A stretch of 64,000 bases of DNA from Phyllobacterium sophorae (GTDB taxonomy: Bacteria > Pseudomonadota > Alphaproteobacteria > Rhizobiales > Rhizobiaceae), in the NCBI RefSeq assembly GCF_003010965.1, contig NZ_PGGM01000001.1:372001-436000 (forward strand). Direction: 5' to 3'. Shown here piece after piece: positions 1 to 64,000 of the stretch. Within the stretch, counting starts at the first letter, position 1, and each line of letters starts with the position of its first letter. Under the pieces are notes generated by a model. That model did no database searches. It saw only the letters and a program-made list of their open reading frames with translations, and was not told where the DNA came from. Position numbers and translations under genes: made by a program.

Positions 1-691
1 CGGCAAGCGCATGGCTCCGATTACAGACACGATCCCCAAGCCCCTGGTAAAGGTAGCCGGCAAACCATTGATCGATTGGGGGCTGGACGCGCTCGCAAAT
101 AATGGTGTCGAGCGTGCAATCGTCAATACGCACTATCTCGCTGATCAATTGGATACGCATTTGGCGAAGAGGAGCGTTCCCGAGATTCTCGTTTCAGATG
201 AACGTACAGAGCTGCTTGATTCTGCAGGTGGCATCGTCAATGCACTGCCGCAGATAGGGACCGAGCCGTTTTATGTCATCAATGCGGACACTTTCTGGAT
301 TGACGGGGCGATACCAAATCTTGTCCTCCTGGCGGAAGGATGGGATGATGCGCGCATGGACATTCTCCTGATGATCGCGACGAAGCACCAGGCGACCGGC
401 TATGACGGCCGCGGGGATTTCAACATGAACGCGGAGGGTAAGTTGCGCCGGCTCGCAGCGGATGAGACATCGCCCTATATCTATGCCGGTGCAGCCATCA
501 TCCACCCGCGCATCTTTGCCGAAGCATCGGCAGGCAAGGCTTCGCTGAACCATTATTTTGACGCAGCAATTGCTGCGGACCGGCTTTACGGTGTGCCAAT
601 GGAGGGTATTTGGCTGACGGTCGGGACACCCGGCGCCATCGGTGATGCGGAAGCCGCTATCGCCCGCGCCGGTCAAGGGATCCATGGCTGA
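1..691 (+). CDS. murU: MurU-like sugar-1-phosphate nucleotidyltransferase, 5' end cut by the window
   Basis: Partial gene: the reading frame is open from base 2 (codons for G-K-R) into the ATG at 11, so the first codons, including most of the LxAGxGxRM nucleotide-binding loop, lie outside the window. What remains begins GKRMAPITDTIPKPLVKVAG, typical of nucleotidyl transferases that join NTP to sugar-1-phosphates, and has an INADTFW segment that should carry the metal-binding Asp. In Hyphomicrobiales a member of this family lies just before addB, usually after an AmgK-like kinase. By established knowledge of that pair it would be N-acetylmuramate-1-phosphate uridylyltransferase of peptidoglycan recycling. 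Substrate specificity is inferred from neighbourhood, not from residues. The end overlaps the start of addB by 8 bases, so the two are probably translated together. Confidence 0.7.
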   Translation, partial: GKRMAPITDTIPKPLVKVAGKPLIDWGLDALANNGVERAIVNTHYLADQLDTHLAKRSVPEILVSDERTELLDSAGGIVNALPQIGTEPFYVINADTFWIDGAIPNLVLLAEGWDDARMDILLMIATKHQATGYDGRGDFNMNAEGKLRRLAADETSPYIYAGAAIIHPRIFAEASAGKASLNHYFDAAIAADRLYGVPMEGIWLTVGTPGAIGDAEAAIARAGQGIHG

Positions 692-3600
692 CCACAAACA
701 TTCACGGGTATTTTCCATCGCGCCCGGCATACCGTTCCTGCCTGCTCTCGTAGATGCGCTGGGGTCGGGAACGCTCATACCTGGCTTCCCCGACAATCCC
801 ACAGATCCGATGGCGCTGGCGCGTGTGACGATCTACGTGCCGACGCGCCGCGCTGCGCGCACTTTGCGCTCACTGCTTGTTGAAAAAAGTCCAGTCAGAT
901 CCGCGATTCTTCCCGTCATTCGCCCACTAGGTGATGTGGACGAAGATGCAGCGATGTTTGATATGGGATCGGACGCCTTCTTCGATCTCTTGCCACCGAT
1001 AAGCTCCACGGAACGGCTGCTGCTGCTCGCACGGCTGGTGAGGCCGTGGCGTGAGCGCTTGCCGGACCATGTCCGGGCTCTGTTCGGCAATGAGGAAATT
1101 GCCATCCCTGCTACGACCGCCGACGCGATCTGGCTGGCGCGTGACCTTGCCGCACTGATGGATCAAGTGGAAACCGAAGCCAGCGGCTGGGCGACTCTCT
1201 CGAACATCGTGTCGGAGGAACTGCCGAACTGGTGGCAGGTGACACTTGATTTTCTAGGCATAGTCACCAGTCTCTGGCCCGATATTCTGGCCGATGTTCA
1301 TCGATCGAACCCCGCGGCCCATCGCAACCGGCTGATTGAACTGGAAGCTGAGCGTCTGATGCGCAACCCTCCGGACGGCCCCGTTATCGCTGCCGGTTCC
1401 ACGGGTTCCATACCTGCCACAGCCAGGCTCCTTGCATCCATCGCGTCACTGCCGCATGGTGCCGTCATCCTGCCAGGCCTTGACCGCGATATGGATGCAG
1501 CGAGCTGGGACGTCTTGGCAAATATTGACGGCAATCCGTCGATTTTCGGTCATCCGCAATATGGCCTGAGAAAACTCTTGAGCGAACTCGGCGTGCTGCG
1601 CCACGATGTCGTCCGTTTGGGAAAAGTCACGCCGCAAAAGAGAGCTCGCGAGCATTTGCTCGCCGAGGCCATGCGCCCGGCGGATACGAGCGAGGCCTGG
1701 AGCACTATCGACCGCACCAGCGGCCAATTTTCTGAAGCCGTCGCGCCGGTGGCCCTGATCGAGGCGGCCAATGAGCGCGAAGAGGCGCTCGCCGTGGCCG
1801 TCGCATTGCGTGATGCCATCGATCAGCCGGGCAAGACTGCGGCCCTGATCACAGCTGACCGCGACCTGGCACGTCGTGTGTCGACCGAACTTGCACGCTT
1901 CAACATTGCTGCAGACGATTCCGGCGGCCATGCCCTGCGCGAAACGCAACCGGCGACACTGATGCGGCTGGCGATCGAAACTGCATTCAACCCAGGTGAT
2001 CCGGTTGCGCTTCTCGCGCTGCTCAAACATCCCTTGACGCGGCTTGGGCTGCAACGCCCGGCGGTGCGGCAGGCCGCCGAAACCATTGAGCTCGTATCCT
2101 TGCGCGGCGGCACTGGCCGCGCTTCGCTTTCCGGTCTTGCCGCGTTCTTCGAGCAACGTCTGGCCGAGGGTAGTAATGCGCCGTTCGAACCGGTCTGGCT
2201 GCGGCAGATTTCCGTTGCTCAGATCGAAGCAGCCCGGATAGCCTGCGCTGCTCTCAGTCATAGTATGGAACCACTCACTGTCATTGTTGACAGGACCGAG
2301 CCGGTGCAGATGGCCGAGATCATTCACGCCAGCGTATCGAGCCTGGAAAATCTGGCGCGCGACGACAAGGGTGATATCGCCGCGCTCTATTCCGGTGCGG
2401 CCGGCGAGCAGTTTGCCGGCTTTCTGCGCAATCTGGTTTCGGCCAATACCGGACTGGATTTTCTGGCCCCGGAATGGCCGGGAATGGTCGAAGCGCTGAT
2501 GTCAGGCGAGGTTGTGAAGCCGAAGGCCGGCGCCCACCCCCGCCTGTTCATATGGGGGGCGCTCGAGGCGCGGCTGCAGACGGTCGATACGGTAATCATC
2601 GGCGGTCTCAATGAAGGTTCGTGGCCGGGAAAGACGCGCAACGACCCATTCATGTCGCGCCCGATGAAATCCATCATCAATCTTGAACCGCCGGAGCGGC
2701 GCACCGGTCTGGCCGCCCACGATTTCCAGATGGCGATGGGCATGGATCGCGTCATCCTTACCAGGTCGCAGCGTTCCGCCAATGCGCCGACAGTCGCCTC
2801 GCGCTGGCTGCAGCGGCTCGAGACGGTGCTTGGCAAGACCGCTGCGGCGGAATTGCGGACGCGCGGCGCAAAGTATCTGAATTGGGCACGCGAGATCGAT
2901 CATGCGGCGGACGAAGATTTCGTCAGGCGGCCAGAACCCAGGCCACCGCTCGAGGCGCGGCCAAAGCATTTTTCGGTGACGGAAATAGAAACATTGAGGC
3001 GCGATCCCTATGCAATATTCGCGCGGCGTATCCTGCGGCTGCGCCCGATCGATCCGCTGATCCGCGATCCGGATGTGGCAGAACGCGGCTCGCTGTTCCA
3101 CAACATTCTGGCACATTTTACCGAAGAGGGTATCGACCCGGTCCGCCCCGACGCTCCGGCCCGGCTGCTGGACATAGGCAGACAATATTTCGACGATATC
3201 GCGCTGCCCGAGGAGATCGATGCGGTTTGGTGGCCGCGGTTCCAGTCCCTGGTACCCGAATTTCTCGACTGGGAACGCGTTCGTGCTCCATTGATTGCCG
3301 AACGCCATCCCGAAATTGCCTCGAAGAAAATTTCCGTGGGGACGACAGGCGTGACGCTTTCCGGACGGGCGGATCGCCTCGACCTCAGGCGGGACGGAAC
3401 GGTGGACATTATCGATTACAAGACCGGTTCAACGCCGTCGAAACGGCAGGCCCATGTGCTTCTGTCGCCGCAGCTTGCGCTGGAGGCAGCGCTTCTTGCG
3501 CGCGGAGCGTTTCATGAAGTTGGCAACCGCTACGCCTCTGACCTCCTCTATGTTCGCCTCCGGCCGAATGGCAGGGTGGACCCGGAATCGATCCTGAAAA

Positions 3601-3824
3601 TTGGCACCGCAGCGAATGGCAGCGAGAAATCGGCGCCGGAACTCGGGGAACTTTCCTGGCAACGGCTTAATGAATTGCTCAACGCCTATCGCGATTCGCA
3701 AAAAGGCTACCTGTCACGTGCCCTGCCGTTCAAGGAAACTGATCTGACCGGGGACTATGACCATCTCGCCCGGGTGCTGGAATGGTCAGCAGGCGGTGCA
3801 GATGATGGCAGCGAGGGTGAATGA
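684..3824 (+). CDS. addB: AddB, subunit of the AddAB double-strand-break repair helicase-nuclease
   Basis: AddB works with AddA to resect double-strand breaks and load RecA (RecBCD-equivalent). I chose ATG 684 (MADHKHSRVF) over an in-frame ATG at 642 because it is preceded by a purine-rich CAAGGGA and overlaps the upstream gene only slightly; this gives 1046 residues, usual for alphaproteobacterial AddB. The N-terminal half is a degenerate UvrD-like helicase. The C-terminal RecB-type nuclease core is visible as SGRADRLDL followed by IIDYKTGS near residue 909. The protein has a single cysteine (near residue 521), so the four-cysteine iron-sulphur cluster known from Bacillus AddB is absent. The stop overlaps the addA start as ATGA. 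Confidence 0.93.
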   Translation: MADHKHSRVFSIAPGIPFLPALVDALGSGTLIPGFPDNPTDPMALARVTIYVPTRRAARTLRSLLVEKSPVRSAILPVIRPLGDVDEDAAMFDMGSDAFFDLLPPISSTERLLLLARLVRPWRERLPDHVRALFGNEEIAIPATTADAIWLARDLAALMDQVETEASGWATLSNIVSEELPNWWQVTLDFLGIVTSLWPDILADVHRSNPAAHRNRLIELEAERLMRNPPDGPVIAAGSTGSIPATARLLASIASLPHGAVILPGLDRDMDAASWDVLANIDGNPSIFGHPQYGLRKLLSELGVLRHDVVRLGKVTPQKRAREHLLAEAMRPADTSEAWSTIDRTSGQFSEAVAPVALIEAANEREEALAVAVALRDAIDQPGKTAALITADRDLARRVSTELARFNIAADDSGGHALRETQPATLMRLAIETAFNPGDPVALLALLKHPLTRLGLQRPAVRQAAETIELVSLRGGTGRASLSGLAAFFEQRLAEGSNAPFEPVWLRQISVAQIEAARIACAALSHSMEPLTVIVDRTEPVQMAEIIHASVSSLENLARDDKGDIAALYSGAAGEQFAGFLRNLVSANTGLDFLAPEWPGMVEALMSGEVVKPKAGAHPRLFIWGALEARLQTVDTVIIGGLNEGSWPGKTRNDPFMSRPMKSIINLEPPERRTGLAAHDFQMAMGMDRVILTRSQRSANAPTVASRWLQRLETVLGKTAAAELRTRGAKYLNWAREIDHAADEDFVRRPEPRPPLEARPKHFSVTEIETLRRDPYAIFARRILRLRPIDPLIRDPDVAERGSLFHNILAHFTEEGIDPVRPDAPARLLDIGRQYFDDIALPEEIDAVWWPRFQSLVPEFLDWERVRAPLIAERHPEIASKKISVGTTGVTLSGRADRLDLRRDGTVDIIDYKTGSTPSKRQAHVLLSPQLALEAALLARGAFHEVGNRYASDLLYVRLRPNGRVDPESILKIGTAANGSEKSAPELGELSWQRLNELLNAYRDSQKGYLSRALPFKETDLTGDYDHLARVLEWSAGGADDGSEGE

Positions 3825-6800
3825 AAAAGCCTCGTGTCATTCCTTTCGAAACGATAGCGAACCAAAACAAGGCGGCAGATCCAAATGATTCGGTCTGGGT
3901 TTCGGCCAATGCCGGGTCGGGCAAGACCCATGTTCTCACCGAGCGCGTGATCCGGCTGCTGCTTGACGGAACCGATCCATCGAAAATCCTCTGCCTCACT
4001 TATACGAAGGCAGCCGCCGCGGTGATGCAAAACCGCGTTTTTGCACGGCTTTCCGAATGGGCGACCACCGATGAAGCCACGTTGTCAGAAACGATACAGC
4101 AGATTGACGGCCGGGTTCCCGATCAAAACCGCCTTGCGCAGGCGCGCCGCCTGTTTGCGCGTGCCATGGAAACCCCGGGTGGTCTCAAGATCCAGACGAT
4201 CCACGCCTTCTGCGAGGCCATTCTTCATCAGTTTCCGCTGGAGGCCAACATCGCCGGCCATTTCGAATTGATGGACGATCTGATGCAAGTTGCACTCGTT
4301 GGTGAAGCGCGCCGCCAGTTGCTGCAGTCTGCGCGCTTGGACAGCAACACGGAGCTTGCCGCTGCCTTCGCCGACGTGCTCGATGCTGCCGGAGAATTTG
4401 GCTTGCAGGCACTGCTCGACGAAGCCGTGAACAAGCGGCATGACCTGACACAATTCATCCGCGATATTGGCCATGATGAGTTGCGCCGCCAGACCTTCTA
4501 CGCTCATTTCGGCTTCACCGGCATGGAGACAGAAGACAGCATCCTGTCAACGCTTTGGCCGGTACGCGAATTTGATGGCGGCATTCTTGGAGAAATCCTC
4601 GACATCCCAAGAAGCGCCACCCGGGCGCAGGAGTTCGCGCTGACCTTGCGTTTTGCCAAGGTCAATGACCAGATTGACCAGCGCGAAGAGGCCTTGAAGA
4701 CGGCATTTCTGAAGGCGAGCGGAGAGCCCAAGAACGGCTCATTTATTTCGTCCAAGGCGGTGACGGACCGGGTACCGGATTTCATTGATCGCTATGATCG
4801 CGCGGCGCAGCGGGTGTTCGAAGGGCTCGACAGGCTTAAGCAATTGCGCCTTGTCCGGCTGACCCTCTCTGCACTCGCGCTGGTTGATGATCTGCTCAGT
4901 CGCTATCAGCAGATGAAAAGGGCGCACGGTCTTCTCGATTTCGATGATCTGATCGTGCGGACGATGATGCTCCTCGGGCGGCAGGATGCGGGGCCCTGGG
5001 TCCAGTACAAGCTCGATAAGGGCATTGACCACATACTGGTCGACGAGGCGCAGGATACGAGCCCCAACCAATGGCGCGTCATACGTCTGTTGAGCGAGGA
5101 ATTTTTCGCAGGGAAGACGGCGCGTACCGTTCGCCGCACACTTTTTGCTGTCGGCGATGAGAAGCAATCGATCTATTCATTCCAGGGCGCGGTACCGGAG
5201 GACTTTGCCGAGCATGGCAAGGCAACCGAACGGAAGACCCGTCAATCCGAGCTAAGCTTCGCCCGGGTCAATCTCAACTTCTCCTTCCGGTCTGCTCCAG
5301 ATGTGCTGTCTGCCGTGGACAAGGTCTTTGCCCGGCCGGAAGCCAATCGAGGTTTCGGCGCGGATCACGGCGCGACGGTGCACACGGCGATACGCGATCA
5401 TGATCCGGGCGAAGTGCAGATATGGGACATGCTTGACCCGGTCACAACGCCAGAGGAGGACGACTGGCGTACGCCCGTTGACAGCCTGCCTGCGCCGCCG
5501 GTGCGTCTCGCCGAGCAGATCGCACGAACGATCGACTTCTGGCTCAAGAATGGCGAAATCCTCGACGGGCAAGGCCGCCGGCTCGAGGCACGCGACATCA
5601 TGGTTCTGGTGCGCAAGCGTGATCAGTTCATGCCGGCCCTGTCGCGCGAACTGAAGAAGCGTCATGTTCCCGTTGCTGGCGCGGACCGGTTGAGGCTAAC
5701 TGATCATATCGCTGTCAAGGATCTGATGGCGCTTGGCCGGTTCATGCTGTTGTCGTCCGATGATTTGTCGCTCGCGGCAGTCCTCAAGAGCCCATTGTTC
5801 AAATTGGGCGATGATCAGTTGTTTGCCCTCGCCCATGACCGGGCGGAAAATGTAACGCTTTATCAGCGCCTGCTTGCGCAGGCCGAGGACGACCTCACGC
5901 TCTATGGTATTGCACAACGGCTGCAGGATTGGCGAAATAGCGCTGACACAGTGCCGGTGTTCGAGTTCTACGCCGATATTCTTGGGCCCGGCGGAGCAAG
6001 GCGCGACCTTCTCGCACGGCTCGGCCAGGAGGCGGGCGATGTCATCGACGAGTTCCAGAACTATGCTGTTGCGACAGAGAAGACAGGATTGCCGGGCCTG
6101 CAGGCGTTCCTCGAAACGCTGGATGCGGCGGCTCCGGAAATCAAACGCGAACTCGATCAGAGCCGCAACGAAGTACGGATCATGACGGTACATGCCTCCA
6201 AGGGACTTGAGGCGGCCGTTGTATTCCTGGTCGATTCCGGCAGCGCTGCTTCCGCGGGCGGGCGTGCGCCAAATCTGCTTTCTTTCGATATGGCAGAGGA
6301 AGAGGGATGGCGTGGCAAGGGATTTTTGTTCGCTCCGTCCAAAACCCATGCGACGGCGTTCACGGCAAATATAATCGACAACCTGAAAGTCCGCGCCGAA
6401 GAAGAGTATCGCCGCCTGCTCTATGTCGGCATGACCCGGGCCGAAGACCGCCTGATCGTTTGCGGCTACCGCGGAACGCGGCGCGCGCCCGGAACCTGGC
6501 ACGATCTGGTGGAAGCGGCGCTGGCCGAAGCGAGCGAGCCGTTCCAGCATGCGGTTGAGGGAGTGGTTGCCAAGCGCTACCGCGTCACGGAGCGCGTTCC
6601 TGCAGCCATTGTCGAGCCTGACATCGCAACTGAGATCAGTGCAGCCCCTTTTCCAGCGGCGTATCGAAGGCCGATGCCGCGCGAAGCTGGTCTACCAAGA
6701 CCGCTTGCGCCATCGGGTGTCTCCGTTTTGATCGAGCCCGACGACGAAGCACCTTTGGTGACCGGTTCACCGGTGCTCGTGAGGGAGAGCGGCGATCCGT

Positions 6801-7324
6801 CTTTTGCCATCCGGCGCGGTACGGTTATTCACGCGCTATTGCAGACGCTGCCCAATCTCCCATCCGATCAACGCGTACCGGCCGCGCGGCGCTATCTTTC
6901 GCGTGCCGCTTTCGACTGGAAGCCAGAGGAGGTCGAAAACGCCCTGCAATCGGTACTCGCCGTCATGAATGATTCAGGTTTTGCTCCCGTCTTTGCATCA
7001 GGGTCGCTGGCCGAAGTAGCGGTCATGGGGACGCTGCATCTGCGCGGCAAGGATCACGCCGTTTCAGGCGTGATCGACCGGCTGGCGGTCAGCGAAAGCC
7101 GCGTACTCATCGTGGACTACAAGACCAACCGGCCTCCTCCCCATACATTGGCAGGGGTGCCCGATACTTACGTGGCGCAGTTAGCGCTTTATCGGCAATT
7201 GCTGGAACCGCTGTATCCCGGTAAAATCGTCGAGGCAGCACTGCTTTTTACTGAAGGTCCCTATCTGATCGATATTCCCGTGAACGCGATGCAGGATGCC
7301 CTTGCCCGTCTCACCGCATCGTGA
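3821..7324 (+). CDS. addA: AddA, UvrD/RecB-type helicase-nuclease subunit
   Basis: Large superfamily 1A helicase fused to a RecB-family nuclease; motor subunit of AddAB. Motifs in order: Walker A ANAGSGKT near residue 29; Walker B/motif II VDEAQDTSPNQW near 407; motif III DEKQSIYSFQGA near 446; motif V MTVHASKGLE near 787; motif VI LLYVGMTRAEDRL near 866; and the nuclease signatures GVIDRLAV and IVDYKTNRP near 1083–1100, followed by YVAQLALYR. Length (1167 residues) is normal for the family. Start ATG 3821 overlaps the addB stop by four bases, the usual coupled arrangement for a 1:1 complex. Confidence 0.96.
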   Translation: MKKPRVIPFETIANQNKAADPNDSVWVSANAGSGKTHVLTERVIRLLLDGTDPSKILCLTYTKAAAAVMQNRVFARLSEWATTDEATLSETIQQIDGRVPDQNRLAQARRLFARAMETPGGLKIQTIHAFCEAILHQFPLEANIAGHFELMDDLMQVALVGEARRQLLQSARLDSNTELAAAFADVLDAAGEFGLQALLDEAVNKRHDLTQFIRDIGHDELRRQTFYAHFGFTGMETEDSILSTLWPVREFDGGILGEILDIPRSATRAQEFALTLRFAKVNDQIDQREEALKTAFLKASGEPKNGSFISSKAVTDRVPDFIDRYDRAAQRVFEGLDRLKQLRLVRLTLSALALVDDLLSRYQQMKRAHGLLDFDDLIVRTMMLLGRQDAGPWVQYKLDKGIDHILVDEAQDTSPNQWRVIRLLSEEFFAGKTARTVRRTLFAVGDEKQSIYSFQGAVPEDFAEHGKATERKTRQSELSFARVNLNFSFRSAPDVLSAVDKVFARPEANRGFGADHGATVHTAIRDHDPGEVQIWDMLDPVTTPEEDDWRTPVDSLPAPPVRLAEQIARTIDFWLKNGEILDGQGRRLEARDIMVLVRKRDQFMPALSRELKKRHVPVAGADRLRLTDHIAVKDLMALGRFMLLSSDDLSLAAVLKSPLFKLGDDQLFALAHDRAENVTLYQRLLAQAEDDLTLYGIAQRLQDWRNSADTVPVFEFYADILGPGGARRDLLARLGQEAGDVIDEFQNYAVATEKTGLPGLQAFLETLDAAAPEIKRELDQSRNEVRIMTVHASKGLEAAVVFLVDSGSAASAGGRAPNLLSFDMAEEEGWRGKGFLFAPSKTHATAFTANIIDNLKVRAEEEYRRLLYVGMTRAEDRLIVCGYRGTRRAPGTWHDLVEAALAEASEPFQHAVEGVVAKRYRVTERVPAAIVEPDIATEISAAPFPAAYRRPMPREAGLPRPLAPSGVSVLIEPDDEAPLVTGSPVLVRESGDPSFAIRRGTVIHALLQTLPNLPSDQRVPAARRYLSRAAFDWKPEEVENALQSVLAVMNDSGFAPVFASGSLAEVAVMGTLHLRGKDHAVSGVIDRLAVSESRVLIVDYKTNRPPPHTLAGVPDTYVAQLALYRQLLEPLYPGKIVEAALLFTEGPYLIDIPVNAMQDALARLTAS

Positions 7325-7401
7325 GAAGACGAAACTTGACGAGGGCGAGCCGACTCACCACATGATGTGCAACACATTCACAAACCCACAAGGAAAAGCC
7401 T

Positions 7402-7725
7402 ATGGCTACCGTCAAGATCGACACCAGCAACTTCCAGTCCGATGTAATCCAGTCAGGCCAGCCTGTCGTTGTTGATTTCTGGGCAGAATGGTGCGGACCG
7501 TGCAAGATGATCGCACCCGCCCTTGAAGAAATCGCTTCGGAGATGGAAGGCAAGGTTACGATTGCCAAAGTCAATATCGACGAGAATCCAGAACTTGCCG
7601 CTCAGTTCGGTGTGCGTTCGATCCCGACCTTGCTGATGTTCAAGGATGGCGAACTGGCGGCCAATCTGGTTGGAGCCGCTCCCAAGAGCAAGTTGACCGA
7701 CTGGATCAAGAATTCGGCGGCCTGA
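7402..7725 (+). CDS. trxA: Thioredoxin 1
   Basis: Classical cytoplasmic thioredoxin of 107 residues that reduces protein disulphides using thioredoxin reductase. The active site WCGPC lies at residues 30–34 after VVDFWAE, and the conserved cis-proline segment [11 protein letters not shown] follows. The ATG is preceded by AAGGAAAAGCCT, a good ribosome site. It lies 77 bases after addA with no clear terminator between, so it may be partly read from the addBA transcript, and it is closed by a strong hairpin terminator just downstream. Placement directly after addA is usual in this order. Confidence 0.97.
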
Positions 7726-7747
7726 TTTTTGGGCCTCTGAAATTAAG

Positions 7748-7775
7748 AAGCCCGGCTCTTTGCCGGGCTTTTTTG
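7748..7775. terminator. Rho-independent terminator after trxA, shared with folC
   Basis: A GCCCGGC / GCCGGGC stem with a 4–5 base loop followed by six T on the plus strand ends trxA. An A-run on the other side makes it usable for the convergent folC as well; folC stops 14 bases away. Confidence 0.85.
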
Positions 7776-7788
7776 TTGTCCAGAACAA

Positions 7789-9117
7789 TTATTGTGGGAG
7801 TGTGCCATTGTCCGAGAGAACATCGCCGGCAAGATAAAGCGAACCGCCAATGAGTATGCGCGGCGCCGGCTCGGATTTGTCCCAGCTGTCGCGCAGTATT
7901 TTGAGCGCGTTCTCGACGGAGTGAACGGGTTCTGCCGAAAGCCCCGCTTCGTTGGCTGCCAGCGCCAGCTCGTCGTGCGGGATGCCCGCTCCACTGGAGC
8001 GGATGGGCACCGTATAGACATGCCGCGCCATGCCGGTGAAGGCTTGGAAATAGCCTACGGGGTCTTTGGTGTTGATCATCCCGGTTATCAGGAACAGCGG
8101 CCGCTGGGTGCGATCCTCGAGTGTAGCAATAGCCTCGGCAATCACCAGGCCTGCACCGGGATTATGTCCGCCATCAAGCCAGATCTCTGATCCCGGAACC
8201 GCCAGATCCACCAGCTTGCCTTTGATGAGCCGTTGCATGCGTGCAGGCCACTCCACCGTGGTCATTGCCGTCTCGACTGCGTATTCGGGAACGGTAAATC
8301 CCGCAGTTCTGACAGCTTGGATAGCAGCGGCAGCGTTGGCAAGTTGATGGCGGCCGAGCAAAGCGGGCAAGGGGAGGTCCATCAGTCCGGTATTGTCCTG
8401 GTAGATCATGCGGCCGCGCTCCTCAAAGCTGAGGAAATCCTGTCCATAGACCGCGTATTGGCAATCGCGCCGTTCGGCGGTCTCGATCAGCACCATCCGC
8501 ACGGCTTCTTCTTCCTGCGCCCCAATGACCACGGAGCAGCGCGGTTTGATAATTCCAGCTTTTTCCGCCGCGATCAGTTCGACCCGATCGCCAAGATAGG
8601 GTTGATGGTCCAGTGAAATCGGCATGATAACGCTGACGGCAGGCTCAGGAATTACATTCGTCGCATCAAAGCGGCCGCCAAGACCGACTTCGAGGATGAC
8701 GGCATCGGCAGGATGTTCAGAAAACAGGACGAACGTGACGGCGGTCAAAATCTCGAAAACGGTGATGGCCTGTCCGGCATTGGCATCGGCGACCCGCTTG
8801 ACCGCCTCGGCGAGTACATCATCTTCGACTATCTTGCCACCGCCGGGAGCGCCAAGCCGATAGCGTTCGTGCCAGCGTACGAGATGCGGAGAGGTGTGGA
8901 CATGAACCGTGTAGCCAGCGGCTTCGAGCAGCGCACGGGAGAAGGCGACAGCGGAACCCTTGCCATTGGTTCCCGCGACATGGATTACCGGTGGTATCCT
9001 CAGGTGCGGGTTGCCGAGTGTGTCGAGAAGGCGGGTAATGCGCCCCAGCGACAGATCAAAGCCCTTGGGGTGCAAGCCCAGCAGCCGTTCTATCTCTTGT
9101 TCAGCACGCGACGGCAT
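7789..9117 (-). CDS. folC: Folylpolyglutamate synthase / dihydrofolate synthase
   Basis: Mur-ligase-family enzyme that makes dihydrofolate from dihydropteroate and adds glutamates to folates in the cytoplasm. Visible motifs are the P-loop AGTNGKGSA (residues 48–56), the LGGRFDATN segment around the catalytic/metal region, and DGGHNPGAG of the C-terminal domain. Length of 442 residues is typical. The start MPSRAEQEIERLLGL is the only reasonable ATG. It lies 30 bases after accD on the same strand and is the last gene of the trpF–trpB–trpA–accD–folC run, an order common in alphaproteobacteria. Confidence 0.95.
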   Translation of the reverse strand: MPSRAEQEIERLLGLHPKGFDLSLGRITRLLDTLGNPHLRIPPVIHVAGTNGKGSAVAFSRALLEAAGYTVHVHTSPHLVRWHERYRLGAPGGGKIVEDDVLAEAVKRVADANAGQAITVFEILTAVTFVLFSEHPADAVILEVGLGGRFDATNVIPEPAVSVIMPISLDHQPYLGDRVELIAAEKAGIIKPRCSVVIGAQEEEAVRMVLIETAERRDCQYAVYGQDFLSFEERGRMIYQDNTGLMDLPLPALLGRHQLANAAAAIQAVRTAGFTVPEYAVETAMTTVEWPARMQRLIKGKLVDLAVPGSEIWLDGGHNPGAGLVIAEAIATLEDRTQRPLFLITGMINTKDPVGYFQAFTGMARHVYTVPIRSSGAGIPHDELALAANEAGLSAEPVHSVENALKILRDSWDKSEPAPRILIGGSLYLAGDVLSDNGTLPQ

Positions 9118-9147
9118 TGCACACCCGATCCAGCAAATAGGATGGCA

Positions 9148-10071
9148 TCAAGATTGGGCTTCGGCCGGTACCGGCATTGTGGCCGCCAGTCCGTTTGGCA
9201 ATCCTTCAGGGATCTCAGTCGCCGGTTCGCCCAGCAACATTTTCAATAAGCGTGCGATGGTTGCCTTCAATTCCGTACGCGGCACAACCATGTCAACCAT
9301 CCCGTGCGTCTTCAGATATTCGGCACGCTGGAACCCTTCCGGCAGCTTTTCGCGGACGGTCTGTTCGATGACACGCTGGCCGGCAAAACCGATCATCGCC
9401 CCCGGTTCAGCGATGTGAATATCGCCGAGCATCGCGTAGGAAGCAGTTACGCCGCCTGTCGTCGGATTGGTCAAAACCACGATATAGGGCAGACCGGCTT
9501 CCTTCAGCATCTCCACTGCAACTGTTGTACGCGGCAATTGCATCAGCGAGAGGATGCCCTCCTGCATGCGGGCGCCGCCTGACGCGGCAAAGAGTACCAG
9601 GGGTTTCTTCTGGGCAATTGCGGTTTCAAAACCCTTGATGATCGCTTCTCCTGCTGCCATGCCAAGCGAACCGCCGATGAAATTGAAATCATGGATGGTG
9701 ACGACGATCGGCAGGCCTTCAATCGACCCAAGAGCATTGATGATCGTGTCGTCCTGGCCAGTCTTGGCGCGATGTTCCTTCAGACGATCGACATAGCGCT
9801 TTTCATCGCGGAATTTCAGCGGATCGGTCGCAACTTTCGGCTGCTCAAGTGTTTCGAACACGCCGTCATCGAAGAAGAACCTCAACCGGTCCCTGGCCGG
9901 AATACGCATGTGATGGCCGGAAGAGGGGACGACCCATTGGTTTTTCTCCAGATCCGTGTGAAAGACCATTTCGCCGGATTCCGGATCCTTGATCCAGAGA
10001 TTTTCCGGCATTTCACGGCGGCCAAGCATCGAATTGATCTTCGGCCGGACGTAATTTGTGATCCAGTTCAT
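9148..10071 (-). CDS. accD: Acetyl-CoA carboxylase carboxyltransferase subunit beta, zinc-finger cysteines lost
   Basis: Beta subunit of the carboxyltransferase that makes malonyl-CoA for fatty-acid synthesis, acting with AccA. The crotonase-like core is intact ([33 protein letters not shown]). In E. coli the N-terminal zinc finger uses two Cys-x2-Cys pairs; here the matching positions read KDPESG (residues 28–33) and VVPSSG (47–52), so all four cysteines are replaced, and the whole 307-residue protein contains no cysteine. The fold must be held without zinc. The start [15 protein letters not shown] follows trpA by 44 bases in the same operon. Identity is secure; only the finger is unusual. 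Confidence 0.95.
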
Positions 10072-10115
10072 GATCGGTCCTGTTCTTCTGTCGTTGTTCC
10101 GGTGATTTAGGGCTT

Positions 10116-10955
10116 CTACTCAGCCGCGGCAAGCCTTGACGCCCGCACACCGCTGGAAAGTCCCTGCACCATGGTTGCAACTGCTTCAGCCGGATCGGCA
10201 ACCAGCGAGCCGTCGGGGTTGATCGTATTGGCCACGGCATTGACGATTGCAGTGCCCACAACCACGCCGTCCGCGGCAGAGCCGATCACCTTGGCCTGTT
10301 CAGCGGTCTTGACGCCGAAGCCGACGACCACCGGCAGATCCGTGTGCTTCTTGATGCGCTCGACGGCGGCGGCAACCCTGCTCGTATCCGGCAAGGCCGA
10401 ACCCGTAATGCCGTTCATGGATACGTAGTAGACGAAGCCCGACGTGTTCTGCAGCACTTTCGGCAAGCGCTTGTCATCGGTCGTCGGTGTTGCCAGCCGA
10501 ATAAAGTTAATGCCGGCCTTGATCGCAGGAATGCAGAGCTCTTCGTCCATTTCCGGCGGCAGATCGACGATGATCAGTCCGTCAATGCCCGAAATGACGG
10601 CATCCTTCAGGAAGCGTTCGACACCGTAAATATAGATCGGGTTGTAATAACCCATCAGGACGATCGGCGTGGTGTTGTCACTTGTCCGAAAACGTGCGGC
10701 GAGGTCCAGCGTCTTCGTCAGCGACATACCTTTTTTCAGCGCGCGCAAACCCGCTGCCTGGATGGCCGGGCCATCGGCCATCGGATCGGAAAAGGGAACG
10801 CCAAGTTCGATAATATCGGAACCGGAGCCTGGCAGGGCCTTCATGATCTTCAGTGAAGTGTCGAAATCAGGATCGCCGCCCATGAAATAGGTGACGAGGG
10901 CTGGGCGCCCCTCTGCCTTGAGGGCTGCGAATTTTCGGTCGATACGCGTCGTCAT
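10116..10955 (-). CDS. trpA: Tryptophan synthase alpha chain
   Basis: TIM-barrel subunit that cleaves indole-3-glycerol phosphate to indole and glyceraldehyde-3-phosphate and channels indole to TrpB. The catalytic acids are visible as Glu50 in [11 protein letters not shown] and Asp61 in [11 protein letters not shown]. The phosphate-binding tail has GFGVKTAEQ and [11 protein letters not shown]. Length 279 is normal. It starts only 2 bases after the trpB stop, so the pair is almost certainly co-translated. Confidence 0.97.
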
Positions 10956-10957
10956 GA

Positions 10958-12208
10958 TCAGATATCCATTCCAAGCAGTTGACCGACCGTGTGCACATCC
11001 TTGTCGCCGCGGCCTGAAAGATTGACGATCATGATCTTGTCCTGCGCCATCCGGGGAGCAATCTTCACCGCGTGGGCAATCGCGTGGGCCGATTCCAATG
11101 CCGGGATGATACCCTCGGCCCGAGTGGTCAGCTGGAAAGCATCCAGGGCTTCATTGTCGAGGATCGGCACATAGGATACGCGGCCCGTGTCGCGCAGCCA
11201 GGAATGTTCCGGGCCGACCCCCGGATAATCGAGGCCGGCCGATACTGAATGGCCATCGAGAATCTGCCCATCGGCATTCTGCAGCAGATAGGTACGGTTG
11301 CCATGCAACACACCGGGCCGGCCGGCGCTCATCGAGGCACAATGCTCCTCGCCATCAAGGCCGCGCCCACCTGCTTCGATACCGATGATTTCGACGCTCT
11401 TGTCATCGAGGAAGGGATGGAACAGGCCGATCGCATTGGATCCACCGCCAACGGCCGCGATGATGGTATCCGGCAGGCGGCCTTCCCGCTCAAGAATCTG
11501 CTCGCGGGCTTCCGTGCCGATGACCGACTGGAAATCGCGCACCAGTTCCGGGTAGGGATGCGGGCCGGCGGCCGTGCCGATCAGGTAATAAGTGTCTTCG
11601 ACATTGGAGACCCAGTCGCGCAGGGCTTCGTTCATAGCATCCTTCAGCGTGCCGTGGCCCGAGGACACCGGCTTGACTTCGGCGCCGAGCAGTTTCATGC
11701 GGAAGACGTTCGGCTTTTGCCGCTCGACATCGGTCGCGCCCATATAGACAACGCAAGGCAGTCCAAAACGTGCGGAAACCGTAGCGGATGCAACGCCGTG
11801 CTGACCAGCACCAGTCTCGGCGATGATGCGTGTCTTGCCCATTCGCTTGGCCAGCAGGATCTGGCCGAGGCAATTGTTGATCTTGTGGCTTCCCGTATGG
11901 TTCAGGTCTTCGCGCTTGAAATAGATTTTGGCGCCGCCGTCGAGACCCTGTTCCCTGGCAAGCTGGCGCACGTGCCGCGTCAGACCTTCGGCATAATAGA
12001 GCTTGGAGGGGCGGCCGGCATAATGGGTCGACAACTCCTGGAGCTCCGCCTTGAACGACGGATCGTTCTTCGCGTCGTCATAGGCCTGCTGCAATTCAAG
12101 GATCAGCGGCATCAGGGTCTCTGCGACAAAACGGCCGCCGAAAATGCCGAACATGCCCTCTTCGTCTGGACCTGTCTTGAATGAATTGGGCTCAACCACC
12201 TTGTTCAC
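10958..12208 (-). CDS. trpB: Tryptophan synthase beta chain
   Basis: PLP enzyme that joins indole and serine to make tryptophan, in an alpha2-beta2 complex with TrpA. The PLP lysine is K109 in [10 protein letters not shown], and the phosphate-binding loop is [10 protein letters not shown]. It is the TrpB1 type (416 residues) expected next to trpA. The start is a GTG at 12208 ([10 protein letters not shown]) with GGAG seven bases upstream; no better ATG exists before the conserved [10 protein letters not shown]. trpF lies 100 bases upstream in the same orientation. Confidence 0.97.
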
Positions 12209-12308
12209 TACTTCGCTCCGTTGTTGGCGGTCCGTATCGTTTTTTCCGAAACGCCCGCCCTGTTCTTAAGGGTCCCCGTCACTTTCTCGAAATGACTGCC
12301 TCTATGGT

Positions 12309-12968
12309 TCAGGCTGCGCCGGTGCTCCCGGCAGCGCGCACAGCCCGGAAGAATTCTCCGATCAGCCTGACATCCTTTACGCCTGGATCAGACTCGACGC
12401 CCGACGAAACATCGATGCCGCCTGGCAATCTCGCCGCCAGGGCTTCACGGACATTGCCAGCATTGAGACCACCGGAAAGCATGTAATCGATAGAGGCGTC
12501 AAGCTCGCTCAGCACCTGCCAGTCGAAAGATACGCCATTTCCGCCAGGAAGTTCGGATCCCCTCGGCGGTTTGGCATCAAAAAGGAAGCGGTCAGCAACA
12601 CCGATAAAGGGCTTGATCTGGTCGAGGTCGCTGCGTTCACACAGTGAAAACGCCTTCATGACCGGCAATCCGAAGCGCGCCTTGACGTCTTTGACCCGCT
12701 GGACGCTCTCCTTGCCGTGCAGTTGCAGCATGTCCGGCCGCATCGCCGTGACGATTGTGTCGAGCGTCGCATCATCAGCATCGACCGTTACGGCAACGGC
12801 CTTGGCGCGGCCCTCGGCAGCGCGGCGCAGGCGGCCAGCCAAGGCGGGATCGATATTGCGGGGACTCTTCGGGAAGAAGATAAAGCCCACATGCGATGCA
12901 CCGCCGTCCAGCGCTGCCGCAACTGCTTCGTCGGTTTTCAACCCGCAAATCTTGATATCAAGGCTCAT
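12309..12968 (-). CDS. trpF: Phosphoribosylanthranilate isomerase
   Basis: TIM-barrel isomerase of tryptophan biosynthesis (PRA to CdRP). The catalytic Cys is C8 in IKICGLKT, and the general-acid Asp is expected in FLFDAKPPRGS. An in-frame ATG further upstream at 13016 would add 16 residues that do not look like the family, so I take ATG 12968 (MSLDIKICGL), giving 219 residues. It heads the trpF–trpB–trpA–accD–folC run. Confidence 0.94.
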   Translation of the reverse strand: MSLDIKICGLKTDEAVAAALDGGASHVGFIFFPKSPRNIDPALAGRLRRAAEGRAKAVAVTVDADDATLDTIVTAMRPDMLQLHGKESVQRVKDVKARFGLPVMKAFSLCERSDLDQIKPFIGVADRFLFDAKPPRGSELPGGNGVSFDWQVLSELDASIDYMLSGGLNAGNVREALAARLPGGIDVSSGVESDPGVKDVRLIGEFFRAVRAAGSTGAA

Positions 12969-13026
12969 AAGCCGCCACTCGCACGAAAATGCGTCAAAGT
13001 CGAGGATTTTGCGCATGGATCAACTA

Positions 13027-13668
13027 TTAGAGATGGTGGTGATAGCCCTCTTTGACAAGGAAATCGAACGCATCCGCGACAGATGCAGGGACGGATTGCG
13101 CTATCTGGAAGCCTTTGGCCGGATAGTCGATCATCCGTTGCACGTCACCGACCATTTCATGGATGAACATATCGAGCGGATAGGCTGCAGTTGGCTGGTC
13201 CTCGAAACGGGTCGGCGGTGCGGTAATCATAGGTTCAATCCCGGGCCATTGGGCCCGTACGGTTGCAAAGGCGCGGCGCTGGGTCTGCGGCTTGGTCACG
13301 AGGATGACACGGCGAACGGTATCGTCCGCCATTGCCTTCGCAAACCTTATATTCTCGCCGATGTTGGTGGCTTGCGGCTCAATCAGAATGGCGTCGTCAG
13401 GAACACCCAAATCATTGGCACGCGCTGCAAATGCTTCCGCTTCGGTTCCGGGATAAAGTGCGCCTGTCCAGTTGCCGGATTTGCCGGTGAAGATGATCCG
13501 CTTGGCCAGACCCTGATGGAACAATTCTGCACAGCGGTCCGCGACACGCAGATCATAGCTGCCAAGCCCAATGATCACGTCGGCGCACGACAATTGGTCG
13601 TGGATGCGATGAAAGTCCCACAGGGTTCGGGCCGCCTGCAGGACGGCAGGAGAAATGGCCGCTCGCAT
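13027..13668 (-). CDS. YdcF/SanA-like DUF218 protein
   Basis: DUF218 (YdcF/SanA/ElyC) family, seen as VIIGLGSYDLRVADRCAELF, IIFTGKSGNWTG, the acidic pair GTEAEAFA, and TNIGENIRFA. Members are implicated in envelope and peptidoglycan-precursor homeostasis, but the reaction is unknown, so I give no symbol. The frame could start at 13755. I prefer ATG 13668 (MRAAISPAVLQAA) because it overlaps the upstream stop by one base as TGATG, and the conserved part begins shortly after. No convincing signal peptide or membrane helix is visible, so this version may be cytoplasmic. Confidence 0.75.
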   Translation of the reverse strand: MRAAISPAVLQAARTLWDFHRIHDQLSCADVIIGLGSYDLRVADRCAELFHQGLAKRIIFTGKSGNWTGALYPGTEAEAFAARANDLGVPDDAILIEPQATNIGENIRFAKAMADDTVRRVILVTKPQTQRRAFATVRAQWPGIEPMITAPPTRFEDQPTAAYPLDMFIHEMVGDVQRMIDYPAKGFQIAQSVPASVADAFDFLVKEGYHHHL

Positions 13669-14426
13669 CAGGTGAAATCGATGGCCTGTAGCGCGCCACC
13701 ATTGCGCTTGAGCCAGGCCTTGCAACGTTCGGTATCCGGGCACAGCTCGCCGCACAGCTTCCAGAATTTCGGACCGTGGTTCATTTCTTTCAAGTGCGCA
13801 ACTTCATGCGCGACAAGATAGTCGATTATCGGCGGGGGAGCCATCATGATGCGCCAGGAAAAGGACAGCGTGCCATCCGATGTGCAAGAACCCCAGCGGC
13901 TCTTCGTATCCTTGAGGCGAATGACCTTGGCGCGCCGCCCGACCGCTACTGTGTGACGCGCCACCAGCGTTTCGAGGTCACGCCGGGCCTCGCGCTTCAG
14001 GAAATCGCCCACCCGCCGCGCCAGATGCGGGCGGTCGCCATAGACAATCAGTCTTGGGCCCTCTGCTCCGTTCTCCTGCCGGACAGTTCCGCGCTTGGCC
14101 GGCTCGTGGACGATGAGGTGCGGTACGCCGCGTATGGGGATCTTCACCCCCGGGCGCACCTTCGGCTGGTCGGGCATCTTGGCAATACGTGTTTCGATCC
14201 AGCCTTCATGCCGCGTCAGAAACTTGTCGATCTCGCGGGCAGGCATGCCCGGAGGGACGGTCATGCGAAGGCCCTTGCCGCCTGCATCGATGCGCAAGGT
14301 CAGACGCGTCGCGCGCGGATTCTCCATCACGCGCAAGGGCAGGACACGGCCCGCAACCTCGTAGCTCCGCTCGGCTTTAAGCGTTGCGGATTTTTTCGGC
14401 GGACTCCGGAAGAGGGACAGGACCAT
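13668..14426 (-). CDS. YgjP-like (DUF45) zinc metallopeptidase
   Basis: Putative gluzincin-type metallopeptidase of the YgjP/SprT-like group. It has RWGSCTSDGTLSFSWR followed by the zinc motif HEVAH (residues 207–211) and a third histidine in NHGPKFW about residue 217, all family hallmarks. Substrate is unknown for this family. Length 252 is usual. The stop overlaps the next gene's ATG by one base, so translation of the two is coupled. Confidence 0.85.
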   Translation of the reverse strand: MVLSLFRSPPKKSATLKAERSYEVAGRVLPLRVMENPRATRLTLRIDAGGKGLRMTVPPGMPAREIDKFLTRHEGWIETRIAKMPDQPKVRPGVKIPIRGVPHLIVHEPAKRGTVRQENGAEGPRLIVYGDRPHLARRVGDFLKREARRDLETLVARHTVAVGRRAKVIRLKDTKSRWGSCTSDGTLSFSWRIMMAPPPIIDYLVAHEVAHLKEMNHGPKFWKLCGELCPDTERCKAWLKRNGGALQAIDFT

Positions 14427-14462
14427 GGGACCACATTAATTGATTCGAACAAAAGCGGTGAG

Positions 14463-14493
14463 ACAAAACAGAAGCGGCGCCGGAAGGCGCCGC
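14463..14493 (-). terminator. Terminator after the DUF2852 gene
   Basis: GCGGCGCC / GGCGCCGC hairpin with a 4-base loop followed on the minus strand by a T-rich tract (TTCTGTTTTGTCT). It lies between the DUF2852 gene and the metallopeptidase gene. Confidence 0.7.
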
Positions 14494-14545
14494 CATGGAA
14501 CTACATTTCGCAATTAGGACTGGTGGAACTGACTGCAACCAGCCG

Positions 14546-14998
14546 CTATTCTCCGTCAGTATCGTTTACGCCGGGAACAGAACCGGAAGGCTTCTTTGGC
14601 GCAGCGTTCCGCTCGGCCATGAAGCGGTCGAATTCTTCGCGGTCCTTGGCGCGGCGCAGTTCACTCGCATACTCTTCAAACTCGCTACGCATTTCTTCAA
14701 GCTTGCGGCGCTCTTCGTCGAGGCGCTCCAGCTCTTTTTCACGCCATTCATCAAAGGCAACGTTACCGGTACCAAACGGACCTCTGCCGAAGTGATGATT
14801 GCGCCGGTGACGACGGAACGCACCGCAGACATTGTCGGTTGCGTTGCTCATTTCGTGCCTGAAGCCACCGAAACGGTTGCCCCAGACAATATAGGCGAGC
14901 ATGGCTAAACCAAGTGGCCAGAACAGCATGAAACCGAGAATCATCAAAGCGATGGTCGCCGGGGTCCAGCCTGGCCGGATCAATGCAGCATTGTTCAT
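14546..14998 (-). CDS. DUF2852 small membrane protein
   Basis: 150-residue protein with one or two N-terminal membrane segments (residues about 12–40, WTPATIALMILGFMLFWPLG) followed by an aromatic/glycine stretch and a highly charged, probably coiled-coil C-terminal half (EWREKELERLDEERRKLEEM). This is the DUF2852 architecture common in Hyphomicrobiales; its function is not known to me. It is a single-gene unit: a terminator follows, and the next upstream gene is 117 bases away. Confidence 0.8.
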   Translation of the reverse strand: MNNAALIRPGWTPATIALMILGFMLFWPLGLAMLAYIVWGNRFGGFRHEMSNATDNVCGAFRRHRRNHHFGRGPFGTGNVAFDEWREKELERLDEERRKLEEMRSEFEEYASELRRAKDREEFDRFMAERNAAPKKPSGSVPGVNDTDGE

Positions 14999-15115
14999 CT
15001 AAAGCCCTTCCCTATCAAGAAAGTCCCGACCCTGATTGGTCGATTGATAACGACATGGGAAAGATATTTGGGCTTTTCAAGAAAGTGTGATCCCAAATGC
15101 GGCAAGGCCTTGGAT

Positions 15116-16261
15116 TCAGAACCTTTTCTTTGCGTGATCGACGAAAACAACAGCCAGCCCGGCAACGAGTGCCCAGAATGCTGCGCCGATCCCGCCGATC
15201 GTGATGCCTGAAGCCGTAACCGCAAAAGTGACGATCGCTGCCAGGCGTTCAGGTTCGGTCTTGAGCGCGAGTGCCAGCGCATTGGTAAATGCCCCGATCA
15301 GCGCAAGTCCTGCCACAAGCGCGATCAGAGGCGGGGGCAAGACTGCGAACAAGGCAACGAGCGATGCACCGAAAATCGCAAATATCAAATAGGACAGCGC
15401 ATAGAATGGGCCCGTCAACCAGCGCTTTCCGGGGTCGGGATGGGCGTCGGGTCCGGTGCAGATTGCAGCGGAGATTGCCGCCATGTTGCTGGTGTGGGCA
15501 CCGAACGGCGCGCTTATCAACGAGACGAGACCTGTAACGAGAAGCGCAGCGGACGTCGGGGGCTCATAACCTGCCGCACGCAGGACTGCGAAGCCTGGCA
15601 GGTTCTGCGAGGCCATTGTGACGAGGTAAAGCGGCAGCGCGAGACCGATCATGGCGCGCACATCGAAGACCGGCATGATCACCGTCACAGTCGAAAGTTC
15701 GATGTGGGGTATGCTCGCAACGCGTCCGCTGAGAATGGCAAAGATGACACCGCCGAATAGCACGGCAAGCACGGCCATGGCCGGATTGAACAGGCGGATG
15801 ATGAAGAACAGCGCGACGAGCGGCAATACGAAAAGCGGGTCTACGGGGATCGTCCGTGCGGCGCCGGTAAGGAAGGCAAAAAGGACGCCAGCCAGCATGC
15901 CCGAGGCAATGGATGCGGGGATCCTTGAAACAAACGCCGAAATTGGCTTGATCAGCCCGGTGATGATGATCGCGATGGCTGTCACGATGAAGGCACCAAC
16001 CGCCTGCTGCATGCTGAAGCCGATTGATCCGCCTATCAGCGCCAGTCCGGGCGTCGACCATGCGCTGATGATCGGCATTTTGTAGCGCCAGCTCAGATAA
16101 CCCGTGGCGGCGAACATTGCGAGACAGATCGCGGTTACCCAACTGGCAGTCTCCGCCTGCGTCGCACTAAGCGCCTGCGCCGCCGCGATGATGAGTGCAA
16201 GCGTCCCGCCAAATCCGACGACGGCAGCGACGACGGCTGAAGCAATCACGGAGAAGCGCAT
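15116..16261 (-). CDS. BenE-family benzoate/H+ symporter-like transporter
   Basis: Polytopic inner-membrane protein of 381 residues with about twelve hydrophobic segments, resembling BenE benzoate permeases: MPIISAWSTPGLALIGG, the helix pair around SRIPASIASGMLAGVLFAF, and the APFGAHTSNMAAISAAICTG segment near residue 255. No benzoate catabolic genes are visible nearby, so the substrate is only suggested by family. It follows the hydrolase gene by 23 bases on the same strand and may be co-transcribed with it. Confidence 0.83.
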   Translation of the reverse strand: MRFSVIASAVVAAVVGFGGTLALIIAAAQALSATQAETASWVTAICLAMFAATGYLSWRYKMPIISAWSTPGLALIGGSIGFSMQQAVGAFIVTAIAIIITGLIKPISAFVSRIPASIASGMLAGVLFAFLTGAARTIPVDPLFVLPLVALFFIIRLFNPAMAVLAVLFGGVIFAILSGRVASIPHIELSTVTVIMPVFDVRAMIGLALPLYLVTMASQNLPGFAVLRAAGYEPPTSAALLVTGLVSLISAPFGAHTSNMAAISAAICTGPDAHPDPGKRWLTGPFYALSYLIFAIFGASLVALFAVLPPPLIALVAGLALIGAFTNALALALKTEPERLAAIVTFAVTASGITIGGIGAAFWALVAGLAVVFVDHAKKRF

Positions 16262-16284
16262 GCTGAAAACCTGATGTTGGGGAT

Positions 16285-17076
16285 TTATTGGATGGAATAG
16301 CGGGTTCTGGTGCGATCCACCATTGAAGACACGGTTCGGGAAAGAAGTTCAAGATCTTGCTGGCGGGAAAGACGATGATCGCCATCGCGCACCAGCGTAA
16401 TCGTCACATCATCGACGGGCAGATGATCCACCAGCCGCAACGCATGGGTATAGGGTACGTCCTCGTCTTCCATGCCCTGGAGAATATGAACTGGACAATC
16501 AGTCTGGATCACGCCCTTCAGAACCTGGTTCGCCTTGCCATCTTCGAGGAGCGCCTTCGTATAGATATAGGGCTCGGGCGAATAGTCAGACGGCTCTTCC
16601 ATAAAGCCGCGCTCCGCTATCTGCCGGCGCTGGTCGTTTGTCAGTTGCGGCTCGACCAGTTCCGAGGTGAAGTCTGGCGCCGGGGCAATGAGTACGAGAC
16701 CGGCGGCACGTTCACTTTCGCCTGACTTTTGCAGCTCCTGGATCAGGCGCAGTGCGATCCAGCCGCCCATGGATGAGCCCACGAGAATCTGCGGACCGGA
16801 TGAGAATTGCCTGAAGACTGCCAGACTCTGTTCGAGCCACAGCGAAATTGTACCGTCACGGAATTCGCCGCTCGATTCGCCATGGCCGGAATAATCAAAC
16901 CGGAGAAAAGCCACACCTTTCTCGGATGCGTATCGATCCAGCCAATCGGCCTTGGTGCCCAGCATGTCCGAGCGGTAGCCTCCGAGCCAGACAATACCAG
17001 GTTCACGCCCGGCACGGAGGCGCAGAGCAATATTCGTACCGTTAACGTCAAGAAACTGCGGTGGTGATGTAATCAT
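16285..17076 (-). CDS. Alpha/beta hydrolase (serine esterase/thioesterase)
   Basis: Cytoplasmic alpha/beta hydrolase with the nucleophile elbow GSSMGG, an oxyanion-region segment VWLGGYRSDM, FDYSGHGESSG, and a catalytic His probably in DGDHRLSR near the end. The pattern resembles the ABHD10-like (palmitoyl-protein thioesterase / acyl-glucuronidase) group, but substrate cannot be assigned. An ATG at 17148 is in frame; I choose ATG 17076 (MITSPPQFLDV) because AGGAG lies about 8 bases before it and the added segment looks non-homologous. Length 263. Confidence 0.8.
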   Translation of the reverse strand: MITSPPQFLDVNGTNIALRLRAGREPGIVWLGGYRSDMLGTKADWLDRYASEKGVAFLRFDYSGHGESSGEFRDGTISLWLEQSLAVFRQFSSGPQILVGSSMGGWIALRLIQELQKSGESERAAGLVLIAPAPDFTSELVEPQLTNDQRRQIAERGFMEEPSDYSPEPYIYTKALLEDGKANQVLKGVIQTDCPVHILQGMEDEDVPYTHALRLVDHLPVDDVTITLVRDGDHRLSRQQDLELLSRTVSSMVDRTRTRYSIQ

Positions 17077-17276
17077 AAGCCGAACTCCTAACCGGTGTAC
17101 TGCCTTTTGCCACGGCCAATTGCACCGATAAAGTCTGCAACATTGCATAAAACTGAAATAATCCTATGTTGGATTGGAGTGATTTATCCTGAAAATAGTG
17201 ATATTGGCTTGAGCCAGCGTATTCAAAGCATTGCGGCTACGGTCTGACGGTGCTATTTGCGTGACCGAAATAATTC

Positions 17277-17294
17277 AAGGAGACTACTGCCATT
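17277..17294 (+). promoter_or_regulatory. Ribosome binding site and AUU initiation codon of infC
   Basis: AAGGAGA at 17277–17283, then 8 bases, then ATT at 17292. The frame from this ATT encodes IRRPFRAQ joined to KDGPRSN, matching the conserved N-terminus of IF3; no ATG is suitably placed. AUU starts of infC are known to allow IF3 to repress its own translation. Confidence 0.85.
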
Positions 17295-17828
17295 CGCCGA
17301 CCCTTTAGAGCACAGGTGGTCCAGAAAGATGGACCTCGTTCCAACCGTGATATCCGGGTACCCCAGGTACAGCTCATTGATGCCGAAGGTGAAAACCACG
17401 GCATTGTCACCATACAAGCAGCACTGGCCATGGCTGATGAGGCTGGTCTCGATCTCGTCGAGATCGTGCCCAATGCCGAGCCGCCGGTGTGCAAGATCGT
17501 TGACCTTGGGAAATTGAAGTACCAGGGCCAAAAGAAGGCTGCCGAAGCGCGTAAGAAGCAGAAGACGGTCGAAATCAAAGAAATCAAGATGCGCCCGAAC
17601 ATCGATACGCATGACTACGATGTGAAGATGAAGGCCATCAAGCGTTTCTTCGACGAGGGTGACAAGGTCAAAGTGACATTGCGCTTCCGCGGCCGTGAAA
17701 TGGCTCACCAGGAGCTCGGCATGCGGTTGCTGGATCGGGTCAAGGAGGACACGGTCGAGATTTCCAAGGTCGAAGCCGAACCAAGGCTCGAGGGGCGCCA
17801 GATGATGATGGTTCTGGCGCCGCGCTGA
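17292..17828 (+). CDS. infC: Translation initiation factor IF-3 (AUU start)
   Basis: IF3 binds the 30S subunit and checks start-codon pairing. The N-domain has [11 protein letters not shown] and the YKA-type linker region; the C-domain has [17 protein letters not shown] near residue 125. I start at ATT 17292 because of the strong ribosome site 8 bases upstream and the conserved basic N-terminus; a later GTG at 17316 would lose eight conserved residues and the ribosome site. This gives 178 residues, the usual size. A terminator follows, so infC is separated transcriptionally from rpmI–rplT here. Confidence 0.96.
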
Positions 17829-17849
17829 ATTCAGCCGTTCGTGAAGACA

Positions 17850-17874
17850 AAGCCGCCTACGGGCGGCTTTTCTC
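17850..17874 (+). terminator. Terminator after infC
   Basis: AAGCCGCC TACG GGCGGCTT hairpin followed by a short T-rich tract (TTTTCTCTT), 22 bases after the infC stop. Confidence 0.8.
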
Positions 17875-17900
17875 TTGAGTGATACAGATGTGAGTCCGTA

Positions 17901-18524
17901 ATGGCACTGAATTCTCCCACCGAAATGGCTCGGTATCAGCAGCGCAGACGCCTCGCGATTGCAGTCGTCATCGGATTGATTCTCGTTGCGTTGCTGACGA
18001 TTCGCTCCGCATGGAGTAATGACTGGGTCCATGAATACATCGAGGACTTCGGAATAGGCGCAATTGTGCTCGCCATCCTCGGCCGGATGTGGTGCACGCT
18101 CTATATCGGCGGACGCAAGAGCGCGGAGATTGTTCGGCTCGGACCTTACTCCATGAGTCGCAATCCGCTTTACGTATTCAGCACTTTGGGTGCAGCCGGC
18201 ATCGGCATGCTGACGGGCAGCCTGACCGTTGCATTGGTCCTTGCCATCCTTTGTTACGTAGCCTTCCGGTTCGTCATTGCCGCGGAAGAGGGCTATCTCG
18301 AGAACGTATTCGGTGAGCCCTACCGCGCATACAAGCGCGAGGTGCCGCGCTTCTTCCCGAAGATTTCACTGTACAGGGAAGCTGACGTGCTCAGCGTCAG
18401 GTCGTCGGTGCTCTACAAGACGCTATTTGATGGACTCGTGTTCTTCGTTTCATATCCGTTGCTTGAGTTCGTGGAGTATCTGCAAACGACGGGCGCTTTG
18501 CCGGTTCTGTTGCGGCTCTATTGA
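17901..18524 (+). CDS. ICMT/PEMT-like membrane methyltransferase
   Basis: 207-residue integral membrane protein of the isoprenylcysteine carboxyl methyltransferase-like family. Hydrophobic helices lie near residues 18–37, 50–68 and 85–120. The SAM-binding signature is visible as [17 protein letters not shown] and the C-terminal [20 protein letters not shown] (family pattern RNP…E…YG..Y..Y). The substrate of bacterial members is mostly unknown. It sits between infC and rpmI–rplT, genes that are adjacent in many bacteria, but has its own start and is flanked by terminator-like hairpins on both sides. Confidence 0.8.
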
Positions 18525-18592
18525 GCTTTTCGCCGGTCAAGGCGATTCAACAGTTGCGCTTTTCCTGACTTCTGCTAATAAGCACCCGTTCA

Positions 18593-18626
18593 AACCGCCC
18601 GGCAGGGCATGCCGTGGCGGTTTTGT
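18593..18626 (+). terminator. Terminator or attenuator hairpin before rpmI
   Basis: AACCGCC pairs with GGCGGTT around an inner CGGCA / TGCCG stem, followed by TTTTG. It can end the methyltransferase gene; because it lies about 95 bases before rpmI, it could also act as a leader attenuator of the ribosomal operon. Confidence 0.6.
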
Positions 18627-18717
18627 ATGCTTTCAGGCTTTGGTCGGCCTGAAATTAAAACAAAAGCCCCAAAACTCCAAAGAGCGAAGCGGGGCTCATA
18701 AGATTAGGAGTAGCAAA

Positions 18718-18918
18718 ATGCCCAAGATGAAGACCAAATCTGCTGCCAAGAAACGGTTCAAGATCACCGGGACTGGCAAAGTCAAAGCCGCCGCCGCTGG
18801 CAAACGCCATGGCATGATCAAACGTTCGAACAAATTCATTCGTGACGCACGTGGCACAATGGTTCTCGCCGATGCCGATGCGAAAATCGTGAAGAAGTTC
18901 CTGCCCAACGGCCTCTGA
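18718..18918 (+). CDS. rpmI: 50S ribosomal protein L35
   Basis: 66-residue basic ribosomal protein, [20 protein letters not shown], ending KKFLPNGL. The ATG at 18718 is preceded by TAGGAG with 7 bases spacing. It is followed after 42 bases by rplT, the conserved pair of the IF3 operon. Confidence 0.98.
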
Positions 18919-18960
18919 GCCGGGCGCGTTATTTAGTCCTTAAGACAAGGAGATCATATC

Positions 18961-19362
18961 ATGGCACGTGTAAAACGGGGCGTTACGTCTCACGCCAAGC
19001 ATAAAAAAGTTCTGAAGCAGGCCGAGGGTTTCCGTGGCCGCCGCAAGAATACAATCAAGACCGCCAAGGCCGCTGTCGATCGCTCGAAGCAGTACGCTTA
19101 CCGCGACCGCAAGAACAAGAAGCGCACGTTCCGCGCGCTTTGGACCCAGCGCATCAACGCCGCTGTGCGCGAGCATGGCCTGACCTACAGCCGTTTCATC
19201 GATGGCCTGTCGAAGTCGGGTATCGAGGTTGACCGCAAGGTTCTGTCGGATCTCGCGATCCACGAGCCGGAAGCATTCGGTGCACTCGTGGCTTCTGCCA
19301 AGAAGGCGCTCGAATACTTGAAGAACACCACTCCGAACGCTTTTGAAGGCGCTGTCCACTAA
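18961..19362 (+). CDS. rplT: 50S ribosomal protein L20
   Basis: 133-residue L20, an early 23S rRNA assembly protein. [33 protein letters not shown] and [19 protein letters not shown] are diagnostic. AAGGAG lies before the ATG. A strong terminator follows before pheS. Confidence 0.98.
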
Positions 19363-19405
19363 GCCAGCCGCCGCTCCCAAAGCATTTCGGAAATTAAGAC
19401 TTGGG

Positions 19406-19438
19406 AAACCCGCGCTGGCTCGGCTAGCGCGGGTTTTT
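19406..19438 (+). terminator. Terminator after rplT
   Basis: AAACCCGCGCT / AGCGCGGG hairpin followed by five T, 44 bases after the rplT stop, separating ribosomal genes from pheS. Confidence 0.85.
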
Positions 19439-19491
19439 CAATTTTCTGCACTGTTACGATCAGTCGCAAACCGCGAAACGGGTGAAGAACC

Positions 19492-20574
19492 ATGGACGAT
19501 CTGGTACAATTGGAAAGCGTGCTTGCCGCGCAGATTGAGGCAGCGAATGATGAAGCGGCCATCGAAGCCGTCCGCGTCGCAGCTCTCGGCAAGAAGGGCT
19601 CGATTTCGGAAAAGCTGAAATTGCTGGGCTCGATGTCGCCGGAAGAGCGCCAGTTCCAGGGCCCCGCCATCAACGGGCTAAAGAATCGCATTGCCGAAGC
19701 GCTGACCGCGCGCAAGAATGCACTCAAGGATGTTGCAATCAGCTTGCGCCTTGAAAAGGAAAAGGTCGACGTTACGCTTCCCGTCCGCGCTGCTCCGGCC
19801 GAGCGCGGCCGCATCCATCCGATCAGCCAGGTCGTGGACGAAATTACCGCCATCTTCGCCGATATGGGATTTTCCATTGCCGAAGGTCCAGATGTCGAGA
19901 CGGACTATTACAACTTCACAGCGTTGAATTTCCCCGAAGGACATCCGGCACGCGAGATGCACGACACGTTCTTCTTCAACCCGGACGAGAATGGCGAGCG
20001 GCGGGTATTGCGCACCCATACGAGCCCCGTGCAGATCCGTACCATGGAAAGCCAGAAACCGCCGATCCGCATCGTCATTCCGGGCAAGACCTATCGCATG
20101 GATAGCGACGCCACCCACTCGCCGATGTTTCATCAGGTTGAAGGCCTCGTCATCGACAAGACCGCCAACGTCGCCAATATGAAGTGGGTGCTGGAAGAGT
20201 TCTGCAAGGCGTTCTTCGAAGTGCCGTCGCTCAAGATGCGCTTTCGTCCGTCCTACTTTCCATTCACCGAGCCGTCGCTGGAAGTCGATATCCAATGCGA
20301 CCGCTCCGGCAAGGAAGTGAAATTCGGCGAAGGTACGGACTGGATGGAGATCCTCGGCTGCGGCATGGTGCACCCGAATGTGCTGCGTGCCGGCGGGCTC
20401 GATCCGGATGAATATCAGGGCTTTGCCTGGGGCATGGGCATCGATCGCATCGCCATGCTGAAGTATGGCATGCCCGATCTGCGCGCCTTTTTCGATGCCG
20501 ATGTCCGCTGGTTGCAGCACTACGGCTTCCGCCCGCTCGACATGCCCACGCTGTTCGGAGGCCTGAGCGCGTGA
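19492..20574 (+). CDS. pheS: Phenylalanine-tRNA ligase alpha subunit
   Basis: Catalytic class II subunit that charges tRNA-Phe in an alpha2-beta2 enzyme. An N-terminal coiled-coil of about 90 residues precedes the catalytic core with [16 protein letters not shown] (motif 1 region), [12 protein letters not shown] (motif 2), [17 protein letters not shown] and [17 protein letters not shown] (motif 3). Length 360 is usual. The stop overlaps the GTG of the next gene as GTGA. Confidence 0.98.
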
Positions 20575-20981
20575 GCGGATTGCCTGATCCGTACCGGGAT
20601 GCGGTGACGTTCGCGTTCGGCGATTCTCCCGCTCTTGCCGACGAATTGTTGGCGCTTGTGCTTGCCGGCAAGAAGACGGCGACCTGTTCGGCGCTGCGTG
20701 ACTATGCTTCGGACAGCGCCGGCAAGCCTGTCGTGGGCCGGCGTGATGTGGTGCTCGACGGCGCGGGCAAGCCAGCGGCGGTCATCGAGACCGTCGAGGT
20801 CAGCTATCGCCGGTTCGACGAGGTCGATCCAGCCTTTGCCCGCGACGAGGGTGAAGGCGATGGCACGCTCGAACAGTGGCGGCACGGCCACGAGAGCTAT
20901 TTTCGTCGCAATGGCGGTTTTTCGCCGGATATGGACCTTCTGTGTGAGCGGTTTCGCCTCGTCGAAATCCTCAAACGCTAA
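20571..20981 (+). CDS. ASCH-domain protein
   Basis: 136-residue protein with the ASCH (PUA-like) signature: [19 protein letters not shown] near residues 25–45, then [20 protein letters not shown] and a C-terminal acidic/aromatic stretch ([11 protein letters not shown]). ASCH proteins are thought to bind RNA or modified nucleosides (E. coli YqfB is an N4-acetylcytidine amidohydrolase). The exact role here is unknown. It starts at GTG 20571, overlapping pheS, and ends 21 bases before pheT. Insertion inside the phe operon suggests a translation-linked function, but that is inference. Confidence 0.82.
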
Positions 20982-21002
20982 AATTGAGAAACGAGTGAAA
21001 TC

Positions 21003-23417
21003 ATGAAATTCACACTCTCCTGGCTGAAAGATCATCTTGAGACCGAGGCTTCGCTCGACAAGATCGTCGAGACCTTGACCATGATCGGTCTGGAGGTCGA
21101 GCAGCTTGACGACAAGGCCGCGTTGAAGCCCTTCGTTATTGCGAAGGTGCTGACCGCTTCCCGGCATCCGGATGCCGACAAGCTGCAGGTCCTCACCGTC
21201 GATACGGGCGACGGCAAGCCGCTGCAGGTTGTCTGCGGCGCGCCCAACGCACGTGCCGGACTCATTGGCGCCTTCGCTGCGCCAGGTGCCTATGTCCCGG
21301 GCATCGATCTGACCTTGTCAGTCGGCAAGATTCGCGGCGTCGAGAGCCATGGCATGATGTGCTCTGAGCGCGAATTGCAGATGTCGGACGAGCACAACGG
21401 CATCATCGACCTGCCGGCGGATGCACCGGTCGGCACCAGCTTTGCCGCTTATGCGGGTCTGGACGATCCTGTCATCGAGATCAACTTGACGCCGAACCGC
21501 CCGGACTGCACCAGTGTATACGGCATTGCCCGCGATCTTGCCGCGGCCGGTCTCGGCACGCTCAAGGGCCAGCCGGTCGAACCTGTAAAAGGTGCCGGCC
21601 CGGCGCAGGTCAATGTCTCGCTCGATCTTGGCGACGATAAGCATCTTTGCCCGGGTTTCGCCTGGCGCACGATCAGGGGCGTAAAGAATGGTCACAGCCC
21701 GAAATGGCTGCAGCAGCGGCTGATCGCCATTGGCCTGCGTCCGATCAATGCGTTGGTCGATATCACCAATTACCTGACCTTCGATCGCGGCCGTCCGCTG
21801 CACGTTTTCGATGCGGACAAGGTCGAGGGCGGTCTCACGGTGCGCCGCGCCAGGGCAGGGGAGCAAATTCTCGGTCTCAATGGCAAGGAATACACGCTGG
21901 GGCCGGACAATGTCGTCATCGCCGACGCTGATGGCGTTGAATCGATTGGCGGCATCATGGGCGGCGAACATTCCGGCTGCGACGAGAATACCACCAATGT
22001 CGTGGTTGAATCGGCGCTTTGGGATGCGATGAACATTGCCCGCACGGGCCGGACACTCGGTATTATCACCGATGCCCGTTACCGGTTCGAGCGCGGCGTC
22101 GATCCTGAGTTCATGGTCCCGGGGCTCGAACTTGCCACGCAATTGGTGCTGAAATTCTGCGGCGGAACGCCCTCCGGGACGCAGCTTGTTGGCTATACCG
22201 GCCATACGCCGAAAGCCGTGCAGTTCCCGGCATCGGAGGTCAAGCGCCTCACCGGCATCGACGTTACCGCCGAAACAAGCCTCGATATCCTGTCGCGTCT
22301 CGGCTTCGTGCCGCAGGGTACCGGCGAGGTGGTGGATGTCGTGGTGCCGTCATGGCGCCCGGACATCGATGGCAAAGCCGATCTGGTCGAGGAAGTGATG
22401 CGCATCCATGGCGTAGATCGCATCGATCCGCAGCCGCTGCTCAGCCACGCGGCAGTGAACGGCAAGATCCTGACCACCTTGCAAATCCGCACCCGCAATG
22501 CCCGCAGGGCGCTGGCCTCGCGTGGCATGATGGAGGCGGTCACCTGGTCGTTCATTTCCGAAGAGTCCGCCAGGGCTTTTGGCGGCGGCCAGAGCGAACT
22601 CAAGCTTGCCAACCCTATCGCGGCCGACATGTCCGACATGCGTCCGTCGCTGCTGCCAGGTTTGCTTGCCGCTGCCCAGCGCAATGCCGATCGCGGGTTC
22701 AACGATCTGGCGCTGTTCGAGGTTTCCGGCACCTATGAAGGCAACACGCCGGAAGCCCAGCGCCGCGTTGCTGCCGGCGTTCGCCGCGGCACGGCCAAAC
22801 TTGAAGGCCCGGGCCGTCACTGGGCGGGCAATGCCGCTCCGGTTAGTGTTTTCGACGCAAAAGCGGATGCGCTGGCGGTGCTCGAAGCCTCCGGCGCACC
22901 GGTGGACAAGCTGCAGATCGAAAGCGGCGGACCGGCCTGGTATCATCCCGGTCGCTCTGGCACGATTAAGCTCGGACCCAAGGTCATTCTCGGAACCTTT
23001 GGCGAGTTTCATCCGAAGACACTGGAAACACTCGACGTGGCAGGCATTCTCTGCGGCTTCGAAGTCTTCATCGACGCCATCCCTGAGCCGAAGCAGAAGG
23101 CAACCCGTACCAAGCCGGCGCTCAACCTTTCGGATTTCCAGGCGGTGCGCCGCGATTTCGCGTTCATCGTCGACAAGTCCGTGGAAGCAGCCGCCATTGT
23201 CCGGGCGGCACTCGCCAGCGACAGGAAGCTGATCACCGGCGTTCAGGTCTTCGATCTGTTTGAAGGCGCATCGCTTGGCGACGGCAAGAAATCCGTGGCA
23301 ATCGAAGTCGCGATCCAGCCGCAGGAACGCACGTTGAACGACGAGGACCTGGAAGCGCTGACCAGACGCGTTGTCGAGAGCGTCAGCAAGCAAACCGGCG
23401 GTGTGTTGCGGGGCTAA
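21003..23417 (+). CDS. pheT: Phenylalanine-tRNA ligase beta subunit
   Basis: 804-residue beta subunit. N-terminal tRNA-binding OB fold (residues about 40–150, [18 protein letters not shown] and [15 protein letters not shown]), B3/B4 editing domain ([39 protein letters not shown]), B5 domain, catalytic-like B6–B7, and a C-terminal FDX-ACB anticodon-binding domain ([15 protein letters not shown]). ATG 21003 follows GAAACGAGTGAAATC. Cysteines and domains appear complete, with no truncation. Confidence 0.98.
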
Positions 23418-23443
23418 CGCTGCCATCCGAAAATCTCAGATAC

Positions 23444-23474
23444 AAAAAGGGGCGCGTTGCGCCCCTTTTCTCTT
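23444..23474. terminator. Terminator between convergent pheT and the hydroxylase gene
   Basis: AAAAGGGGCGC GTT GCGCCCCTTTT, a near-perfect hairpin with T-run on plus and matching A/T run on minus, so it can serve both converging genes. Confidence 0.85.
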
Positions 23475-23487
23475 GATTTGCCCGGAC

Positions 23488-24300
23488 CTATTTCTGGATG
23501 ACTTTCCAGTTTTTGTAGAAAATCGAATTGCTGCCCTTCAAAATCACACCCATGAACGAGACGATGGCCGCGAACAACGCCGGCATATGGGACGGACGCA
23601 GGATATCCACGAACAGGCAGTAGCGCGTCTGGTCGGTCTGGTTGACCGACTGGTGCATCAGTGTGTCATCGAAGATGAAAAGCTTGTCGTCTTTCCAGTA
23701 GCTCGTTGTATCGCCGCACCAGATATAGGCGGTGCGGTCATTCATGTCGTTGATGTTGTAGAGCACGCGGATCGTCGCGCGTACCGGTCCGAAATGCTTC
23801 GATGTCGAATTCTTCTTGTTGAAGACCGACACGCCGATCGTCTTGACGAAATTATACTTCTCATAGAAGGACGGCACATTGGCGAAGCTAGGCTGGTCCT
23901 TGCCATACCACTTGAAGAAAAACATGCTCCGCGCTTGCTGCTCCGCACGCGCCTGCAGTTGGCCTACGATATTTTCCTTTTGCGTCGCCGTAATCAGCCG
24001 CTTCACTTCTGCCTGATAATCGGATGGCAGATCCTGCAACTTGTAAACGCCCTTGTTGACATAGGGCAGCGACAGGATGTCGAGAACGATGTTCAGCGGC
24101 GACAGAAGCCAGGTGAACATGCCGTTACCAAAGAAATATTGCTCGACCACATCACGGTTCAAATTCTTGTTGCGCGACAGATCATAGATGCCGCAGATCA
24201 CGTAGAAAATCACCAGATACGGGACAAAATAGGCGATGACGCCCAAAAGAACCAATCCGACGGCCCAACGGCGAAGGGACTTTTTCGTTGCTTTTTCCAT
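23488..24300 (-). CDS. LpxO/OlsC-like Fe(II)/2-oxoglutarate lipid hydroxylase
   Basis: 270-residue protein of the aspartyl/asparaginyl beta-hydroxylase family, which in Gram-negative bacteria includes LpxO (lipid A 2-hydroxylation) and the ornithine-lipid hydroxylases OlsC/OlsD. An N-terminal membrane anchor lies at residues about 13–38. The dioxygenase core has HFGPVRATIRVLY (first His), W-x-D-K-L-F-I-F-D-D-T-L-M-H-Q-S (second His) and TRYCLFVDILRP (2-oxoglutarate Arg). Which lipid it modifies cannot be read from the sequence. It is transcribed alone toward pheT. Confidence 0.82.
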   Translation of the reverse strand: MEKATKKSLRRWAVGLVLLGVIAYFVPYLVIFYVICGIYDLSRNKNLNRDVVEQYFFGNGMFTWLLSPLNIVLDILSLPYVNKGVYKLQDLPSDYQAEVKRLITATQKENIVGQLQARAEQQARSMFFFKWYGKDQPSFANVPSFYEKYNFVKTIGVSVFNKKNSTSKHFGPVRATIRVLYNINDMNDRTAYIWCGDTTSYWKDDKLFIFDDTLMHQSVNQTDQTRYCLFVDILRPSHMPALFAAIVSFMGVILKGSNSIFYKNWKVIQK

Positions 24301-24765
24301 GGTATTCCAGGTTCAGCGCCAGCGATGCGAGACCGTTGGCGCGGCTTGTTGAGACAAATCGATCTTGCGCGATAAAGGGTCAGGACCTGTTGATCTGGTC
24401 GAAATGGTATGAGGCTTTTCGTTCGGATACGAGGAGCAAAGGCGATGGAAATGTCTATCCATTTTCGAGCCTTTGCGACAAAGTAGCCGGGCGAAAAGAC
24501 CATATCCTGCGGGCGCCGAATCGTCTGCGAGCTGCAGTGTAGAACCGTTCGGCCGGGGGAAGGCCCCGCCCTTCACGTTTCTCCTCGCATCTTCTTGCCG
24601 TTTCAGGCGCCATTTCGATCATATTAACAGGTCCTGACCCTAGAGCCACCGGCGGGTTTTTTTAAAGTCGCCAATGGCGGTCAGGAATAGGCCTTACCGC
24701 AATTCGTCTGTCAAGAGCACGCGAAAGGAGGCCCGGGGGCCGCCCTTTAGCTTGCATGCGTCAGA
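24301..24765. other. Intergenic region with the inverted-repeat element only
   Basis: 465 bases between two minus-strand genes. Apart from the inverted-repeat element and a GC-rich AGCCACCGGCGGGT followed by seven T at about 24643–24663, I see no gene, tRNA or ribosome site. Confidence 0.6.
24376..24641. repeat. 266-bp element bounded by 32-bp terminal inverted repeats
   Basis: AGGGTCAGGACCTGTT at 24376–24391 recurs inverted as AACAGGTCCTGACCCT at 24626–24641. The match continues inward for 32 bases with three mismatches (29/32), both arms ending in TCGAAATGG. Farther in, a GATRCGAGGAG motif occurs in both arms at a similar distance. There is no convincing ORF inside. The form is that of a small non-coding mobile palindrome (MITE or rhizobial RIME-type element). 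Family membership is not established here. Confidence 0.7.
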
Positions 24766-25164
24766 TCAAGCTGGTTCACTGGAACCAATTGCCTTCAGGC
24801 CTTGCCATTCGACAAGGGCAAAGCAGCCAACGGCAGCCGTTACGGCAAGACTGGCAATAACGCCAAGAGCTGTAAATGCCGATGGCATCAGCATCAGGAT
24901 CGCCGGGACGCCAACGACCCAGAGCAGATCCGCGGCGAAGACAAAGCCGACGAGCAACGCGGATGCGGATTTCCACCGGGCGATGAGGCCGACATCCACT
25001 GCGAACAGAATGAGCGCAACGCCGAGCGTGGCAATGAGCCAGACCGGTGCCCCAGGCATCAAATAAATCGCTGAAAGTTCGGCAAATAGCACAAGACCGA
25101 GCCCGGTTATGCCTGTCAGGACCGCATTGATCATCAGGCCAGTTTTCAGATTGATATTGATCAT
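24766..25164 (-). CDS. Small four-helix membrane protein of unknown function
   Basis: 132-residue very hydrophobic protein with four predicted membrane helices (residues about 10–30, 38–58, 66–88, 96–118), e.g. GLMINAVLTGITGLGLVLF and LLVGFVFAADLLWVVGVPA. I do not recognise a named family. Two ATGs six bases apart are possible; I choose 25164 (MININLKTG) because AAGGAG is about 8 bases upstream of it, whereas it abuts the first ATG. It is divergent from an XRE-family regulator, and the gap holds inverted repeats, so it may be that regulator's target. Confidence 0.7.
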   Translation of the reverse strand: MININLKTGLMINAVLTGITGLGLVLFAELSAIYLMPGAPVWLIATLGVALILFAVDVGLIARWKSASALLVGFVFAADLLWVVGVPAILMLMPSAFTALGVIASLAVTAAVGCFALVEWQGLKAIGSSEPA

Positions 25165-25208
25165 GTTCATTCTCCTTTGTTCGTGTTGATGACCGCACAT
25201 TGCGAGAA

Positions 25209-25240
25209 AGAGGTAGGCGAAACAATTACCTCTGAAGTAA
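25209..25240. promoter_or_regulatory. Inverted repeats in the membrane-protein/XRE intergenic region
   Basis: AGAGGTA at 25209–25215 and its exact complement TACCTCT at 25227–25233 (18-base centre spacing), overlapped by ATTAC / GTAAT at 25225–25240. The position between divergent starts suggests an operator for the XRE regulator. This is inferred from symmetry only. Confidence 0.45.
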
Positions 25241-25290
25241 TGGATACACTGCAGGTTGAATGGCATCCTGTTCGAAAATGGGAAGCATCC

Positions 25291-26076
25291 ATGGAATTTG
25301 GTGATCAACTGAAGCAATGGCGTTCGCACAGGCATCTAAGCCAGCTGGATCTGGCCCTCGATGCCGGCATTTCGGCTCGGCATTTGTCCTTTCTCGAAAC
25401 CGGCCGCGCCCGTCCTTCCGAAGGCATGATCGTCCGCATCTGCGAGACGCTCGAATTGCCATTCAAGATTCGCAACGAGCTGTTCACTGCCGCCGGATTT
25501 GCGCCGCGTTATCTTTCCGCCGAGCGCGAGGGTATTGCTGGTCTGCCGCCGTTGCTACGCGATACGTTGCTTATGATTCTTGCGCGCCATGCGCCGTGGC
25601 CGGCGGTCGCCTTCGACGCAGATCACAACATCCTTGCTGCCAATGACGGTTTCACGGGACTTGCCGATGCGCTCGGCATTGGCATTGCGCCGGGCATCAA
25701 CATGTTGGCGCTGGTGCTGGAAAATGGGCCAGTACGTTCAGCGATAGCCAACTGGCCTGAGGTCGCCGTTTTGTTTCTCAAGCGTGCACGCAACGAGGCG
25801 CGGCTTTACGGTCCGCGGAGCGAACTCGCCAGACGCATCGCCATCTATGAAAATGATGCGGAGTTTGCAGCGCTGTTGCGCAACGACGAGAGCGAACGCA
25901 ACCCGCCTCCGGTGATTACGGTGCAACTGCGCCTGGGTGAAGCGGTCACCAACTGGATCACCACCCTCACGGCTTTTGGTTCGGCCCAAGAGGTTTTGAC
26001 GGAAGGGATTTTCATCGAGCAATATTTTCCGGCGGATGACGCAACGCCGGCCATTGCAGACAGTGCGGGGTGCTGA
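25291..26076 (+). CDS. XRE-family regulator with MmyB-like ligand-binding domain
   Basis: N-terminal helix-turn-helix (residues about 1–60: LKQWRSHRHLSQLDLALDAG, SARHLSFLETGRARPS) followed by an approximately 180-residue C-terminal domain of the MmyB-like type (APWPAVAFDADHNILAANDG; MLALVLENGPVRSAIANWPE). This architecture is common for repressors of adjacent small metabolic genes in alphaproteobacteria and actinobacteria; ligands are unknown. I start at ATG 25291 (MEFGDQLKQW), which directly precedes the HTH; a start at 25177 would add 38 unrelated residues across the intergenic repeats. Length 261. Confidence 0.82.
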   Translation: MEFGDQLKQWRSHRHLSQLDLALDAGISARHLSFLETGRARPSEGMIVRICETLELPFKIRNELFTAAGFAPRYLSAEREGIAGLPPLLRDTLLMILARHAPWPAVAFDADHNILAANDGFTGLADALGIGIAPGINMLALVLENGPVRSAIANWPEVAVLFLKRARNEARLYGPRSELARRIAIYENDAEFAALLRNDESERNPPPVITVQLRLGEAVTNWITTLTAFGSAQEVLTEGIFIEQYFPADDATPAIADSAGC

Positions 26077-26098
26077 TTGCTCAGCGCCCCGCGTTTTG
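26065..26098 (+). terminator. Terminator overlapping the XRE stop codon
   Basis: GCGGGGTGCTGA TTGC TCAGCGCCCCGC hairpin (one G-T pair) followed by GTTTTG. The stop TGA lies in the 5' arm. Also positioned to end the convergent aldo/keto reductase gene. Confidence 0.7.
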
Positions 26099-26101
26099 AA
26101 A

Positions 26102-27097
26102 TCAGCCGTTGACAAGAGCGAGCGAGGCATCCGTGTAACGCTTGCCCGCGACGCGGGTCGGGGAAAGCGCGTCGCCGATCTTTGCAAGGTCGGCTGCGGA
26201 GAGGGAAATATCTGCCGCGGCCGCATTCTCTTCCAGATGCTTGATCTTGCGCGCACCGGGGATCGGCACGATGAAATCGCCCTGATGCAAGACCCAGGCG
26301 AGGGCAAGTTGTGCCGGCGTGACACCCTTGTCCGCCGCCAGGCCTTTCAGCGTGGCGATCAGTACGGCATTGGCGTCCATGTTTTCCGCCTGGAAGCGCG
26401 GCAGGGTCTTGCGCCAGTCATCGGCGCCGAGTTCATCGGGCTTGTTGATCGTGCCGGTTAGAAGACCGCGTCCTAGCGGGCTATAGGGCACGAAGCCGAT
26501 GCCAAGTTCGCGGCAGACGGCGAGGACCTCGTCTTCCGGCTCGCGGCTCCACAGCGAGTATTCGCTTTGGACGGCGGCGATCGGATGGACTTTGTGGGCA
26601 CGGCGGATCGTGGCGGCACTGGCTTCGGAAAGCCCAAGCGCCTTCACCTTCCCCTGCTTGACGAGGTCGGCCATGGCGCCAACCGTATCCTCGATTGGCA
26701 CGTTCGGGTCGACGCGGTGCTGGTAGAACAGGTCGATCTGTTCGATGCCGAGCCGCCCAAGCGAAGACTCCGCGACAGCTTTCAGATGTTCCGGACGGCT
26801 GTCCACGCCGACCATGCGCGAGAGACCTTCGCCCTCGTCGGCAATCTTGAAGCCGAATTTGGTGGCGATTACAACCTTATCGCGGCGGCCTTTCATCGCC
26901 TTGCCGACGAGGATTTCATTGTCGAACGGCCCATAAACTTCGGCCGTATCGAAAAAGGTAACCCCAATATCCACCGCACGATGCAGCGTCCGGATCGCAT
27001 CGGCTTCGTCCTGGCCGCCATAGGCGAACGTCATGCCCATGCATCCAAGTCCGATAGCCGGGACGCTGAGTTCCGTTCCGAGTTTGCGTTTTTCCAT
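26102..27097 (-). CDS. Aldo/keto reductase
   Basis: NADPH-dependent (alpha/beta)8 reductase of the AKR12/13 type. Catalytic residues are seen as FFDTAEVYGP (Asp and Tyr), KVVIATKFG (Lys) and DLFYQHRVDP (His). The C-terminal NADP site is IPGARKIKHLEENA. Length 331 is normal. A GTG precedes the ATG by one codon; ATG 27097 is chosen because AAGGAG lies 7 bases before it. It is divergent from a LysR regulator, a common arrangement for regulated AKR genes. Natural substrate unknown. Confidence 0.9.
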   Translation of the reverse strand: MEKRKLGTELSVPAIGLGCMGMTFAYGGQDEADAIRTLHRAVDIGVTFFDTAEVYGPFDNEILVGKAMKGRRDKVVIATKFGFKIADEGEGLSRMVGVDSRPEHLKAVAESSLGRLGIEQIDLFYQHRVDPNVPIEDTVGAMADLVKQGKVKALGLSEASAATIRRAHKVHPIAAVQSEYSLWSREPEDEVLAVCRELGIGFVPYSPLGRGLLTGTINKPDELGADDWRKTLPRFQAENMDANAVLIATLKGLAADKGVTPAQLALAWVLHQGDFIVPIPGARKIKHLEENAAAADISLSAADLAKIGDALSPTRVAGKRYTDASLALVNG

Positions 27098-27195
27098 CAC
27101 TGAGCTCCTTCTGGTGTGGTGAGGCGAAGGTAAGCGGGTAAACGTTGTTCGATAATTGCCTTAATATTTTACAGCTTGTTCTATATGATAGATCA

Positions 27196-28086
27196 ATGGA
27201 TCGATCCCGGCTTCCTCAACTGGCAATATTTGCCACCGTTGCTGCCTCCGGCGGCTTTCGTGGCGCGGCAAAGGAGCTGGGCATTGCGCCCTCTGCCGTC
27301 AGTCATGCCATCTCCAGTCTCGAGCAAAGTCTCGGCGTGCGGCTTCTGGCCCGCACCACGCGCAGCGTCGCCGTTACAGAGGAGGGCGCGCTGCTGCTCA
27401 AGCGGCTTCGCCCGGCCCTGGGGGAGATCGACCTGGCGCTCGATGCGGTAAAGGAAGCGAACAACCGCGTTGCCGGCAATCTGCGCCTGAGTGTTCCGCC
27501 CTTTGCCGCCCACTGGCTGCTTGCGCCGCGTCTGGCGGCCTTCAGCGAGGTCTACCCCGGGGTCACGCTGGAATTGCGGGTCGAAGAGCCCTTCAAGGAC
27601 ATCGTCGCGGCGGGCGTCGATGCCGGCATGCGGCTTGGTGAAAGCCTGGAGCCGGACATGATCGCCGTGCCGATGAGCCGTCCGATCCGGGCCAGCATTG
27701 TTGCGGCCCCTGCGTATTTCGAAAAGTATCGCGTGCCTTTGCATCCCCGCGACCTCGCGGAGCACCTGTGCATCCGCCGGCGTTTTTCCAGCGGCCAGAT
27801 CTATCGCTGGGAATTCGAAAAGGATGGCGAGGAAATCGTCCTCGAAGTGAATGGCCCATTGATCCTCGGTGATGACCGGCTGGTTGTGGAGGCCGCGCTG
27901 GGCGGTGCCGGAATTGCGTTCCTTTTGCAATACATGGCGCCGGAAGCGATTGCAGAGGGCAGGCTGCGCCGCGTGCTCGAAGATTGGTGTGCGCCTTTTC
28001 CGGGTGTCTACCTTTATTATCCGAGTCGCCGGCAGATGCGACCGGCCCTTCGCGCCTTCATTGATTTCTTCAGGTTTACGACCTAG
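27196..28086 (+). CDS. LysR-family transcriptional regulator
   Basis: N-terminal winged HTH (residues 5–65: [53 protein letters not shown]) and a periplasmic-binding-like effector domain (about 90–296). It belongs to the short group that often controls aldo/keto reductases and other oxidoreductases. I start at ATG 27196 because the HTH begins at once; no strong ribosome site is visible. The 98-base gap to the divergent AKR gene is the likely binding region. The effector is unknown. Confidence 0.88.
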
Positions 28087-28115
28087 GTTGCCGCCGGCGA
28101 GAAGGAGAAAACATC

Positions 28116-29102
28116 ATGTTCCGTTGGGGTGTATTATCGACAGCAAAAATCGGGGTAACGGCGGTCATTCCCGCTATTTGTGACGCGGAGAATTCCGTAC
28201 TGTCCGGCATCGCCAGCCGCGATCTCATGAAAGCGCGTGCAGTTGCCGAACGTTTCGGAGCACCGCATGCTTTCGGCTCATATGAGGCCATGCTGGCATC
28301 GAAAGATATTGACGGCGTCTATATCCCGCTACCCACTTCGCAGCACGTCGAATGGTCGTTGAAGGCGGCTGAAGCGGGCAAACATGTCCTGTGTGAAAAG
28401 CCGATCTCCTTGCATGCCAGTGAAATTGCGGCCTTGCAGCGCGCCCGCGATACCAATGGCGTGCTGATCTCGGAAGCCTTCATGGTCACCTATCATCCGC
28501 AATGGCTGAAAGTGCGTGAACTTATCGCGCAGGGCGCGATCGGCAAACTGCGCCGGGTGCAGGCGGCCTTCACCTATTTCAACAAGGATGCCGGCAATAT
28601 GCGCAACCAGCTTTCGCTGGGTGGCGGGGCCTTGCCCGATATCGGCGTCTACCCGACCGTCGTCACCCGCTTCGTCACCGGCAAGGAGCCGGTCCGGGTC
28701 ACAGCCACGGTGGAACGCGATCCCGACTTCGGCACGGATCGCTATGCCAGCGTTCGCGCGGATTTTGACGGGTTCGAGCTGACCTTTTACGTTGCGACGC
28801 AGCTCGCCGCGCGTCAATCGATCGTGTTCCATGGTGATGAAGGCTATATTGACGTGCTCGCGCCATTCAACACCGGCAAATACGATCATGCAAAGATAAC
28901 GCTCCACAACAGCAATCACAGCAGCGCCACCGAGTATAATTTCAGTGACGTCAATCACTACCGTCTGGAGGTTGAAGCCTTTGCCCGTGCGGCAAAAGGC
29001 GAGGATGTACCGGTCTTCACGCTGGAAAATTCAGTCCTCAACCAGAAGCTGATCGACGCCATCTACCGGGCCGACGAAACCGGCAACTGGGAAACGGTCT
29101 GA
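28116..29102 (+). CDS. Gfo/Idh/MocA-family oxidoreductase
   Basis: 328-residue NAD(P)-dependent oxidoreductase. Rossmann N-terminus [20 protein letters not shown], the conserved CEKPIS loop with catalytic Lys ([11 protein letters not shown] near residue 95), and a C-terminal alpha/beta domain with [18 protein letters not shown]. Substrates in this family are usually sugars or inositols; this one cannot be assigned. GAGAAGGAG precedes the ATG. It follows the LysR gene by 29 bases and may be in the same transcript. Confidence 0.88.
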
Positions 29103-29109
29103 CGGGGCC

Positions 29110-30270
29110 TTACCAATAAACGCCGCCGCGGGTGACATGCACGCGCGGCTTGCCGTTGGGGGCATAGAGGCTCTGGGCACAAGCCTCGCAATCCGCATCG
29201 GCATCCGGCACGACCGGATGGATTGCCTGGGTGTTGATCAGCGACAGGATTTCCAGATTGTTGGAATTCCAGCGCCCATACTGCTGGCCGATCTGCGGCA
29301 CCGATCTTGGCCGCGTGCGGATGTGCTCCTGCGGCTTGAGCGAAAGGCGGACGAGAATATCGTCCGGCATCTTGTCGCCGCGCGCCACAACCGCACATGC
29401 CTCTTTCAATGCATTCAGCCGGGCGACACGTGCATCAGTCAGAGGATGTGTACGAAGAATTGAGGGATCGGGAATGCGCCCTCCCGGCAGGATGAGATTT
29501 TCCCAGACCTTTCCCTGCGCCTTTTCGAGCTTTACCAATGCATGGGAAAGCCCGTCCGGATCACCTGTCAGCATCGCCGCGCCGAGATCGGCGTCGAATT
29601 CGCGGGTACGTGACAGCGCCATTTGCAAAAGACCGCCAATTGTCGGCGCGAACAGCAGCACGATGACGCCAAGCCATGGAACCTGCGCAACGGAACCACT
29701 GGCAAGCCAGGTGATATTGAACAATAGCGAGACAATGCCGATCGTCGACATCAACGAAGTGAAGCGTGACACCGTATCGGCAAGCGCCATTACCTTGAGA
29801 TCTTCGTTGCGGATATGGCTGATCTCATGCGCCAGCACCCCCGTGAGCTCGCGTGCCGTCAGAGCCCGAATCAGCTGGTCAGTGACCGCGACGACCGAAT
29901 CGTCCTTCCGCCCGACGGCAAAGGCATTCATCATCCGCGAAGGGATCACATGCAACTTTGGCGCCTTGGGCAGCCCCGCACGCCGGGCAAGCTCTTCGAC
30001 GATTGCCAATCCTTGCGGGAATTCGCCGCGCGTGACGGGCCTTGCCTTATACATCGTCAGCACCATTTGAGGACTGATGCGCCTTATCGCAAAAAGGCTT
30101 ATTCCGCCAAAAACAAAGGCGTAGGCGATGCCGGCGGGACCTGCCAGTGTCCAGGCGCAGACGATGAGCAGGACAAGACTGCCTGTCAGGAGCAGCCAGG
30201 TATGCAATGTATTGATCAGCCGGCTTCGCCGGTGTCCGGGGGCGTGGAGGTGAAGGCTGCTATCGGTCAT
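29110..30270 (-). CDS. htpX: HtpX-like M48 membrane metalloprotease with C-terminal extension
   Basis: Inner-membrane zinc protease that degrades misfolded membrane proteins. Two N-terminal helices (residues about 23–61), zinc motif HEISH at 148–152, two further helices (about 172–220), and the third ligand Glu in RTREFDADLG. At 386 residues it is longer than the approximately 290–330 of typical HtpX. The extra 90-residue C-terminal tail carries a DADCEACAQSLYAPNG segment with a Cys-x2-Cys pair. It is divergent from dnaK, consistent with stress control. Confidence 0.85.
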   Translation of the reverse strand: MTDSSLHLHAPGHRRSRLINTLHTWLLLTGSLVLLIVCAWTLAGPAGIAYAFVFGGISLFAIRRISPQMVLTMYKARPVTRGEFPQGLAIVEELARRAGLPKAPKLHVIPSRMMNAFAVGRKDDSVVAVTDQLIRALTARELTGVLAHEISHIRNEDLKVMALADTVSRFTSLMSTIGIVSLLFNITWLASGSVAQVPWLGVIVLLFAPTIGGLLQMALSRTREFDADLGAAMLTGDPDGLSHALVKLEKAQGKVWENLILPGGRIPDPSILRTHPLTDARVARLNALKEACAVVARGDKMPDDILVRLSLKPQEHIRTRPRSVPQIGQQYGRWNSNNLEILSLINTQAIHPVVPDADADCEACAQSLYAPNGKPRVHVTRGGVYW

Positions 30271-30275
30271 GGACG

Positions 30276-30306
30276 ATATATGGGGCTAAAAAGGCCGTTT
30301 GCCGAG
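30276..30306 (-). promoter_or_regulatory. Possible sigma-32-like promoter of htpX
   Basis: Read on the minus strand: CTCG, 17 bases, CCCCATATAT, close to the rhizobial RpoH pattern CTTG-N17-CYTATNT with one -35 mismatch. The -10 is only 5 bases before the assigned ATG, so if real the transcript is nearly leaderless. Weak call. Confidence 0.3.
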
Positions 30307-30347
30307 TCTTTTAAGGTGATTAAGCATGCAAATGCTGCAGCTTCTGA

Positions 30348-30378
30348 CTTGCATGGTAATTTCCCCCTTCTTATATAG
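30348..30378 (+). promoter_or_regulatory. Sigma-32 (RpoH)-type promoter of dnaK
   Basis: CTTG at 30348–30351 and CTTATATAG at 30370–30378 with an 18-base spacer match the RpoH consensus known from rhizobia (CTTG-N17/18-CYTATNT). Position 120 bases before dnaK and the heat-shock identity of the gene support it. Confidence 0.65.
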
Positions 30379-30429
30379 CCCCCAACACTGTAAGTACCGT
30401 TCGCCTCGGCGGTCCTGAATTGTTGAAAC

Positions 30430-30488
30430 CCCCTAGGGGCTGCTGAATGGAATGCTCGGCAGAGGTCCCAGCAGCCTGCTGAATGGAG
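30430..30488 (+). promoter_or_regulatory. Structured dnaK leader: palindrome, hairpin and 12-bp direct repeat
   Basis: CCCCTAGGGG palindrome at 30430–30439. GGCTGCTG (30438–30445) can pair exactly with CAGCAGCC (30469–30476). CTGCTGAATGGA occurs at 30440–30451 and again at 30476–30487, the second copy holding the dnaK ribosome site (GGAG 30485–30488). It could be an RNA switch or an old duplication of the ribosome-site region. Confidence 0.45.
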
Positions 30489-30496
30489 ATAGAGTA

Positions 30497-32416
30497 ATGG
30501 CTAAAGTTATCGGTATTGATTTGGGAACGACCAATTCCTGCGTCTCTGTCATGGATGGCAAGAACGCGAAGGTCATTGAAAATGCGGAAGGTGCACGGAC
30601 GACGCCTTCGATCATCGCGTTTACGGATAGCGATGAGCGCCTTGCGGGCCAGCCGGCCAAGCGTCAGGCCGTCACCAATCCAGAAGGAACCGTCTTCGCG
30701 GTCAAGCGCCTTATCGGCCGCCGCTTTGACGACCCGACCGTCGAAAAGGACAAGAAGCTTGTTCCCTACCACATCGTCAAAGGCGATAATGGCGATGCTT
30801 GGGTAGAAGTACACGGCAAGAAGTATTCGCCTTCGCAGATTTCTGCAATGATCCTGCAGAAGATGAAGGAAACAGCGGAAGCCTATCTCGGTGAAAAGGT
30901 CGAAAAGGCTGTCATCACCGTTCCGGCTTACTTCAATGACGCCCAGCGTCAGGCAACCAAGGACGCCGGCAAGATCGCTGGCCTTGAAGTACTCCGCATC
31001 ATCAACGAGCCGACCGCTGCGGCGCTTGCCTATGGCCTCGACAAGAAGGAAGGCAAGACAATCGCCGTATACGATCTGGGCGGTGGTACGTTCGACGTAT
31101 CGATCCTCGAGATCGGCGACGGCGTTTTCGAAGTGAAGTCGACCAATGGCGATACGTTCCTTGGCGGCGAGGACTTCGACATGCGTCTGGTTGAATATTT
31201 TGCAGCCGAGTTCAAGAAGGAACAGGGCATCGATCTGAAGAACGACAAGCTCGCCCTGCAGCGCCTGAAGGAAGCTGCTGAAAAGGCAAAGATCGAACTG
31301 TCGTCGGCTCAACAGACCGAAATCAACCTGCCGTTTATCACTGCCGACGCTTCTGGTCCGAAGCATTTGACGATGAAGCTGTCGCGCGCCAAGTTCGAGA
31401 GCCTCGTTGATGACCTGGTTCAGCGTACCGTTGATCCTTGCAAGTCGGCGCTCAAGGATGCCGGCCTCAAGGCTGGCGAGATCGATGAAGTGGTTCTCGT
31501 CGGCGGTATGACCCGCATGCCGAAGATCCAGGAAATCGTGAAGGCCTTTTTCGGCAAGGAACCACACAAGGGTGTAAACCCGGACGAAGTGGTTGCCATG
31601 GGTGCCGCCATTCAGGCCGGCGTTCTGCAGGGCGACGTCAAGGATGTTCTTCTGCTCGACGTTACCCCGCTGTCACTCGGCATCGAAACACTGGGCGGTG
31701 TCTTCACGCGTCTGATCGAGCGTAACACCACGATCCCGACAAAGAAGTCGCAGACCTTCTCCACGGCCGAAGACAATCAGTCCGCCGTGACGATCCGCGT
31801 CTTCCAGGGCGAGCGCGAAATGGCCGCCGACAACAAGGCGCTTGGCCAGTTCGATCTCGTCGGCATTCCGCCTGCACCGCGCGGCGTTCCGCAGATTGAG
31901 GTCACGTTCGATATCGATGCCAACGGTATCGTCAATGTCTCGGCCAAGGACAAAGGTACGGGCAAGGAGCATCAGATCCGCATCCAGGCATCCGGTGGTC
32001 TGTCCGACGCCGATATCGAGAAGATGGTCAAGGACGCCGAGGCCAATGCCGAGAGCGACAAGAAGCGCCGTGAGGCTGTCGAGTCGAAAAATCAGGCTGA
32101 AGCTCTGATCCATTCGACCGAGAAATCGCTGAAGGATTATGGCGACAAGGTCTCGGCCGAAGACAAGCAGGCGATCGAAACTGCTCTTGCCGAGTTGAAG
32201 ACAGCCGCGGAAGGCGACGACGCCGAGGTCATCAAGGCAAAGACGCAGACGCTGGCCGAAGTTTCGATGAAGCTTGGTCAGGCCATGTATGAAGCTTCTC
32301 AGGCGGCGGAAGCGGCCGAAGGCGGCGAGGCCGATGCGACTGCCAAGGCGGATGATGATGTCGTTGATGCCGATTTCGAAGAAATCGACGAAGACGGCAA
32401 GAAGAAGTCCGCCTGA
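30497..32416 (+). CDS. dnaK: Chaperone DnaK (Hsp70)
   Basis: 639-residue Hsp70. ATPase signatures [12 protein letters not shown] at the N-terminus, [14 protein letters not shown] near 195 and [14 protein letters not shown] near 335. The substrate domain and helical lid end in the acidic tail [14 protein letters not shown]. Works with DnaJ (33994) and GrpE (not in the window) to refold proteins. I use ATG 30497 ([10 protein letters not shown]); an upstream in-frame ATG at 30452 would add 15 residues not found in the family. A sigma-32-like promoter lies upstream and a terminator follows. Confidence 0.98.
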
Positions 32417-32436
32417 TCTCTGCCATATACCCAGCG

Positions 32437-32467
32437 AAAGCCCGGCCACAGTGCCGGGCTTTTTGTT
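32437..32467 (+). terminator. Terminator after dnaK
   Basis: AAAGCCCGGC / GCCGGGCTTT hairpin with a 6-base loop and T-run, 20 bases after the dnaK stop. It separates dnaK from the genes before dnaJ. Confidence 0.85.
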
Positions 32468-32564
32468 TTTGCGCCTGGCTTTGGCTGCCAGCATCCCACG
32501 CGGGAACTCTATCCGCTTTCGATGGTTACTTTGTGGTTGCTGACAACCAACAGGGAGAGATCAC

Positions 32565-33059
32565 ATGGCAGATAAAACGCTCCAGACATTGTTTCATGAA
32601 ACGCTAAAGGACATTTACTACGCCGAACGCAAAATTCTCAAAGCCTTGCCGAAGATGGCGAAGGGTGCAAACTCCTTGGAGCTGAAAGCAGCCTTCGAAA
32701 AGCATCGTGACCAGACGGAAGTGCATGTCGAACGTCTTCAGCAGGTGTTCGAACTATTCGGCAAGCGTGCGCAGGGCAAGACATGCGAAGCCATTGAGGG
32801 CCTCATAGCAGAGGGTGAAGAAATCCTGGAGGACTTCAAAGGCCAGCCGGCAATCGACGCAGGGCTTGCGTCGGCGGCTCAAGCGGTCGAGCACTACGAG
32901 ATGGCCCGCTATGGAACTCTGGCCAGGTGGGCAGGGGAGCTTGGTATGAAGGACGCTCAAAAGTTGCTTGCGGCAACCTTGCAGGAAGAGACCGCAACTG
33001 ACAAAGCGCTGACTGCGCTTGCGGAAGGTTCGCTCAACCAGACCGCGAAAGCCGCCTGA
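32565..33059 (+). CDS. Ferritin-like DUF892 (YciE/YciF-type) protein
   Basis: 164-residue all-helical protein of the DUF892 ferritin-like family: TLFHETLKDIYYAERKILKALPKMAKGA at the start (Glu/Tyr-rich first helix), later HRDQTEVHVERLQQVFE, AVEHYEMARYGTLARWA and LQEETATDKAL, supplying the carboxylate/histidine pattern for a di-iron site. YciF-type proteins are stress-induced in enterobacteria; biochemical function is unclear. GGGAGAGATCAC precedes the ATG. It lies between dnaK and dnaJ but behind the dnaK terminator. Confidence 0.85.
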   Translation: MADKTLQTLFHETLKDIYYAERKILKALPKMAKGANSLELKAAFEKHRDQTEVHVERLQQVFELFGKRAQGKTCEAIEGLIAEGEEILEDFKGQPAIDAGLASAAQAVEHYEMARYGTLARWAGELGMKDAQKLLAATLQEETATDKALTALAEGSLNQTAKAA

Positions 33060-33062
33060 ACG

Positions 33063-33102
33063 TCAGGGCGTGCCGTCGCAACACATGGCGGCGCGCCCCT
33101 GA
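33063..33102. other. Imperfect hairpin after the DUF892 gene
   Basis: TCAGGGCGTGCCG and CGGCGCGCCCCTGA form a GC-rich stem with a 13-base loop, beginning 3 bases after the stop. There is no T-run, so it may stabilise the mRNA rather than terminate. Confidence 0.4.
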
Positions 33103-33129
33103 TCCAAAATCCATGACGGAGAATGAGCT

Positions 33130-33765
33130 GTGGCGACAGGCTTGCGGTTTGGCCACCTCGGCCCATGCACAAAGCACTTGTGCGTTGACATGCAAGGCAT
33201 TTTTACCGGGAACAGCCCTTGGGCAATGCCTTGGTTCGATCGCGTTCTTCCAAATATCCATAAACTGGTTTCATTTTTGCCATCCGGCACAATCTTTACC
33301 CGATTTATCCCTGCAGATACGCCGGCATCGGCTGGCGGAAGTTGGAGTCGCTACTACAGAACCTGGTATGCCATGACGCTGGAGCATCTGGAACCGGGCC
33401 AGATTGATCTCGTCCCCGAACTCGCAAAATATGTTCCGCCTGCTGCAGTGGTCGACAAGCGGGTGTATTCACCTTGGTATTCCGGCGAACTGCAGGCGGT
33501 CTTGGCACGATCCAATACCGACACGCTGATTGTTTCAGGTGGAGAAACGGATGTGTGCGTTCTGGCTTCCGTGCTGGGTGCCATCGATGTGGGATACCGG
33601 GTAATAGTGGCGACAGATGCAGTATGCAGTTCGTCGGACGAGACACACGACGCTATACAGGTATTTTTTGGTCAGCGGCTATCGCAACAAGTGGAAACGG
33701 CCGAAACGGCGGAGATTGTCGAGGCGTGGCAAAGCCCACTATTGAGGACTGTCCGAAACGGATAA
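33130..33765 (+). CDS. Isochorismatase-like cysteine hydrolase
   Basis: 211-residue cysteine hydrolase of the isochorismatase/nicotinamidase superfamily. The catalytic triad is visible as Asp20 (CVDMQGIF), Lys110 (VVDKRVYSPWYSG) and Cys143 (GGETDVCVLASV), with the expected cis-peptide region before the Cys. Substrate is unknown: isochorismate, nicotinamide, N-carbamoyl compounds and biuret are all possible in this fold. Start is GTG 33130 with GGAG 8 bases upstream; no in-frame ATG lies nearby. It lies between dnaK and dnaJ. Confidence 0.82.
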   Translation: MATGLRFGHLGPCTKHLCVDMQGIFTGNSPWAMPWFDRVLPNIHKLVSFLPSGTIFTRFIPADTPASAGGSWSRYYRTWYAMTLEHLEPGQIDLVPELAKYVPPAAVVDKRVYSPWYSGELQAVLARSNTDTLIVSGGETDVCVLASVLGAIDVGYRVIVATDAVCSSSDETHDAIQVFFGQRLSQQVETAETAEIVEAWQSPLLRTVRNG

Positions 33766-33993
33766 GGTGCGGCGTTCGACGGGAAATTCGCGTCGATGGG
33801 AGCGGTAGGGTTTGTTTCCGCGCACCCAAAATCGTGGAAGACTTGCCACATAATTGCAATAATGCGCAAATATGCGCCATTTGGGGCGAATCAATATAAG
33901 TTGGCTATGGCATTCATGGCGGTGAACACCTAAATACCGGCTTTAAAAGGCTTCTGAAGAAGCATCTGCGATTTTCTAGGAACGAGTGTCTGG

Positions 33994-35124
33994 ATGAAGG
34001 CTGACTATTACGAAACCCTCGGCGTAGCGAGAAGCGCTGATGAGAAAGAGCTCAAGAGCGCTTTCCGTAAACTGGCAATGCAATTTCACCCTGACAAGAA
34101 TCCGGGCGATGCCGATGCCGAGCACCGGTTCAAGGAAATTGGCGAAGCCTACGAAACGCTGAAGGACCCGCAGAAGCGTGCGGCCTATGACCGGTTCGGT
34201 CATGCTGCCTTCGAGAACGGCGGCATGAATGGCGGCGGTGGTGGATTTGGCGGTGCCGGCGGGTTTGCCGATATTTTCGAAGACATTTTTGGCGAGATGA
34301 TGGGTGGCGGCCGCCAGCGGCGGTCGAGTGGTCGTGAACGTGGTGCAGACCTGCGCTACAATATGGAAATTACACTCGAAGAAGCCTATACCGGCAAGAC
34401 GGCGCAGATCAGGGTTCCGACTTCGATCACCTGCGACGAATGTTCGGGTAGCGGGGCCAAACCCGGCACTCAGCCCGTCACATGCAGTATGTGTAGCGGC
34501 TCAGGGCGCGTTCGCGCAGCCCAGGGATTCTTTTCCATCGAGCGCACCTGCCCGACCTGTCACGGCCGCGGCCAGATCATCAAGGATCCCTGCCCGAAAT
34601 GCAGCGGCCAGGGACGCATGACCGAGGAGCGCGCGCTTTCTGTCAATATTCCGGCAGGTATTGAAGACGGCACGCGCATTCGTCTGACCGGTGAAGGCGA
34701 GGCTGGCTTGCGTGGCGGCCCGTCCGGCGATCTTTATATTTTCCTGTCTTTGAAACCGCATGAATTCTTCCAGCGGGATGGCGCGGACCTCTATTGCAAG
34801 GTTCCCATCTCGATGACGACGGCGGCATTGGGCGGGCAGTTCGAGGTGGCGACGCTCGATGGCACGCAGACCCGGGTCAAGATCCCCGACGGCACGCAGA
34901 ATGCCAAACAGTTCCGCCTGAAGGGCAAGGGCATGCCGGTCCTGCGCCAGCCTGCCATGGGCGACCTCTATATCCAGATCGCAATAGAGACCCCGCAGAA
35001 CCTCAACAAGCGGCAGCGTGAGCTTCTGGAAGAGTTCGATCGGATCTCTTCGCAAGACAACAGCCCTCAATCTTCAGGTTTCTTTGCTCGCATGAAGGAG
35101 TTCTTTGAGGGCCTAAGCGAATAA
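33994..35124 (+). CDS. dnaJ: Chaperone DnaJ (Hsp40)
   Basis: 376-residue type I Hsp40 that stimulates DnaK ATPase. J domain (residues 1–70) with HPD in [10 protein letters not shown], Gly/Phe-rich region (about 72–110), four CxxCxGxG zinc motifs ([32 protein letters not shown]; about 147–208) and the C-terminal substrate domains. It is separated from dnaK by two unrelated genes here. pmtA follows after 84 bases. Confidence 0.98.
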
Positions 35125-35208
35125 TTTTATTGCTACTTCTCGTTGGAGCGGCCTTGCTTCCGCCACGAGTTGCGTCATAAACTTTTCTGGCTGCGACGGA
35201 GGATGAGC

Positions 35209-35805
35209 ATGTCACGACCTTTGGGTAAAAAACTGGCCGAGAAATTCGGCGAGGAAATCCGTTTCTTCAAGGGATGGATGCATGGCCCTAAGGCTGTCGG
35301 CTCGATCCTGCCGACGAGTTCCATCACGGCACGCCGCATGGCCAGTGTCGTCAATCCCCATTCAGGCCTCCCCGTACTTGAGCTTGGACCTGGAACCGGT
35401 GTCATCACCCGTGCGATTCTCAACCGCGGTGTTGAGCCTTCAAATCTCTATAGTGTCGAGTACTCGCCGGATTTTGCTGAACACCTGCGCGAAGATTTCC
35501 CCGGCGTGAACATCGTCGAGGGCGATGCTTTCAACCTGGATGTGACACTCGGCGACAAACGCGATCAAAAGTTTGATTCGGTGGTCTCTGCGGTGCCGCT
35601 TCTGAATTTTCCTGTCGGCGATCGGGTCAAGATAATCGAGGATCTGTTGCGCCGGATTCCGCATGGACGCCCCATTGTGCAGATCACCTATGGGCCCATG
35701 TCGCCTGTCCCTGCCGGACGCGGCAATTACAAGATCGAGCACCTCGATTTCATCATTCGCAATGTTCCGCCGGCCCGGCTTTGGGTCTACCGCCGGGTCG
35801 ACTGA
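35209..35805 (+). CDS. pmtA: Phospholipid N-methyltransferase (PmtA)
   Basis: Rhizobial-type SAM-dependent methyltransferase that converts phosphatidylethanolamine to phosphatidylcholine at the inner membrane. Visible: FFKGWMHGPKAVGSILPTSS at the N-terminus, SAM motif I LELGPGTGVITRAIL, and the acidic post-I loop YSVEYSPDFAEHL. ATG at 35203 abuts GGAGG, so I choose ATG 35209 (MSRPLGKKLAEK) six bases behind GGAGG; this gives 198 residues, like Sinorhizobium PmtA. The dnaJ–pmtA–(…)–pyrF order is familiar in Hyphomicrobiales. Confidence 0.93.
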   Translation: MSRPLGKKLAEKFGEEIRFFKGWMHGPKAVGSILPTSSITARRMASVVNPHSGLPVLELGPGTGVITRAILNRGVEPSNLYSVEYSPDFAEHLREDFPGVNIVEGDAFNLDVTLGDKRDQKFDSVVSAVPLLNFPVGDRVKIIEDLLRRIPHGRPIVQITYGPMSPVPAGRGNYKIEHLDFIIRNVPPARLWVYRRVD

Positions 35806-35856
35806 AAATCTATAGTCCCTTTTCCGACATATCGTACACAGTAGCGAGGGGCTTTG

Positions 35857-36441
35857 ATGCTGCCTAAAATTCTGGTCTTTGCCGGCTCCAACCGTACGGG
35901 TGCCTATAGCAAACAGGTGGCCAATGTGGCCGCGAGAACCTTGGTGGAGCTCGGGGCCGAGGTGACGCGCATTGCGCTGATCGACTATCCGCTGCCCATC
36001 ATGGACCAGGATCTGGAAAAGGAAAAAGGCATTCCGGAAAACGCGATGAAGCTTGGCCGGCTGTTTGCCGCGCATGACGGCATCCTCATCGCTTCACCCG
36101 AGTACAATTCCTCGATCCCGCCGCTCCTGAAGAACACGATCGATTGGGTAAGCCGGATTTCCAAGGATGGCGAAAAGCCTTTCAAACCCTATGCAGGCAA
36201 GATTGTAGGGCTCTGCTCCTCTTCCGAAGGAAATTTCGGCGGTGCCCGTGGCCTCTATCATTTGCGCTCCGTTCTGATGAATGTCGGTACGCAGATCATC
36301 ACCGAACAGTGCTCAGTTATTCGGGCGCATCAGGCTTTCGCCGAAGATGGTTCCTTCCTTGATGACCATACTGCCAAGTCGATGCAGCGGGTCTGCCAAT
36401 CGCTGATCGACCATACGAGATTCGCCGTTTCCCGCCGGTAA
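35857..36441 (+). CDS. NAD(P)H-dependent FMN reductase family protein
   Basis: 194-residue flavodoxin-like reductase: FMN-phosphate loop AGSNRTGAYSKQ at the N-terminus and the conserved SPEYNSSIPPLLKNTIDW near residue 80, as in azoreductase/chromate reductase-type enzymes. It probably transfers hydride to quinones or other acceptors via FMN; the substrate is unknown. ATG 35857 follows GAGGGG; a TTG one codon earlier is less likely. Confidence 0.85.
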   Translation: MLPKILVFAGSNRTGAYSKQVANVAARTLVELGAEVTRIALIDYPLPIMDQDLEKEKGIPENAMKLGRLFAAHDGILIASPEYNSSIPPLLKNTIDWVSRISKDGEKPFKPYAGKIVGLCSSSEGNFGGARGLYHLRSVLMNVGTQIITEQCSVIRAHQAFAEDGSFLDDHTAKSMQRVCQSLIDHTRFAVSRR

Positions 36442-36534
36442 CCGCGATTTCATTGCCGGTTATGCTCATGACGTATTTCCTCGAGGGCTCTTCTGTGCGA
36501 TGGGGGAGCGATCAACAACATAAGGTGGTTTGTC

Positions 36535-37233
36535 ATGACGGATGCGGCTTTGCGCGAGCGCCTGATCGTAGGCCTTGATGTGCCGACACTTAACGTAGCC
36601 GAGCAGATCGTCAGCGAACTCGGCGATGCGGTGTCGTTCTACAAGATCGGCTATCAGCTGGCATTTGCGGGCGGGCTTGGCTTTGCCAGCGAGCTTGCAG
36701 GCTCGGGCAAGAAAGTCTTTCTCGACATGAAGCTGCTCGACATCGACAATACTGTTGCCAAGGGTGTCGAGAACATTGTCAAGATGGGGGTCTCGATGCT
36801 GACGCTCCATGCCTATCCCAAAGCCATGAAGGCGGCGGTCGCGGCTGCCCGCGGATCGGACATCTGCCTCCTTGGGGTCACGGTCCTGACCTCGATGGAC
36901 CAGCAGGATATAGTCGATGCAGGCTATGAGCATGATCCGCATACACTGGTCCTGATCCGGGCTGAACAGGCGCTTCGTGCAGGGATGGGCGGGGTAGTCT
37001 GTGCGGCGACGGAAGCTGCCGCGGTGCGCAAGATCGTCGGGCAGGACCTTGCTGTCGTCACGCCTGGCATCCGGCCAGTTGGCGCCGATGCCGGCGATCA
37101 GAAGCGCGTTATGACGCCCGCCGATGCGCTCCGTTCCGGTGCGAGCCATCTGGTCGTTGGACGGCCGATCGTCGGGGCGCCGGACCGCAAGGCGGCGGCT
37201 GAGGCGATCCTTGCGGAAATGTCGGATGCTTGA
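36535..37233 (+). CDS. pyrF: Orotidine 5'-phosphate decarboxylase
   Basis: Last step of UMP synthesis. TIM-barrel with the substrate Asp in IVGLDVPTL and the catalytic Lys/Asp array [14 protein letters not shown] near residue 62. The phosphate-binding C-terminal motif is TPGIRP…VVGRPI. Length 232 is usual for the bacterial group. ATG 36535 is 93 bases after the reductase gene. Confidence 0.96.
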
Positions 37234-37371
37234 GGCAGCACCACTGGCGAGAATTGCATGAGGTTTGAGCAAGATCCGCTCAAGAATCATTGAATCTTGC
37301 CCAGGAATTGGCTGGAATGGCTTAAATTTCTCAACTCTACCGGGCAATCCGGTTGTGAAAGGATGAATAGA

Positions 37372-37659
37372 ATGGCCAAGGGATACTGGATTGCGCGGGT
37401 CGACGTGAGGGATACGGAACGCTACAAGGACTATGTATCGACGGCAAAACCCGCCTTCGAAAAGTACGGCGCCAACTTTCTGGCGCGTGGCGGTGACTAT
37501 CACGTGCTGGAAGGTCAGGCACGCGCCCGCAACGTGGTCATCGAGTTCCCGTCACTGCAGGCTGCAGTCGATTGCTACAATTCGCCGGAATATCAAGCCG
37601 CAAAGGCAATCCGCATCACCGTCGCCGACGCCGAAATGCTGGTTGTCGAAGGGGTCTGA
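37372..37659 (+). CDS. DUF1330 small protein
   Basis: 95-residue ferredoxin-like dimeric alpha/beta protein of DUF1330: MAKGYWIARVDVRDTERYKD, FLARGGDYHVLEG, RNVVIEFPSLQAAVDCYNSP. Function of the family is unknown. ATG 37372 is preceded by AAAGGATG with suitable spacing; earlier in-frame ATGs at 37297 and 37363 lack a ribosome site. It lies after pyrF, an association I have seen in related genomes but cannot verify here. Confidence 0.88.
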   Translation: MAKGYWIARVDVRDTERYKDYVSTAKPAFEKYGANFLARGGDYHVLEGQARARNVVIEFPSLQAAVDCYNSPEYQAAKAIRITVADAEMLVVEGV

Positions 37660-37682
37660 AGGGACTGACGTTCCATTCAACC

Positions 37683-37742
37683 GCAATGCAACTGTAGATA
37701 GCGAACATTTTTCTGTTCCCTTATTCTTTTGTTGCATTGCAA
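37683..37742. promoter_or_regulatory. TGCA-rich inverted repeat upstream of phaZ
   Basis: GCAATGCAAC (37683–37692) and its exact complement GTTGCATTGC (37731–37740), 38 bases apart; the second also contains TTGCATTGCAA (37732–37742). Regulators of PHB metabolism (PhaR/AniA) bind TGC-rich inverted sequences, so this is a candidate site. Inferred from position and symmetry only. Confidence 0.4.
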
Positions 37743-37844
37743 TATCGGTGGAACCCGGTAGGGTCACTGACCAATCAAGATTATTTTTACCTGTAAGGGT
37801 GACGTAGCCTGGATTGCCGTTGTGTCGATCGATCGGAAAATGGA

Positions 37845-39122
37845 ATGTTCTACCAGCTTTATGAACTCAACCATGCCGCGCTCCAGCCCTACCGGGCTTT
37901 CGCCGATGCAACCAAGTTATTCTACGATAACCCATTGAATCCATTGTCTCAAACGGTGGTGGGGCGCTCCATAACCGCGATGTGCGAACTGTTCGAACGC
38001 ACCACGCGTGCCTATGGCAAGCCTGTCTTCGACCTGCCGACGACCTTGATTGATGGAATCGAAACCGATGTGAAGGAAAAGATCGTTTGGTCAAAGCCCT
38101 TCTGCAACGTCATTCATTTCAGGCGCTCCCTCGCGGCCACGCGCCCTGGCGATCCGAAGATTCTCGTGGTCGCGCCCATGTCGGGACATTATGCAACGCT
38201 ACTGCGGGGGACGGTTGAAGCACTGCTCCCGCATGCTGAAGTCTATATCACCGATTGGGTCGATGCGCGCACTGTTCCGCTTAGCGACGGCAATTTCGAT
38301 CTCGATGACTACATCGATTATGTCATTGAAATGTTTCATGCATTGGGTGAAGATACCCATGTTGTGGCTGTCTGCCAGCCCTCGGTCCCGGTTCTCGCCG
38401 CCGTTTCCATCATGGAAGCAAATGACGATCGTTACTCACCCTCCAGTATGACATTGATGGGGGGCCCGATCGATACCCGCAAGAATCCGACGGCCGTCAA
38501 CAAGCTGGCTGAGGAAAAAGGCATCAACTGGTTCCGCGACAATGTGATCATGTCGGTTCCTTGGCCGCATGCCGGATTCATGCGTGACGTTTATCCTGGC
38601 TTCCTGCAGCTGTCCGGCTTCATGAGCATGAACCTGGACCGCCATATTACAGCGCATAAGGAATTCTTCATGCATCTGGTCGAGGAAGACGGAGATTCCG
38701 CTGACAAGCATCGGGAATTCTACGATGAATACCTGGCGGTCATGGATCTGACGGCGGAATTTTACTTGCAGACGGTTGATACGGTGTTCGTGCGCCAAGC
38801 GTTGCCGAAAGGCGAAATGACCCATCGCGGAGTGCCGGTTGACCCCGCCGCCATTCGAACTGTCGCGCTTCTCACCGTTGAGGGTGAGAATGACGATATA
38901 TCTGGTGTTGGTCAGACCAAGGCAGCGCAGACCCTTTGCGTCAATATTCCGAAAGAGATGCGGATGCATTATCTTCAACCGAAAGTTGGCCACTATGGTG
39001 TATTCAACGGGTCGCGTTTCCGTGCCGAAATTGCACCACGTATCGTCCAGTTTGTTAACGATCACGCACAGGTGAACCGCAATAGCAATGTGACGCCGAT
39101 AGGAAAACGCGCACGAGCCTAA
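37845..39122 (+). CDS. phaZ: Intracellular polyhydroxyalkanoate (PHB) depolymerase
   Basis: 425-residue alpha/beta hydrolase that mobilises stored poly-3-hydroxybutyrate granules. Start MFYQLYELNHAALQPYR is the family hallmark. The lipase-box-like element is VVAVCQPSVPVLAA with Cys177 as nucleophile, as in the cysteine-type intracellular depolymerases of the Ralstonia PhaZ1 group. The C-terminal PHB_depo_C region ends in LTVEGENDDISGVGQTKAA with the acid Asp, and a catalytic His in KVGHYGVFNGSRFR. It is a single gene with a 185-base leader holding an inverted repeat. No other pha gene is in the window. Confidence 0.95.
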   Translation: MFYQLYELNHAALQPYRAFADATKLFYDNPLNPLSQTVVGRSITAMCELFERTTRAYGKPVFDLPTTLIDGIETDVKEKIVWSKPFCNVIHFRRSLAATRPGDPKILVVAPMSGHYATLLRGTVEALLPHAEVYITDWVDARTVPLSDGNFDLDDYIDYVIEMFHALGEDTHVVAVCQPSVPVLAAVSIMEANDDRYSPSSMTLMGGPIDTRKNPTAVNKLAEEKGINWFRDNVIMSVPWPHAGFMRDVYPGFLQLSGFMSMNLDRHITAHKEFFMHLVEEDGDSADKHREFYDEYLAVMDLTAEFYLQTVDTVFVRQALPKGEMTHRGVPVDPAAIRTVALLTVEGENDDISGVGQTKAAQTLCVNIPKEMRMHYLQPKVGHYGVFNGSRFRAEIAPRIVQFVNDHAQVNRNSNVTPIGKRARA

Positions 39123-39325
39123 CCCGTTTGATGTAGCCGGCATGAAACACGAACGAATTTCACACTTGGCAAGCCGCTAACCCCCGGTCCAGCCAGCAGT
39201 TTTTAAAAAAGAAATTAAAACAATGACATAGTAATGGGTTTGCGGCGCAATGGGTCGCCGAAATTTCGTGCACGACACTCGGTTCTAATTCTCAATAATA
39301 TTCGGAACATGCAAAACCTCCAATT

Positions 39326-39341
39326 TTAACCATATATTAAC
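39326..39341 (+). promoter_or_regulatory. CtrA-type box 1
   Basis: TTAACCATATATTAAC fits TTAA-N7-TTAAC exactly, the consensus of the alphaproteobacterial cell-cycle regulator CtrA. It lies about 95 bases before the BTLCP gene. Confidence 0.6.
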
Positions 39342-39391
39342 AATGGCGGGACCGTGGCGCCATTGTGATTGACTCATGTCCCCTCCCGCCG

Positions 39392-39407
39392 TTAACGTTT
39401 TGTTAAC
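39392..39407 (+). promoter_or_regulatory. CtrA-type box 2
   Basis: TTAACGTTTTGTTAAC, again TTAA-N7-TTAAC and nearly palindromic (GTTAAC at both ends), 27 bases before the BTLCP ATG, where it would overlap the promoter. Confidence 0.6.
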
Positions 39408-39434
39408 GATGGCTGATCGGGTTTGGAGTGGGGC

Positions 39435-40049
39435 ATGTTCGGAGCGGCAAGGGTTATGAAGTGCATGGGGATTGCAGTAGCACTCCTTATGGTGTCGCTT
39501 GGTGCAAACCCCGCTTCGGCATCCGAGGCATTCATGACCACAGGTGGTCTGACATCGCAACCAATCGGCCACTATGAATTCTGCAAGCGCACGCCGGACG
39601 AGTGCTCCATCCGCAGCCGCAATGTGATGCCCGAAAAGATGAACCATGATTTCTGGCAGCTGATCGTCAGCATCAACAGCAGTGACAACCAGAAGATAAA
39701 GCCATTGACTGACATGGAGATCTATGGCGTCGAGGAATATTGGGCCTATCCCGACAAGGTCGGCGATTGCGAAGACTACGTCCTGCTTAAGCGGCGTGAT
39801 CTGATGCAGGCGGGGATATCTCCAGCCAATCTTCTGATTACCGTGGTTCGCAAGCCCGATGGCGAGGGCCATGCGGTTCTGACCGTGCGCACCGACAAGG
39901 GGGATTTCGTCCTTGATAATCTGGTCGATGGCGTGAAGAACTGGTCAGAGACCGAGTACACGTATCTCAAGCGGCAGGCGACCAATAATACTGGCCGCTG
40001 GGTCAGCATCGAAGCGCCTACCAACATTCTGGTCGGTTCGGTTCAGTAG
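39435..40049 (+). CDS. Periplasmic transglutaminase-like cysteine peptidase (BTLCP)
   Basis: 204-residue bacterial transglutaminase-like cysteine proteinase (DUF920; same superfamily as LapG). A signal peptide is predicted at residues 1–31 (MGIAVALLMVSLGANPASAS). The catalytic triad is visible as Cys112 (GDCEDYV), His146 (GEGHAVLTV) and Asp161 (FVLDNLV). LapG-type relatives cut surface adhesins at double-alanine sites; the target of this subgroup is unknown. A TTG at 39423 is in frame, but ATG 39435 after GGAGTGGGG is preferred. Two CtrA-type boxes in the upstream 110 bases suggest cell-cycle control. Confidence 0.87.
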   Translation: MFGAARVMKCMGIAVALLMVSLGANPASASEAFMTTGGLTSQPIGHYEFCKRTPDECSIRSRNVMPEKMNHDFWQLIVSINSSDNQKIKPLTDMEIYGVEEYWAYPDKVGDCEDYVLLKRRDLMQAGISPANLLITVVRKPDGEGHAVLTVRTDKGDFVLDNLVDGVKNWSETEYTYLKRQATNNTGRWVSIEAPTNILVGSVQ

Positions 40050-40068
40050 AAAATCAATATTGGAGGGC

Positions 40069-40096
40069 GTGCCGGATCGAAAGGTCCGGCACTTTC
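40069..40096. terminator. Terminator between the BTLCP gene and comM
   Basis: GTGCCGGA / TCCGGCAC stem with an 8-base loop, followed by a short T-rich tract on plus (TTTCGCTT). It lies between convergent genes. Confidence 0.65.
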
Positions 40097-40102
40097 GCTT
40101 GG

Positions 40103-41635
40103 TCATGCCGCTTGGTTAACGGTGTCGGCGGCGATACGGTAGGAAATTGCTTCGGCAAGGTGAATGCGTCCGACGGTCTCTTGGCCGTCGAGATCGGCCA
40201 ATGTTCGCGCTACTTTCAACACGCGATGGTAGGCGCGGGCAGAAAATCGCATCTGCTCGCTGGCCTGCTGCAGCAGCGAAATGCCCTGACCATCGGGTTG
40301 TGCGACTTGTTCAATCAAGGCAGCCGAACATTGCGCGTTGGTTGTGATGGAGGGAACGCCTAATTCTTCGTAGCGCCGCTTCTGTATAACGCGCGCTCGT
40401 GCAACCCGCGCGGCGACAACGGCGCTGCTTTCTGAAGCGGAAGGGCGGATGAGATCGGTAGCGCTGACGGATGGAACGTCGACCCTTATATCGATGCGGT
40501 CCAGCAACGGACCGGAAATCCGCGCCTGATAATCCTGTCGGCAACGTGGTCCACGGGCGCATTGATGACCCGGCTCGCCTGCCATACCGCAGCGGCAGGG
40601 ATTCATGGCGGCAACAAGCTGGATTTGCGCCGGATAGGAAATGCGGTGATTGGCCCGCGCGATCATGCACTCTCCCGTTTCCAGTGGTTGACGAAGCGAA
40701 TCAAGCACCTGCGGTGTGAATTCGGGAAACTCATCCAGGAAAAGCACACCGCGATGGGCTAAGGAGACTTCACCCGGACGGGCCCGAATGCCGCCACCGA
40801 CCATTGCCGCCATGGAAGCGGAATGATGTGGCGCGCGAAATGGCCGTCTGTCCGTCAGCTTTCCACCCATGAGCTCGCCCGCAATCGAGGCGATCATTGA
40901 TACATCGAGCAGCTCCCTCGGCAGGAGGGGTGGCAAGATTGAGGGCAACCGCTGTGCCAGCATGGATTTGCCCGATCCTGGCGGCCCCATCATGAGCAAA
41001 TTGTGACCTCCGGCTGCCGCGACCTCGAGCGCACGGCGTGCGCTTTCCTGTCCTCTTATTTCGGCAAGATCCGGCAAGCCGGTCGCACTGGCCTGCATGG
41101 CTGGCTCGGGTCGGGACAGAACCTGTGTGCCGCGAAAGTGGTTGGCAAGCCCGATCAAGCTCAGAGGCGCCAGAATATCTATATCGGAACCGGCCCAAGC
41201 TGCTTCCGGACCGCATGAAGCGGGGCAAATCAATCCCCTTTCCTGCCGGTTGGCGGCGATTGCGGCGGGCAGAACGCCAGCCACGTGGGTTATCGTCCCG
41301 TCGAGAGACAGTTCGCCGAGCACGACATAATTTTGCAGCGCATCGGCCGGCATGGCACCAAGCCCCGCCATAAGCCCCACGGCAATAGGAAGATCATAAT
41401 GACTGCCTTCCTTCGGCAGGTCGGCAGGCGCGAGATTGACCGTGACCTTCTTCACTGGCATCGATAGCCCGGATGCATGCAGGGCTGCCTGGACCCGTTC
41501 GCGGCTTTCCGCCACTGCCTTGTCTGGAAGCCCGACGATGTGCATTCCCATTTTTCCGGGGGCGATCATCACCTGCACATCTACAGGCTTCGCTTCAATA
41601 CCCTGAAAGGCGACCGTACGGACGCGGGTGACCAT
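40103..41635 (-). CDS. comM: ComM/YifB-family AAA+ ATPase
   Basis: 510-residue Mg-chelatase-like AAA+ protein. N-terminal Lon-like fold (LNFAPADLPKEG-type segment, residues 1–170); Walker A GPPGSGKSMLAQ near residue 217; Walker B VLFLDEFPEF; a cysteine-rich loop CRCGMAGEPGHQC; and a C-terminal Mg_chelatase_C domain (ARAYHRVLKVARTLADL). ComM is established as a hexameric helicase for branch migration in natural transformation, but it is widespread in non-competent bacteria. A single minus-strand gene starting at ATG 41635. Confidence 0.93.
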   Translation of the reverse strand: MVTRVRTVAFQGIEAKPVDVQVMIAPGKMGMHIVGLPDKAVAESRERVQAALHASGLSMPVKKVTVNLAPADLPKEGSHYDLPIAVGLMAGLGAMPADALQNYVVLGELSLDGTITHVAGVLPAAIAANRQERGLICPASCGPEAAWAGSDIDILAPLSLIGLANHFRGTQVLSRPEPAMQASATGLPDLAEIRGQESARRALEVAAAGGHNLLMMGPPGSGKSMLAQRLPSILPPLLPRELLDVSMIASIAGELMGGKLTDRRPFRAPHHSASMAAMVGGGIRARPGEVSLAHRGVLFLDEFPEFTPQVLDSLRQPLETGECMIARANHRISYPAQIQLVAAMNPCRCGMAGEPGHQCARGPRCRQDYQARISGPLLDRIDIRVDVPSVSATDLIRPSASESSAVVAARVARARVIQKRRYEELGVPSITTNAQCSAALIEQVAQPDGQGISLLQQASEQMRFSARAYHRVLKVARTLADLDGQETVGRIHLAEAISYRIAADTVNQAA

Positions 41636-41750
41636 GAAATCTTCCTTGAAAATACAAACGCTTAAAACGAAATAGTGCCAATGACGCTACATCAGCACAC
41701 TTCACGCTGCATGACAAGAACATTAAGAGAACAGATTGATTCGGTTCGCG

Positions 41751-42692
41751 TTACCTGCGTTTGGCTTCGACAGCGTCCCAGAACAACGCGGCAATATCCG
41801 CTCCGCCAAAACGCTTGACTTCCCGAATGCCCGTTGGTGACGTCACATTGATTTCGGTCATGTAGTCACCGATCACATCAATACCGACGAGAATAAAACC
41901 GCGCTCGCGCAAGGACGGTCCGATGCGCGTGCAAATTTCGCGCTCGCGCTCGGTGAGTTCAGTCTTCTCGGCGCGCCCGCCGACATGCATATTGGAACGG
42001 GCATCGGTTTCTGATGGCACGCGGTTGATGGCGCCGACCGGCTCGCCATCGATCAGGATGATCCGCTTGTCGCCAGCGCGCACATCCTTCAGATAACGTT
42101 GGGCGATGAAGGGTTCACGGAACATCTGCCCGAACATCTCCAGCAGCGATGTGAGATTGCGATCACCATCGGCCAGATGAAAGACACCCGCACCGCCATT
42201 GCCGTATAGCGGCTTTAGAATGATGTCGCCGAACTCCTTGCGAAAGGCCGCGATTTCCTGGCTGTCCTTGGTAATCAGCGTTTCCGGCATCAGATCCGGA
42301 AATTCGGTGACGAAGATCTTCTCCGGGCTGTTGCGCACCCATGCCGGATCGTTCACGACCAGCGTCTTCGGGTGGATCCGCTCCAGAATATGCGTTGTCG
42401 TAATGTAGTTCATGTCGAAGGGCGGATCCTGGCGCAGCAACACCACGTCCATCTCCGACAAATCGCGCGAGAGAGGTTCGCCCAGCGTGTAGTGATCGCC
42501 TTCGATGTCACGAACGGTAAGCTCTTCGACGCGCGCCGAAACCACGCCGTCGCGCATGCTCAGCCGGTCCGGCGTATAATGATAGAGACTGTGGCCGCGC
42601 TTCTGCGCTTCGAGGCAAAGCGCGAAGGTGGTGTCGCCACCAATGCGGATCGAATTGATGTGGTCCATCTGGACCGCGACTTTCAGTGCCAT
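41751..42692 (-). CDS. gshB: Glutathione synthetase
   Basis: ATP-grasp ligase that joins gamma-glutamylcysteine and glycine. N-domain [12 protein letters not shown], substrate loop [21 protein letters not shown]-grasp core [17 protein letters not shown] and the C-terminal [12 protein letters not shown] use ATG 42692 ([10 protein letters not shown]) with GGGGAG upstream; a GTG at 42725 would add 11 unrelated residues. Length 313–314 is normal. The RlpA-like gene lies 87 bases upstream on the same strand. Confidence 0.96.
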
Positions 42693-42779
42693 GGAACGCT
42701 CCCCGACAGGATTAGGAATGCTCACATGGCGATGTCACGTTCATCGGTCAAGGTCAATGCCATGACCTTCAAGATCGGG

Positions 42780-43139
42780 TCAGAGGCGGGCCATGCATAT
42801 GTTGGTGTGACCGGCGCCAACAAAGCCGAGACGGTTGGCTGCGCCCTTCGAGAGGTCAATCACCCGGCCCTTGATGAATGGTCCGCGATCATTGATGCGC
42901 ACGACGATTGACTTGCCGTTGCGCTGGTTGGTGACTTTGACCTTGGAGCCGAAGGGCAGGGTGCGATGTGCAGCGGTCAGAGCGGATGGGTTCATTCTCT
43001 CACCTGATGCCGTCTTCGAATGCAAAGCATACCACGAAGCACCGCCACAGGCTGATCCAGCATTAGCTGATGCTGCACCAAACATCACAATAAGAATGGA
43101 TGCAGAAAGTACCGTACGGATACTTGCAAAAGAGACCAT
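42780..43139 (-). CDS. Small RlpA-like double-psi beta-barrel protein
   Basis: 119-residue secreted protein: signal peptide at residues 1–27 ([14 protein letters not shown]), then a single RlpA-like double-psi beta-barrel with [30 protein letters not shown] and [19 protein letters not shown], which carries the proposed catalytic Asp. RlpA of Pseudomonas is a lytic transglycosylase acting on naked septal glycan. This protein lacks the C-terminal SPOR domain and the lipobox, so septal targeting must differ if it exists. ATG 43139 is the only good start. Confidence 0.88.
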
Positions 43140-43570
43140 GTTGAAATTCGCACTTTTTATGGCCCGTGGCAGAACTGCCGGACTGAAGACACACGCGTGA
43201 AGATTGACCCCCGGGCAAGTAGATCGTAGCGTGAGCGAGTAGCTCCTTCTATTTTAGAGAAATGTGGCGTTGAGGTGTCTTGTGCTGGAAACACTGCCTA
43301 GATCAGCGAGCAAGATGAGCCAAGTTACTCAAAAAACTTGTCTTAATATGATTCAAAACGTGATCGGATTTGCTTCGAAAGGCGCGGGACATGCCGTGCC
43401 ACGTTCTCGAACTATGGCGATAATGTGGTCAATATTGACAGAATTATTGGACGGTATAGGGCGCGGCCGCTAGATCGGCAGGATATAGTTAATATGAGTT
43501 AATACTTTTGGTGCAGAAAACCCCGGATCGCAGGGAACCGGGGTTCGTTATTTTGAAAATGTGATCGGGA
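43140..43570. other. Intergenic region between the RlpA-like gene and uxuA
   Basis: 431 bases. A 69-codon open frame at 43264–43473 has no ribosome site and no recognisable family; I do not call it. GTTAATATGAGTTAATA at about 43488–43504 is a short direct repeat of unknown meaning. The uxuA terminator lies at the right end. Confidence 0.6.
43517..43546 (-). terminator. Terminator after uxuA
   Basis: AACCCCGG / CCGGGGTT hairpin with TTTT on the minus strand, 25 bases beyond the uxuA stop. Confidence 0.75.
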
Positions 43571-44761
43571 TTATGCCAGTGCGTTCGCATCCAGGGCATG
43601 GATGATGCCGCGCAGCTCCGCCAAGCCACGCAGACGGCCGATCGCAGGGTAGCCGGGCGTAACATCCTTGTTCAGATCATCGAGCATGCGTTGGCCATGA
43701 TCTGAGCGGAACAGAATGCTGTTTGCCTTGTCACGCTTGCGATCTTCAGCAAGAAGCTCGCGCAGGACGGCGACCATATCAACATCGCCTTCCAGATGCG
43801 CTGCCTCGTGAAAGCTGCGGCCATCACCCTCGCGCGTCGTCGCGCGCAGGTGCGAAAAGTGGATCCGCGTAGCAAACCTCCGGGCAATCTTCGGCAGGTC
43901 GTTGTCGGCACGCACACCGAGGCTGCCCGTGCAGAAGCACATGCCATTGGCGGGCGATGGTACGGCCTCGAACAATACTGCGTAATCCGACTCGGTCGAG
44001 GCAATGCGTGGCAGTCCAAAAAGCGATCGCGGCGGATCGTCCGGGTGCAGGGTCAGCTTTACGCCAAGATCGTCGGCGACAGGGGTCACGGCCTCGAGGA
44101 ATTCGATCAGATGCTGACGCAGCCGGTTTGCGTCGATGCCGGAATAGGCATCGAGCTTGTCGCGGAACGCTGGGATGGTCAGCGGTTCTGTCGTTGAGCC
44201 GGGCAGGGCGCTGGCGATGTTGCGGGTAAGATCGGCGATTTCCTGCGCACCCATAGCCTCATAAAGATCGCTGGCGATATCCCTGTCCGCTTCGGAATAG
44301 TCGTACTCGGCGCCCTTGCGTTGCAGAATGTGCAGATCGAACACAGCGAATGTATTGTGATCGAAGCGCATGGCTGTCGAGCCGGTTGGCGTGACATAGT
44401 CAAGGTCGGTGCGGCACCAGTCGACGACCGGCATGAAATTGTAGCAGATCACTTTTATGTCGTTGGCAGCGAGTGCTTCCATGCTGGCGATCCAGGCGGC
44501 AATCTCGTGTTTTGCTGCCCCTCCAAGGCGTTTGACTGCATCCGGTATCGGGATGCTCTCGACAACGGACCATGTCAGCGGCGTGCGGCCCGCAGGTGTC
44601 GTTTCGATCAGGGATTTGCGTTCCCGCACCTGTGCTTCGGTCCAGGCTGCTCCGATAGGCACCTCATGCAGGGCCGATACAATATCGGTAGCCCCCGCCT
44701 GTCGTACATTATCGAGTGACACACCGGCTTTCGGGCCAAACCATCGCCACGCCTGACGCAT
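43571..44761 (-). CDS. uxuA: Mannonate dehydratase
   Basis: Converts D-mannonate to 2-keto-3-deoxygluconate in the glucuronate branch. 396-residue TIM-barrel with MRQAWRWFGPKAGVSLDNV, ICYNFMPVVDWCRTDLDY (conserved Cys and Asp), RQHLIEFLEAVTPVA, LTLHPDDPP, CFCTGSLG and IHFSHLRAT, all UxuA signatures including the metal-binding Cys/His set. It follows the GntR regulator gene by 36 bases in the same orientation and is divergent from uxaC. Confidence 0.95.
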   Translation of the reverse strand: MRQAWRWFGPKAGVSLDNVRQAGATDIVSALHEVPIGAAWTEAQVRERKSLIETTPAGRTPLTWSVVESIPIPDAVKRLGGAAKHEIAAWIASMEALAANDIKVICYNFMPVVDWCRTDLDYVTPTGSTAMRFDHNTFAVFDLHILQRKGAEYDYSEADRDIASDLYEAMGAQEIADLTRNIASALPGSTTEPLTIPAFRDKLDAYSGIDANRLRQHLIEFLEAVTPVADDLGVKLTLHPDDPPRSLFGLPRIASTESDYAVLFEAVPSPANGMCFCTGSLGVRADNDLPKIARRFATRIHFSHLRATTREGDGRSFHEAAHLEGDVDMVAVLRELLAEDRKRDKANSILFRSDHGQRMLDDLNKDVTPGYPAIGRLRGLAELRGIIHALDANALA

Positions 44762-44797
44762 TCATTCCTCCGTCAATTCTTGAATTTCATCCCACAT

Positions 44798-45553
44798 TCA
44801 GACAAATGACTTGGGATTGCTCTTTCTCAGTTCGTCAATATCGGGAATGACGGCATTCAGATGCTGTTTCATCGCTGCACAGGCGGCAGGAACGTCATGG
44901 GCTTCAATGGCATTGCGAATGATCTTGTGCTCGGACAGTACATGCTCCATTCGCCCGAGCGCCGGCAACGTCATGCGGCGGGCGCGGTCGATCTGCACCT
45001 TCACCGGTTTCAGATAATTCCAGATGCCGGGATGGCCGGAAATTCCTGCAATCGCTTCGTGGAACGCTTCATCGGCTTCGTGAAACGCACTCATATTCTG
45101 CCGGTCGGCCAAGAACTGTTGCCGGGCCAGGATTTCATCCAGAAGTTCGATGTCTTTCGCGGTGGCTTTTATTGCAGCACGCTCGACCGTTGCGCCCTCG
45201 AGTGCCTGGCGGATCACGACCGCTTCCGGAATGAGCGCGACTGGAATGCGGGCGACAAAGGTTCCCGATTGCGGAAAGACATCGACAAGGCCATCTTCGA
45301 CCAATCGAATAAGTGCCTCGCGCACCGGGGTGCGACTGACGCCAAAGCGTTCGGTGAGGACTTTTTCATTAAGCGGAGTGCCGGGAGTCATTTCCATGGA
45401 CACGATCGCCGCATGCAGTTCGCGGTAGATAGCCGTGGCGGTGGTCACGCGTACAACCGCAGCGCCACGGCTTCCGGATGCGCGTACGTCGCTGGCAACT
45501 ACTGCCGGTCCCTCGGCGGCCACGCTTTTTTCTCCCCGGTTTTGTGCTGTCAT
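44798..45553 (-). CDS. GntR (FadR-type) regulator of hexuronate genes
   Basis: 251-residue GntR/FCD regulator. HTH at residues about 35–95 (ELHAAIVSMEMTPGTPLNE, FGVSRTPVREALIRLVEDGL) and a helical FCD domain with Asp/His metal-type residues (FHEADEAFHEAIAGISGH). The frame extends up to 45673, but ATG 45553 (MTAQNRGEKS) has GGAG about 8 bases upstream. UxuR/ExuR of enterobacteria belong to this family and respond to uronates, so a role as repressor of the local uronate genes is likely; the TAATATATTA boxes are its probable operators (inference). Confidence 0.88.
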   Translation of the reverse strand: MTAQNRGEKSVAAEGPAVVASDVRASGSRGAAVVRVTTATAIYRELHAAIVSMEMTPGTPLNEKVLTERFGVSRTPVREALIRLVEDGLVDVFPQSGTFVARIPVALIPEAVVIRQALEGATVERAAIKATAKDIELLDEILARQQFLADRQNMSAFHEADEAFHEAIAGISGHPGIWNYLKPVKVQIDRARRMTLPALGRMEHVLSEHKIIRNAIEAHDVPAACAAMKQHLNAVIPDIDELRKSNPKSFV

Positions 45554-45671
45554 TCCAGCGCTCCATTTCCTCATGTCGGATGTTAACATCCTGAATGATG
45601 GAATTCCGTTCAAATTCATAGTCCAAAGCCCGTGCTGTGCGATGATTTCAAACGCGACGGTGACTGTTGAC

Positions 45672-45690
45672 ATACTAATATATTATTATT
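45672..45690. promoter_or_regulatory. TAATATATTA operator between gntR and uxaC
   Basis: CTAATATATTATT with palindromic core TAATATATTA at 45676–45685, midway between the divergent gntR–uxuA and uxaC–reductase units. Same core as at 48746 and 54523. Confidence 0.6.
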
Positions 45691-45806
45691 TACTCTTCGC
45701 CAAGATCATCGATGCTCAATGTTCACATGCGGCGTAAACTGGATTGCCAGAAACTTCGCCACACACGCGGCCGAGCAGACAATCAATGACGCAGCAGGGA
45801 CGCAGA

Positions 45807-47204
45807 ATGATGCTTCATCCGGACCGACTTTTTCCAATCGAAGCCGACGCTCGCGGGATAGCCCGGCGCCTGTTCAGCACGGTCGAGCATCTGCCTATTG
45901 TTTCGCCGCATGGCCATACAGATCCACTTTGGTATGCCAATGACGAGGCTTTTCCCGATCCTGCCAGCCTGTTCGTGAAGCCTGACCATTATATTTTCCG
46001 CATGCTTTACTCGCAGGGTGTGAAGCTGGAAGATCTTGGCGTGCCGCGCCGGGATGGTGGACCGGTCGAGACGGATGGGCGCAAGATCTGGCGGCTTTTC
46101 GCCAAGCACTGGCATCTGTTTCGTGGCACGCCATCACGCCTGTGGTTCGAACATGCGCTCCAGACCGTGTTTGGCGTTGAGGAGCGGCTGAGCGAGAAGA
46201 ATGCGGACGCTATCTACGACCGTATCGCGGAGAGCTTGACAAGTCCGTCGATGCGCCCGCGTGCTCTCTACAAGCAGTTTGGAATTGAAGTCGTTTCCAC
46301 GACGGATGCGGCAACGGACGATCTCGCCGCGCATGACGCAATTCTGAAGTCCGGGTGGAGCGGACGCGTCGTGCCCGCCTATCGTCCGGATGCCGTGGTT
46401 GACGCCTCGCGTGCGGATTTCAGCACAAATATCGAACAGTTCGTGGCGCTCGCCGGAACCAAGCTCGATTATCAAGGCTATCTTGAAGCACATCGCGTGC
46501 GCCGGGCTTATTTCAAGGCGCGGGGCGCGACCTCCACCGATCACGGCCATCCCAATGCACGCACTGCCAATCTCTCCGCCGCGGAGGCATCGGCGCTGTT
46601 CGAGCGTATACTGAAAGGGGCTTCGGCTGGCGATGCAGACCTGTTTCGTGCACAGATGCTCACGGAAATGGCGCGCATGAGCATTGAAGATGGTCTGGTC
46701 ATGCAGATTCATCCTGGTTCATTCCGCAATCATAATCCTGCGCTTCTCGACCGGTTCGGCACCGACAAGGGTGCCGATATTCCGCAGGCGACGAGCTATG
46801 TCGAAGAATTGAAGCCTTTGCTTGATGCTTTCGGCAACAATCCTCGTCTGACCCTTATTCTCTTCACACTTGACGAGACGAGCTATAGCCGCGAACTGGC
46901 GCCGCTAGCGGGGCACTACCCTGCCTTGCGTCTTGGTCCTGCATGGTGGTTCCATGACAGTCCGGAAGGTATGCGCCGGTTTCGTGAGCTCACCACGGAG
47001 ACCGCCGGTTTCTATAATACAGTGGGCTTCAATGACGATACGCGTGCTTATCTTTCGATACCGGCGCGTCATGATATGGCCCGGCGCGTCGATTGCGCAT
47101 TCCTGGCGCGGCTCGTCGCCGACTATAGGCTGGACGAGGACGAGGCGCACGAAATTGCGCATGATCTAGCTTACGGGCTGGCAAAAGAAGCCTACAAACT
47201 TTGA
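45807..47204 (+). CDS. uxaC: Glucuronate (uronate) isomerase
   Basis: Interconverts glucuronate/fructuronate and galacturonate/tagaturonate. The amidohydrolase-like barrel shows SPHGHTDPLWYAND (metal His pair), FVKPDHYIFRMLYSQGV, TTDAATDDLAAHDAI and a C-terminal RRVDCAFLARLVADYRL. In-frame starts exist at 45744 and 45786; I choose ATG 45807 (MMLHPDRLFP) because AGGGA lies 6 bases upstream and the family normally begins just before LxPDRLF. Length 465. First gene of a two-gene unit; the reductase starts 22 bases after its stop. Confidence 0.94.
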   Translation: MMLHPDRLFPIEADARGIARRLFSTVEHLPIVSPHGHTDPLWYANDEAFPDPASLFVKPDHYIFRMLYSQGVKLEDLGVPRRDGGPVETDGRKIWRLFAKHWHLFRGTPSRLWFEHALQTVFGVEERLSEKNADAIYDRIAESLTSPSMRPRALYKQFGIEVVSTTDAATDDLAAHDAILKSGWSGRVVPAYRPDAVVDASRADFSTNIEQFVALAGTKLDYQGYLEAHRVRRAYFKARGATSTDHGHPNARTANLSAAEASALFERILKGASAGDADLFRAQMLTEMARMSIEDGLVMQIHPGSFRNHNPALLDRFGTDKGADIPQATSYVEELKPLLDAFGNNPRLTLILFTLDETSYSRELAPLAGHYPALRLGPAWWFHDSPEGMRRFRELTTETAGFYNTVGFNDDTRAYLSIPARHDMARRVDCAFLARLVADYRLDEDEAHEIAHDLAYGLAKEAYKL

Positions 47205-47225
47205 TAACAATCGCAGGCGTAAAGA

Positions 47226-48713
47226 ATGACACCGACCGAACACGACCGTCTATCAACCAGCACACTCCATCGTCTCGCAAAGGATGTGAATCGGCCGGAA
47301 TACAGTAGGGGCCAGGTCCGGACCGGCATCGTCCATATGGGTATTGGCGCATTCCACCGCGCGCACCAGGCAGTCTATACGGACAGTGTTCTTGCCAGCG
47401 GCGACAATAAATGGGGCATTCTCGGCGTTTCATTGCGTAGCGGTGATACGCGCGATGCATTGGCGCCGCAGGACGGTCTCTACACTGTTGCGACGCGCGA
47501 CGGCAGCGGCGACAGCTTCCGTGTGATCGGCAGCATCGAAAAGGTGCTGGTAGCACCGGAAAACCCGGAAGCGGTGCTTGCCGCGATGGTTGATCCCGAA
47601 ATCAGGATCGTCTCGCTGACGGTAACCGAAAAGGGCTATTGTTATTCTCCTGCTTCCGCATCGCTGGACGAGAGACACGAAGATATCGTCCACGATCTGG
47701 CCGACCCCGCCACGCCGCGCTCGGCTATCGGCTTCATCGTCGAAGCCCTCGCCCGTCGCCGCGATAATGGCACGGAACCGTTCACACTGCTTTCCTGTGA
47801 CAATCTTCCGGCCAATGGTGAAACCCTGAAAAGAGTTGTTATCCGTTTTGCCGAGCTGCGCGATTCCGGGTTAGGGAAATTCATTCGCGACAAGGTAGCC
47901 TTTCCCTCAACAATGGTCGACCGCATCGTCCCAGCGACAACCGATGTCGATCGTACGATTGTGGCCGAGGCGACTGGTCTTTCGGATGCGTGGCCGATCA
48001 TGACTGAGCCCTTTACGCAATGGGTGGTGGAGGATCACTTTCCTACCGGCCGGCCGGCGTGGGATAAGTTCGGTGTGGCGTTCGTTGACAATGTCGATGC
48101 CTTCGAGCTGATGAAACTGCGGTTGCTTAACGGCAGTCACTCGACGTTGGCCTATCTTGGCTACCTTGCCGGCCATGAGACCGTTTCCGACGTAATGAAA
48201 GCCGAGGGCTTCAATGCGCTTATCGAAGCGATGATGGACGACGAAATATCGCCGACACTTCCGCCGCTCCCGGGCTTCGATCTCGATGCATACAAGGCCC
48301 AACTGCGTGCACGTTTTTGCAATCCGGCACTGCGCCATCGCACCTGGCAGATTGCCATGGATGGCTCACAAAAGCTGCCGCAGCGCCTGTTGAACACGAT
48401 CCGCAAGCGGTTGGAGCAGAAACAACCCTTCGACCGTCTTGCTCTCGGTGTTGCCGGCTGGATGCGTTACGCAACGGGTTTCGATGAATCCGGAAAGGCA
48501 ATTGATGTGCGCGATCCGCTCGCCAATGAATTCAAACAGCGCACCGCCGGAAAAACATCCAGTGCCGACCTTCTCGATGCCTATCTCGGTCTTGAGCAGA
48601 TTTTCGGACAGGACCTTCCCGGGAACCTCGAATTCCGCCGGACCGTCGGCGATGCCCTGGCGAGGCTTTTACGGGAAGGTGCGGCACGAACCGTCGCGGG
48701 GAAAGCGCTCTAG
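47226..48713 (+). CDS. Fructuronate/tagaturonate reductase (mannitol dehydrogenase family)
   Basis: 495-residue long-chain polyol dehydrogenase. Rossmann motif IVHMGIGAFHRAHQAVYTD, the ATTDVDRTIV region, and the catalytic K-x5-NGSHS segment LRLLNGSHSTLAYLGYLAG. By context it should reduce fructuronate to mannonate (UxuB) and perhaps tagaturonate to altronate (UxaB); sequence alone does not separate these from mannitol 2-dehydrogenase, so no symbol is given. It follows uxaC in the same transcript. Confidence 0.88.
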   Translation: MTPTEHDRLSTSTLHRLAKDVNRPEYSRGQVRTGIVHMGIGAFHRAHQAVYTDSVLASGDNKWGILGVSLRSGDTRDALAPQDGLYTVATRDGSGDSFRVIGSIEKVLVAPENPEAVLAAMVDPEIRIVSLTVTEKGYCYSPASASLDERHEDIVHDLADPATPRSAIGFIVEALARRRDNGTEPFTLLSCDNLPANGETLKRVVIRFAELRDSGLGKFIRDKVAFPSTMVDRIVPATTDVDRTIVAEATGLSDAWPIMTEPFTQWVVEDHFPTGRPAWDKFGVAFVDNVDAFELMKLRLLNGSHSTLAYLGYLAGHETVSDVMKAEGFNALIEAMMDDEISPTLPPLPGFDLDAYKAQLRARFCNPALRHRTWQIAMDGSQKLPQRLLNTIRKRLEQKQPFDRLALGVAGWMRYATGFDESGKAIDVRDPLANEFKQRTAGKTSSADLLDAYLGLEQIFGQDLPGNLEFRRTVGDALARLLREGAARTVAGKAL

Positions 48714-48742
48714 GCGAAAGCCCTTGCTATCTCCATCTGATA

Positions 48743-48759
48743 GATTAATATATTAAATC
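48743..48759. promoter_or_regulatory. TTAATATATTAA operator before the ABC importer
   Basis: GATTAATATATTAAATC, a perfect 12-base palindrome TTAATATATTAA at its centre, 76 bases before the binding-protein gene. It shares the core of the gntR–uxaC and uxaA sites. Confidence 0.6.
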
Positions 48760-48831
48760 TCGATAACGACCGGATATGGGAACCCGGTCATGCCTGAAAA
48801 CGGGATATTGGGAATCAACAGGGAGGAAATC

Positions 48832-50013
48832 ATGATCCGCATTACACGCAGACAAGCCATTGGCGGTCTGGCAGCTGTCGCAACGCTACCGGCGACGCGT
48901 CTTTTCGCTCAATCCAAGCTGGCGCTGCCAACGTCACCCGTCGCGCTGAATGTCGCCGACGTGGCTGGCAATCTCGCGCTCACCCAGACGGCTATCGAAA
49001 ACTACGCCAAGGCGAAACCTGAGCTCGTGTCCAAGATCACCTTTACCAAGGCGCCGGCGCCGGAACTTCCGGGCAAATTGAAAGCCCAGCAGGCAGCGAA
49101 CAGACTCGATATCGACCTTGTCCTCACCGGCACCGACGCACTATCCGCCGGCCTTGAGCAGGACCTTTGGGTCAAGCTGCTGCCCGATCATTCCGCATCA
49201 TTACCAGATCTAGCTGCGATCTATCTTGAGCCTGCGCATCGCATGCTGGCGCTTGGCAAGGATCATGGCGTCATCGTCACCTATTACCCGTCCGGTCCGC
49301 TCCTCGAATACATGCCTGATCGTGTGAAAAAGGTCCCGGCCACGGCGGAAGAGCTTCTCGCCTGGGCCAAGGAAAATCCGAACAAGTTCCTCTATGCGCG
49401 CCCGGCCAATTCCGGCCCTGGACGTACCTTCCTGATGGGCCTGCCCTATCTTCTTGGTGACGCCGATCCGCATGACCCTGTGAAGGGCTGGGACAAGACT
49501 TGGGCCTATCTCAAGGAGTTGCACAAATATATCGAATACTATCCGACCGGTACCGGCGCATTGATGAAGGAACTCGGCGAGGGGACGCGCGACATGACCG
49601 TCTCCACGACTGGATGGGACATCAACCCGCGTGTACTCGGCGTGGTCCCGAAGGAAGCGGCTGTAGCAACGCTCAAAGGTTTCCATTGGGTGGCTGACGC
49701 ACACTACATGTGCGTGCCGAAAGGCATTGCCGACGAGAAGCTTGCCGTGCTTCTCGACCTGATGAGCTTCCTGCTCACACCGGAACAGCAGGCCTTTACC
49801 TATGACAAGGGCTATTTCTATCCGGGTCCGGCGGTAAAGGACGTGCCGCTTTCCATGGCACCGCAGGAAAGCCAGGATGCGATTGCCGAGTTCGGCCGCA
49901 AGGAATATGCCGACTGGATCGCCAACAATCCGGTGGAAATTCCGCTCGATCCGTCTGCGATGGTCGTCGCGTTCCGGCGTTGGGACGAAGAAGTCGCGGG
50001 CAAGAAGTCCTGA
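48832..50013 (+). CDS. ABC transporter substrate-binding protein, Tat-exported
   Basis: 393-residue periplasmic binding protein of the family 1 / polyamine-iron cluster. The N-terminus MIRITRRQAIGGLAAVATLP is a twin-arginine signal (RR at 6–7, AxA-type cleavage about residue 26), so it is probably exported folded. The mature part has the PotD-like layout. ATG 48832 has GGGAGGAAATC just upstream; an earlier ATG at 48790 would spoil the signal peptide. The ligand cannot be read; the uronate genes on both sides suggest a hexuronate or oligouronide (inference). Confidence 0.85.
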   Translation: MIRITRRQAIGGLAAVATLPATRLFAQSKLALPTSPVALNVADVAGNLALTQTAIENYAKAKPELVSKITFTKAPAPELPGKLKAQQAANRLDIDLVLTGTDALSAGLEQDLWVKLLPDHSASLPDLAAIYLEPAHRMLALGKDHGVIVTYYPSGPLLEYMPDRVKKVPATAEELLAWAKENPNKFLYARPANSGPGRTFLMGLPYLLGDADPHDPVKGWDKTWAYLKELHKYIEYYPTGTGALMKELGEGTRDMTVSTTGWDINPRVLGVVPKEAAVATLKGFHWVADAHYMCVPKGIADEKLAVLLDLMSFLLTPEQQAFTYDKGYFYPGPAVKDVPLSMAPQESQDAIAEFGRKEYADWIANNPVEIPLDPSAMVVAFRRWDEEVAGKKS

Positions 50014-50077
50014 TTGATGCTTGATTTGGTGCTGTCCGGGGGTTGCCCCGGATGGCATCCAGCTATGAGGTTGCCGG

Positions 50078-51145
50078 ATGCTGCTTGCGTCATCGCCATT
50101 CCATGAAATCCGCCTTGACCGCTTGAGCCGTGCTTTCGGCGCTCATAATGCGCTGAAGGACGTATCGCTCAATATTCGCAAGGGCGAGTTCATAGCTCTG
50201 CTCGGGCCGTCGGGGTGCGGCAAGTCCACGGCACTCAACTGCATTGCCGGACTGCTCTCGACAACGGGTGGTGGTATCTTCATCGATGACAAGCGCATCG
50301 ACACGCTGAAGCCGGAGGACCGTGGCTTTGGCATGGTCTTTCAGAATTATGCGCTGTTCCCGCATATGACGGTGCGCCAGAACATCGGCTTTGGCCTGAA
50401 AATGCGCAAGGTCGCCAAGGCGGAGATCGAAAAACGCGTCGAAGAAGCTTTGAATCTTGTGCGACTCCAGGGGCAGGGTCACAAGCTGCCGGGTCAACTG
50501 TCAGGTGGCCAACAGCAACGCGTGGCCATCGCCCGTGCCATCGTGATCGAGCCGCCGCTGGTGCTCATGGATGAACCGCTTTCCAACCTGGATGCCAAGT
50601 TGCGTCTGGAAATGCGCGCCGAAATACGCCGTATCCATAACCAGCTCGGCGCAACCACTGTCTACGTTACCCATGATCAGGATGAGGCCTTGTCTCTGGC
50701 CGATCGCGTCGTCGTGCTGCGTGATGGCGAAATCCGTCAGGTAGGCAAGCCCAGCGATCTTTACGAACGCCCTGACCATTTGGACGTGGCTGAATTCATG
50801 GGCTATCGCAATCGCCTGACTGGCAAGGTTATTGCCAAAGATGGCGATCGAATGAGCGTTGCGGTCGGCAATGCGACATTGACTGGAACAGCACGTGCCT
50901 CACTGAAGGTCGGCGACACGGCCGTTATCGCTGCTCGCGCGGACGATGTCGTTGCCGGCACACGCTCTGATCAGGCAGTGGAAGCTGTCGTCGAAACCAT
51001 TGAATATCGCGGCCGCGAATTTGTTGGAACCGCGCGCACGCCGCAGGGCCTCGAACTTGTGTTTCATGCCCCGCAAACCGCTGAGCTCGGCAGTGCGATC
51101 TGGCTCACCATCGATCCGGCGCGTGCGCTGGCTTTTGCAGCGTAA
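50078..51145 (+). CDS. ABC transporter ATP-binding protein (PotA/FbpC type)
   Basis: 355-residue ATPase: Walker A GPSGCGKST near residue 45, Q-loop VFQNYALFPHMTV, signature LSGGQQQRVAIARA near 142, Walker B VLMDEPLSNLD, H-loop VYVTHDQDEAL, and a C-terminal TOBE domain (about 240–350). It is the single ATPase of the importer and would homodimerise below the two permeases. It begins 64 bases after the binding-protein gene; permease 1 starts 5 bases after its stop. Confidence 0.93.
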   Translation: MLLASSPFHEIRLDRLSRAFGAHNALKDVSLNIRKGEFIALLGPSGCGKSTALNCIAGLLSTTGGGIFIDDKRIDTLKPEDRGFGMVFQNYALFPHMTVRQNIGFGLKMRKVAKAEIEKRVEEALNLVRLQGQGHKLPGQLSGGQQQRVAIARAIVIEPPLVLMDEPLSNLDAKLRLEMRAEIRRIHNQLGATTVYVTHDQDEALSLADRVVVLRDGEIRQVGKPSDLYERPDHLDVAEFMGYRNRLTGKVIAKDGDRMSVAVGNATLTGTARASLKVGDTAVIAARADDVVAGTRSDQAVEAVVETIEYRGREFVGTARTPQGLELVFHAPQTAELGSAIWLTIDPARALAFAA

Positions 51146-51150
51146 TAGCA

Positions 51151-52056
51151 ATGACGAGCGCATCCTCCAATTCCCTCGACCACCGGATTTCGCTGCGCCA
51201 GCGCCTGGCGCTGCGCGGCATCGACGGTGTCACGCTTTTGGTGCTGCCAGCGGTGCTCTTTCTGCTGGCCGTGTTCATCTATCCCTTCATCTACGGCTTG
51301 ATCCTGTCCTTCAAGCCCAAGGAGGGCGGCACCTTTGCCAATTACCGGACGTTCTTCTCCGATCCGTTTTTGTACGACACGATTCTGACAACGCTCTGGT
51401 TGGCGGTCCCAGTAACGATCATCAGCATCGCCATAGCCCTGCCGGTCGCTTTCCGGGTGCGTCTGATGACGCATCAAAGACTGCTGACGACCATCCTTGT
51501 CCTGCCGGTAACACTGGGGACTGTGCTGGTTGCGGAAGGGCTGCTGAACTATCTCGGACCGCAGGGCTGGTTTAGCCGAACCCTCATGCTGCTCGGCATG
51601 ATCGACCGGCCGGTCAAGCTGACCAATAACTATTGGGGTGTTTTTTCTTCACTGATCATCACGGGCTTCCCATTCACCTTCCTGCTGACCCTGTCTTACG
51701 TTTCAGGGGTTGACCCGGCACTTGAGCAGGCCGCCGCGACCCATGGCGCCGGAAGCTGGCAGCGCTTCCGCCATGTAATGCTGCCTCTGCTGGTTCCGGG
51801 CCTCGCCATCGCCTTCTGTTTGTCCTTCGTCCAAGCCTTTGCCGTATTCCCCTCGGCAGTTCTGCTCGGCGCGCCCGCGGGACCAACGCGTGTCATTTCG
51901 ATTGCTGCCTATCAGGCGGCGTTCGAGCAGTATGACTACTCGATGGCGTCGGCAATTGCGATGATCATGGCGGTTGTTCAACTGCTTATCGTGGTAGCGG
52001 TGCTCGGCATACGCAACATGTTCTATCGCGGCTCGACCGCAGGCGGAAAGGGCTGA
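51151..52056 (+). CDS. ABC transporter permease 1 (PotB-like)
   Basis: 301-residue inner-membrane permease with about six helices and the BPD_transp_1 EAA loop EQAAATHGAGSWQRFRHVMLPLLVPG near residue 190–215. N-terminal helix LVLPAVLFLLAVFIYPFIYG. It pairs with permease 2, which begins 2 bases after its stop; strong coupling is expected. Confidence 0.92.
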   Translation: MTSASSNSLDHRISLRQRLALRGIDGVTLLVLPAVLFLLAVFIYPFIYGLILSFKPKEGGTFANYRTFFSDPFLYDTILTTLWLAVPVTIISIAIALPVAFRVRLMTHQRLLTTILVLPVTLGTVLVAEGLLNYLGPQGWFSRTLMLLGMIDRPVKLTNNYWGVFSSLIITGFPFTFLLTLSYVSGVDPALEQAAATHGAGSWQRFRHVMLPLLVPGLAIAFCLSFVQAFAVFPSAVLLGAPAGPTRVISIAAYQAAFEQYDYSMASAIAMIMAVVQLLIVVAVLGIRNMFYRGSTAGGKG

Positions 52057-52058
52057 CC

Positions 52059-52904
52059 ATGATCCGCGATACCACTATTGGCGCAAAACTCTGGATCACT
52101 GCCGTATGGGTCGTGGTTGCCTTTTTTGTCATCAATCTCCTGGCCATGATCGCTACGGTGATCATGTCCTCTTTCGCCACGCGCTGGCTCGGCACATGGT
52201 TGCCGGCGGGCTGGACAACAAATTGGTATTTCACGGCCTGGTCGGAATTCCAGCTCAGCGACGTTCTCATCGTCACCTTCCAGATAGCTTTCACCGTGGT
52301 GGCGCTTTCCGGGCTTCTGGGCGTGACCGCCGCCTATGCTCTTGCGCGGCGTGACTTTCCCGGCAAGAAGCTGGTCATGCTGCTTTTCCTTCTGCCCCTG
52401 CTGGTACCGCCGATCACCTTCGGTATTCCGCTAGCGACAGTGCTGTATCAGGCGGGCGTCGGCGGTACGTTTTGGGGCGTCGTTCTTGCCAATCTGGTGC
52501 CAACGGTTCCCTTCGTGATCCTTGTCATGATTCCGTTCATCGAACAGATCGATCCCAAGATCGAAGCGGCGGCACGAGTGTTCGGTGCGGGCACATTCCA
52601 GCTGTTCGTGCATGTGCTGCTGCCCATGCTGTTACCGGGCATCCTCGCGGCCTTGCTGCTCGTTCTGGTGCGCACTGTCGCGATGTTCGAGCTGACCTTC
52701 CTGACCGCAGGGCCGACCAGCCAGACACTTGTCGTTGCGCTCTACTACTCGGTGTTCGCCGCTGGTGTCCGTGCCGTGCAATCGATCGACGCCATGGCGG
52801 TGGTCTACATGGTGACCACCCTCATATGGCTGCTGATAGCACTTCGCTTCGTCAATCCCACGCAGATCGTCGCGAGAGCCAAGCAACAGCAGACCACGGC
52901 TTGA
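52059..52904 (+). CDS. ABC transporter permease 2 (PotC-like)
   Basis: 281-residue partner permease: first helix AVWVVVAFFVINLLAMIATV, EAA loop EAAARVFGAGTFQLFVHVLLPMLLPG near 165–190, and six predicted helices. Last gene of the importer operon; a terminator follows. Confidence 0.92.
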   Translation: MIRDTTIGAKLWITAVWVVVAFFVINLLAMIATVIMSSFATRWLGTWLPAGWTTNWYFTAWSEFQLSDVLIVTFQIAFTVVALSGLLGVTAAYALARRDFPGKKLVMLLFLLPLLVPPITFGIPLATVLYQAGVGGTFWGVVLANLVPTVPFVILVMIPFIEQIDPKIEAAARVFGAGTFQLFVHVLLPMLLPGILAALLLVLVRTVAMFELTFLTAGPTSQTLVVALYYSVFAAGVRAVQSIDAMAVVYMVTTLIWLLIALRFVNPTQIVARAKQQQTTA

Positions 52905-52927
52905 CGCTCGCCAAACGGCGAAAGCAA

Positions 52928-52953
52928 ACGGGAGCCAATGGCTCCCGTTTTTT
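52928..52953. terminator. Terminator between the importer operon and uxaA
   Basis: ACGGGAGCC AAT GGCTCCCGT hairpin with six T on plus, between convergent transcription units. Confidence 0.85.
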
Positions 52954-52978
52954 CAAGTGCAGCAGCTGACAATCTGAC

Positions 52979-54505
52979 CTACATGGTTGCGCCGATCTGC
53001 CAAGGCACGAATTCTGCATCGCCATAGCCGAGCTCTTCCGATTTGCTGCGTTCGCCCGATGCGACTTTCAGGATGTGCTCGAAGATCTCGCGGCCCTTGT
53101 CTTCGATCGACACGCCATCGAGAACATCGCCGCAATTGATATCCATGTCCTCGATCATCTGATTATACATGGGCGTATTCGTCGCGAGCTTGATTGAAGG
53201 TGTCGGCTTGCAGCCATAGGCCGAGCCGCGCCCGGTGGTGAAGGCAAGAACGTTGGCTCCGCCGGCAACCTGCCCTGTCGCCGAAACCGGGTCGTAGCCA
53301 GGCGTATCCATGAAGACGAGACCATGCGCAGTGACCGGCTCCGCATAGCCATAGACTGCTTCCAGCGGGGTCGTGCCGGATTTGGCGACAGCGCCCAGCG
53401 ACTTTTCCAGGATGGTGGTCAAGCCGCCGGCCTTGTTGCCCGGTGAGGGATTGTTGTTCATTTCCATCTTGTTGCGGGCAGTATAATCCTCCCACCAGCT
53501 GATGATCGATTGCAGACGGTGTACCGCCTCAGGATTGGACGCACGTTCAATAAGAAGGTGTTCTGCACCATAGATTTCCGGCGTTTCGGAGAGAATAGCC
53601 GTGCCACCCTGCTGCACGAGAAGATCAACGGCAGCGCCCAGCGCTGGATTGGCAGTAATGCCGGAATAGCCATCAGAACCGCCGCACTGCAATGCCAGCA
53701 TCAATTCTGATGCGGGGATGGTCTCGCGCCTGACATTCGCCGCGGTCGGCAGCATGTCGCGCACAGCGGCGACGCCCGCTTCCATCGTCTTGCGCGTACC
53801 ACCCACCTCCTGGATTGTCAGGCTGCGGAATGTGTCGCTCTCGACAATGTTGTACGCTTCTTTCCAACGTCCGATCTGGAACCCTTCGCAACCGAGACCG
53901 ACCATCAGCACTGCGGCGATGTTCGGATTGGTCGCATAGCCCCACTGGGTACGCTTCAGTACTTCGTAGCCCTCGCCCTTCACGTCAAGCGCGCAGCCGC
54001 CGCCATGGACGAGCGGGATGATACCGTCGACCATAGGGTAGTCATCGAGCAAGCCCGATTTCTGCACGGCTTCCGCAATGAAGCGCGCAACGGAGGCAGA
54101 ACAGTTCACCGAGGTCAGAACGCCGATATAGTTGCGGGTTCCGGCGCGGCCATTGGCCCGGCGGAACCCCTCAAAGGTCGCACGCTGCTCGGCTGGCACA
54201 ATGCCGCTCGCGTTGACTGCGTGTGCCGCATCGGGCTCGCGAACGAAATCGCTGTAGTTAAGATTGTGCTCATGCACCCATTCGCCGGGTTCAATCCGTT
54301 TCGAGGCCGAACCGATGATCTGGCCAAACTTGCGGACGGGCTCGCCCGCGGCAATCAACCGGGATGCGAGCTTATGCCCGCGCGGCACGCGGTCTGTGAC
54401 CGCCACCCCCTCAATGCTCTGGCCAATTTGAAATGTGTCGACTGCGACAACGACATTGTCGCTGGCGTGGAGGCGCAGATGCCTCGGTGCGTTAAGGGTG
54501 TCCAT
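52979..54505 (-). CDS. uxaA: Altronate dehydratase (UxaA family)
   Basis: Dehydrates altronate to 2-keto-3-deoxygluconate in the galacturonate branch. 508 residues with an N-terminal SAF domain (residues about 12–90, DNVVVAVDTFQIGQ) and the large UxaA catalytic part: VLTSVNCSASVARFIAEA, LVHGGGCALD, LQCGGSDGYSGITANPALG, and the C-terminal TTGRGSAYGCKPTPSIKLATN, with the conserved Cys residues that may ligate iron. Galactarate dehydratase is a close relative, but the uronate context favours altronate. A TAATATATTA box lies 18 bases upstream of the ATG. Confidence 0.93.
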   Translation of the reverse strand: MDTLNAPRHLRLHASDNVVVAVDTFQIGQSIEGVAVTDRVPRGHKLASRLIAAGEPVRKFGQIIGSASKRIEPGEWVHEHNLNYSDFVREPDAAHAVNASGIVPAEQRATFEGFRRANGRAGTRNYIGVLTSVNCSASVARFIAEAVQKSGLLDDYPMVDGIIPLVHGGGCALDVKGEGYEVLKRTQWGYATNPNIAAVLMVGLGCEGFQIGRWKEAYNIVESDTFRSLTIQEVGGTRKTMEAGVAAVRDMLPTAANVRRETIPASELMLALQCGGSDGYSGITANPALGAAVDLLVQQGGTAILSETPEIYGAEHLLIERASNPEAVHRLQSIISWWEDYTARNKMEMNNNPSPGNKAGGLTTILEKSLGAVAKSGTTPLEAVYGYAEPVTAHGLVFMDTPGYDPVSATGQVAGGANVLAFTTGRGSAYGCKPTPSIKLATNTPMYNQMIEDMDINCGDVLDGVSIEDKGREIFEHILKVASGERSKSEELGYGDAEFVPWQIGATM

Positions 54506-54518
54506 GATGTCTCCAATT

Positions 54519-54536
54519 CAATTAATATATTAGTTG
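54519..54536. promoter_or_regulatory. Operator just upstream of uxaA
   Basis: CAATTAATATATTAGTTG, nearly perfect 18-base palindrome with core TAATATATTA at 54523–54532, 13–31 bases before the uxaA start, where it should block or overlap the promoter. Confidence 0.6.
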
Positions 54537-54864
54537 ACCGGAGCGAGGGTTGCAACGACGAACTACCACCTCGTCTGTGATAAGCGCTACGCAGAACGTC
54601 TTAAAACCAACTGACGAAACAGCCTTTTCTGGAAATAAATTCATGTGATTACAATCTAAAATTGCATAGTTGCAAATATTGCTGAAAATTATACAACTAA
54701 AGTTGCGGATTGACTACAACTTATAAGTTAATATATTCAAATTGATAGCGTTAGTTGCAGTTGTGCCAGTGCTCTCTTTTCGTTTTTCAATTTTGATCGC
54801 TTCATATTGTCCAAATAACTACCTGAAGTTGTAATTTCTCGATTTTCAATGATCAATTTTCAGA
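54537..54864. other. A+T-rich divergent control region with clustered short palindromes
   Basis: About 330 bases between divergent uxaA and the giant DUF11 gene, far more A+T-rich than the genes. It holds TTGCA-TAGT-TGCAA (54662–54675), CAACT-AA-AGTTG (54694–54705) and further CAACTT/AGTTG copies. No small gene is evident: the only ATG frame near the end (54849) stops after 18 codons. Confidence 0.55.
54728..54739. promoter_or_regulatory. Weaker TTAATATATT box upstream of the DUF11 gene
   Basis: TTAATATATTCA shares 10 of 12 bases with the uronate palindrome, but the right half is broken. It may belong to uxaA (223 bases away) or the DUF11 gene (137 bases). Confidence 0.35.
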
Positions 54865-57800
54865 TTGGGTATTTTCAAATTGAAGACACATTGCGCGCGA
54901 CCTGAAAGCACAGGTATATCCCGTCTCCAGATTTTGTCCGCTTTGCTCCTTGTGCTGCTTCTGTCGATCTTGGATGTTGCGCCGGCGGCGGCTGGTCAGC
55001 TTGTTCTGGTGGATTTGCCGGATACCACAGAAACGACAACGGTTGGCACCGGACAGGGAAAACGTGCCATCTACAAGAATGCGGGCTCCGTAGATGGGGT
55101 TGGCATCGATCTCGTCGCCAAACTCGTGATCGCAAAACTGGACCATACGTTCGGTGTCAGAAACGGCAAACCCAGCGAATTCGCCGCCGATCAGGACACG
55201 GCCTGGATCGATTGGTATATTTACAAGGCCGGCACCTATAACATCAACTTGGATTCGGGCGGCGTTGCTGTCGTCGCCGATGTTCATGTTCTGTACAATG
55301 ATCTCGACGGCCCAAACAATGAAAGCCTGTTTGTGCCCCTGTGCCAGGCGCCTGTTCTCTTCACCCGCGTCGCCCGTGCTGCGACACTGAAACGTGACTT
55401 TGGCACAGTCGCGGGCGTCTCCGAAGTCTTCAGCCTTATTGGTGACAAGAACTATGAGGACGAGTCGGTATCAGGCGGCGAGGTAGCATATTCCTCTACA
55501 AGCGTATTCCGTATGGGGCATACGGGAAACAAAGGGTACAAGGTCTCGGTAGACAATCCGTCCTATGTCGCTGCTGATTCCTTCGATATCAAATGCTCGG
55601 ATTTTCGCGCGCCTGTGGCCACGCCTGATAATCACGAGGCGGAACTCGGTGCGCCGTCGACGATCCAGATTCTCGATAATGATGGGGTGAAGGATAAGGC
55701 TGGGGCCTTTTCCGCAGTGACGCCGCCAACGGATTTTGCCAAGGCATCGGTCAGTCTTGTGGCGCCACCTGGAGCAACAGGTATCAAGACGGACAAAAAC
55801 GGCGATACGGTTGGCTTTACGGTTCCGGGCGAGGGCACTTGGACCTATGATGATCTGAACGGCAAGTTGACCTTTGTGCCGCTTGCAGGGTTCACAGGCT
55901 CGCCGGCACCCATTGAATATACCTTCAGGAATGCTGTTGGAACGCTCTCCAACAAGGCTATGGTAACCATTGGTTATCCGCGCCTGGAGATTGTGAAGAC
56001 TGCCATTGCTCCGGCGAAATTCGTCGCTGGCGAGATCATCAATTACACCTTCAAGGTCTCCAATCCAGGTGCCATTGCCTTGACCGGAGTCACTGTCACG
56101 GACACCCTTCCCGGCATCGTCGTCAAAGGCGGACCGGTTTCCCTTGCAGCCGGTGTCATCGACACGACGACCTTCACGGCGGCCTACACGCTGACGCAGA
56201 AAGATATCGATGCGGGTCAAGTGGTCAACATTGCGACCGGAACAGGGGCCCAGCCGTCAGGTAAGCCGTTCACCAGCCCGCCTGCAGTAGTCACGACGAC
56301 TATTCCCAAAATATCTGAACTGTCAGTTGTCAAGACGGCGGGTAAGCCGTCGGGCACCACGGTCGGTTCGACCATCGCCTATACGTTCACGCTGACCAAT
56401 ACCGGCAATGTGACGCTGACCGATGTGTCAGTGGCCGACACTTTGCCGGGCATCGTCCTGGAGGGCGGGCCGCTTGCCGCGCTGGCTCCGGGGGCTGTGG
56501 ATACAACGACCTTCACCGCGCTCTATAGGCTGACGCAGAAGGATATCGATGCGGGCGAGGTGAAGAATTCGGCCACCGCCAGGGCGACGCCGCCCGGTCC
56601 CGCCGGCACCCCGCCGCTGACCAGTCCGCCGAGCGATGTGACGACGCCGGTCGAGAGCGCGCCGAAGCTGGAACTTGTCAAATCCTCCGACAAGGCAAGC
56701 ATTGCCAAGGCCGGCGAAGTGCTGACCTATACGTTCAAGGTGAGTAATACCGGCAATGTCACGGTCAAGGATATCGCCGTAAAGGATGACAAGTTGGTTC
56801 CGGCGCAGATATGCACGGTGCCCGAGCTTGCGCCGGCAAAGGATGCAAGCTGCACGCGATCCTATGAGGTGACGCAGGCCGATATCGATGCGGGCGGCGT
56901 GCGCAACACGGCCGTAGTCAGCGGCAATCCCCCATCCGGACTGCCGTTGAATGTTAGCTCGAACCCGGTGGTCACGCCCACCGCCGCCGCGCCGAAACTG
57001 AACGTGATCAAGACGGCAGGCAAACCGTCAAGCAGCACGGTCGACGCTACAATCAACTATACCTTCACGGTTACCAATGAGGGGAATGTCACGCTCAGCA
57101 ATATCGCTGTCTCCGACGCTCTTGCAGGCGTTGTGCTGAAGGGTGGGCCGATTGCCAGCCTCGCACCGGGTGAAAGGGATACCACGACCTTTACCGCGAC
57201 CTATTCGCTTACGCAGGCCGATATCGATGCCGGCAAGGTCAACAATACGGCCACGGCCAAAGGGACATTCAAGCGGGGCATGGAAGGAACGCCGGTCATT
57301 GGCGGGCCAGTGGCGCCGCAGACCATCGAGGAAATCAAGAGTCCTGAAAGCCAAGCCCAGGCCCTGCTTGCCGCATCGCCCAAGCTCAGTCTTGTCAAGA
57401 CCGCAGCCGAGCCATCGAAAAAGGCTCCCGGTGAGATCATCAAGTATAACTTCGCGGTGACAAATACCGGCAATGTGACGTTAACGAATGTGTACATCAT
57501 TGACGTTCTCCCGGGAATTGTGCTGGAGGGCGGACCGGTCGCCAGCCTCGCACCTGGCGAGAGCGATACAACGACCTTCACCGCGACCTACACGCTGTCG
57601 CAGAAGGATATCGACGCCGGCAAGGTCAACAATGCCGCAACGGCAAAAGGGACCCCGCCTGGCGGCGGCCGGGAGATCAGCAGTGGGCTTTACAGTGTCA
57701 TAGTCGATATTGCGCCCGCACCTGAAATGACGCTCATAAAGAAAGCTGACAAGCCGTCGGTCTCCAGCGTCGGCGAAACGGTCACCTATGACTTCACGGT

Positions 57801-60621
57801 TGCCAATACTGGCAATGTGACATTGAAGAACCTTGTCGTCACAGACAAGAACCTTGTCCCTGCCACGGTATGCACCGTTGCGGAACTGCTTCCGTCAAGC
57901 GTGGAGCAGTGCACCGGAACCTACAAGGTAACGCAGGCCGATCTCGATGCGGGCGGAGTGACGAACACCGCCAGCGTCACGGGCAATCCACCGACCGGTC
58001 CACCCGTCACGCGCGACTCAAACCCGGTCACAACCGGTGTCGATGCGACGCCAAAACTGACCGTGGTTAAAACCGCAAGCAAGCCATCCGCCAATCAGGC
58101 CGGTGCCACGATCGACTACACGTTCATGGTAAAAAACGAGGGCAATGTAACCCTCTCGGATATCAAGATATCCGATGCATTGCCTGGCATTGTCCTTAAG
58201 GGAGGGCCGATCGTCAGCCTTGTCCCCGGTGCAAGTGACGCGAAAACCTTCACCGCCACATATATCCTGACACAGAAAGACGTCGATGCCGGTAAAGTGT
58301 CGAATATCGCCACGGCAAGCGGCGTCTACAGGAAGATGGACCGTCTGGCCATAGGGTCGGTCGACCCGTCGAGTGACAAGCCGGTTACCAGTCCCGAAAG
58401 CGAGGCTGTAGCGGCTGTAGAAGCTGGGCCTGCCCTAAGCATCGTGAAAACCGCCGGTACACCATCCGGCAACGTACCCGGCGCGACCATCCCGTACTCC
58501 TTTGCCGTAACCAACACCGGCAATGTGACGCTGGCTAATGTGTCTGTCTCCGACACGCTGCCTGGGGTCAAGCTGATGGGCGGACCGATTGCCAGCCTTG
58601 CGCCGGGTGCAGTCGATACCACGACCTTCACGGCGCTCTATACGCTGACCCAAGCGGATGTCGATGCAGGGCAAGTGGTGAATACCGCGAGTGCGACAGG
58701 CACTCCTCCCGCCGGTCAGCCTGTGACAAGTCCGCCTCAAACGGTCAAGACGGTCATTGTCTCCGCGCCCAAGCTCGATCTCCTCAAGCAGATCGGCAAG
58801 CCGAACGGCAACAAGCCTGGCGCTGTCGTTCCTTATACGTTCAAGATAACGAACAATGGCAATGTGACGCTCGTCAACATCACGCTTACCGACATCCTGC
58901 CTGGCATAATCATAAAAGGCGGCCCGATTCCCCGTCTGGCACCGGGTCAGGTCGACACGACGACCTTTACCGCGACCTACGTGCTGACCCAGGCGGATTT
59001 CACTGCCGGCAAGGTCTTGAACAAAGCGCAAGCCCACGGCAACCTGTTACCCAAACCGACCATGTCGGCTTCGCTTGCGGGGATCGAGCCGAAAACTGAA
59101 AAATTGCTGATCGCAAAAAACGTGCCGGCCTCCGGTGACGTGCTGGCCGCCGCCGCTCCGCCCGCCGCAGCGCCTGGCGATGGGGGTGTGGACAGCGATG
59201 TGGACAGCGGCGAGAGTGCCGCACTGATTGAACTCGCTGCGGCAAGCCCGGAATTGGCTCTCGTCAAGACGGGCCATTTCAACGATGAGAACGGCAATAC
59301 CTATGCCGATCCCGACGAAACGGTCACCTACACATTTGTGGTGACCAATGAGGGCGGCACTGTCCTTGAAGATGTACACGTGGCCGATGATGGCCCGGTA
59401 TTCAACGGACGCCGTGGGACCGGCAAGCTATCGGCATTCAGCCCGGCACCGTCCCCGGTTGAACCCGGCGCGGCGCAGAAATTCACTGCAACCTACAAGC
59501 TCACCCAGGCCGATATCGATGCGGGGGCGGCCGTAAAAGGCGGAACCGTCAACAAGGCTCTGGCGCTGGGGTATAGCGGCGACGGCGTGACGAGCACACT
59601 GTTCGAATCCGCGGAAAGCCGTTCGGTGCTCGATCTCCCGGCGGCCTATGGCGACCACGAAGTGACGATCACCAAGCAGGCCGGACTGCGCCAGATCAGG
59701 CGTGGCGAAAAGGCACCTTTCACCATCAAGGTGACCAATAATAATACCGACAATGTCGGACGGATAGTCGTCACCGACATGCTGCCGTCAGGCTTCCGCT
59801 ACGTCGACGGTTCGGCCACGATCAATGGCGTGGCGGCTATACCCGTTATCAATGGGCGCAACGCCCGGTTCCAGCCCGTCATGCTTGGGCCGAAAGCCGA
59901 AGTAACGATCCGCCTGCAATTGCTTGCATTGAGCACAGCCGAACCGGGCAAGCATATCAACCGGGCGAAGGCCGCCGAGGAAGACGGCGAAATTCTCGCG
60001 CCGGAAGCGACGGCGGCGATCGAGATCATGGTCGATCCGGTGTTCGATTGCGGCGATGTCGTCGGCAAGGTCTTCGACGATTCGAACGGCAACGGTTACC
60101 AGGACGATGGCGAACGGGGCCTGCCAGGTGTTCGTGTCGCGACGGTTAAGGGCTTTCTGGTCACGACGGACAAGCACGGCCGCTTCCACGTGGCTTGCGC
60201 CGAGCTTCCCGACAAGCGCATCGGTTCGAACTTCATCATGAAGCTCGACACGCGCACGCTGCCGGCGGGTTACAGCATGACAACGGAAAACCCGAAGGTG
60301 ATCCGGCTGACGGCCGGCAAGATGTCGAAGCTCTCCTTCGGTGCCTCGATTGGCCATCTTGTGACGCTCGATTTGAACGACGCGGCTTTCGAGGATCGCA
60401 AGACGGTGCTGTTGAAGGAGTGGAGCGACGGACTCGGCAAGCTTATCGCGATCCTCAAAGAACAGCTTTCGACATTGCGCATCAACTACCGGGCCACAGC
60501 AGAAAAGCCCTTGGTCGACAAGCGAGCCGGCGCCATCGAAGAGGAGATACGGGAACGCTGGAAAGCGGGTGGAGATGCCTATGAGTTGAACATCGAGACA
60601 CGTGTGGAGGCAGGCCAATGA
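54865..60621 (+). CDS. Giant exported DUF11-repeat surface protein (1918 residues)
   Basis: Signal peptide at residues about 20–43 (LLVLLLSILDVAPAAAG). Unassigned N-domain, 45–245. CshA/cadherin-like domain with ILDNDG, 249–372. About eleven DUF11-type beta-sandwich repeats at about 373, 486, 600, 710, 839, 952, 1062, 1189, 1302, 1462 and 1596, each with a VKTAGKPS…YTFxVTNTGNVTL…DxLPGI pattern. SdrD/Cna-B-like domain, about 1724–1800 (GKVFDDSNGNGYQDDGERG). Then a tail NDAAFEDR…STLRINYRA…EEIRERW that faintly recalls an OmpA-like fold. Repeats 3 and 6 carry a cysteine pair. No in-frame ATG exists; TTG 54865 is a provisional start. The stop overlaps the next gene's ATG. Likely a surface fibre or adhesin; function unknown. 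Confidence 0.82.
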   Translation: MGIFKLKTHCARPESTGISRLQILSALLLVLLLSILDVAPAAAGQLVLVDLPDTTETTTVGTGQGKRAIYKNAGSVDGVGIDLVAKLVIAKLDHTFGVRNGKPSEFAADQDTAWIDWYIYKAGTYNINLDSGGVAVVADVHVLYNDLDGPNNESLFVPLCQAPVLFTRVARAATLKRDFGTVAGVSEVFSLIGDKNYEDESVSGGEVAYSSTSVFRMGHTGNKGYKVSVDNPSYVAADSFDIKCSDFRAPVATPDNHEAELGAPSTIQILDNDGVKDKAGAFSAVTPPTDFAKASVSLVAPPGATGIKTDKNGDTVGFTVPGEGTWTYDDLNGKLTFVPLAGFTGSPAPIEYTFRNAVGTLSNKAMVTIGYPRLEIVKTAIAPAKFVAGEIINYTFKVSNPGAIALTGVTVTDTLPGIVVKGGPVSLAAGVIDTTTFTAAYTLTQKDIDAGQVVNIATGTGAQPSGKPFTSPPAVVTTTIPKISELSVVKTAGKPSGTTVGSTIAYTFTLTNTGNVTLTDVSVADTLPGIVLEGGPLAALAPGAVDTTTFTALYRLTQKDIDAGEVKNSATARATPPGPAGTPPLTSPPSDVTTPVESAPKLELVKSSDKASIAKAGEVLTYTFKVSNTGNVTVKDIAVKDDKLVPAQICTVPELAPAKDASCTRSYEVTQADIDAGGVRNTAVVSGNPPSGLPLNVSSNPVVTPTAAAPKLNVIKTAGKPSSSTVDATINYTFTVTNEGNVTLSNIAVSDALAGVVLKGGPIASLAPGERDTTTFTATYSLTQADIDAGKVNNTATAKGTFKRGMEGTPVIGGPVAPQTIEEIKSPESQAQALLAASPKLSLVKTAAEPSKKAPGEIIKYNFAVTNTGNVTLTNVYIIDVLPGIVLEGGPVASLAPGESDTTTFTATYTLSQKDIDAGKVNNAATAKGTPPGGGREISSGLYSVIVDIAPAPEMTLIKKADKPSVSSVGETVTYDFTVANTGNVTLKNLVVTDKNLVPATVCTVAELLPSSVEQCTGTYKVTQADLDAGGVTNTASVTGNPPTGPPVTRDSNPVTTGVDATPKLTVVKTASKPSANQAGATIDYTFMVKNEGNVTLSDIKISDALPGIVLKGGPIVSLVPGASDAKTFTATYILTQKDVDAGKVSNIATASGVYRKMDRLAIGSVDPSSDKPVTSPESEAVAAVEAGPALSIVKTAGTPSGNVPGATIPYSFAVTNTGNVTLANVSVSDTLPGVKLMGGPIASLAPGAVDTTTFTALYTLTQADVDAGQVVNTASATGTPPAGQPVTSPPQTVKTVIVSAPKLDLLKQIGKPNGNKPGAVVPYTFKITNNGNVTLVNITLTDILPGIIIKGGPIPRLAPGQVDTTTFTATYVLTQADFTAGKVLNKAQAHGNLLPKPTMSASLAGIEPKTEKLLIAKNVPASGDVLAAAAPPAAAPGDGGVDSDVDSGESAALIELAAASPELALVKTGHFNDENGNTYADPDETVTYTFVVTNEGGTVLEDVHVADDGPVFNGRRGTGKLSAFSPAPSPVEPGAAQKFTATYKLTQADIDAGAAVKGGTVNKALALGYSGDGVTSTLFESAESRSVLDLPAAYGDHEVTITKQAGLRQIRRGEKAPFTIKVTNNNTDNVGRIVVTDMLPSGFRYVDGSATINGVAAIPVINGRNARFQPVMLGPKAEVTIRLQLLALSTAEPGKHINRAKAAEEDGEILAPEATAAIEIMVDPVFDCGDVVGKVFDDSNGNGYQDDGERGLPGVRVATVKGFLVTTDKHGRFHVACAELPDKRIGSNFIMKLDTRTLPAGYSMTTENPKVIRLTAGKMSKLSFGASIGHLVTLDLNDAAFEDRKTVLLKEWSDGLGKLIAILKEQLSTLRINYRATAEKPLVDKRAGAIEEEIRERWKAGGDAYELNIETRVEAGQ

Positions 60622-63600
60622 CCAGGAACCTCGTCCGTATTGCCCGCCGTTTTTCATGTCCACATGGCATTCTCGTTTCACGTGAATCGCTGCGGGCAGG
60701 ATGCGCCTTTCTGGCAATGACCTGCCTTCCGGTGTCCGCTCAGGAGGTGGACCGGACAAAAACCGTTCCATTTGCCATCAGTGTTGACGGAGAGCCGGTC
60801 GTCAAGAGTAAGCAGGATGGCCCGACGCGCGCTGCAGCGAAGCAGTTGGGCCAGTCCCCTGAGCCTTCGACGCGTAAGACCGGCGCCGGATTGAATACCG
60901 TCGATGTTCAGGTGAAGTTCGACGGGCTCGATGCCAAAACCCTGTTGAATATCTCGACCATGCCGGTGCGCCGTGCCTATAAGGCCGGGGAATACGTGAA
61001 TTTCCTCGCGACGTCCAATTATCCTGCCTTCATCAAGCGTGCCGAAGTGCGCATCCTCAACGCCGAGGATGAGGTCACGGAAAAGCCTTTCGATATCATT
61101 CCCGTTGCCATCAACCGGGAGGCCAGGTGGATCATGCCCGAAACCAGGGATGAGACGAAGCGCTTCAAATATATCCTTCGCGTCTATGATGACGAGGGCC
61201 GTTTTGACGAGACGCTGGCACGGACCCTGGCACGCTCCGACTGGGAATTACCGGCCGAAATCAATACAAGACATGTCGTTTCGGGCGAAGGCGAAGCGAC
61301 AGCGCCGGGCATGGGCGAGGACAACACTGCCCGGCGCAATATTCCGGTCTATGGCGGCGCGGTGACCGTCTATGGCCGCAACGTGCCGGAAGGCTACCAG
61401 GTCAAGGCTCTGGGCGACACAATCCCGCTCGACCCTGACCATGCGTTTGTGATGCAGCGCATCTTGCCTCCTGGCGATCACGATATCGATGTCGCGGTGC
61501 TGGGATTGCTCAAGGACAGTGCGCTTGATTTTACGAGGCGCATCAACATTCCGAAAAATGACTGGTTCTATGTGGCGCTTGCCGATCTCACAGTCGGAAA
61601 ACGCTTTGGTGACAATGACATAGAGGCGGTGCGTCCGGGTGAGTACGATGACATTTACAGCAAGGGGCGCCTCGCCTTCTATGTGAAAGGTAAAATCAAG
61701 GGAAAATATCTCCTGACTGCAGCGGCCGATACCAGCGAAGACGATCTCGATCATATCTTCCGCGGTCTTGATGCCAAGGATCCGCGGCAGCTGTTGCGCC
61801 GCCTCGATCCCAATGACTATTATCCCATCTATGGCGACGATTCGACCGCCATTGACGATGCGCCCACCGACGGCAAGTTCTATGTGCGGCTGGAGCGCGG
61901 CGACAGTCATGTCATGTGGGGACGGTACAAAGCCAGTATCACAGGCACGGAATTCATGCGCTCCGACCGCGCGCTCTATGGCGCGAGCGGCATCTACAAA
62001 TCGGAAAAAACCACGAGTTTCGGTGAAAGGCAAACGGAAACAACGCTTTACGCGGCGCAACCCGATACGCTTCCGCAGCGCGACGAATTCCTCGGCACCG
62101 GCGGGTCGGCTTATTTCATGAAGCGTCAGGACATTTCCATAGGTTCCGAAACGATCGCGGTCGAAGTGCGTGATCAGATAACCGGGCAGGTTCTCGAAAG
62201 GCAAACGCTGCGCTACGGCGAGGATTACAGCTTCGACTATCTGCAGGGGATGCTGATACTCAAGCGCCCGCTCTCTTCATCGACGGGCACCGATGCACCG
62301 GTACGCGACGGGGCGCTTGGCGGCAACAGGGTCTACCTCATCGCGCAGTATGAGTTCACACCGGTCGCTGGCACGCTCGATGGCTACGTTTATGGCGGTA
62401 GGGCCCAGCATTGGTTCGCCGACAAGGTGCGCGTCGGAGTTACCGGCATGGATGAAAATACCGGCCTCGCCAATCAACAGGCCTATGGAGCCGATATCCA
62501 GCTGCGCCATTCGGAGAAGACCTTCATCGAGGCGGAAATTGCCCGCTCCAAGGGCCCGGGCTTTGGCACGTCTCGCTCCACCGATGGCGGGCTGACACTC
62601 AGCGATGTTGCCACAACCGGCACGCGCAATCGCGTCGCGACGTCATGGCGCACCAGAGCACAGCTCGACCTTGAAGACATCAGCAAGAGCGGCGTCAAAG
62701 GCATGCTTGGTGGCTACTATGAGGAGAAACAGGCGGGATTCTCGACGCTTTCCGAGCAGATATCCGTCGACGAGCGCATATGGGGTGCCTTTGCCGATAT
62801 CGATCTGAACAAGGCTATAGGCCTCGAACTCAACTATGACGATTATCAGGAAGGCCGAGGGGAAAGCGTCTTCGATGGCCGCGACATTGGCGGCCGGTCG
62901 AAACGCAAGGGCGCGTCGGCGATCAGCTGGCAGATCGATGAGTACTGGAAAGCCTCGTTTGGACTTACCTACACCGAGCTGCAATCCCCCATTGCGCGCG
63001 CCTCGGGCAAGTCCGGTTATAATGGCTCGCGCCTCGACAGCGGGGCGCGGCTTGAATACGCGCCGGATGGCGATCATAGCTATTATGTCTTCGGCCAGGG
63101 CACACTCTCGCGCTCTGGTGACATCAAGGACAACAATCGTGTCGGCGCCGGGACGGAATATCAACTGACGGAAAAGATCAGTCTGGACGGCGAGATTTCC
63201 TATGGAAATCAAGGCTTTGGTGCATTGGCAGCCATAAATTACGAACCCACTGCAAAGGACAGCTATTATGTCGGTTACCGGCTCGATCCGGATCGCGCCT
63301 TCGATCTGGACCGCAGTTACGATCTCTCGGGTACGGATGGTGGTACCATCGTCATTGGCGCCAAACGCAAGATCGACGACGAAATCTCCGCCTACGCCGA
63401 GCACAATTACGATCTGTTCGGGACGCGCAATTCGCTGACGAAGACTTATGGCGTAGTCTATACACCCGACAGTTCCTGGACCGTGGATGGCGGCTTCGAA
63501 GCCGGTACGATCGAGGACGATACGATCGATCCTGATGACGGGTTCGAACGCTCCGATTTCGATCGCAAGGCGGTCTCGCTGGCCATCGGCTACAAGGACG

Positions 63601-64000
63601 AGGAACGCATCAGCGCCCGCATTCGCGGTGAGGCGCGCTACGAGGACAGCGATGACGACAGCCGTGACGCCAACACCTATCTGATCGCGACTGGCTTCAG
63701 CTGGAAGACGTCGGAAGACTGGCGCCTGCTCGCCAATGTGGATGCGGTGCTGTCGGATCAGGACAGCGAAGCTTCGTTTCGTGACGGAGATTATATAGAA
63801 ATGTCAGTTGGTTACGCTTATCGGCCCGTTGAAAACGACCGGCTCAATGCGTTGGCCAAATACGCCTGGCTGCGCGACACACCGGGCGAAAATCAGGTCA
63901 GCGCCATTAGCGGCGACGAATTTGGACCGGCCCAGCGCAGCCATATTATCTCGGCTGATGTCAATTACGATGTCTTCCCATGGCTGGTGCTCGGCGCGAA
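60618..64000 (+). CDS. Large predicted outer-membrane beta-barrel protein, 3' end cut by the window
   Basis: Open from ATG 60618 to the window end, at least 1127 codons without a stop. N-terminus has a long signal (hydrophobic GCAFLAMTCLPVSAQ at about 28–43). Residues about 90–330 look like beta-sandwich periplasmic domains (VYGGAVTVYGRNVPEG). A conserved block at 330–560 has FYVALADLTVGKRFGDND, FYVRLERGDSHVMWGRYK, EVRDQITGQVLERQTL and GEDYSFDYLQGMLILKRPLSS. From about 560 on, alternating amphipathic strands rich in Tyr/Gly/Asp fit an outer-membrane barrel. It overlaps the DUF11 gene as ATGA, so both are made together. I do not recognise a named family; it lacks visible POTRA or TonB-plug motifs. 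Confidence 0.75.
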   Translation, partial: MTRNLVRIARRFSCPHGILVSRESLRAGCAFLAMTCLPVSAQEVDRTKTVPFAISVDGEPVVKSKQDGPTRAAAKQLGQSPEPSTRKTGAGLNTVDVQVKFDGLDAKTLLNISTMPVRRAYKAGEYVNFLATSNYPAFIKRAEVRILNAEDEVTEKPFDIIPVAINREARWIMPETRDETKRFKYILRVYDDEGRFDETLARTLARSDWELPAEINTRHVVSGEGEATAPGMGEDNTARRNIPVYGGAVTVYGRNVPEGYQVKALGDTIPLDPDHAFVMQRILPPGDHDIDVAVLGLLKDSALDFTRRINIPKNDWFYVALADLTVGKRFGDNDIEAVRPGEYDDIYSKGRLAFYVKGKIKGKYLLTAAADTSEDDLDHIFRGLDAKDPRQLLRRLDPNDYYPIYGDDSTAIDDAPTDGKFYVRLERGDSHVMWGRYKASITGTEFMRSDRALYGASGIYKSEKTTSFGERQTETTLYAAQPDTLPQRDEFLGTGGSAYFMKRQDISIGSETIAVEVRDQITGQVLERQTLRYGEDYSFDYLQGMLILKRPLSSSTGTDAPVRDGALGGNRVYLIAQYEFTPVAGTLDGYVYGGRAQHWFADKVRVGVTGMDENTGLANQQAYGADIQLRHSEKTFIEAEIARSKGPGFGTSRSTDGGLTLSDVATTGTRNRVATSWRTRAQLDLEDISKSGVKGMLGGYYEEKQAGFSTLSEQISVDERIWGAFADIDLNKAIGLELNYDDYQEGRGESVFDGRDIGGRSKRKGASAISWQIDEYWKASFGLTYTELQSPIARASGKSGYNGSRLDSGARLEYAPDGDHSYYVFGQGTLSRSGDIKDNNRVGAGTEYQLTEKISLDGEISYGNQGFGALAAINYEPTAKDSYYVGYRLDPDRAFDLDRSYDLSGTDGGTIVIGAKRKIDDEISAYAEHNYDLFGTRNSLTKTYGVVYTPDSSWTVDGGFEAGTIEDDTIDPDDGFERSDFDRKAVSLAIGYKDEERISARIRGEARYEDSDDDSRDANTYLIATGFSWKTSEDWRLLANVDAVLSDQDSEASFRDGDYIEMSVGYAYRPVENDRLNALAKYAWLRDTPGENQVSAISGDEFGPAQRSHIISADVNYDVFPWLVLGA

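Follow-up and report, generated by a model that had tools for sequence, protein, structure and literature searches.

Two genes on the forward strand occupy the end of the window, by which we mean the whole 64,000-nucleotide stretch of DNA analyzed here. Gene A (54865–60621, +) encodes a giant fibrillar-adhesin-like protein of 1918 aa from the TTG start listed for it, and gene B (60618–64000, +, running on to window coordinate 64328) encodes a predicted outer-membrane barrel protein of 1236 aa. As the original prediction had stated, the two frames share four bases, with an ATGA stop/start overlap at 60618–60621 (+; junction ...CAATGACC...). The 3′ end of B falls 328 bases beyond the window and was obtained from contig C11, where the gene is complete: the 1236-aa product has the C-terminal sequence ...FLNVIGKF, the stop codon lies at L007:13329, and the next long ORF lies on the opposite strand. 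From its reading, this convergent gene appears to encode an ion:proton-antiporter-like protein. No chaperone or motor gene was noticed directly beside the pair in annotated plasmid loci (two of the plasmid loci viewed for neighbors carry no annotation). Recent import was rejected on base composition, A and B having 58–60% GC, as does the remainder of the window; lower GC (52.6%) was confined to the 2-kb step that includes the stretch upstream of A. That upstream region held three promoter-like sites distributed over both strands (one on the strand of A) vs. 0.9 expected, no terminator, and short repeats only.

Protein A begins with a putative signal peptide (approximately residues 1–43; 54865–54993, +) ending ...LLLVLLLSILDVAPAAA-G, as read directly from the translation rather than with a predictor, in keeping with the earlier description of an exported, 1918-residue multi-repeat protein. 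It is followed by a variable N-terminal head (approximately residues 44–370; 54994–55974, +), in which a CshA-type repeat at residues 310–361 was the only recognized element (CshA_repeat, E 8e-7, over the Pfam cut-off; Big_9 fell below its cut-off). Residues 45–250 matched no Pfam family and had no credible PDB match, and comparison of the head with Pfam and the PDB revealed no recognized adhesive domain. A CshA_NR2 identity for the head was considered and dropped because it had no Pfam support, and a single PDB match (lactate dehydrogenase, E 1) was taken as chance. BLAST of the head against the ORFs of 29 loci returned only the self-match and against 15 further loci returned nothing, several of these A genes being cut by the end of the locus. 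In all 12 chosen pairs of A proteins the 370 N-terminal residues were less alike than the last 190, and by these comparisons the head is fast-evolving. The whole of A had no match in the PDB (phmmer, E 0.001). One annotated A gene measures 19,377 nt, or ∼6,458 aa; the upright length of such a protein would exceed the width of a periplasm.

The remainder of A up to its C-terminal end consists of tandem repeats: ten of DUF7507 (CLIPPER_2) type (55984–59634, +), followed by one DUF11 (CLIPPER) domain at residues 1600–1707 (59662–59985, +). Both families matched far over their cut-offs (DUF7507, E 5.6e-247 over 10 stretches; DUF11, E 1.2e-49 over 11 stretches), and on these scores the repeats are not due to chance. 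The tandem DUF11 repeats of the original prediction are therefore present, although most of them score best as DUF7507 rather than as DUF11 proper. A Lys-Asp-Asn triad, assigned by position and motif with no shuffled control, occurs in all 11 repeats, including each of the ten DUF7507-type repeats and the DUF11 domain (K1604-D1638-N1699), which suggests that each stalk domain is probably locked by an isopeptide bond. The model of the DUF11 domain was confident, and its best Foldseek match was 9IFR, a structure in which, according to the available part of PMC12617251, the Lys-Asp-Asn triad has been solved.

Two further domains follow the stalk. An SdrD_B-like domain (approximately residues 1726–1825; 60040–60339, +) had been named in the original prediction, and this held in part: SdrD_B was found in 18/18 compared A tails at E up to 1, although in the window protein it scored 22.8 against a Pfam cut-off of 29.7. 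C1729 and C1778 of the window protein stand at alignment columns invariant in all 18 tails; the fold predicted for this domain carried no confidence. The last ∼88 residues resemble an OmpA (peptidoglycan-binding) domain in degenerate form (residues 1831–1918; 60355–60618, +), a reading that for the window protein comes from fold prediction together with a profile match of moderate strength. The AF2 model has a beta-alpha-beta-alpha-beta order, with block pLDDT values of 55 in the first block, then 68–90, and 47 in the last two residues, and profile-profile comparison of the A tail with OmpA-type domains of the family gave a probability of 79.8 (0.2 and 0.1 for two controls). Pfam OmpA (PF00691) was found in none of the 18 A tails at E up to 1. 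With the peptidoglycan site placed as in Acinetobacter baumannii OmpA, its Arg column is invariant in all 18, and the window protein lacks a residue aligned with its Asp. The conserved STLRINYRA tail noted earlier belongs to this degenerate domain. No OmpA chain was among the Foldseek and VIA matches listed for the A tail, which is uninformative since these were filled by the DUF11 domain, and the OmpA-like part was compared by profile-profile instead.

Protein B also starts with a putative signal peptide (approximately residues 1–42; 60618–60743, +), likewise read directly without a predictor and ending ...AFLAMTCLPVSA-QE. Ig-like N-terminal domains, presumed periplasmic, were placed at approximately residues 100–310 (60915–61547, +) from the model of a relative (L031), in which this region is mostly strands with block pLDDT from ∼30 (a linker) to 79; among 30 B-family members it gave weak Pfam matches to Glucodextran_B (3/30), Invasin_D3 (1/30), and Big_1 (1/30). 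A core at approximately residues 311–645 (61548–62552, +) is the stretch common to distant fused proteins, and the predicted barrel region, from approximately residue 600 (62415–64000, +, continuing past the window), has ∼30 long strands by eye. B ends in a beta-signal-like motif: the last residue is F, W, Y, L, or M in 29/30 members (F/W/Y in 24) after a G-x-x-x-N pattern, the exception being a Kovacikia member.

A barrel-like second protein, as originally described, is consistent with structural comparison of the L031-relative model. Beta-barrel entries made up 50/50 of the VIA matches listed (best Z 15.3) and 46/50 of the Foldseek matches listed for what is a low-confidence model (mean pLDDT 49.9, pTM 0.34), so poor that strand number and pore are uncertain. 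One VIA match, 8hco_I, comes from the yeast TOM complex and presumably represents Tom40. Within residues 431–1236 we counted 40 amphipathic peaks vs. 27.9 ± 3.5 (maximum 38) in 200 shuffles, but peak density was no higher than in the Ig-like region, so that the scan does not serve to count barrel strands. B itself had no Pfam family over cut-off and no solved structure by sequence; the 30 members surveyed (E up to 0.1, 21 families listed) matched several outer-membrane barrel families weakly, again in line with a barrel. POTRA, TpsB, and autotransporter families, whose signatures the original prediction had also failed to see, were absent from these 21 families, as were usher, SLH, TonB plug, and TonB-dependent receptor families. 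One member weakly matched YadA_anchor (E 0.0094). Against PHROGs, B had one weak match (phrog_417, function unknown, E 5.5e-4, residues 799–865), and none of 50,697 phage records matched it at E 1e-5.

These results bear on the idea that B serves as a receptor for nutrients, TonB-dependent or otherwise, with A as a surface partner that catches the substrate. RefSeq labels 8/25 plasmid relatives “TonB-dependent receptor” or “outer membrane protein transport protein,” and the Foldseek and VIA matches include TonB receptors, which any large barrel would be expected to match. We rejected the TonB-dependent receptor label because plug and receptor families are both absent from the 21 listed for the 30 members; the convergent, antiporter-like downstream gene moreover does not resemble an uptake operon, and we regard a nutrient receptor as very improbable.

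The linkage of A and B was surveyed in 64 B-type ORFs from 62 loci. An A-type gene lies directly upstream of 50 of them, and in 36 of these 50 pairs, the window pair included, a start codon falls within the same 4-base overlap. B is fused to an A-type part in eight ORFs, and the remaining six are fragments or special cases, among them one fusion by Pfam (L104) and one locus with the order B then A. In genomes sampled from the order of the window, B was found in 19 of 297, the A tail in 18, and both in 17; across 398 genomes of its phylum the counts were 58, 45, and 44, with no tail match in 14 of the 58 B-positive genomes. The two families thus do not occur mostly apart, 44 of the 45 A-tail genomes of the phylum sample having B as well, and no structure was seen to place the DUF11 tail in an unrelated known system. 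Adjacency, conserved overlap, natural fusions, and co-occurrence agree with the original view that the proteins belong together, and we conclude that the A–B coupling is real. Judged by sequence, the family is widespread among Pseudomonadota, a diverged pair also occurring in a cyanobacterium, and is sometimes a single polypeptide.

The fusions also give the domain order. In L045 an SdrD-containing tail (767–942) precedes B (991–2076), and in four fusions scanned SdrD_B (4/4 over cut-off) and DUF11 (3/4) all lie N-terminal to the barrel part. The DUF11-SdrD-tail end is conserved, and it is this end that the fusions connect to B, so that docking is likely to occur here, as had been proposed. 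The same order, together with the eight single-chain ORFs and L104, would fit a split autotransporter, in which an ancestral single chain had a barrel that exported its N-terminal passenger and A is that passenger in split form. We consider this improbable: autotransporter and TpsB families are absent from the 21 listed for the 30 B members, the fused loci are also adjoined by separate DUF11 genes, and in several lineages OmpA domains lie between stalk and barrel, where, unlike in classical autotransporters, they must be exported or stay inside.

These OmpA domains came from a PF00691 scan of seven fragments picked for extra length. At the N-terminus of B, L059, L109, and L119 each have one stretch over cut-off, whereas L110 and L111 each have three; at the C-terminus of A, L070 has two such stretches and L117 has one. 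True OmpA domains at this position in relatives suggest that the A–B junction is probably periplasmic. They would also suit a B that serves only as an anchor, connecting outer membrane and peptidoglycan in a SlpA/OmpM-like role, with A reaching the surface otherwise or staying in the envelope; SlpA is also among the Foldseek matches listed for B (rank 16 by name, with the “SDBC” complex, which we take to be SlpA, at ranks 7 and 13). However, an A gene of ∼6,458 codons and a rapidly diverging head fit a surface fiber better than a spacer, and the B model, poor as it is, has no long helix for a coiled coil. An anchor role alone therefore seems rather unlikely to us.

The reading we prefer, though with confidence a little short of even, is that A and B are two subunits of one outer-membrane-anchored fiber system, B most likely being the exit for the stalk. 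A would be exported by Sec, and its Ig-like CLIPPER domains would form a long stalk with the fast-evolving head at the tip. The SdrD_B and OmpA-like C-terminal domains of A would remain in the periplasm, where they would sit against both the peptidoglycan and B's Ig-like N-terminal domains. As a very large single-chain barrel, B would hold A in the outer membrane and would most likely let the stalk out, the latter being the least certain step. A bolder proposal, which we hold as possible but doubtful, is that B founds an unrecognized secretion route across the outer membrane, which exports giant adhesins that Sec has delivered and that are already folded and isopeptide-locked, and which clamps their C-terminus to peptidoglycan.

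In sum, the sequences make the pair look like an undescribed way to place and hold putatively adhesive fibers on the cell surface. The original prediction had called the system undescribed, which stands for the pair, of which no account appeared among the papers listed by keyword searches in one paper library, but not for the stalk type, described in 2025 as CLIPPER. In those searches, the DUF11 matches in PMC12502724 and PMC6304850 proved to be other DUF numbers, and the available parts of PMC8779699 and PMC11224092 contain the phrase “DUF11 domain.” OmpA-type anchors are recognized in fibrillar adhesins of Gram-negative bacteria, and how these adhesins cross the outer membrane is not explained in the available part of PMC12617251; a barrel genetically tied to them opens this question to direct tests. 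The barrel family, now labeled “TonB-dependent receptor,” “OmpA family,” or “hypothetical” in databases, would also gain a name.

Type V secretion systems (autotransporters and two-partner systems) combine a stalk with a C-terminal barrel in one chain or two genes; B differs in that Pfam matched it to none of the autotransporter, POTRA, and TpsB families, and in the OmpA domains found between stalk and barrel. In the type IX translocon SprA and the pilus ushers, proteins reach the surface through barrels of very large size; B has no PDB sequence match. Kinship of B with SprA, suggested by a SprA motif, was not supported: neither single sequence nor profile matched the PDB. FimD and PapC are among the structural matches of B, as are unrelated barrels. 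SlpA of Deinococcus, as described in the available part of PMC9388160, has a barrel of 30 strands and an N-terminus that binds peptidoglycan, and like SlpA/OmpM the B system combines a peptidoglycan-binding module (of OmpA type, in some B relatives) with a predicted single-chain barrel of ∼30 strands; unlike them, it has an OmpA-type rather than SLH module, predicted Ig-like domains rather than a coiled coil, no PDB sequence match, and a giant adhesin partner. A close known likeness to A is B9T28_05395 of Acinetobacter silvestris, a CLIPPER (DUF11/DUF7507) fibrillar adhesin which, as far as described in the available part of PMC12617251, shares with A a CshA-type N-terminal module, a tandem CLIPPER stalk with Lys-Asp-Asn triads, and probably an OmpA-like C-terminal anchor. 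The OmpA-like end of the window protein is degenerate, unlike that anchor, and whereas the same part of PMC12617251 describes no dedicated barrel partner for CLIPPER adhesins, A is coupled or fused to a barrel of ∼1200 aa.

Gene A, encoding the giant fibrillar-adhesin-like protein, occupies 54865–60621 on the forward strand and reads from TTG through 1918 codons. Gene B, encoding the probable large outer-membrane barrel protein, starts at 60618 on the same strand, and the ATGA at the junction (CAATGACC) is common to the A stop and the B start, as expected from the four-base overlap in the original prediction. The B frame is still open where the window ends and was completed from contig C11 of the same assembly (window = 372001–436000). 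This supplied the 3′ end and next neighbor that the prediction had proposed to retrieve: B stops at window coordinate 64328, outside the window, for a full length of 1236 aa, and is followed by a long convergent ORF. A and B look like a two-gene unit.

Linkage was counted over all 64 B-type ORFs in 62 loci (the window's own, L007, plus L031–L073 and L104–L121 from relatives). In this redundant set, which includes several close relatives and the window and part of which was used to build the profiles, 50 of the 64 had a tail-bearing A-type ORF directly upstream. The B start codon lay in a 4-base overlap in 36 of these pairs and in a 1-base overlap in three, with the nearest start 1–68 bases on in the other 11; annotators picked a later B start in some pairs (e.g., L063 and L070). 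A and B were fused in 8 of the 64. Of the remaining six, three were fragments (two from L047, a third from L058) and one was the C-terminal piece left by a break in the B of L112. L104 was taken to be a further fusion, since its 1716-aa protein has Pfam DUF11 and SdrD_B matches, and in L120 the order is reversed, B then A (confirmed in L122). The split pair of Kovacikia also has the 4-base overlap.

Among 297 genomes of the order, B was found in 19, the A tail in 18 and both in 17, the exceptions being G039 (a distant fused B), G154 (a broken B), and G100 (46 SdrD positions, 30 bits). Among 398 genomes of the phylum, the corresponding numbers were 58, 45, and 44. The lone tail-only genome there, G385, had three matches at 30.5 bits over positions 3–85, and the 14 B-only genomes, part of which were inspected, include fusions with the SdrD part under cut-off (G653, G636) and small fragments (G494). 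The two families, whose co-occurrence the original prediction had put up for checking, are not found mostly apart, and A and B very likely constitute one system.

Several loci carry additional or altered genes. Fused A–B loci (L057, L061, L071, L107, L114, and L104–L106) have extra adjoining genes, of which those scanned match DUF11 (one below cut-off), NEW3 or SpaA_4, and a 372–396-aa ORF lies 7–12 bases upstream of the fused gene in L104, L105, and L106; at such loci the long stalk may be a subunit of its own. In three genomes of one genus, a third gene of 323–369 aa with two CLIPPER-type repeats (Pfam, L053 copy) directly precedes A (L053:14757–15866, L054:12862–13833, L055:13436–14488). 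On a Paracoccus alcaliphilus plasmid (L068:6811–9785), A is cut to a 203-aa remnant beside two IS elements and the B frame is full-length.

The window's B had no Pfam family over cut-off and no NCBIfam match in its in-window part, and neither phmmer nor the profile of the family matched a PDB sequence with the E limit set at 10; its single weak PHROG match was to a family of unknown function. Pfam matches of 30 aligned B members were scattered over barrel families (OMP_b-brl 6, DUF2490 8, Opacity 5, and others). TonB plug, TonB receptor, autotransporter, POTRA/TpsB, and usher were absent from the 21 families listed for these members, in keeping with the earlier statement that no POTRA, TpsB, or autotransporter signature was visible. 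The AlphaFold2 (AF2) model of the L031 relative was poor (mean pLDDT 49.9, pTM 0.34). The C-terminal half is the better part of it, and a count by eye that starts at model residue 556 gives ∼30 long strands. LptD headed the Foldseek list for this model (E 6e-9, TM 0.23/0.33), with four non-barrels among the 50 matches listed, and each of the 50 VIA matches listed was an entry for a beta-barrel, the best reaching Z 15.3 with an rmsd of 5.5 across 341 residues. Taking the Pfam, AF2, Foldseek, and VIA results together, B is very probably a barrel, and a very large one, of uncertain exact size.

The stalk of A matches Pfam DUF7507 (E 5.6e-247, 10 stretches) and DUF11 (E 1.2e-49, 11 stretches) and NCBIfam TIGR01451 (E 8.7e-82). 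SdrD_B and the CshA repeat were both under cut-off in the whole-A Pfam scan, and the CshA repeat passes if the head alone is scanned. According to passages of PMC12617251, the 9IFR crystal structure of a Gram-negative adhesin domain has an intramolecular Lys–Asn bond and a presumed catalytic Asp, and following this structure DUF11 received the new name CLIPPER, and DUF7507 the name CLIPPER_2, in 2025. A predicted isopeptide triad (Lys, Asp, then Asn within an NxA motif) was present in 11 of 11 A repeats, as called on position and motif. The Lys-to-Asp spacing is 35 residues in ten repeats and 34 in one; a second nearby Asp makes the exact triad Asp ambiguous in those at 606, 1468, and 1604. 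The top Foldseek match to a model of residues 1597–1918 was 9IFR itself (E 3.1e-8). Two repeats contain a Cys pair, as does the SdrD_B part. Annotation gives A a length of up to 19,377 nt, in Sulfitobacter sp. S223, and of 18,588 nt in S. guttiformis; short forms include 542 aa in Kovacikia and the tandem A-type genes of L048 (7340–11424; 704 and 657 aa), which stand ahead of a single B.

The two ends of A differ in conservation. By BLAST, the head (residues 1–370) matched only itself among ORFs of 29 loci and nothing in those of 15 further loci, some of these loci ending before the head. The last 190 residues were more alike than the 370 N-terminal residues in 12 of 12 hand-chosen A pairs, head vs. 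tail values ranging from 77–81% vs. 86–92% in Phyllobacterium to 25% vs. 73% at the other end. Judged from these comparisons, the head is evolving faster than the tail.

Within the tail, Pfam at E up to 1 found SdrD_B in 18 of 18 sequences (best 7.4e-7) and OmpA in none of the 18. A PDB search with the SdrD part matched chains of SdrD from Staphylococcus aureus (E 9.5e-7), and AF2 modeled this part (residues 128–235 of the tail model) at pLDDT <50. For the last 88 residues, AF2 gave a beta-alpha-beta-alpha-beta fold (block pLDDT 55, then 68–90, final two residues 47). This segment matched 12 OmpA-type segments of the same gene family with a profile–profile probability of 79.8 (pairwise E 1.5e-5; controls SdrD 0.2, DUF11 0.1), the 12 having been chosen by motif and ten coming from proteins with PF00691 later confirmed, which do not include L112 and L121; a diverged OmpA-like set gave 69.6. 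All 18 tails have Arg at one alignment column. The OmpA peptidoglycan site consists of an Asp plus this Arg; the window's tail lacks the Asp. The C-terminal end of A is probably a degenerate OmpA-like domain.

True OmpA domains occur at the junction in some relatives. PF00691 exceeded the cut-off in all seven extra-length fragments scanned, either at the B N-terminus (one stretch each in L059, L109, and L119; three each in L110 and L111) or at the A C-terminus (two in L070, one in L117); OmpA was listed for 1 of the 30 aligned B members. If these domains act as elsewhere, the end of A and the start of B would both be periplasmic.

Of 72,556 plasmid records, 25 matched B: by name, 20 Alphaproteobacteria plus Eleftheria (Betaproteobacteria), Vibrio, Acinetobacter, and the cyanobacteria Kovacikia and Synechococcus, the Acinetobacter, Kovacikia, and Synechococcus matches covering about a quarter of B only. 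One Sinorhizobium meliloti plasmid with the module is typed conjugative. Named genome relatives (8 loci) were Phyllobacterium, Nitratireductor, Hoeflea, two "Rhizobiales bacterium" assemblies, and an alphaproteobacterial MAG; going by these relatives, the window's phylum is presumably Pseudomonadota. The module is patchy: the order sample lists 12 genomes from the family to which the window belongs, and B is missing from all of them. No sign of recent import was seen in base composition. On the Eleftheria terrae plasmid (L059:1–2880), FecR- and CHASE2-domain genes directly precede the pair and are perhaps a regulatory input. In the window, a sugar-acid utilization cluster (44798–54505) adjoins A, with glucuronate isomerase over its equivalog cut-off and fructuronate-reductase-type, ABC transporter, galactarate-dehydratase-type, and GntR-type regulator matches below curated cut-offs. 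The AT-rich ∼300 bases upstream of A (54560–54880) hold several AACT..AGTT-like words and, with both strands counted, three matches of sigma-70 type vs. 0.9 expected; these may be regulator sites.

The A stalk is often far longer than the periplasm is wide. Stalk length, the peptidoglycan-type junction domains of several relatives, and a head evolving faster than the tail all constrain the topology, the simplest being one with the A tail inside and the stalk outside. Such an arrangement would need a hole, for which B is the obvious candidate; we infer, at somewhat less than an even chance, that B may be the exit for the stalk. Among the PMC articles listed by keyword and judged on titles, abstract openings, and passages, none described such a pair. 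Passages of PMC10952558, a text with no word beginning "barrel," report OmpA anchors on Gram-negative CshA-type adhesins, and SlpA is described in passages of PMC9388160 as a 30-stranded barrel.
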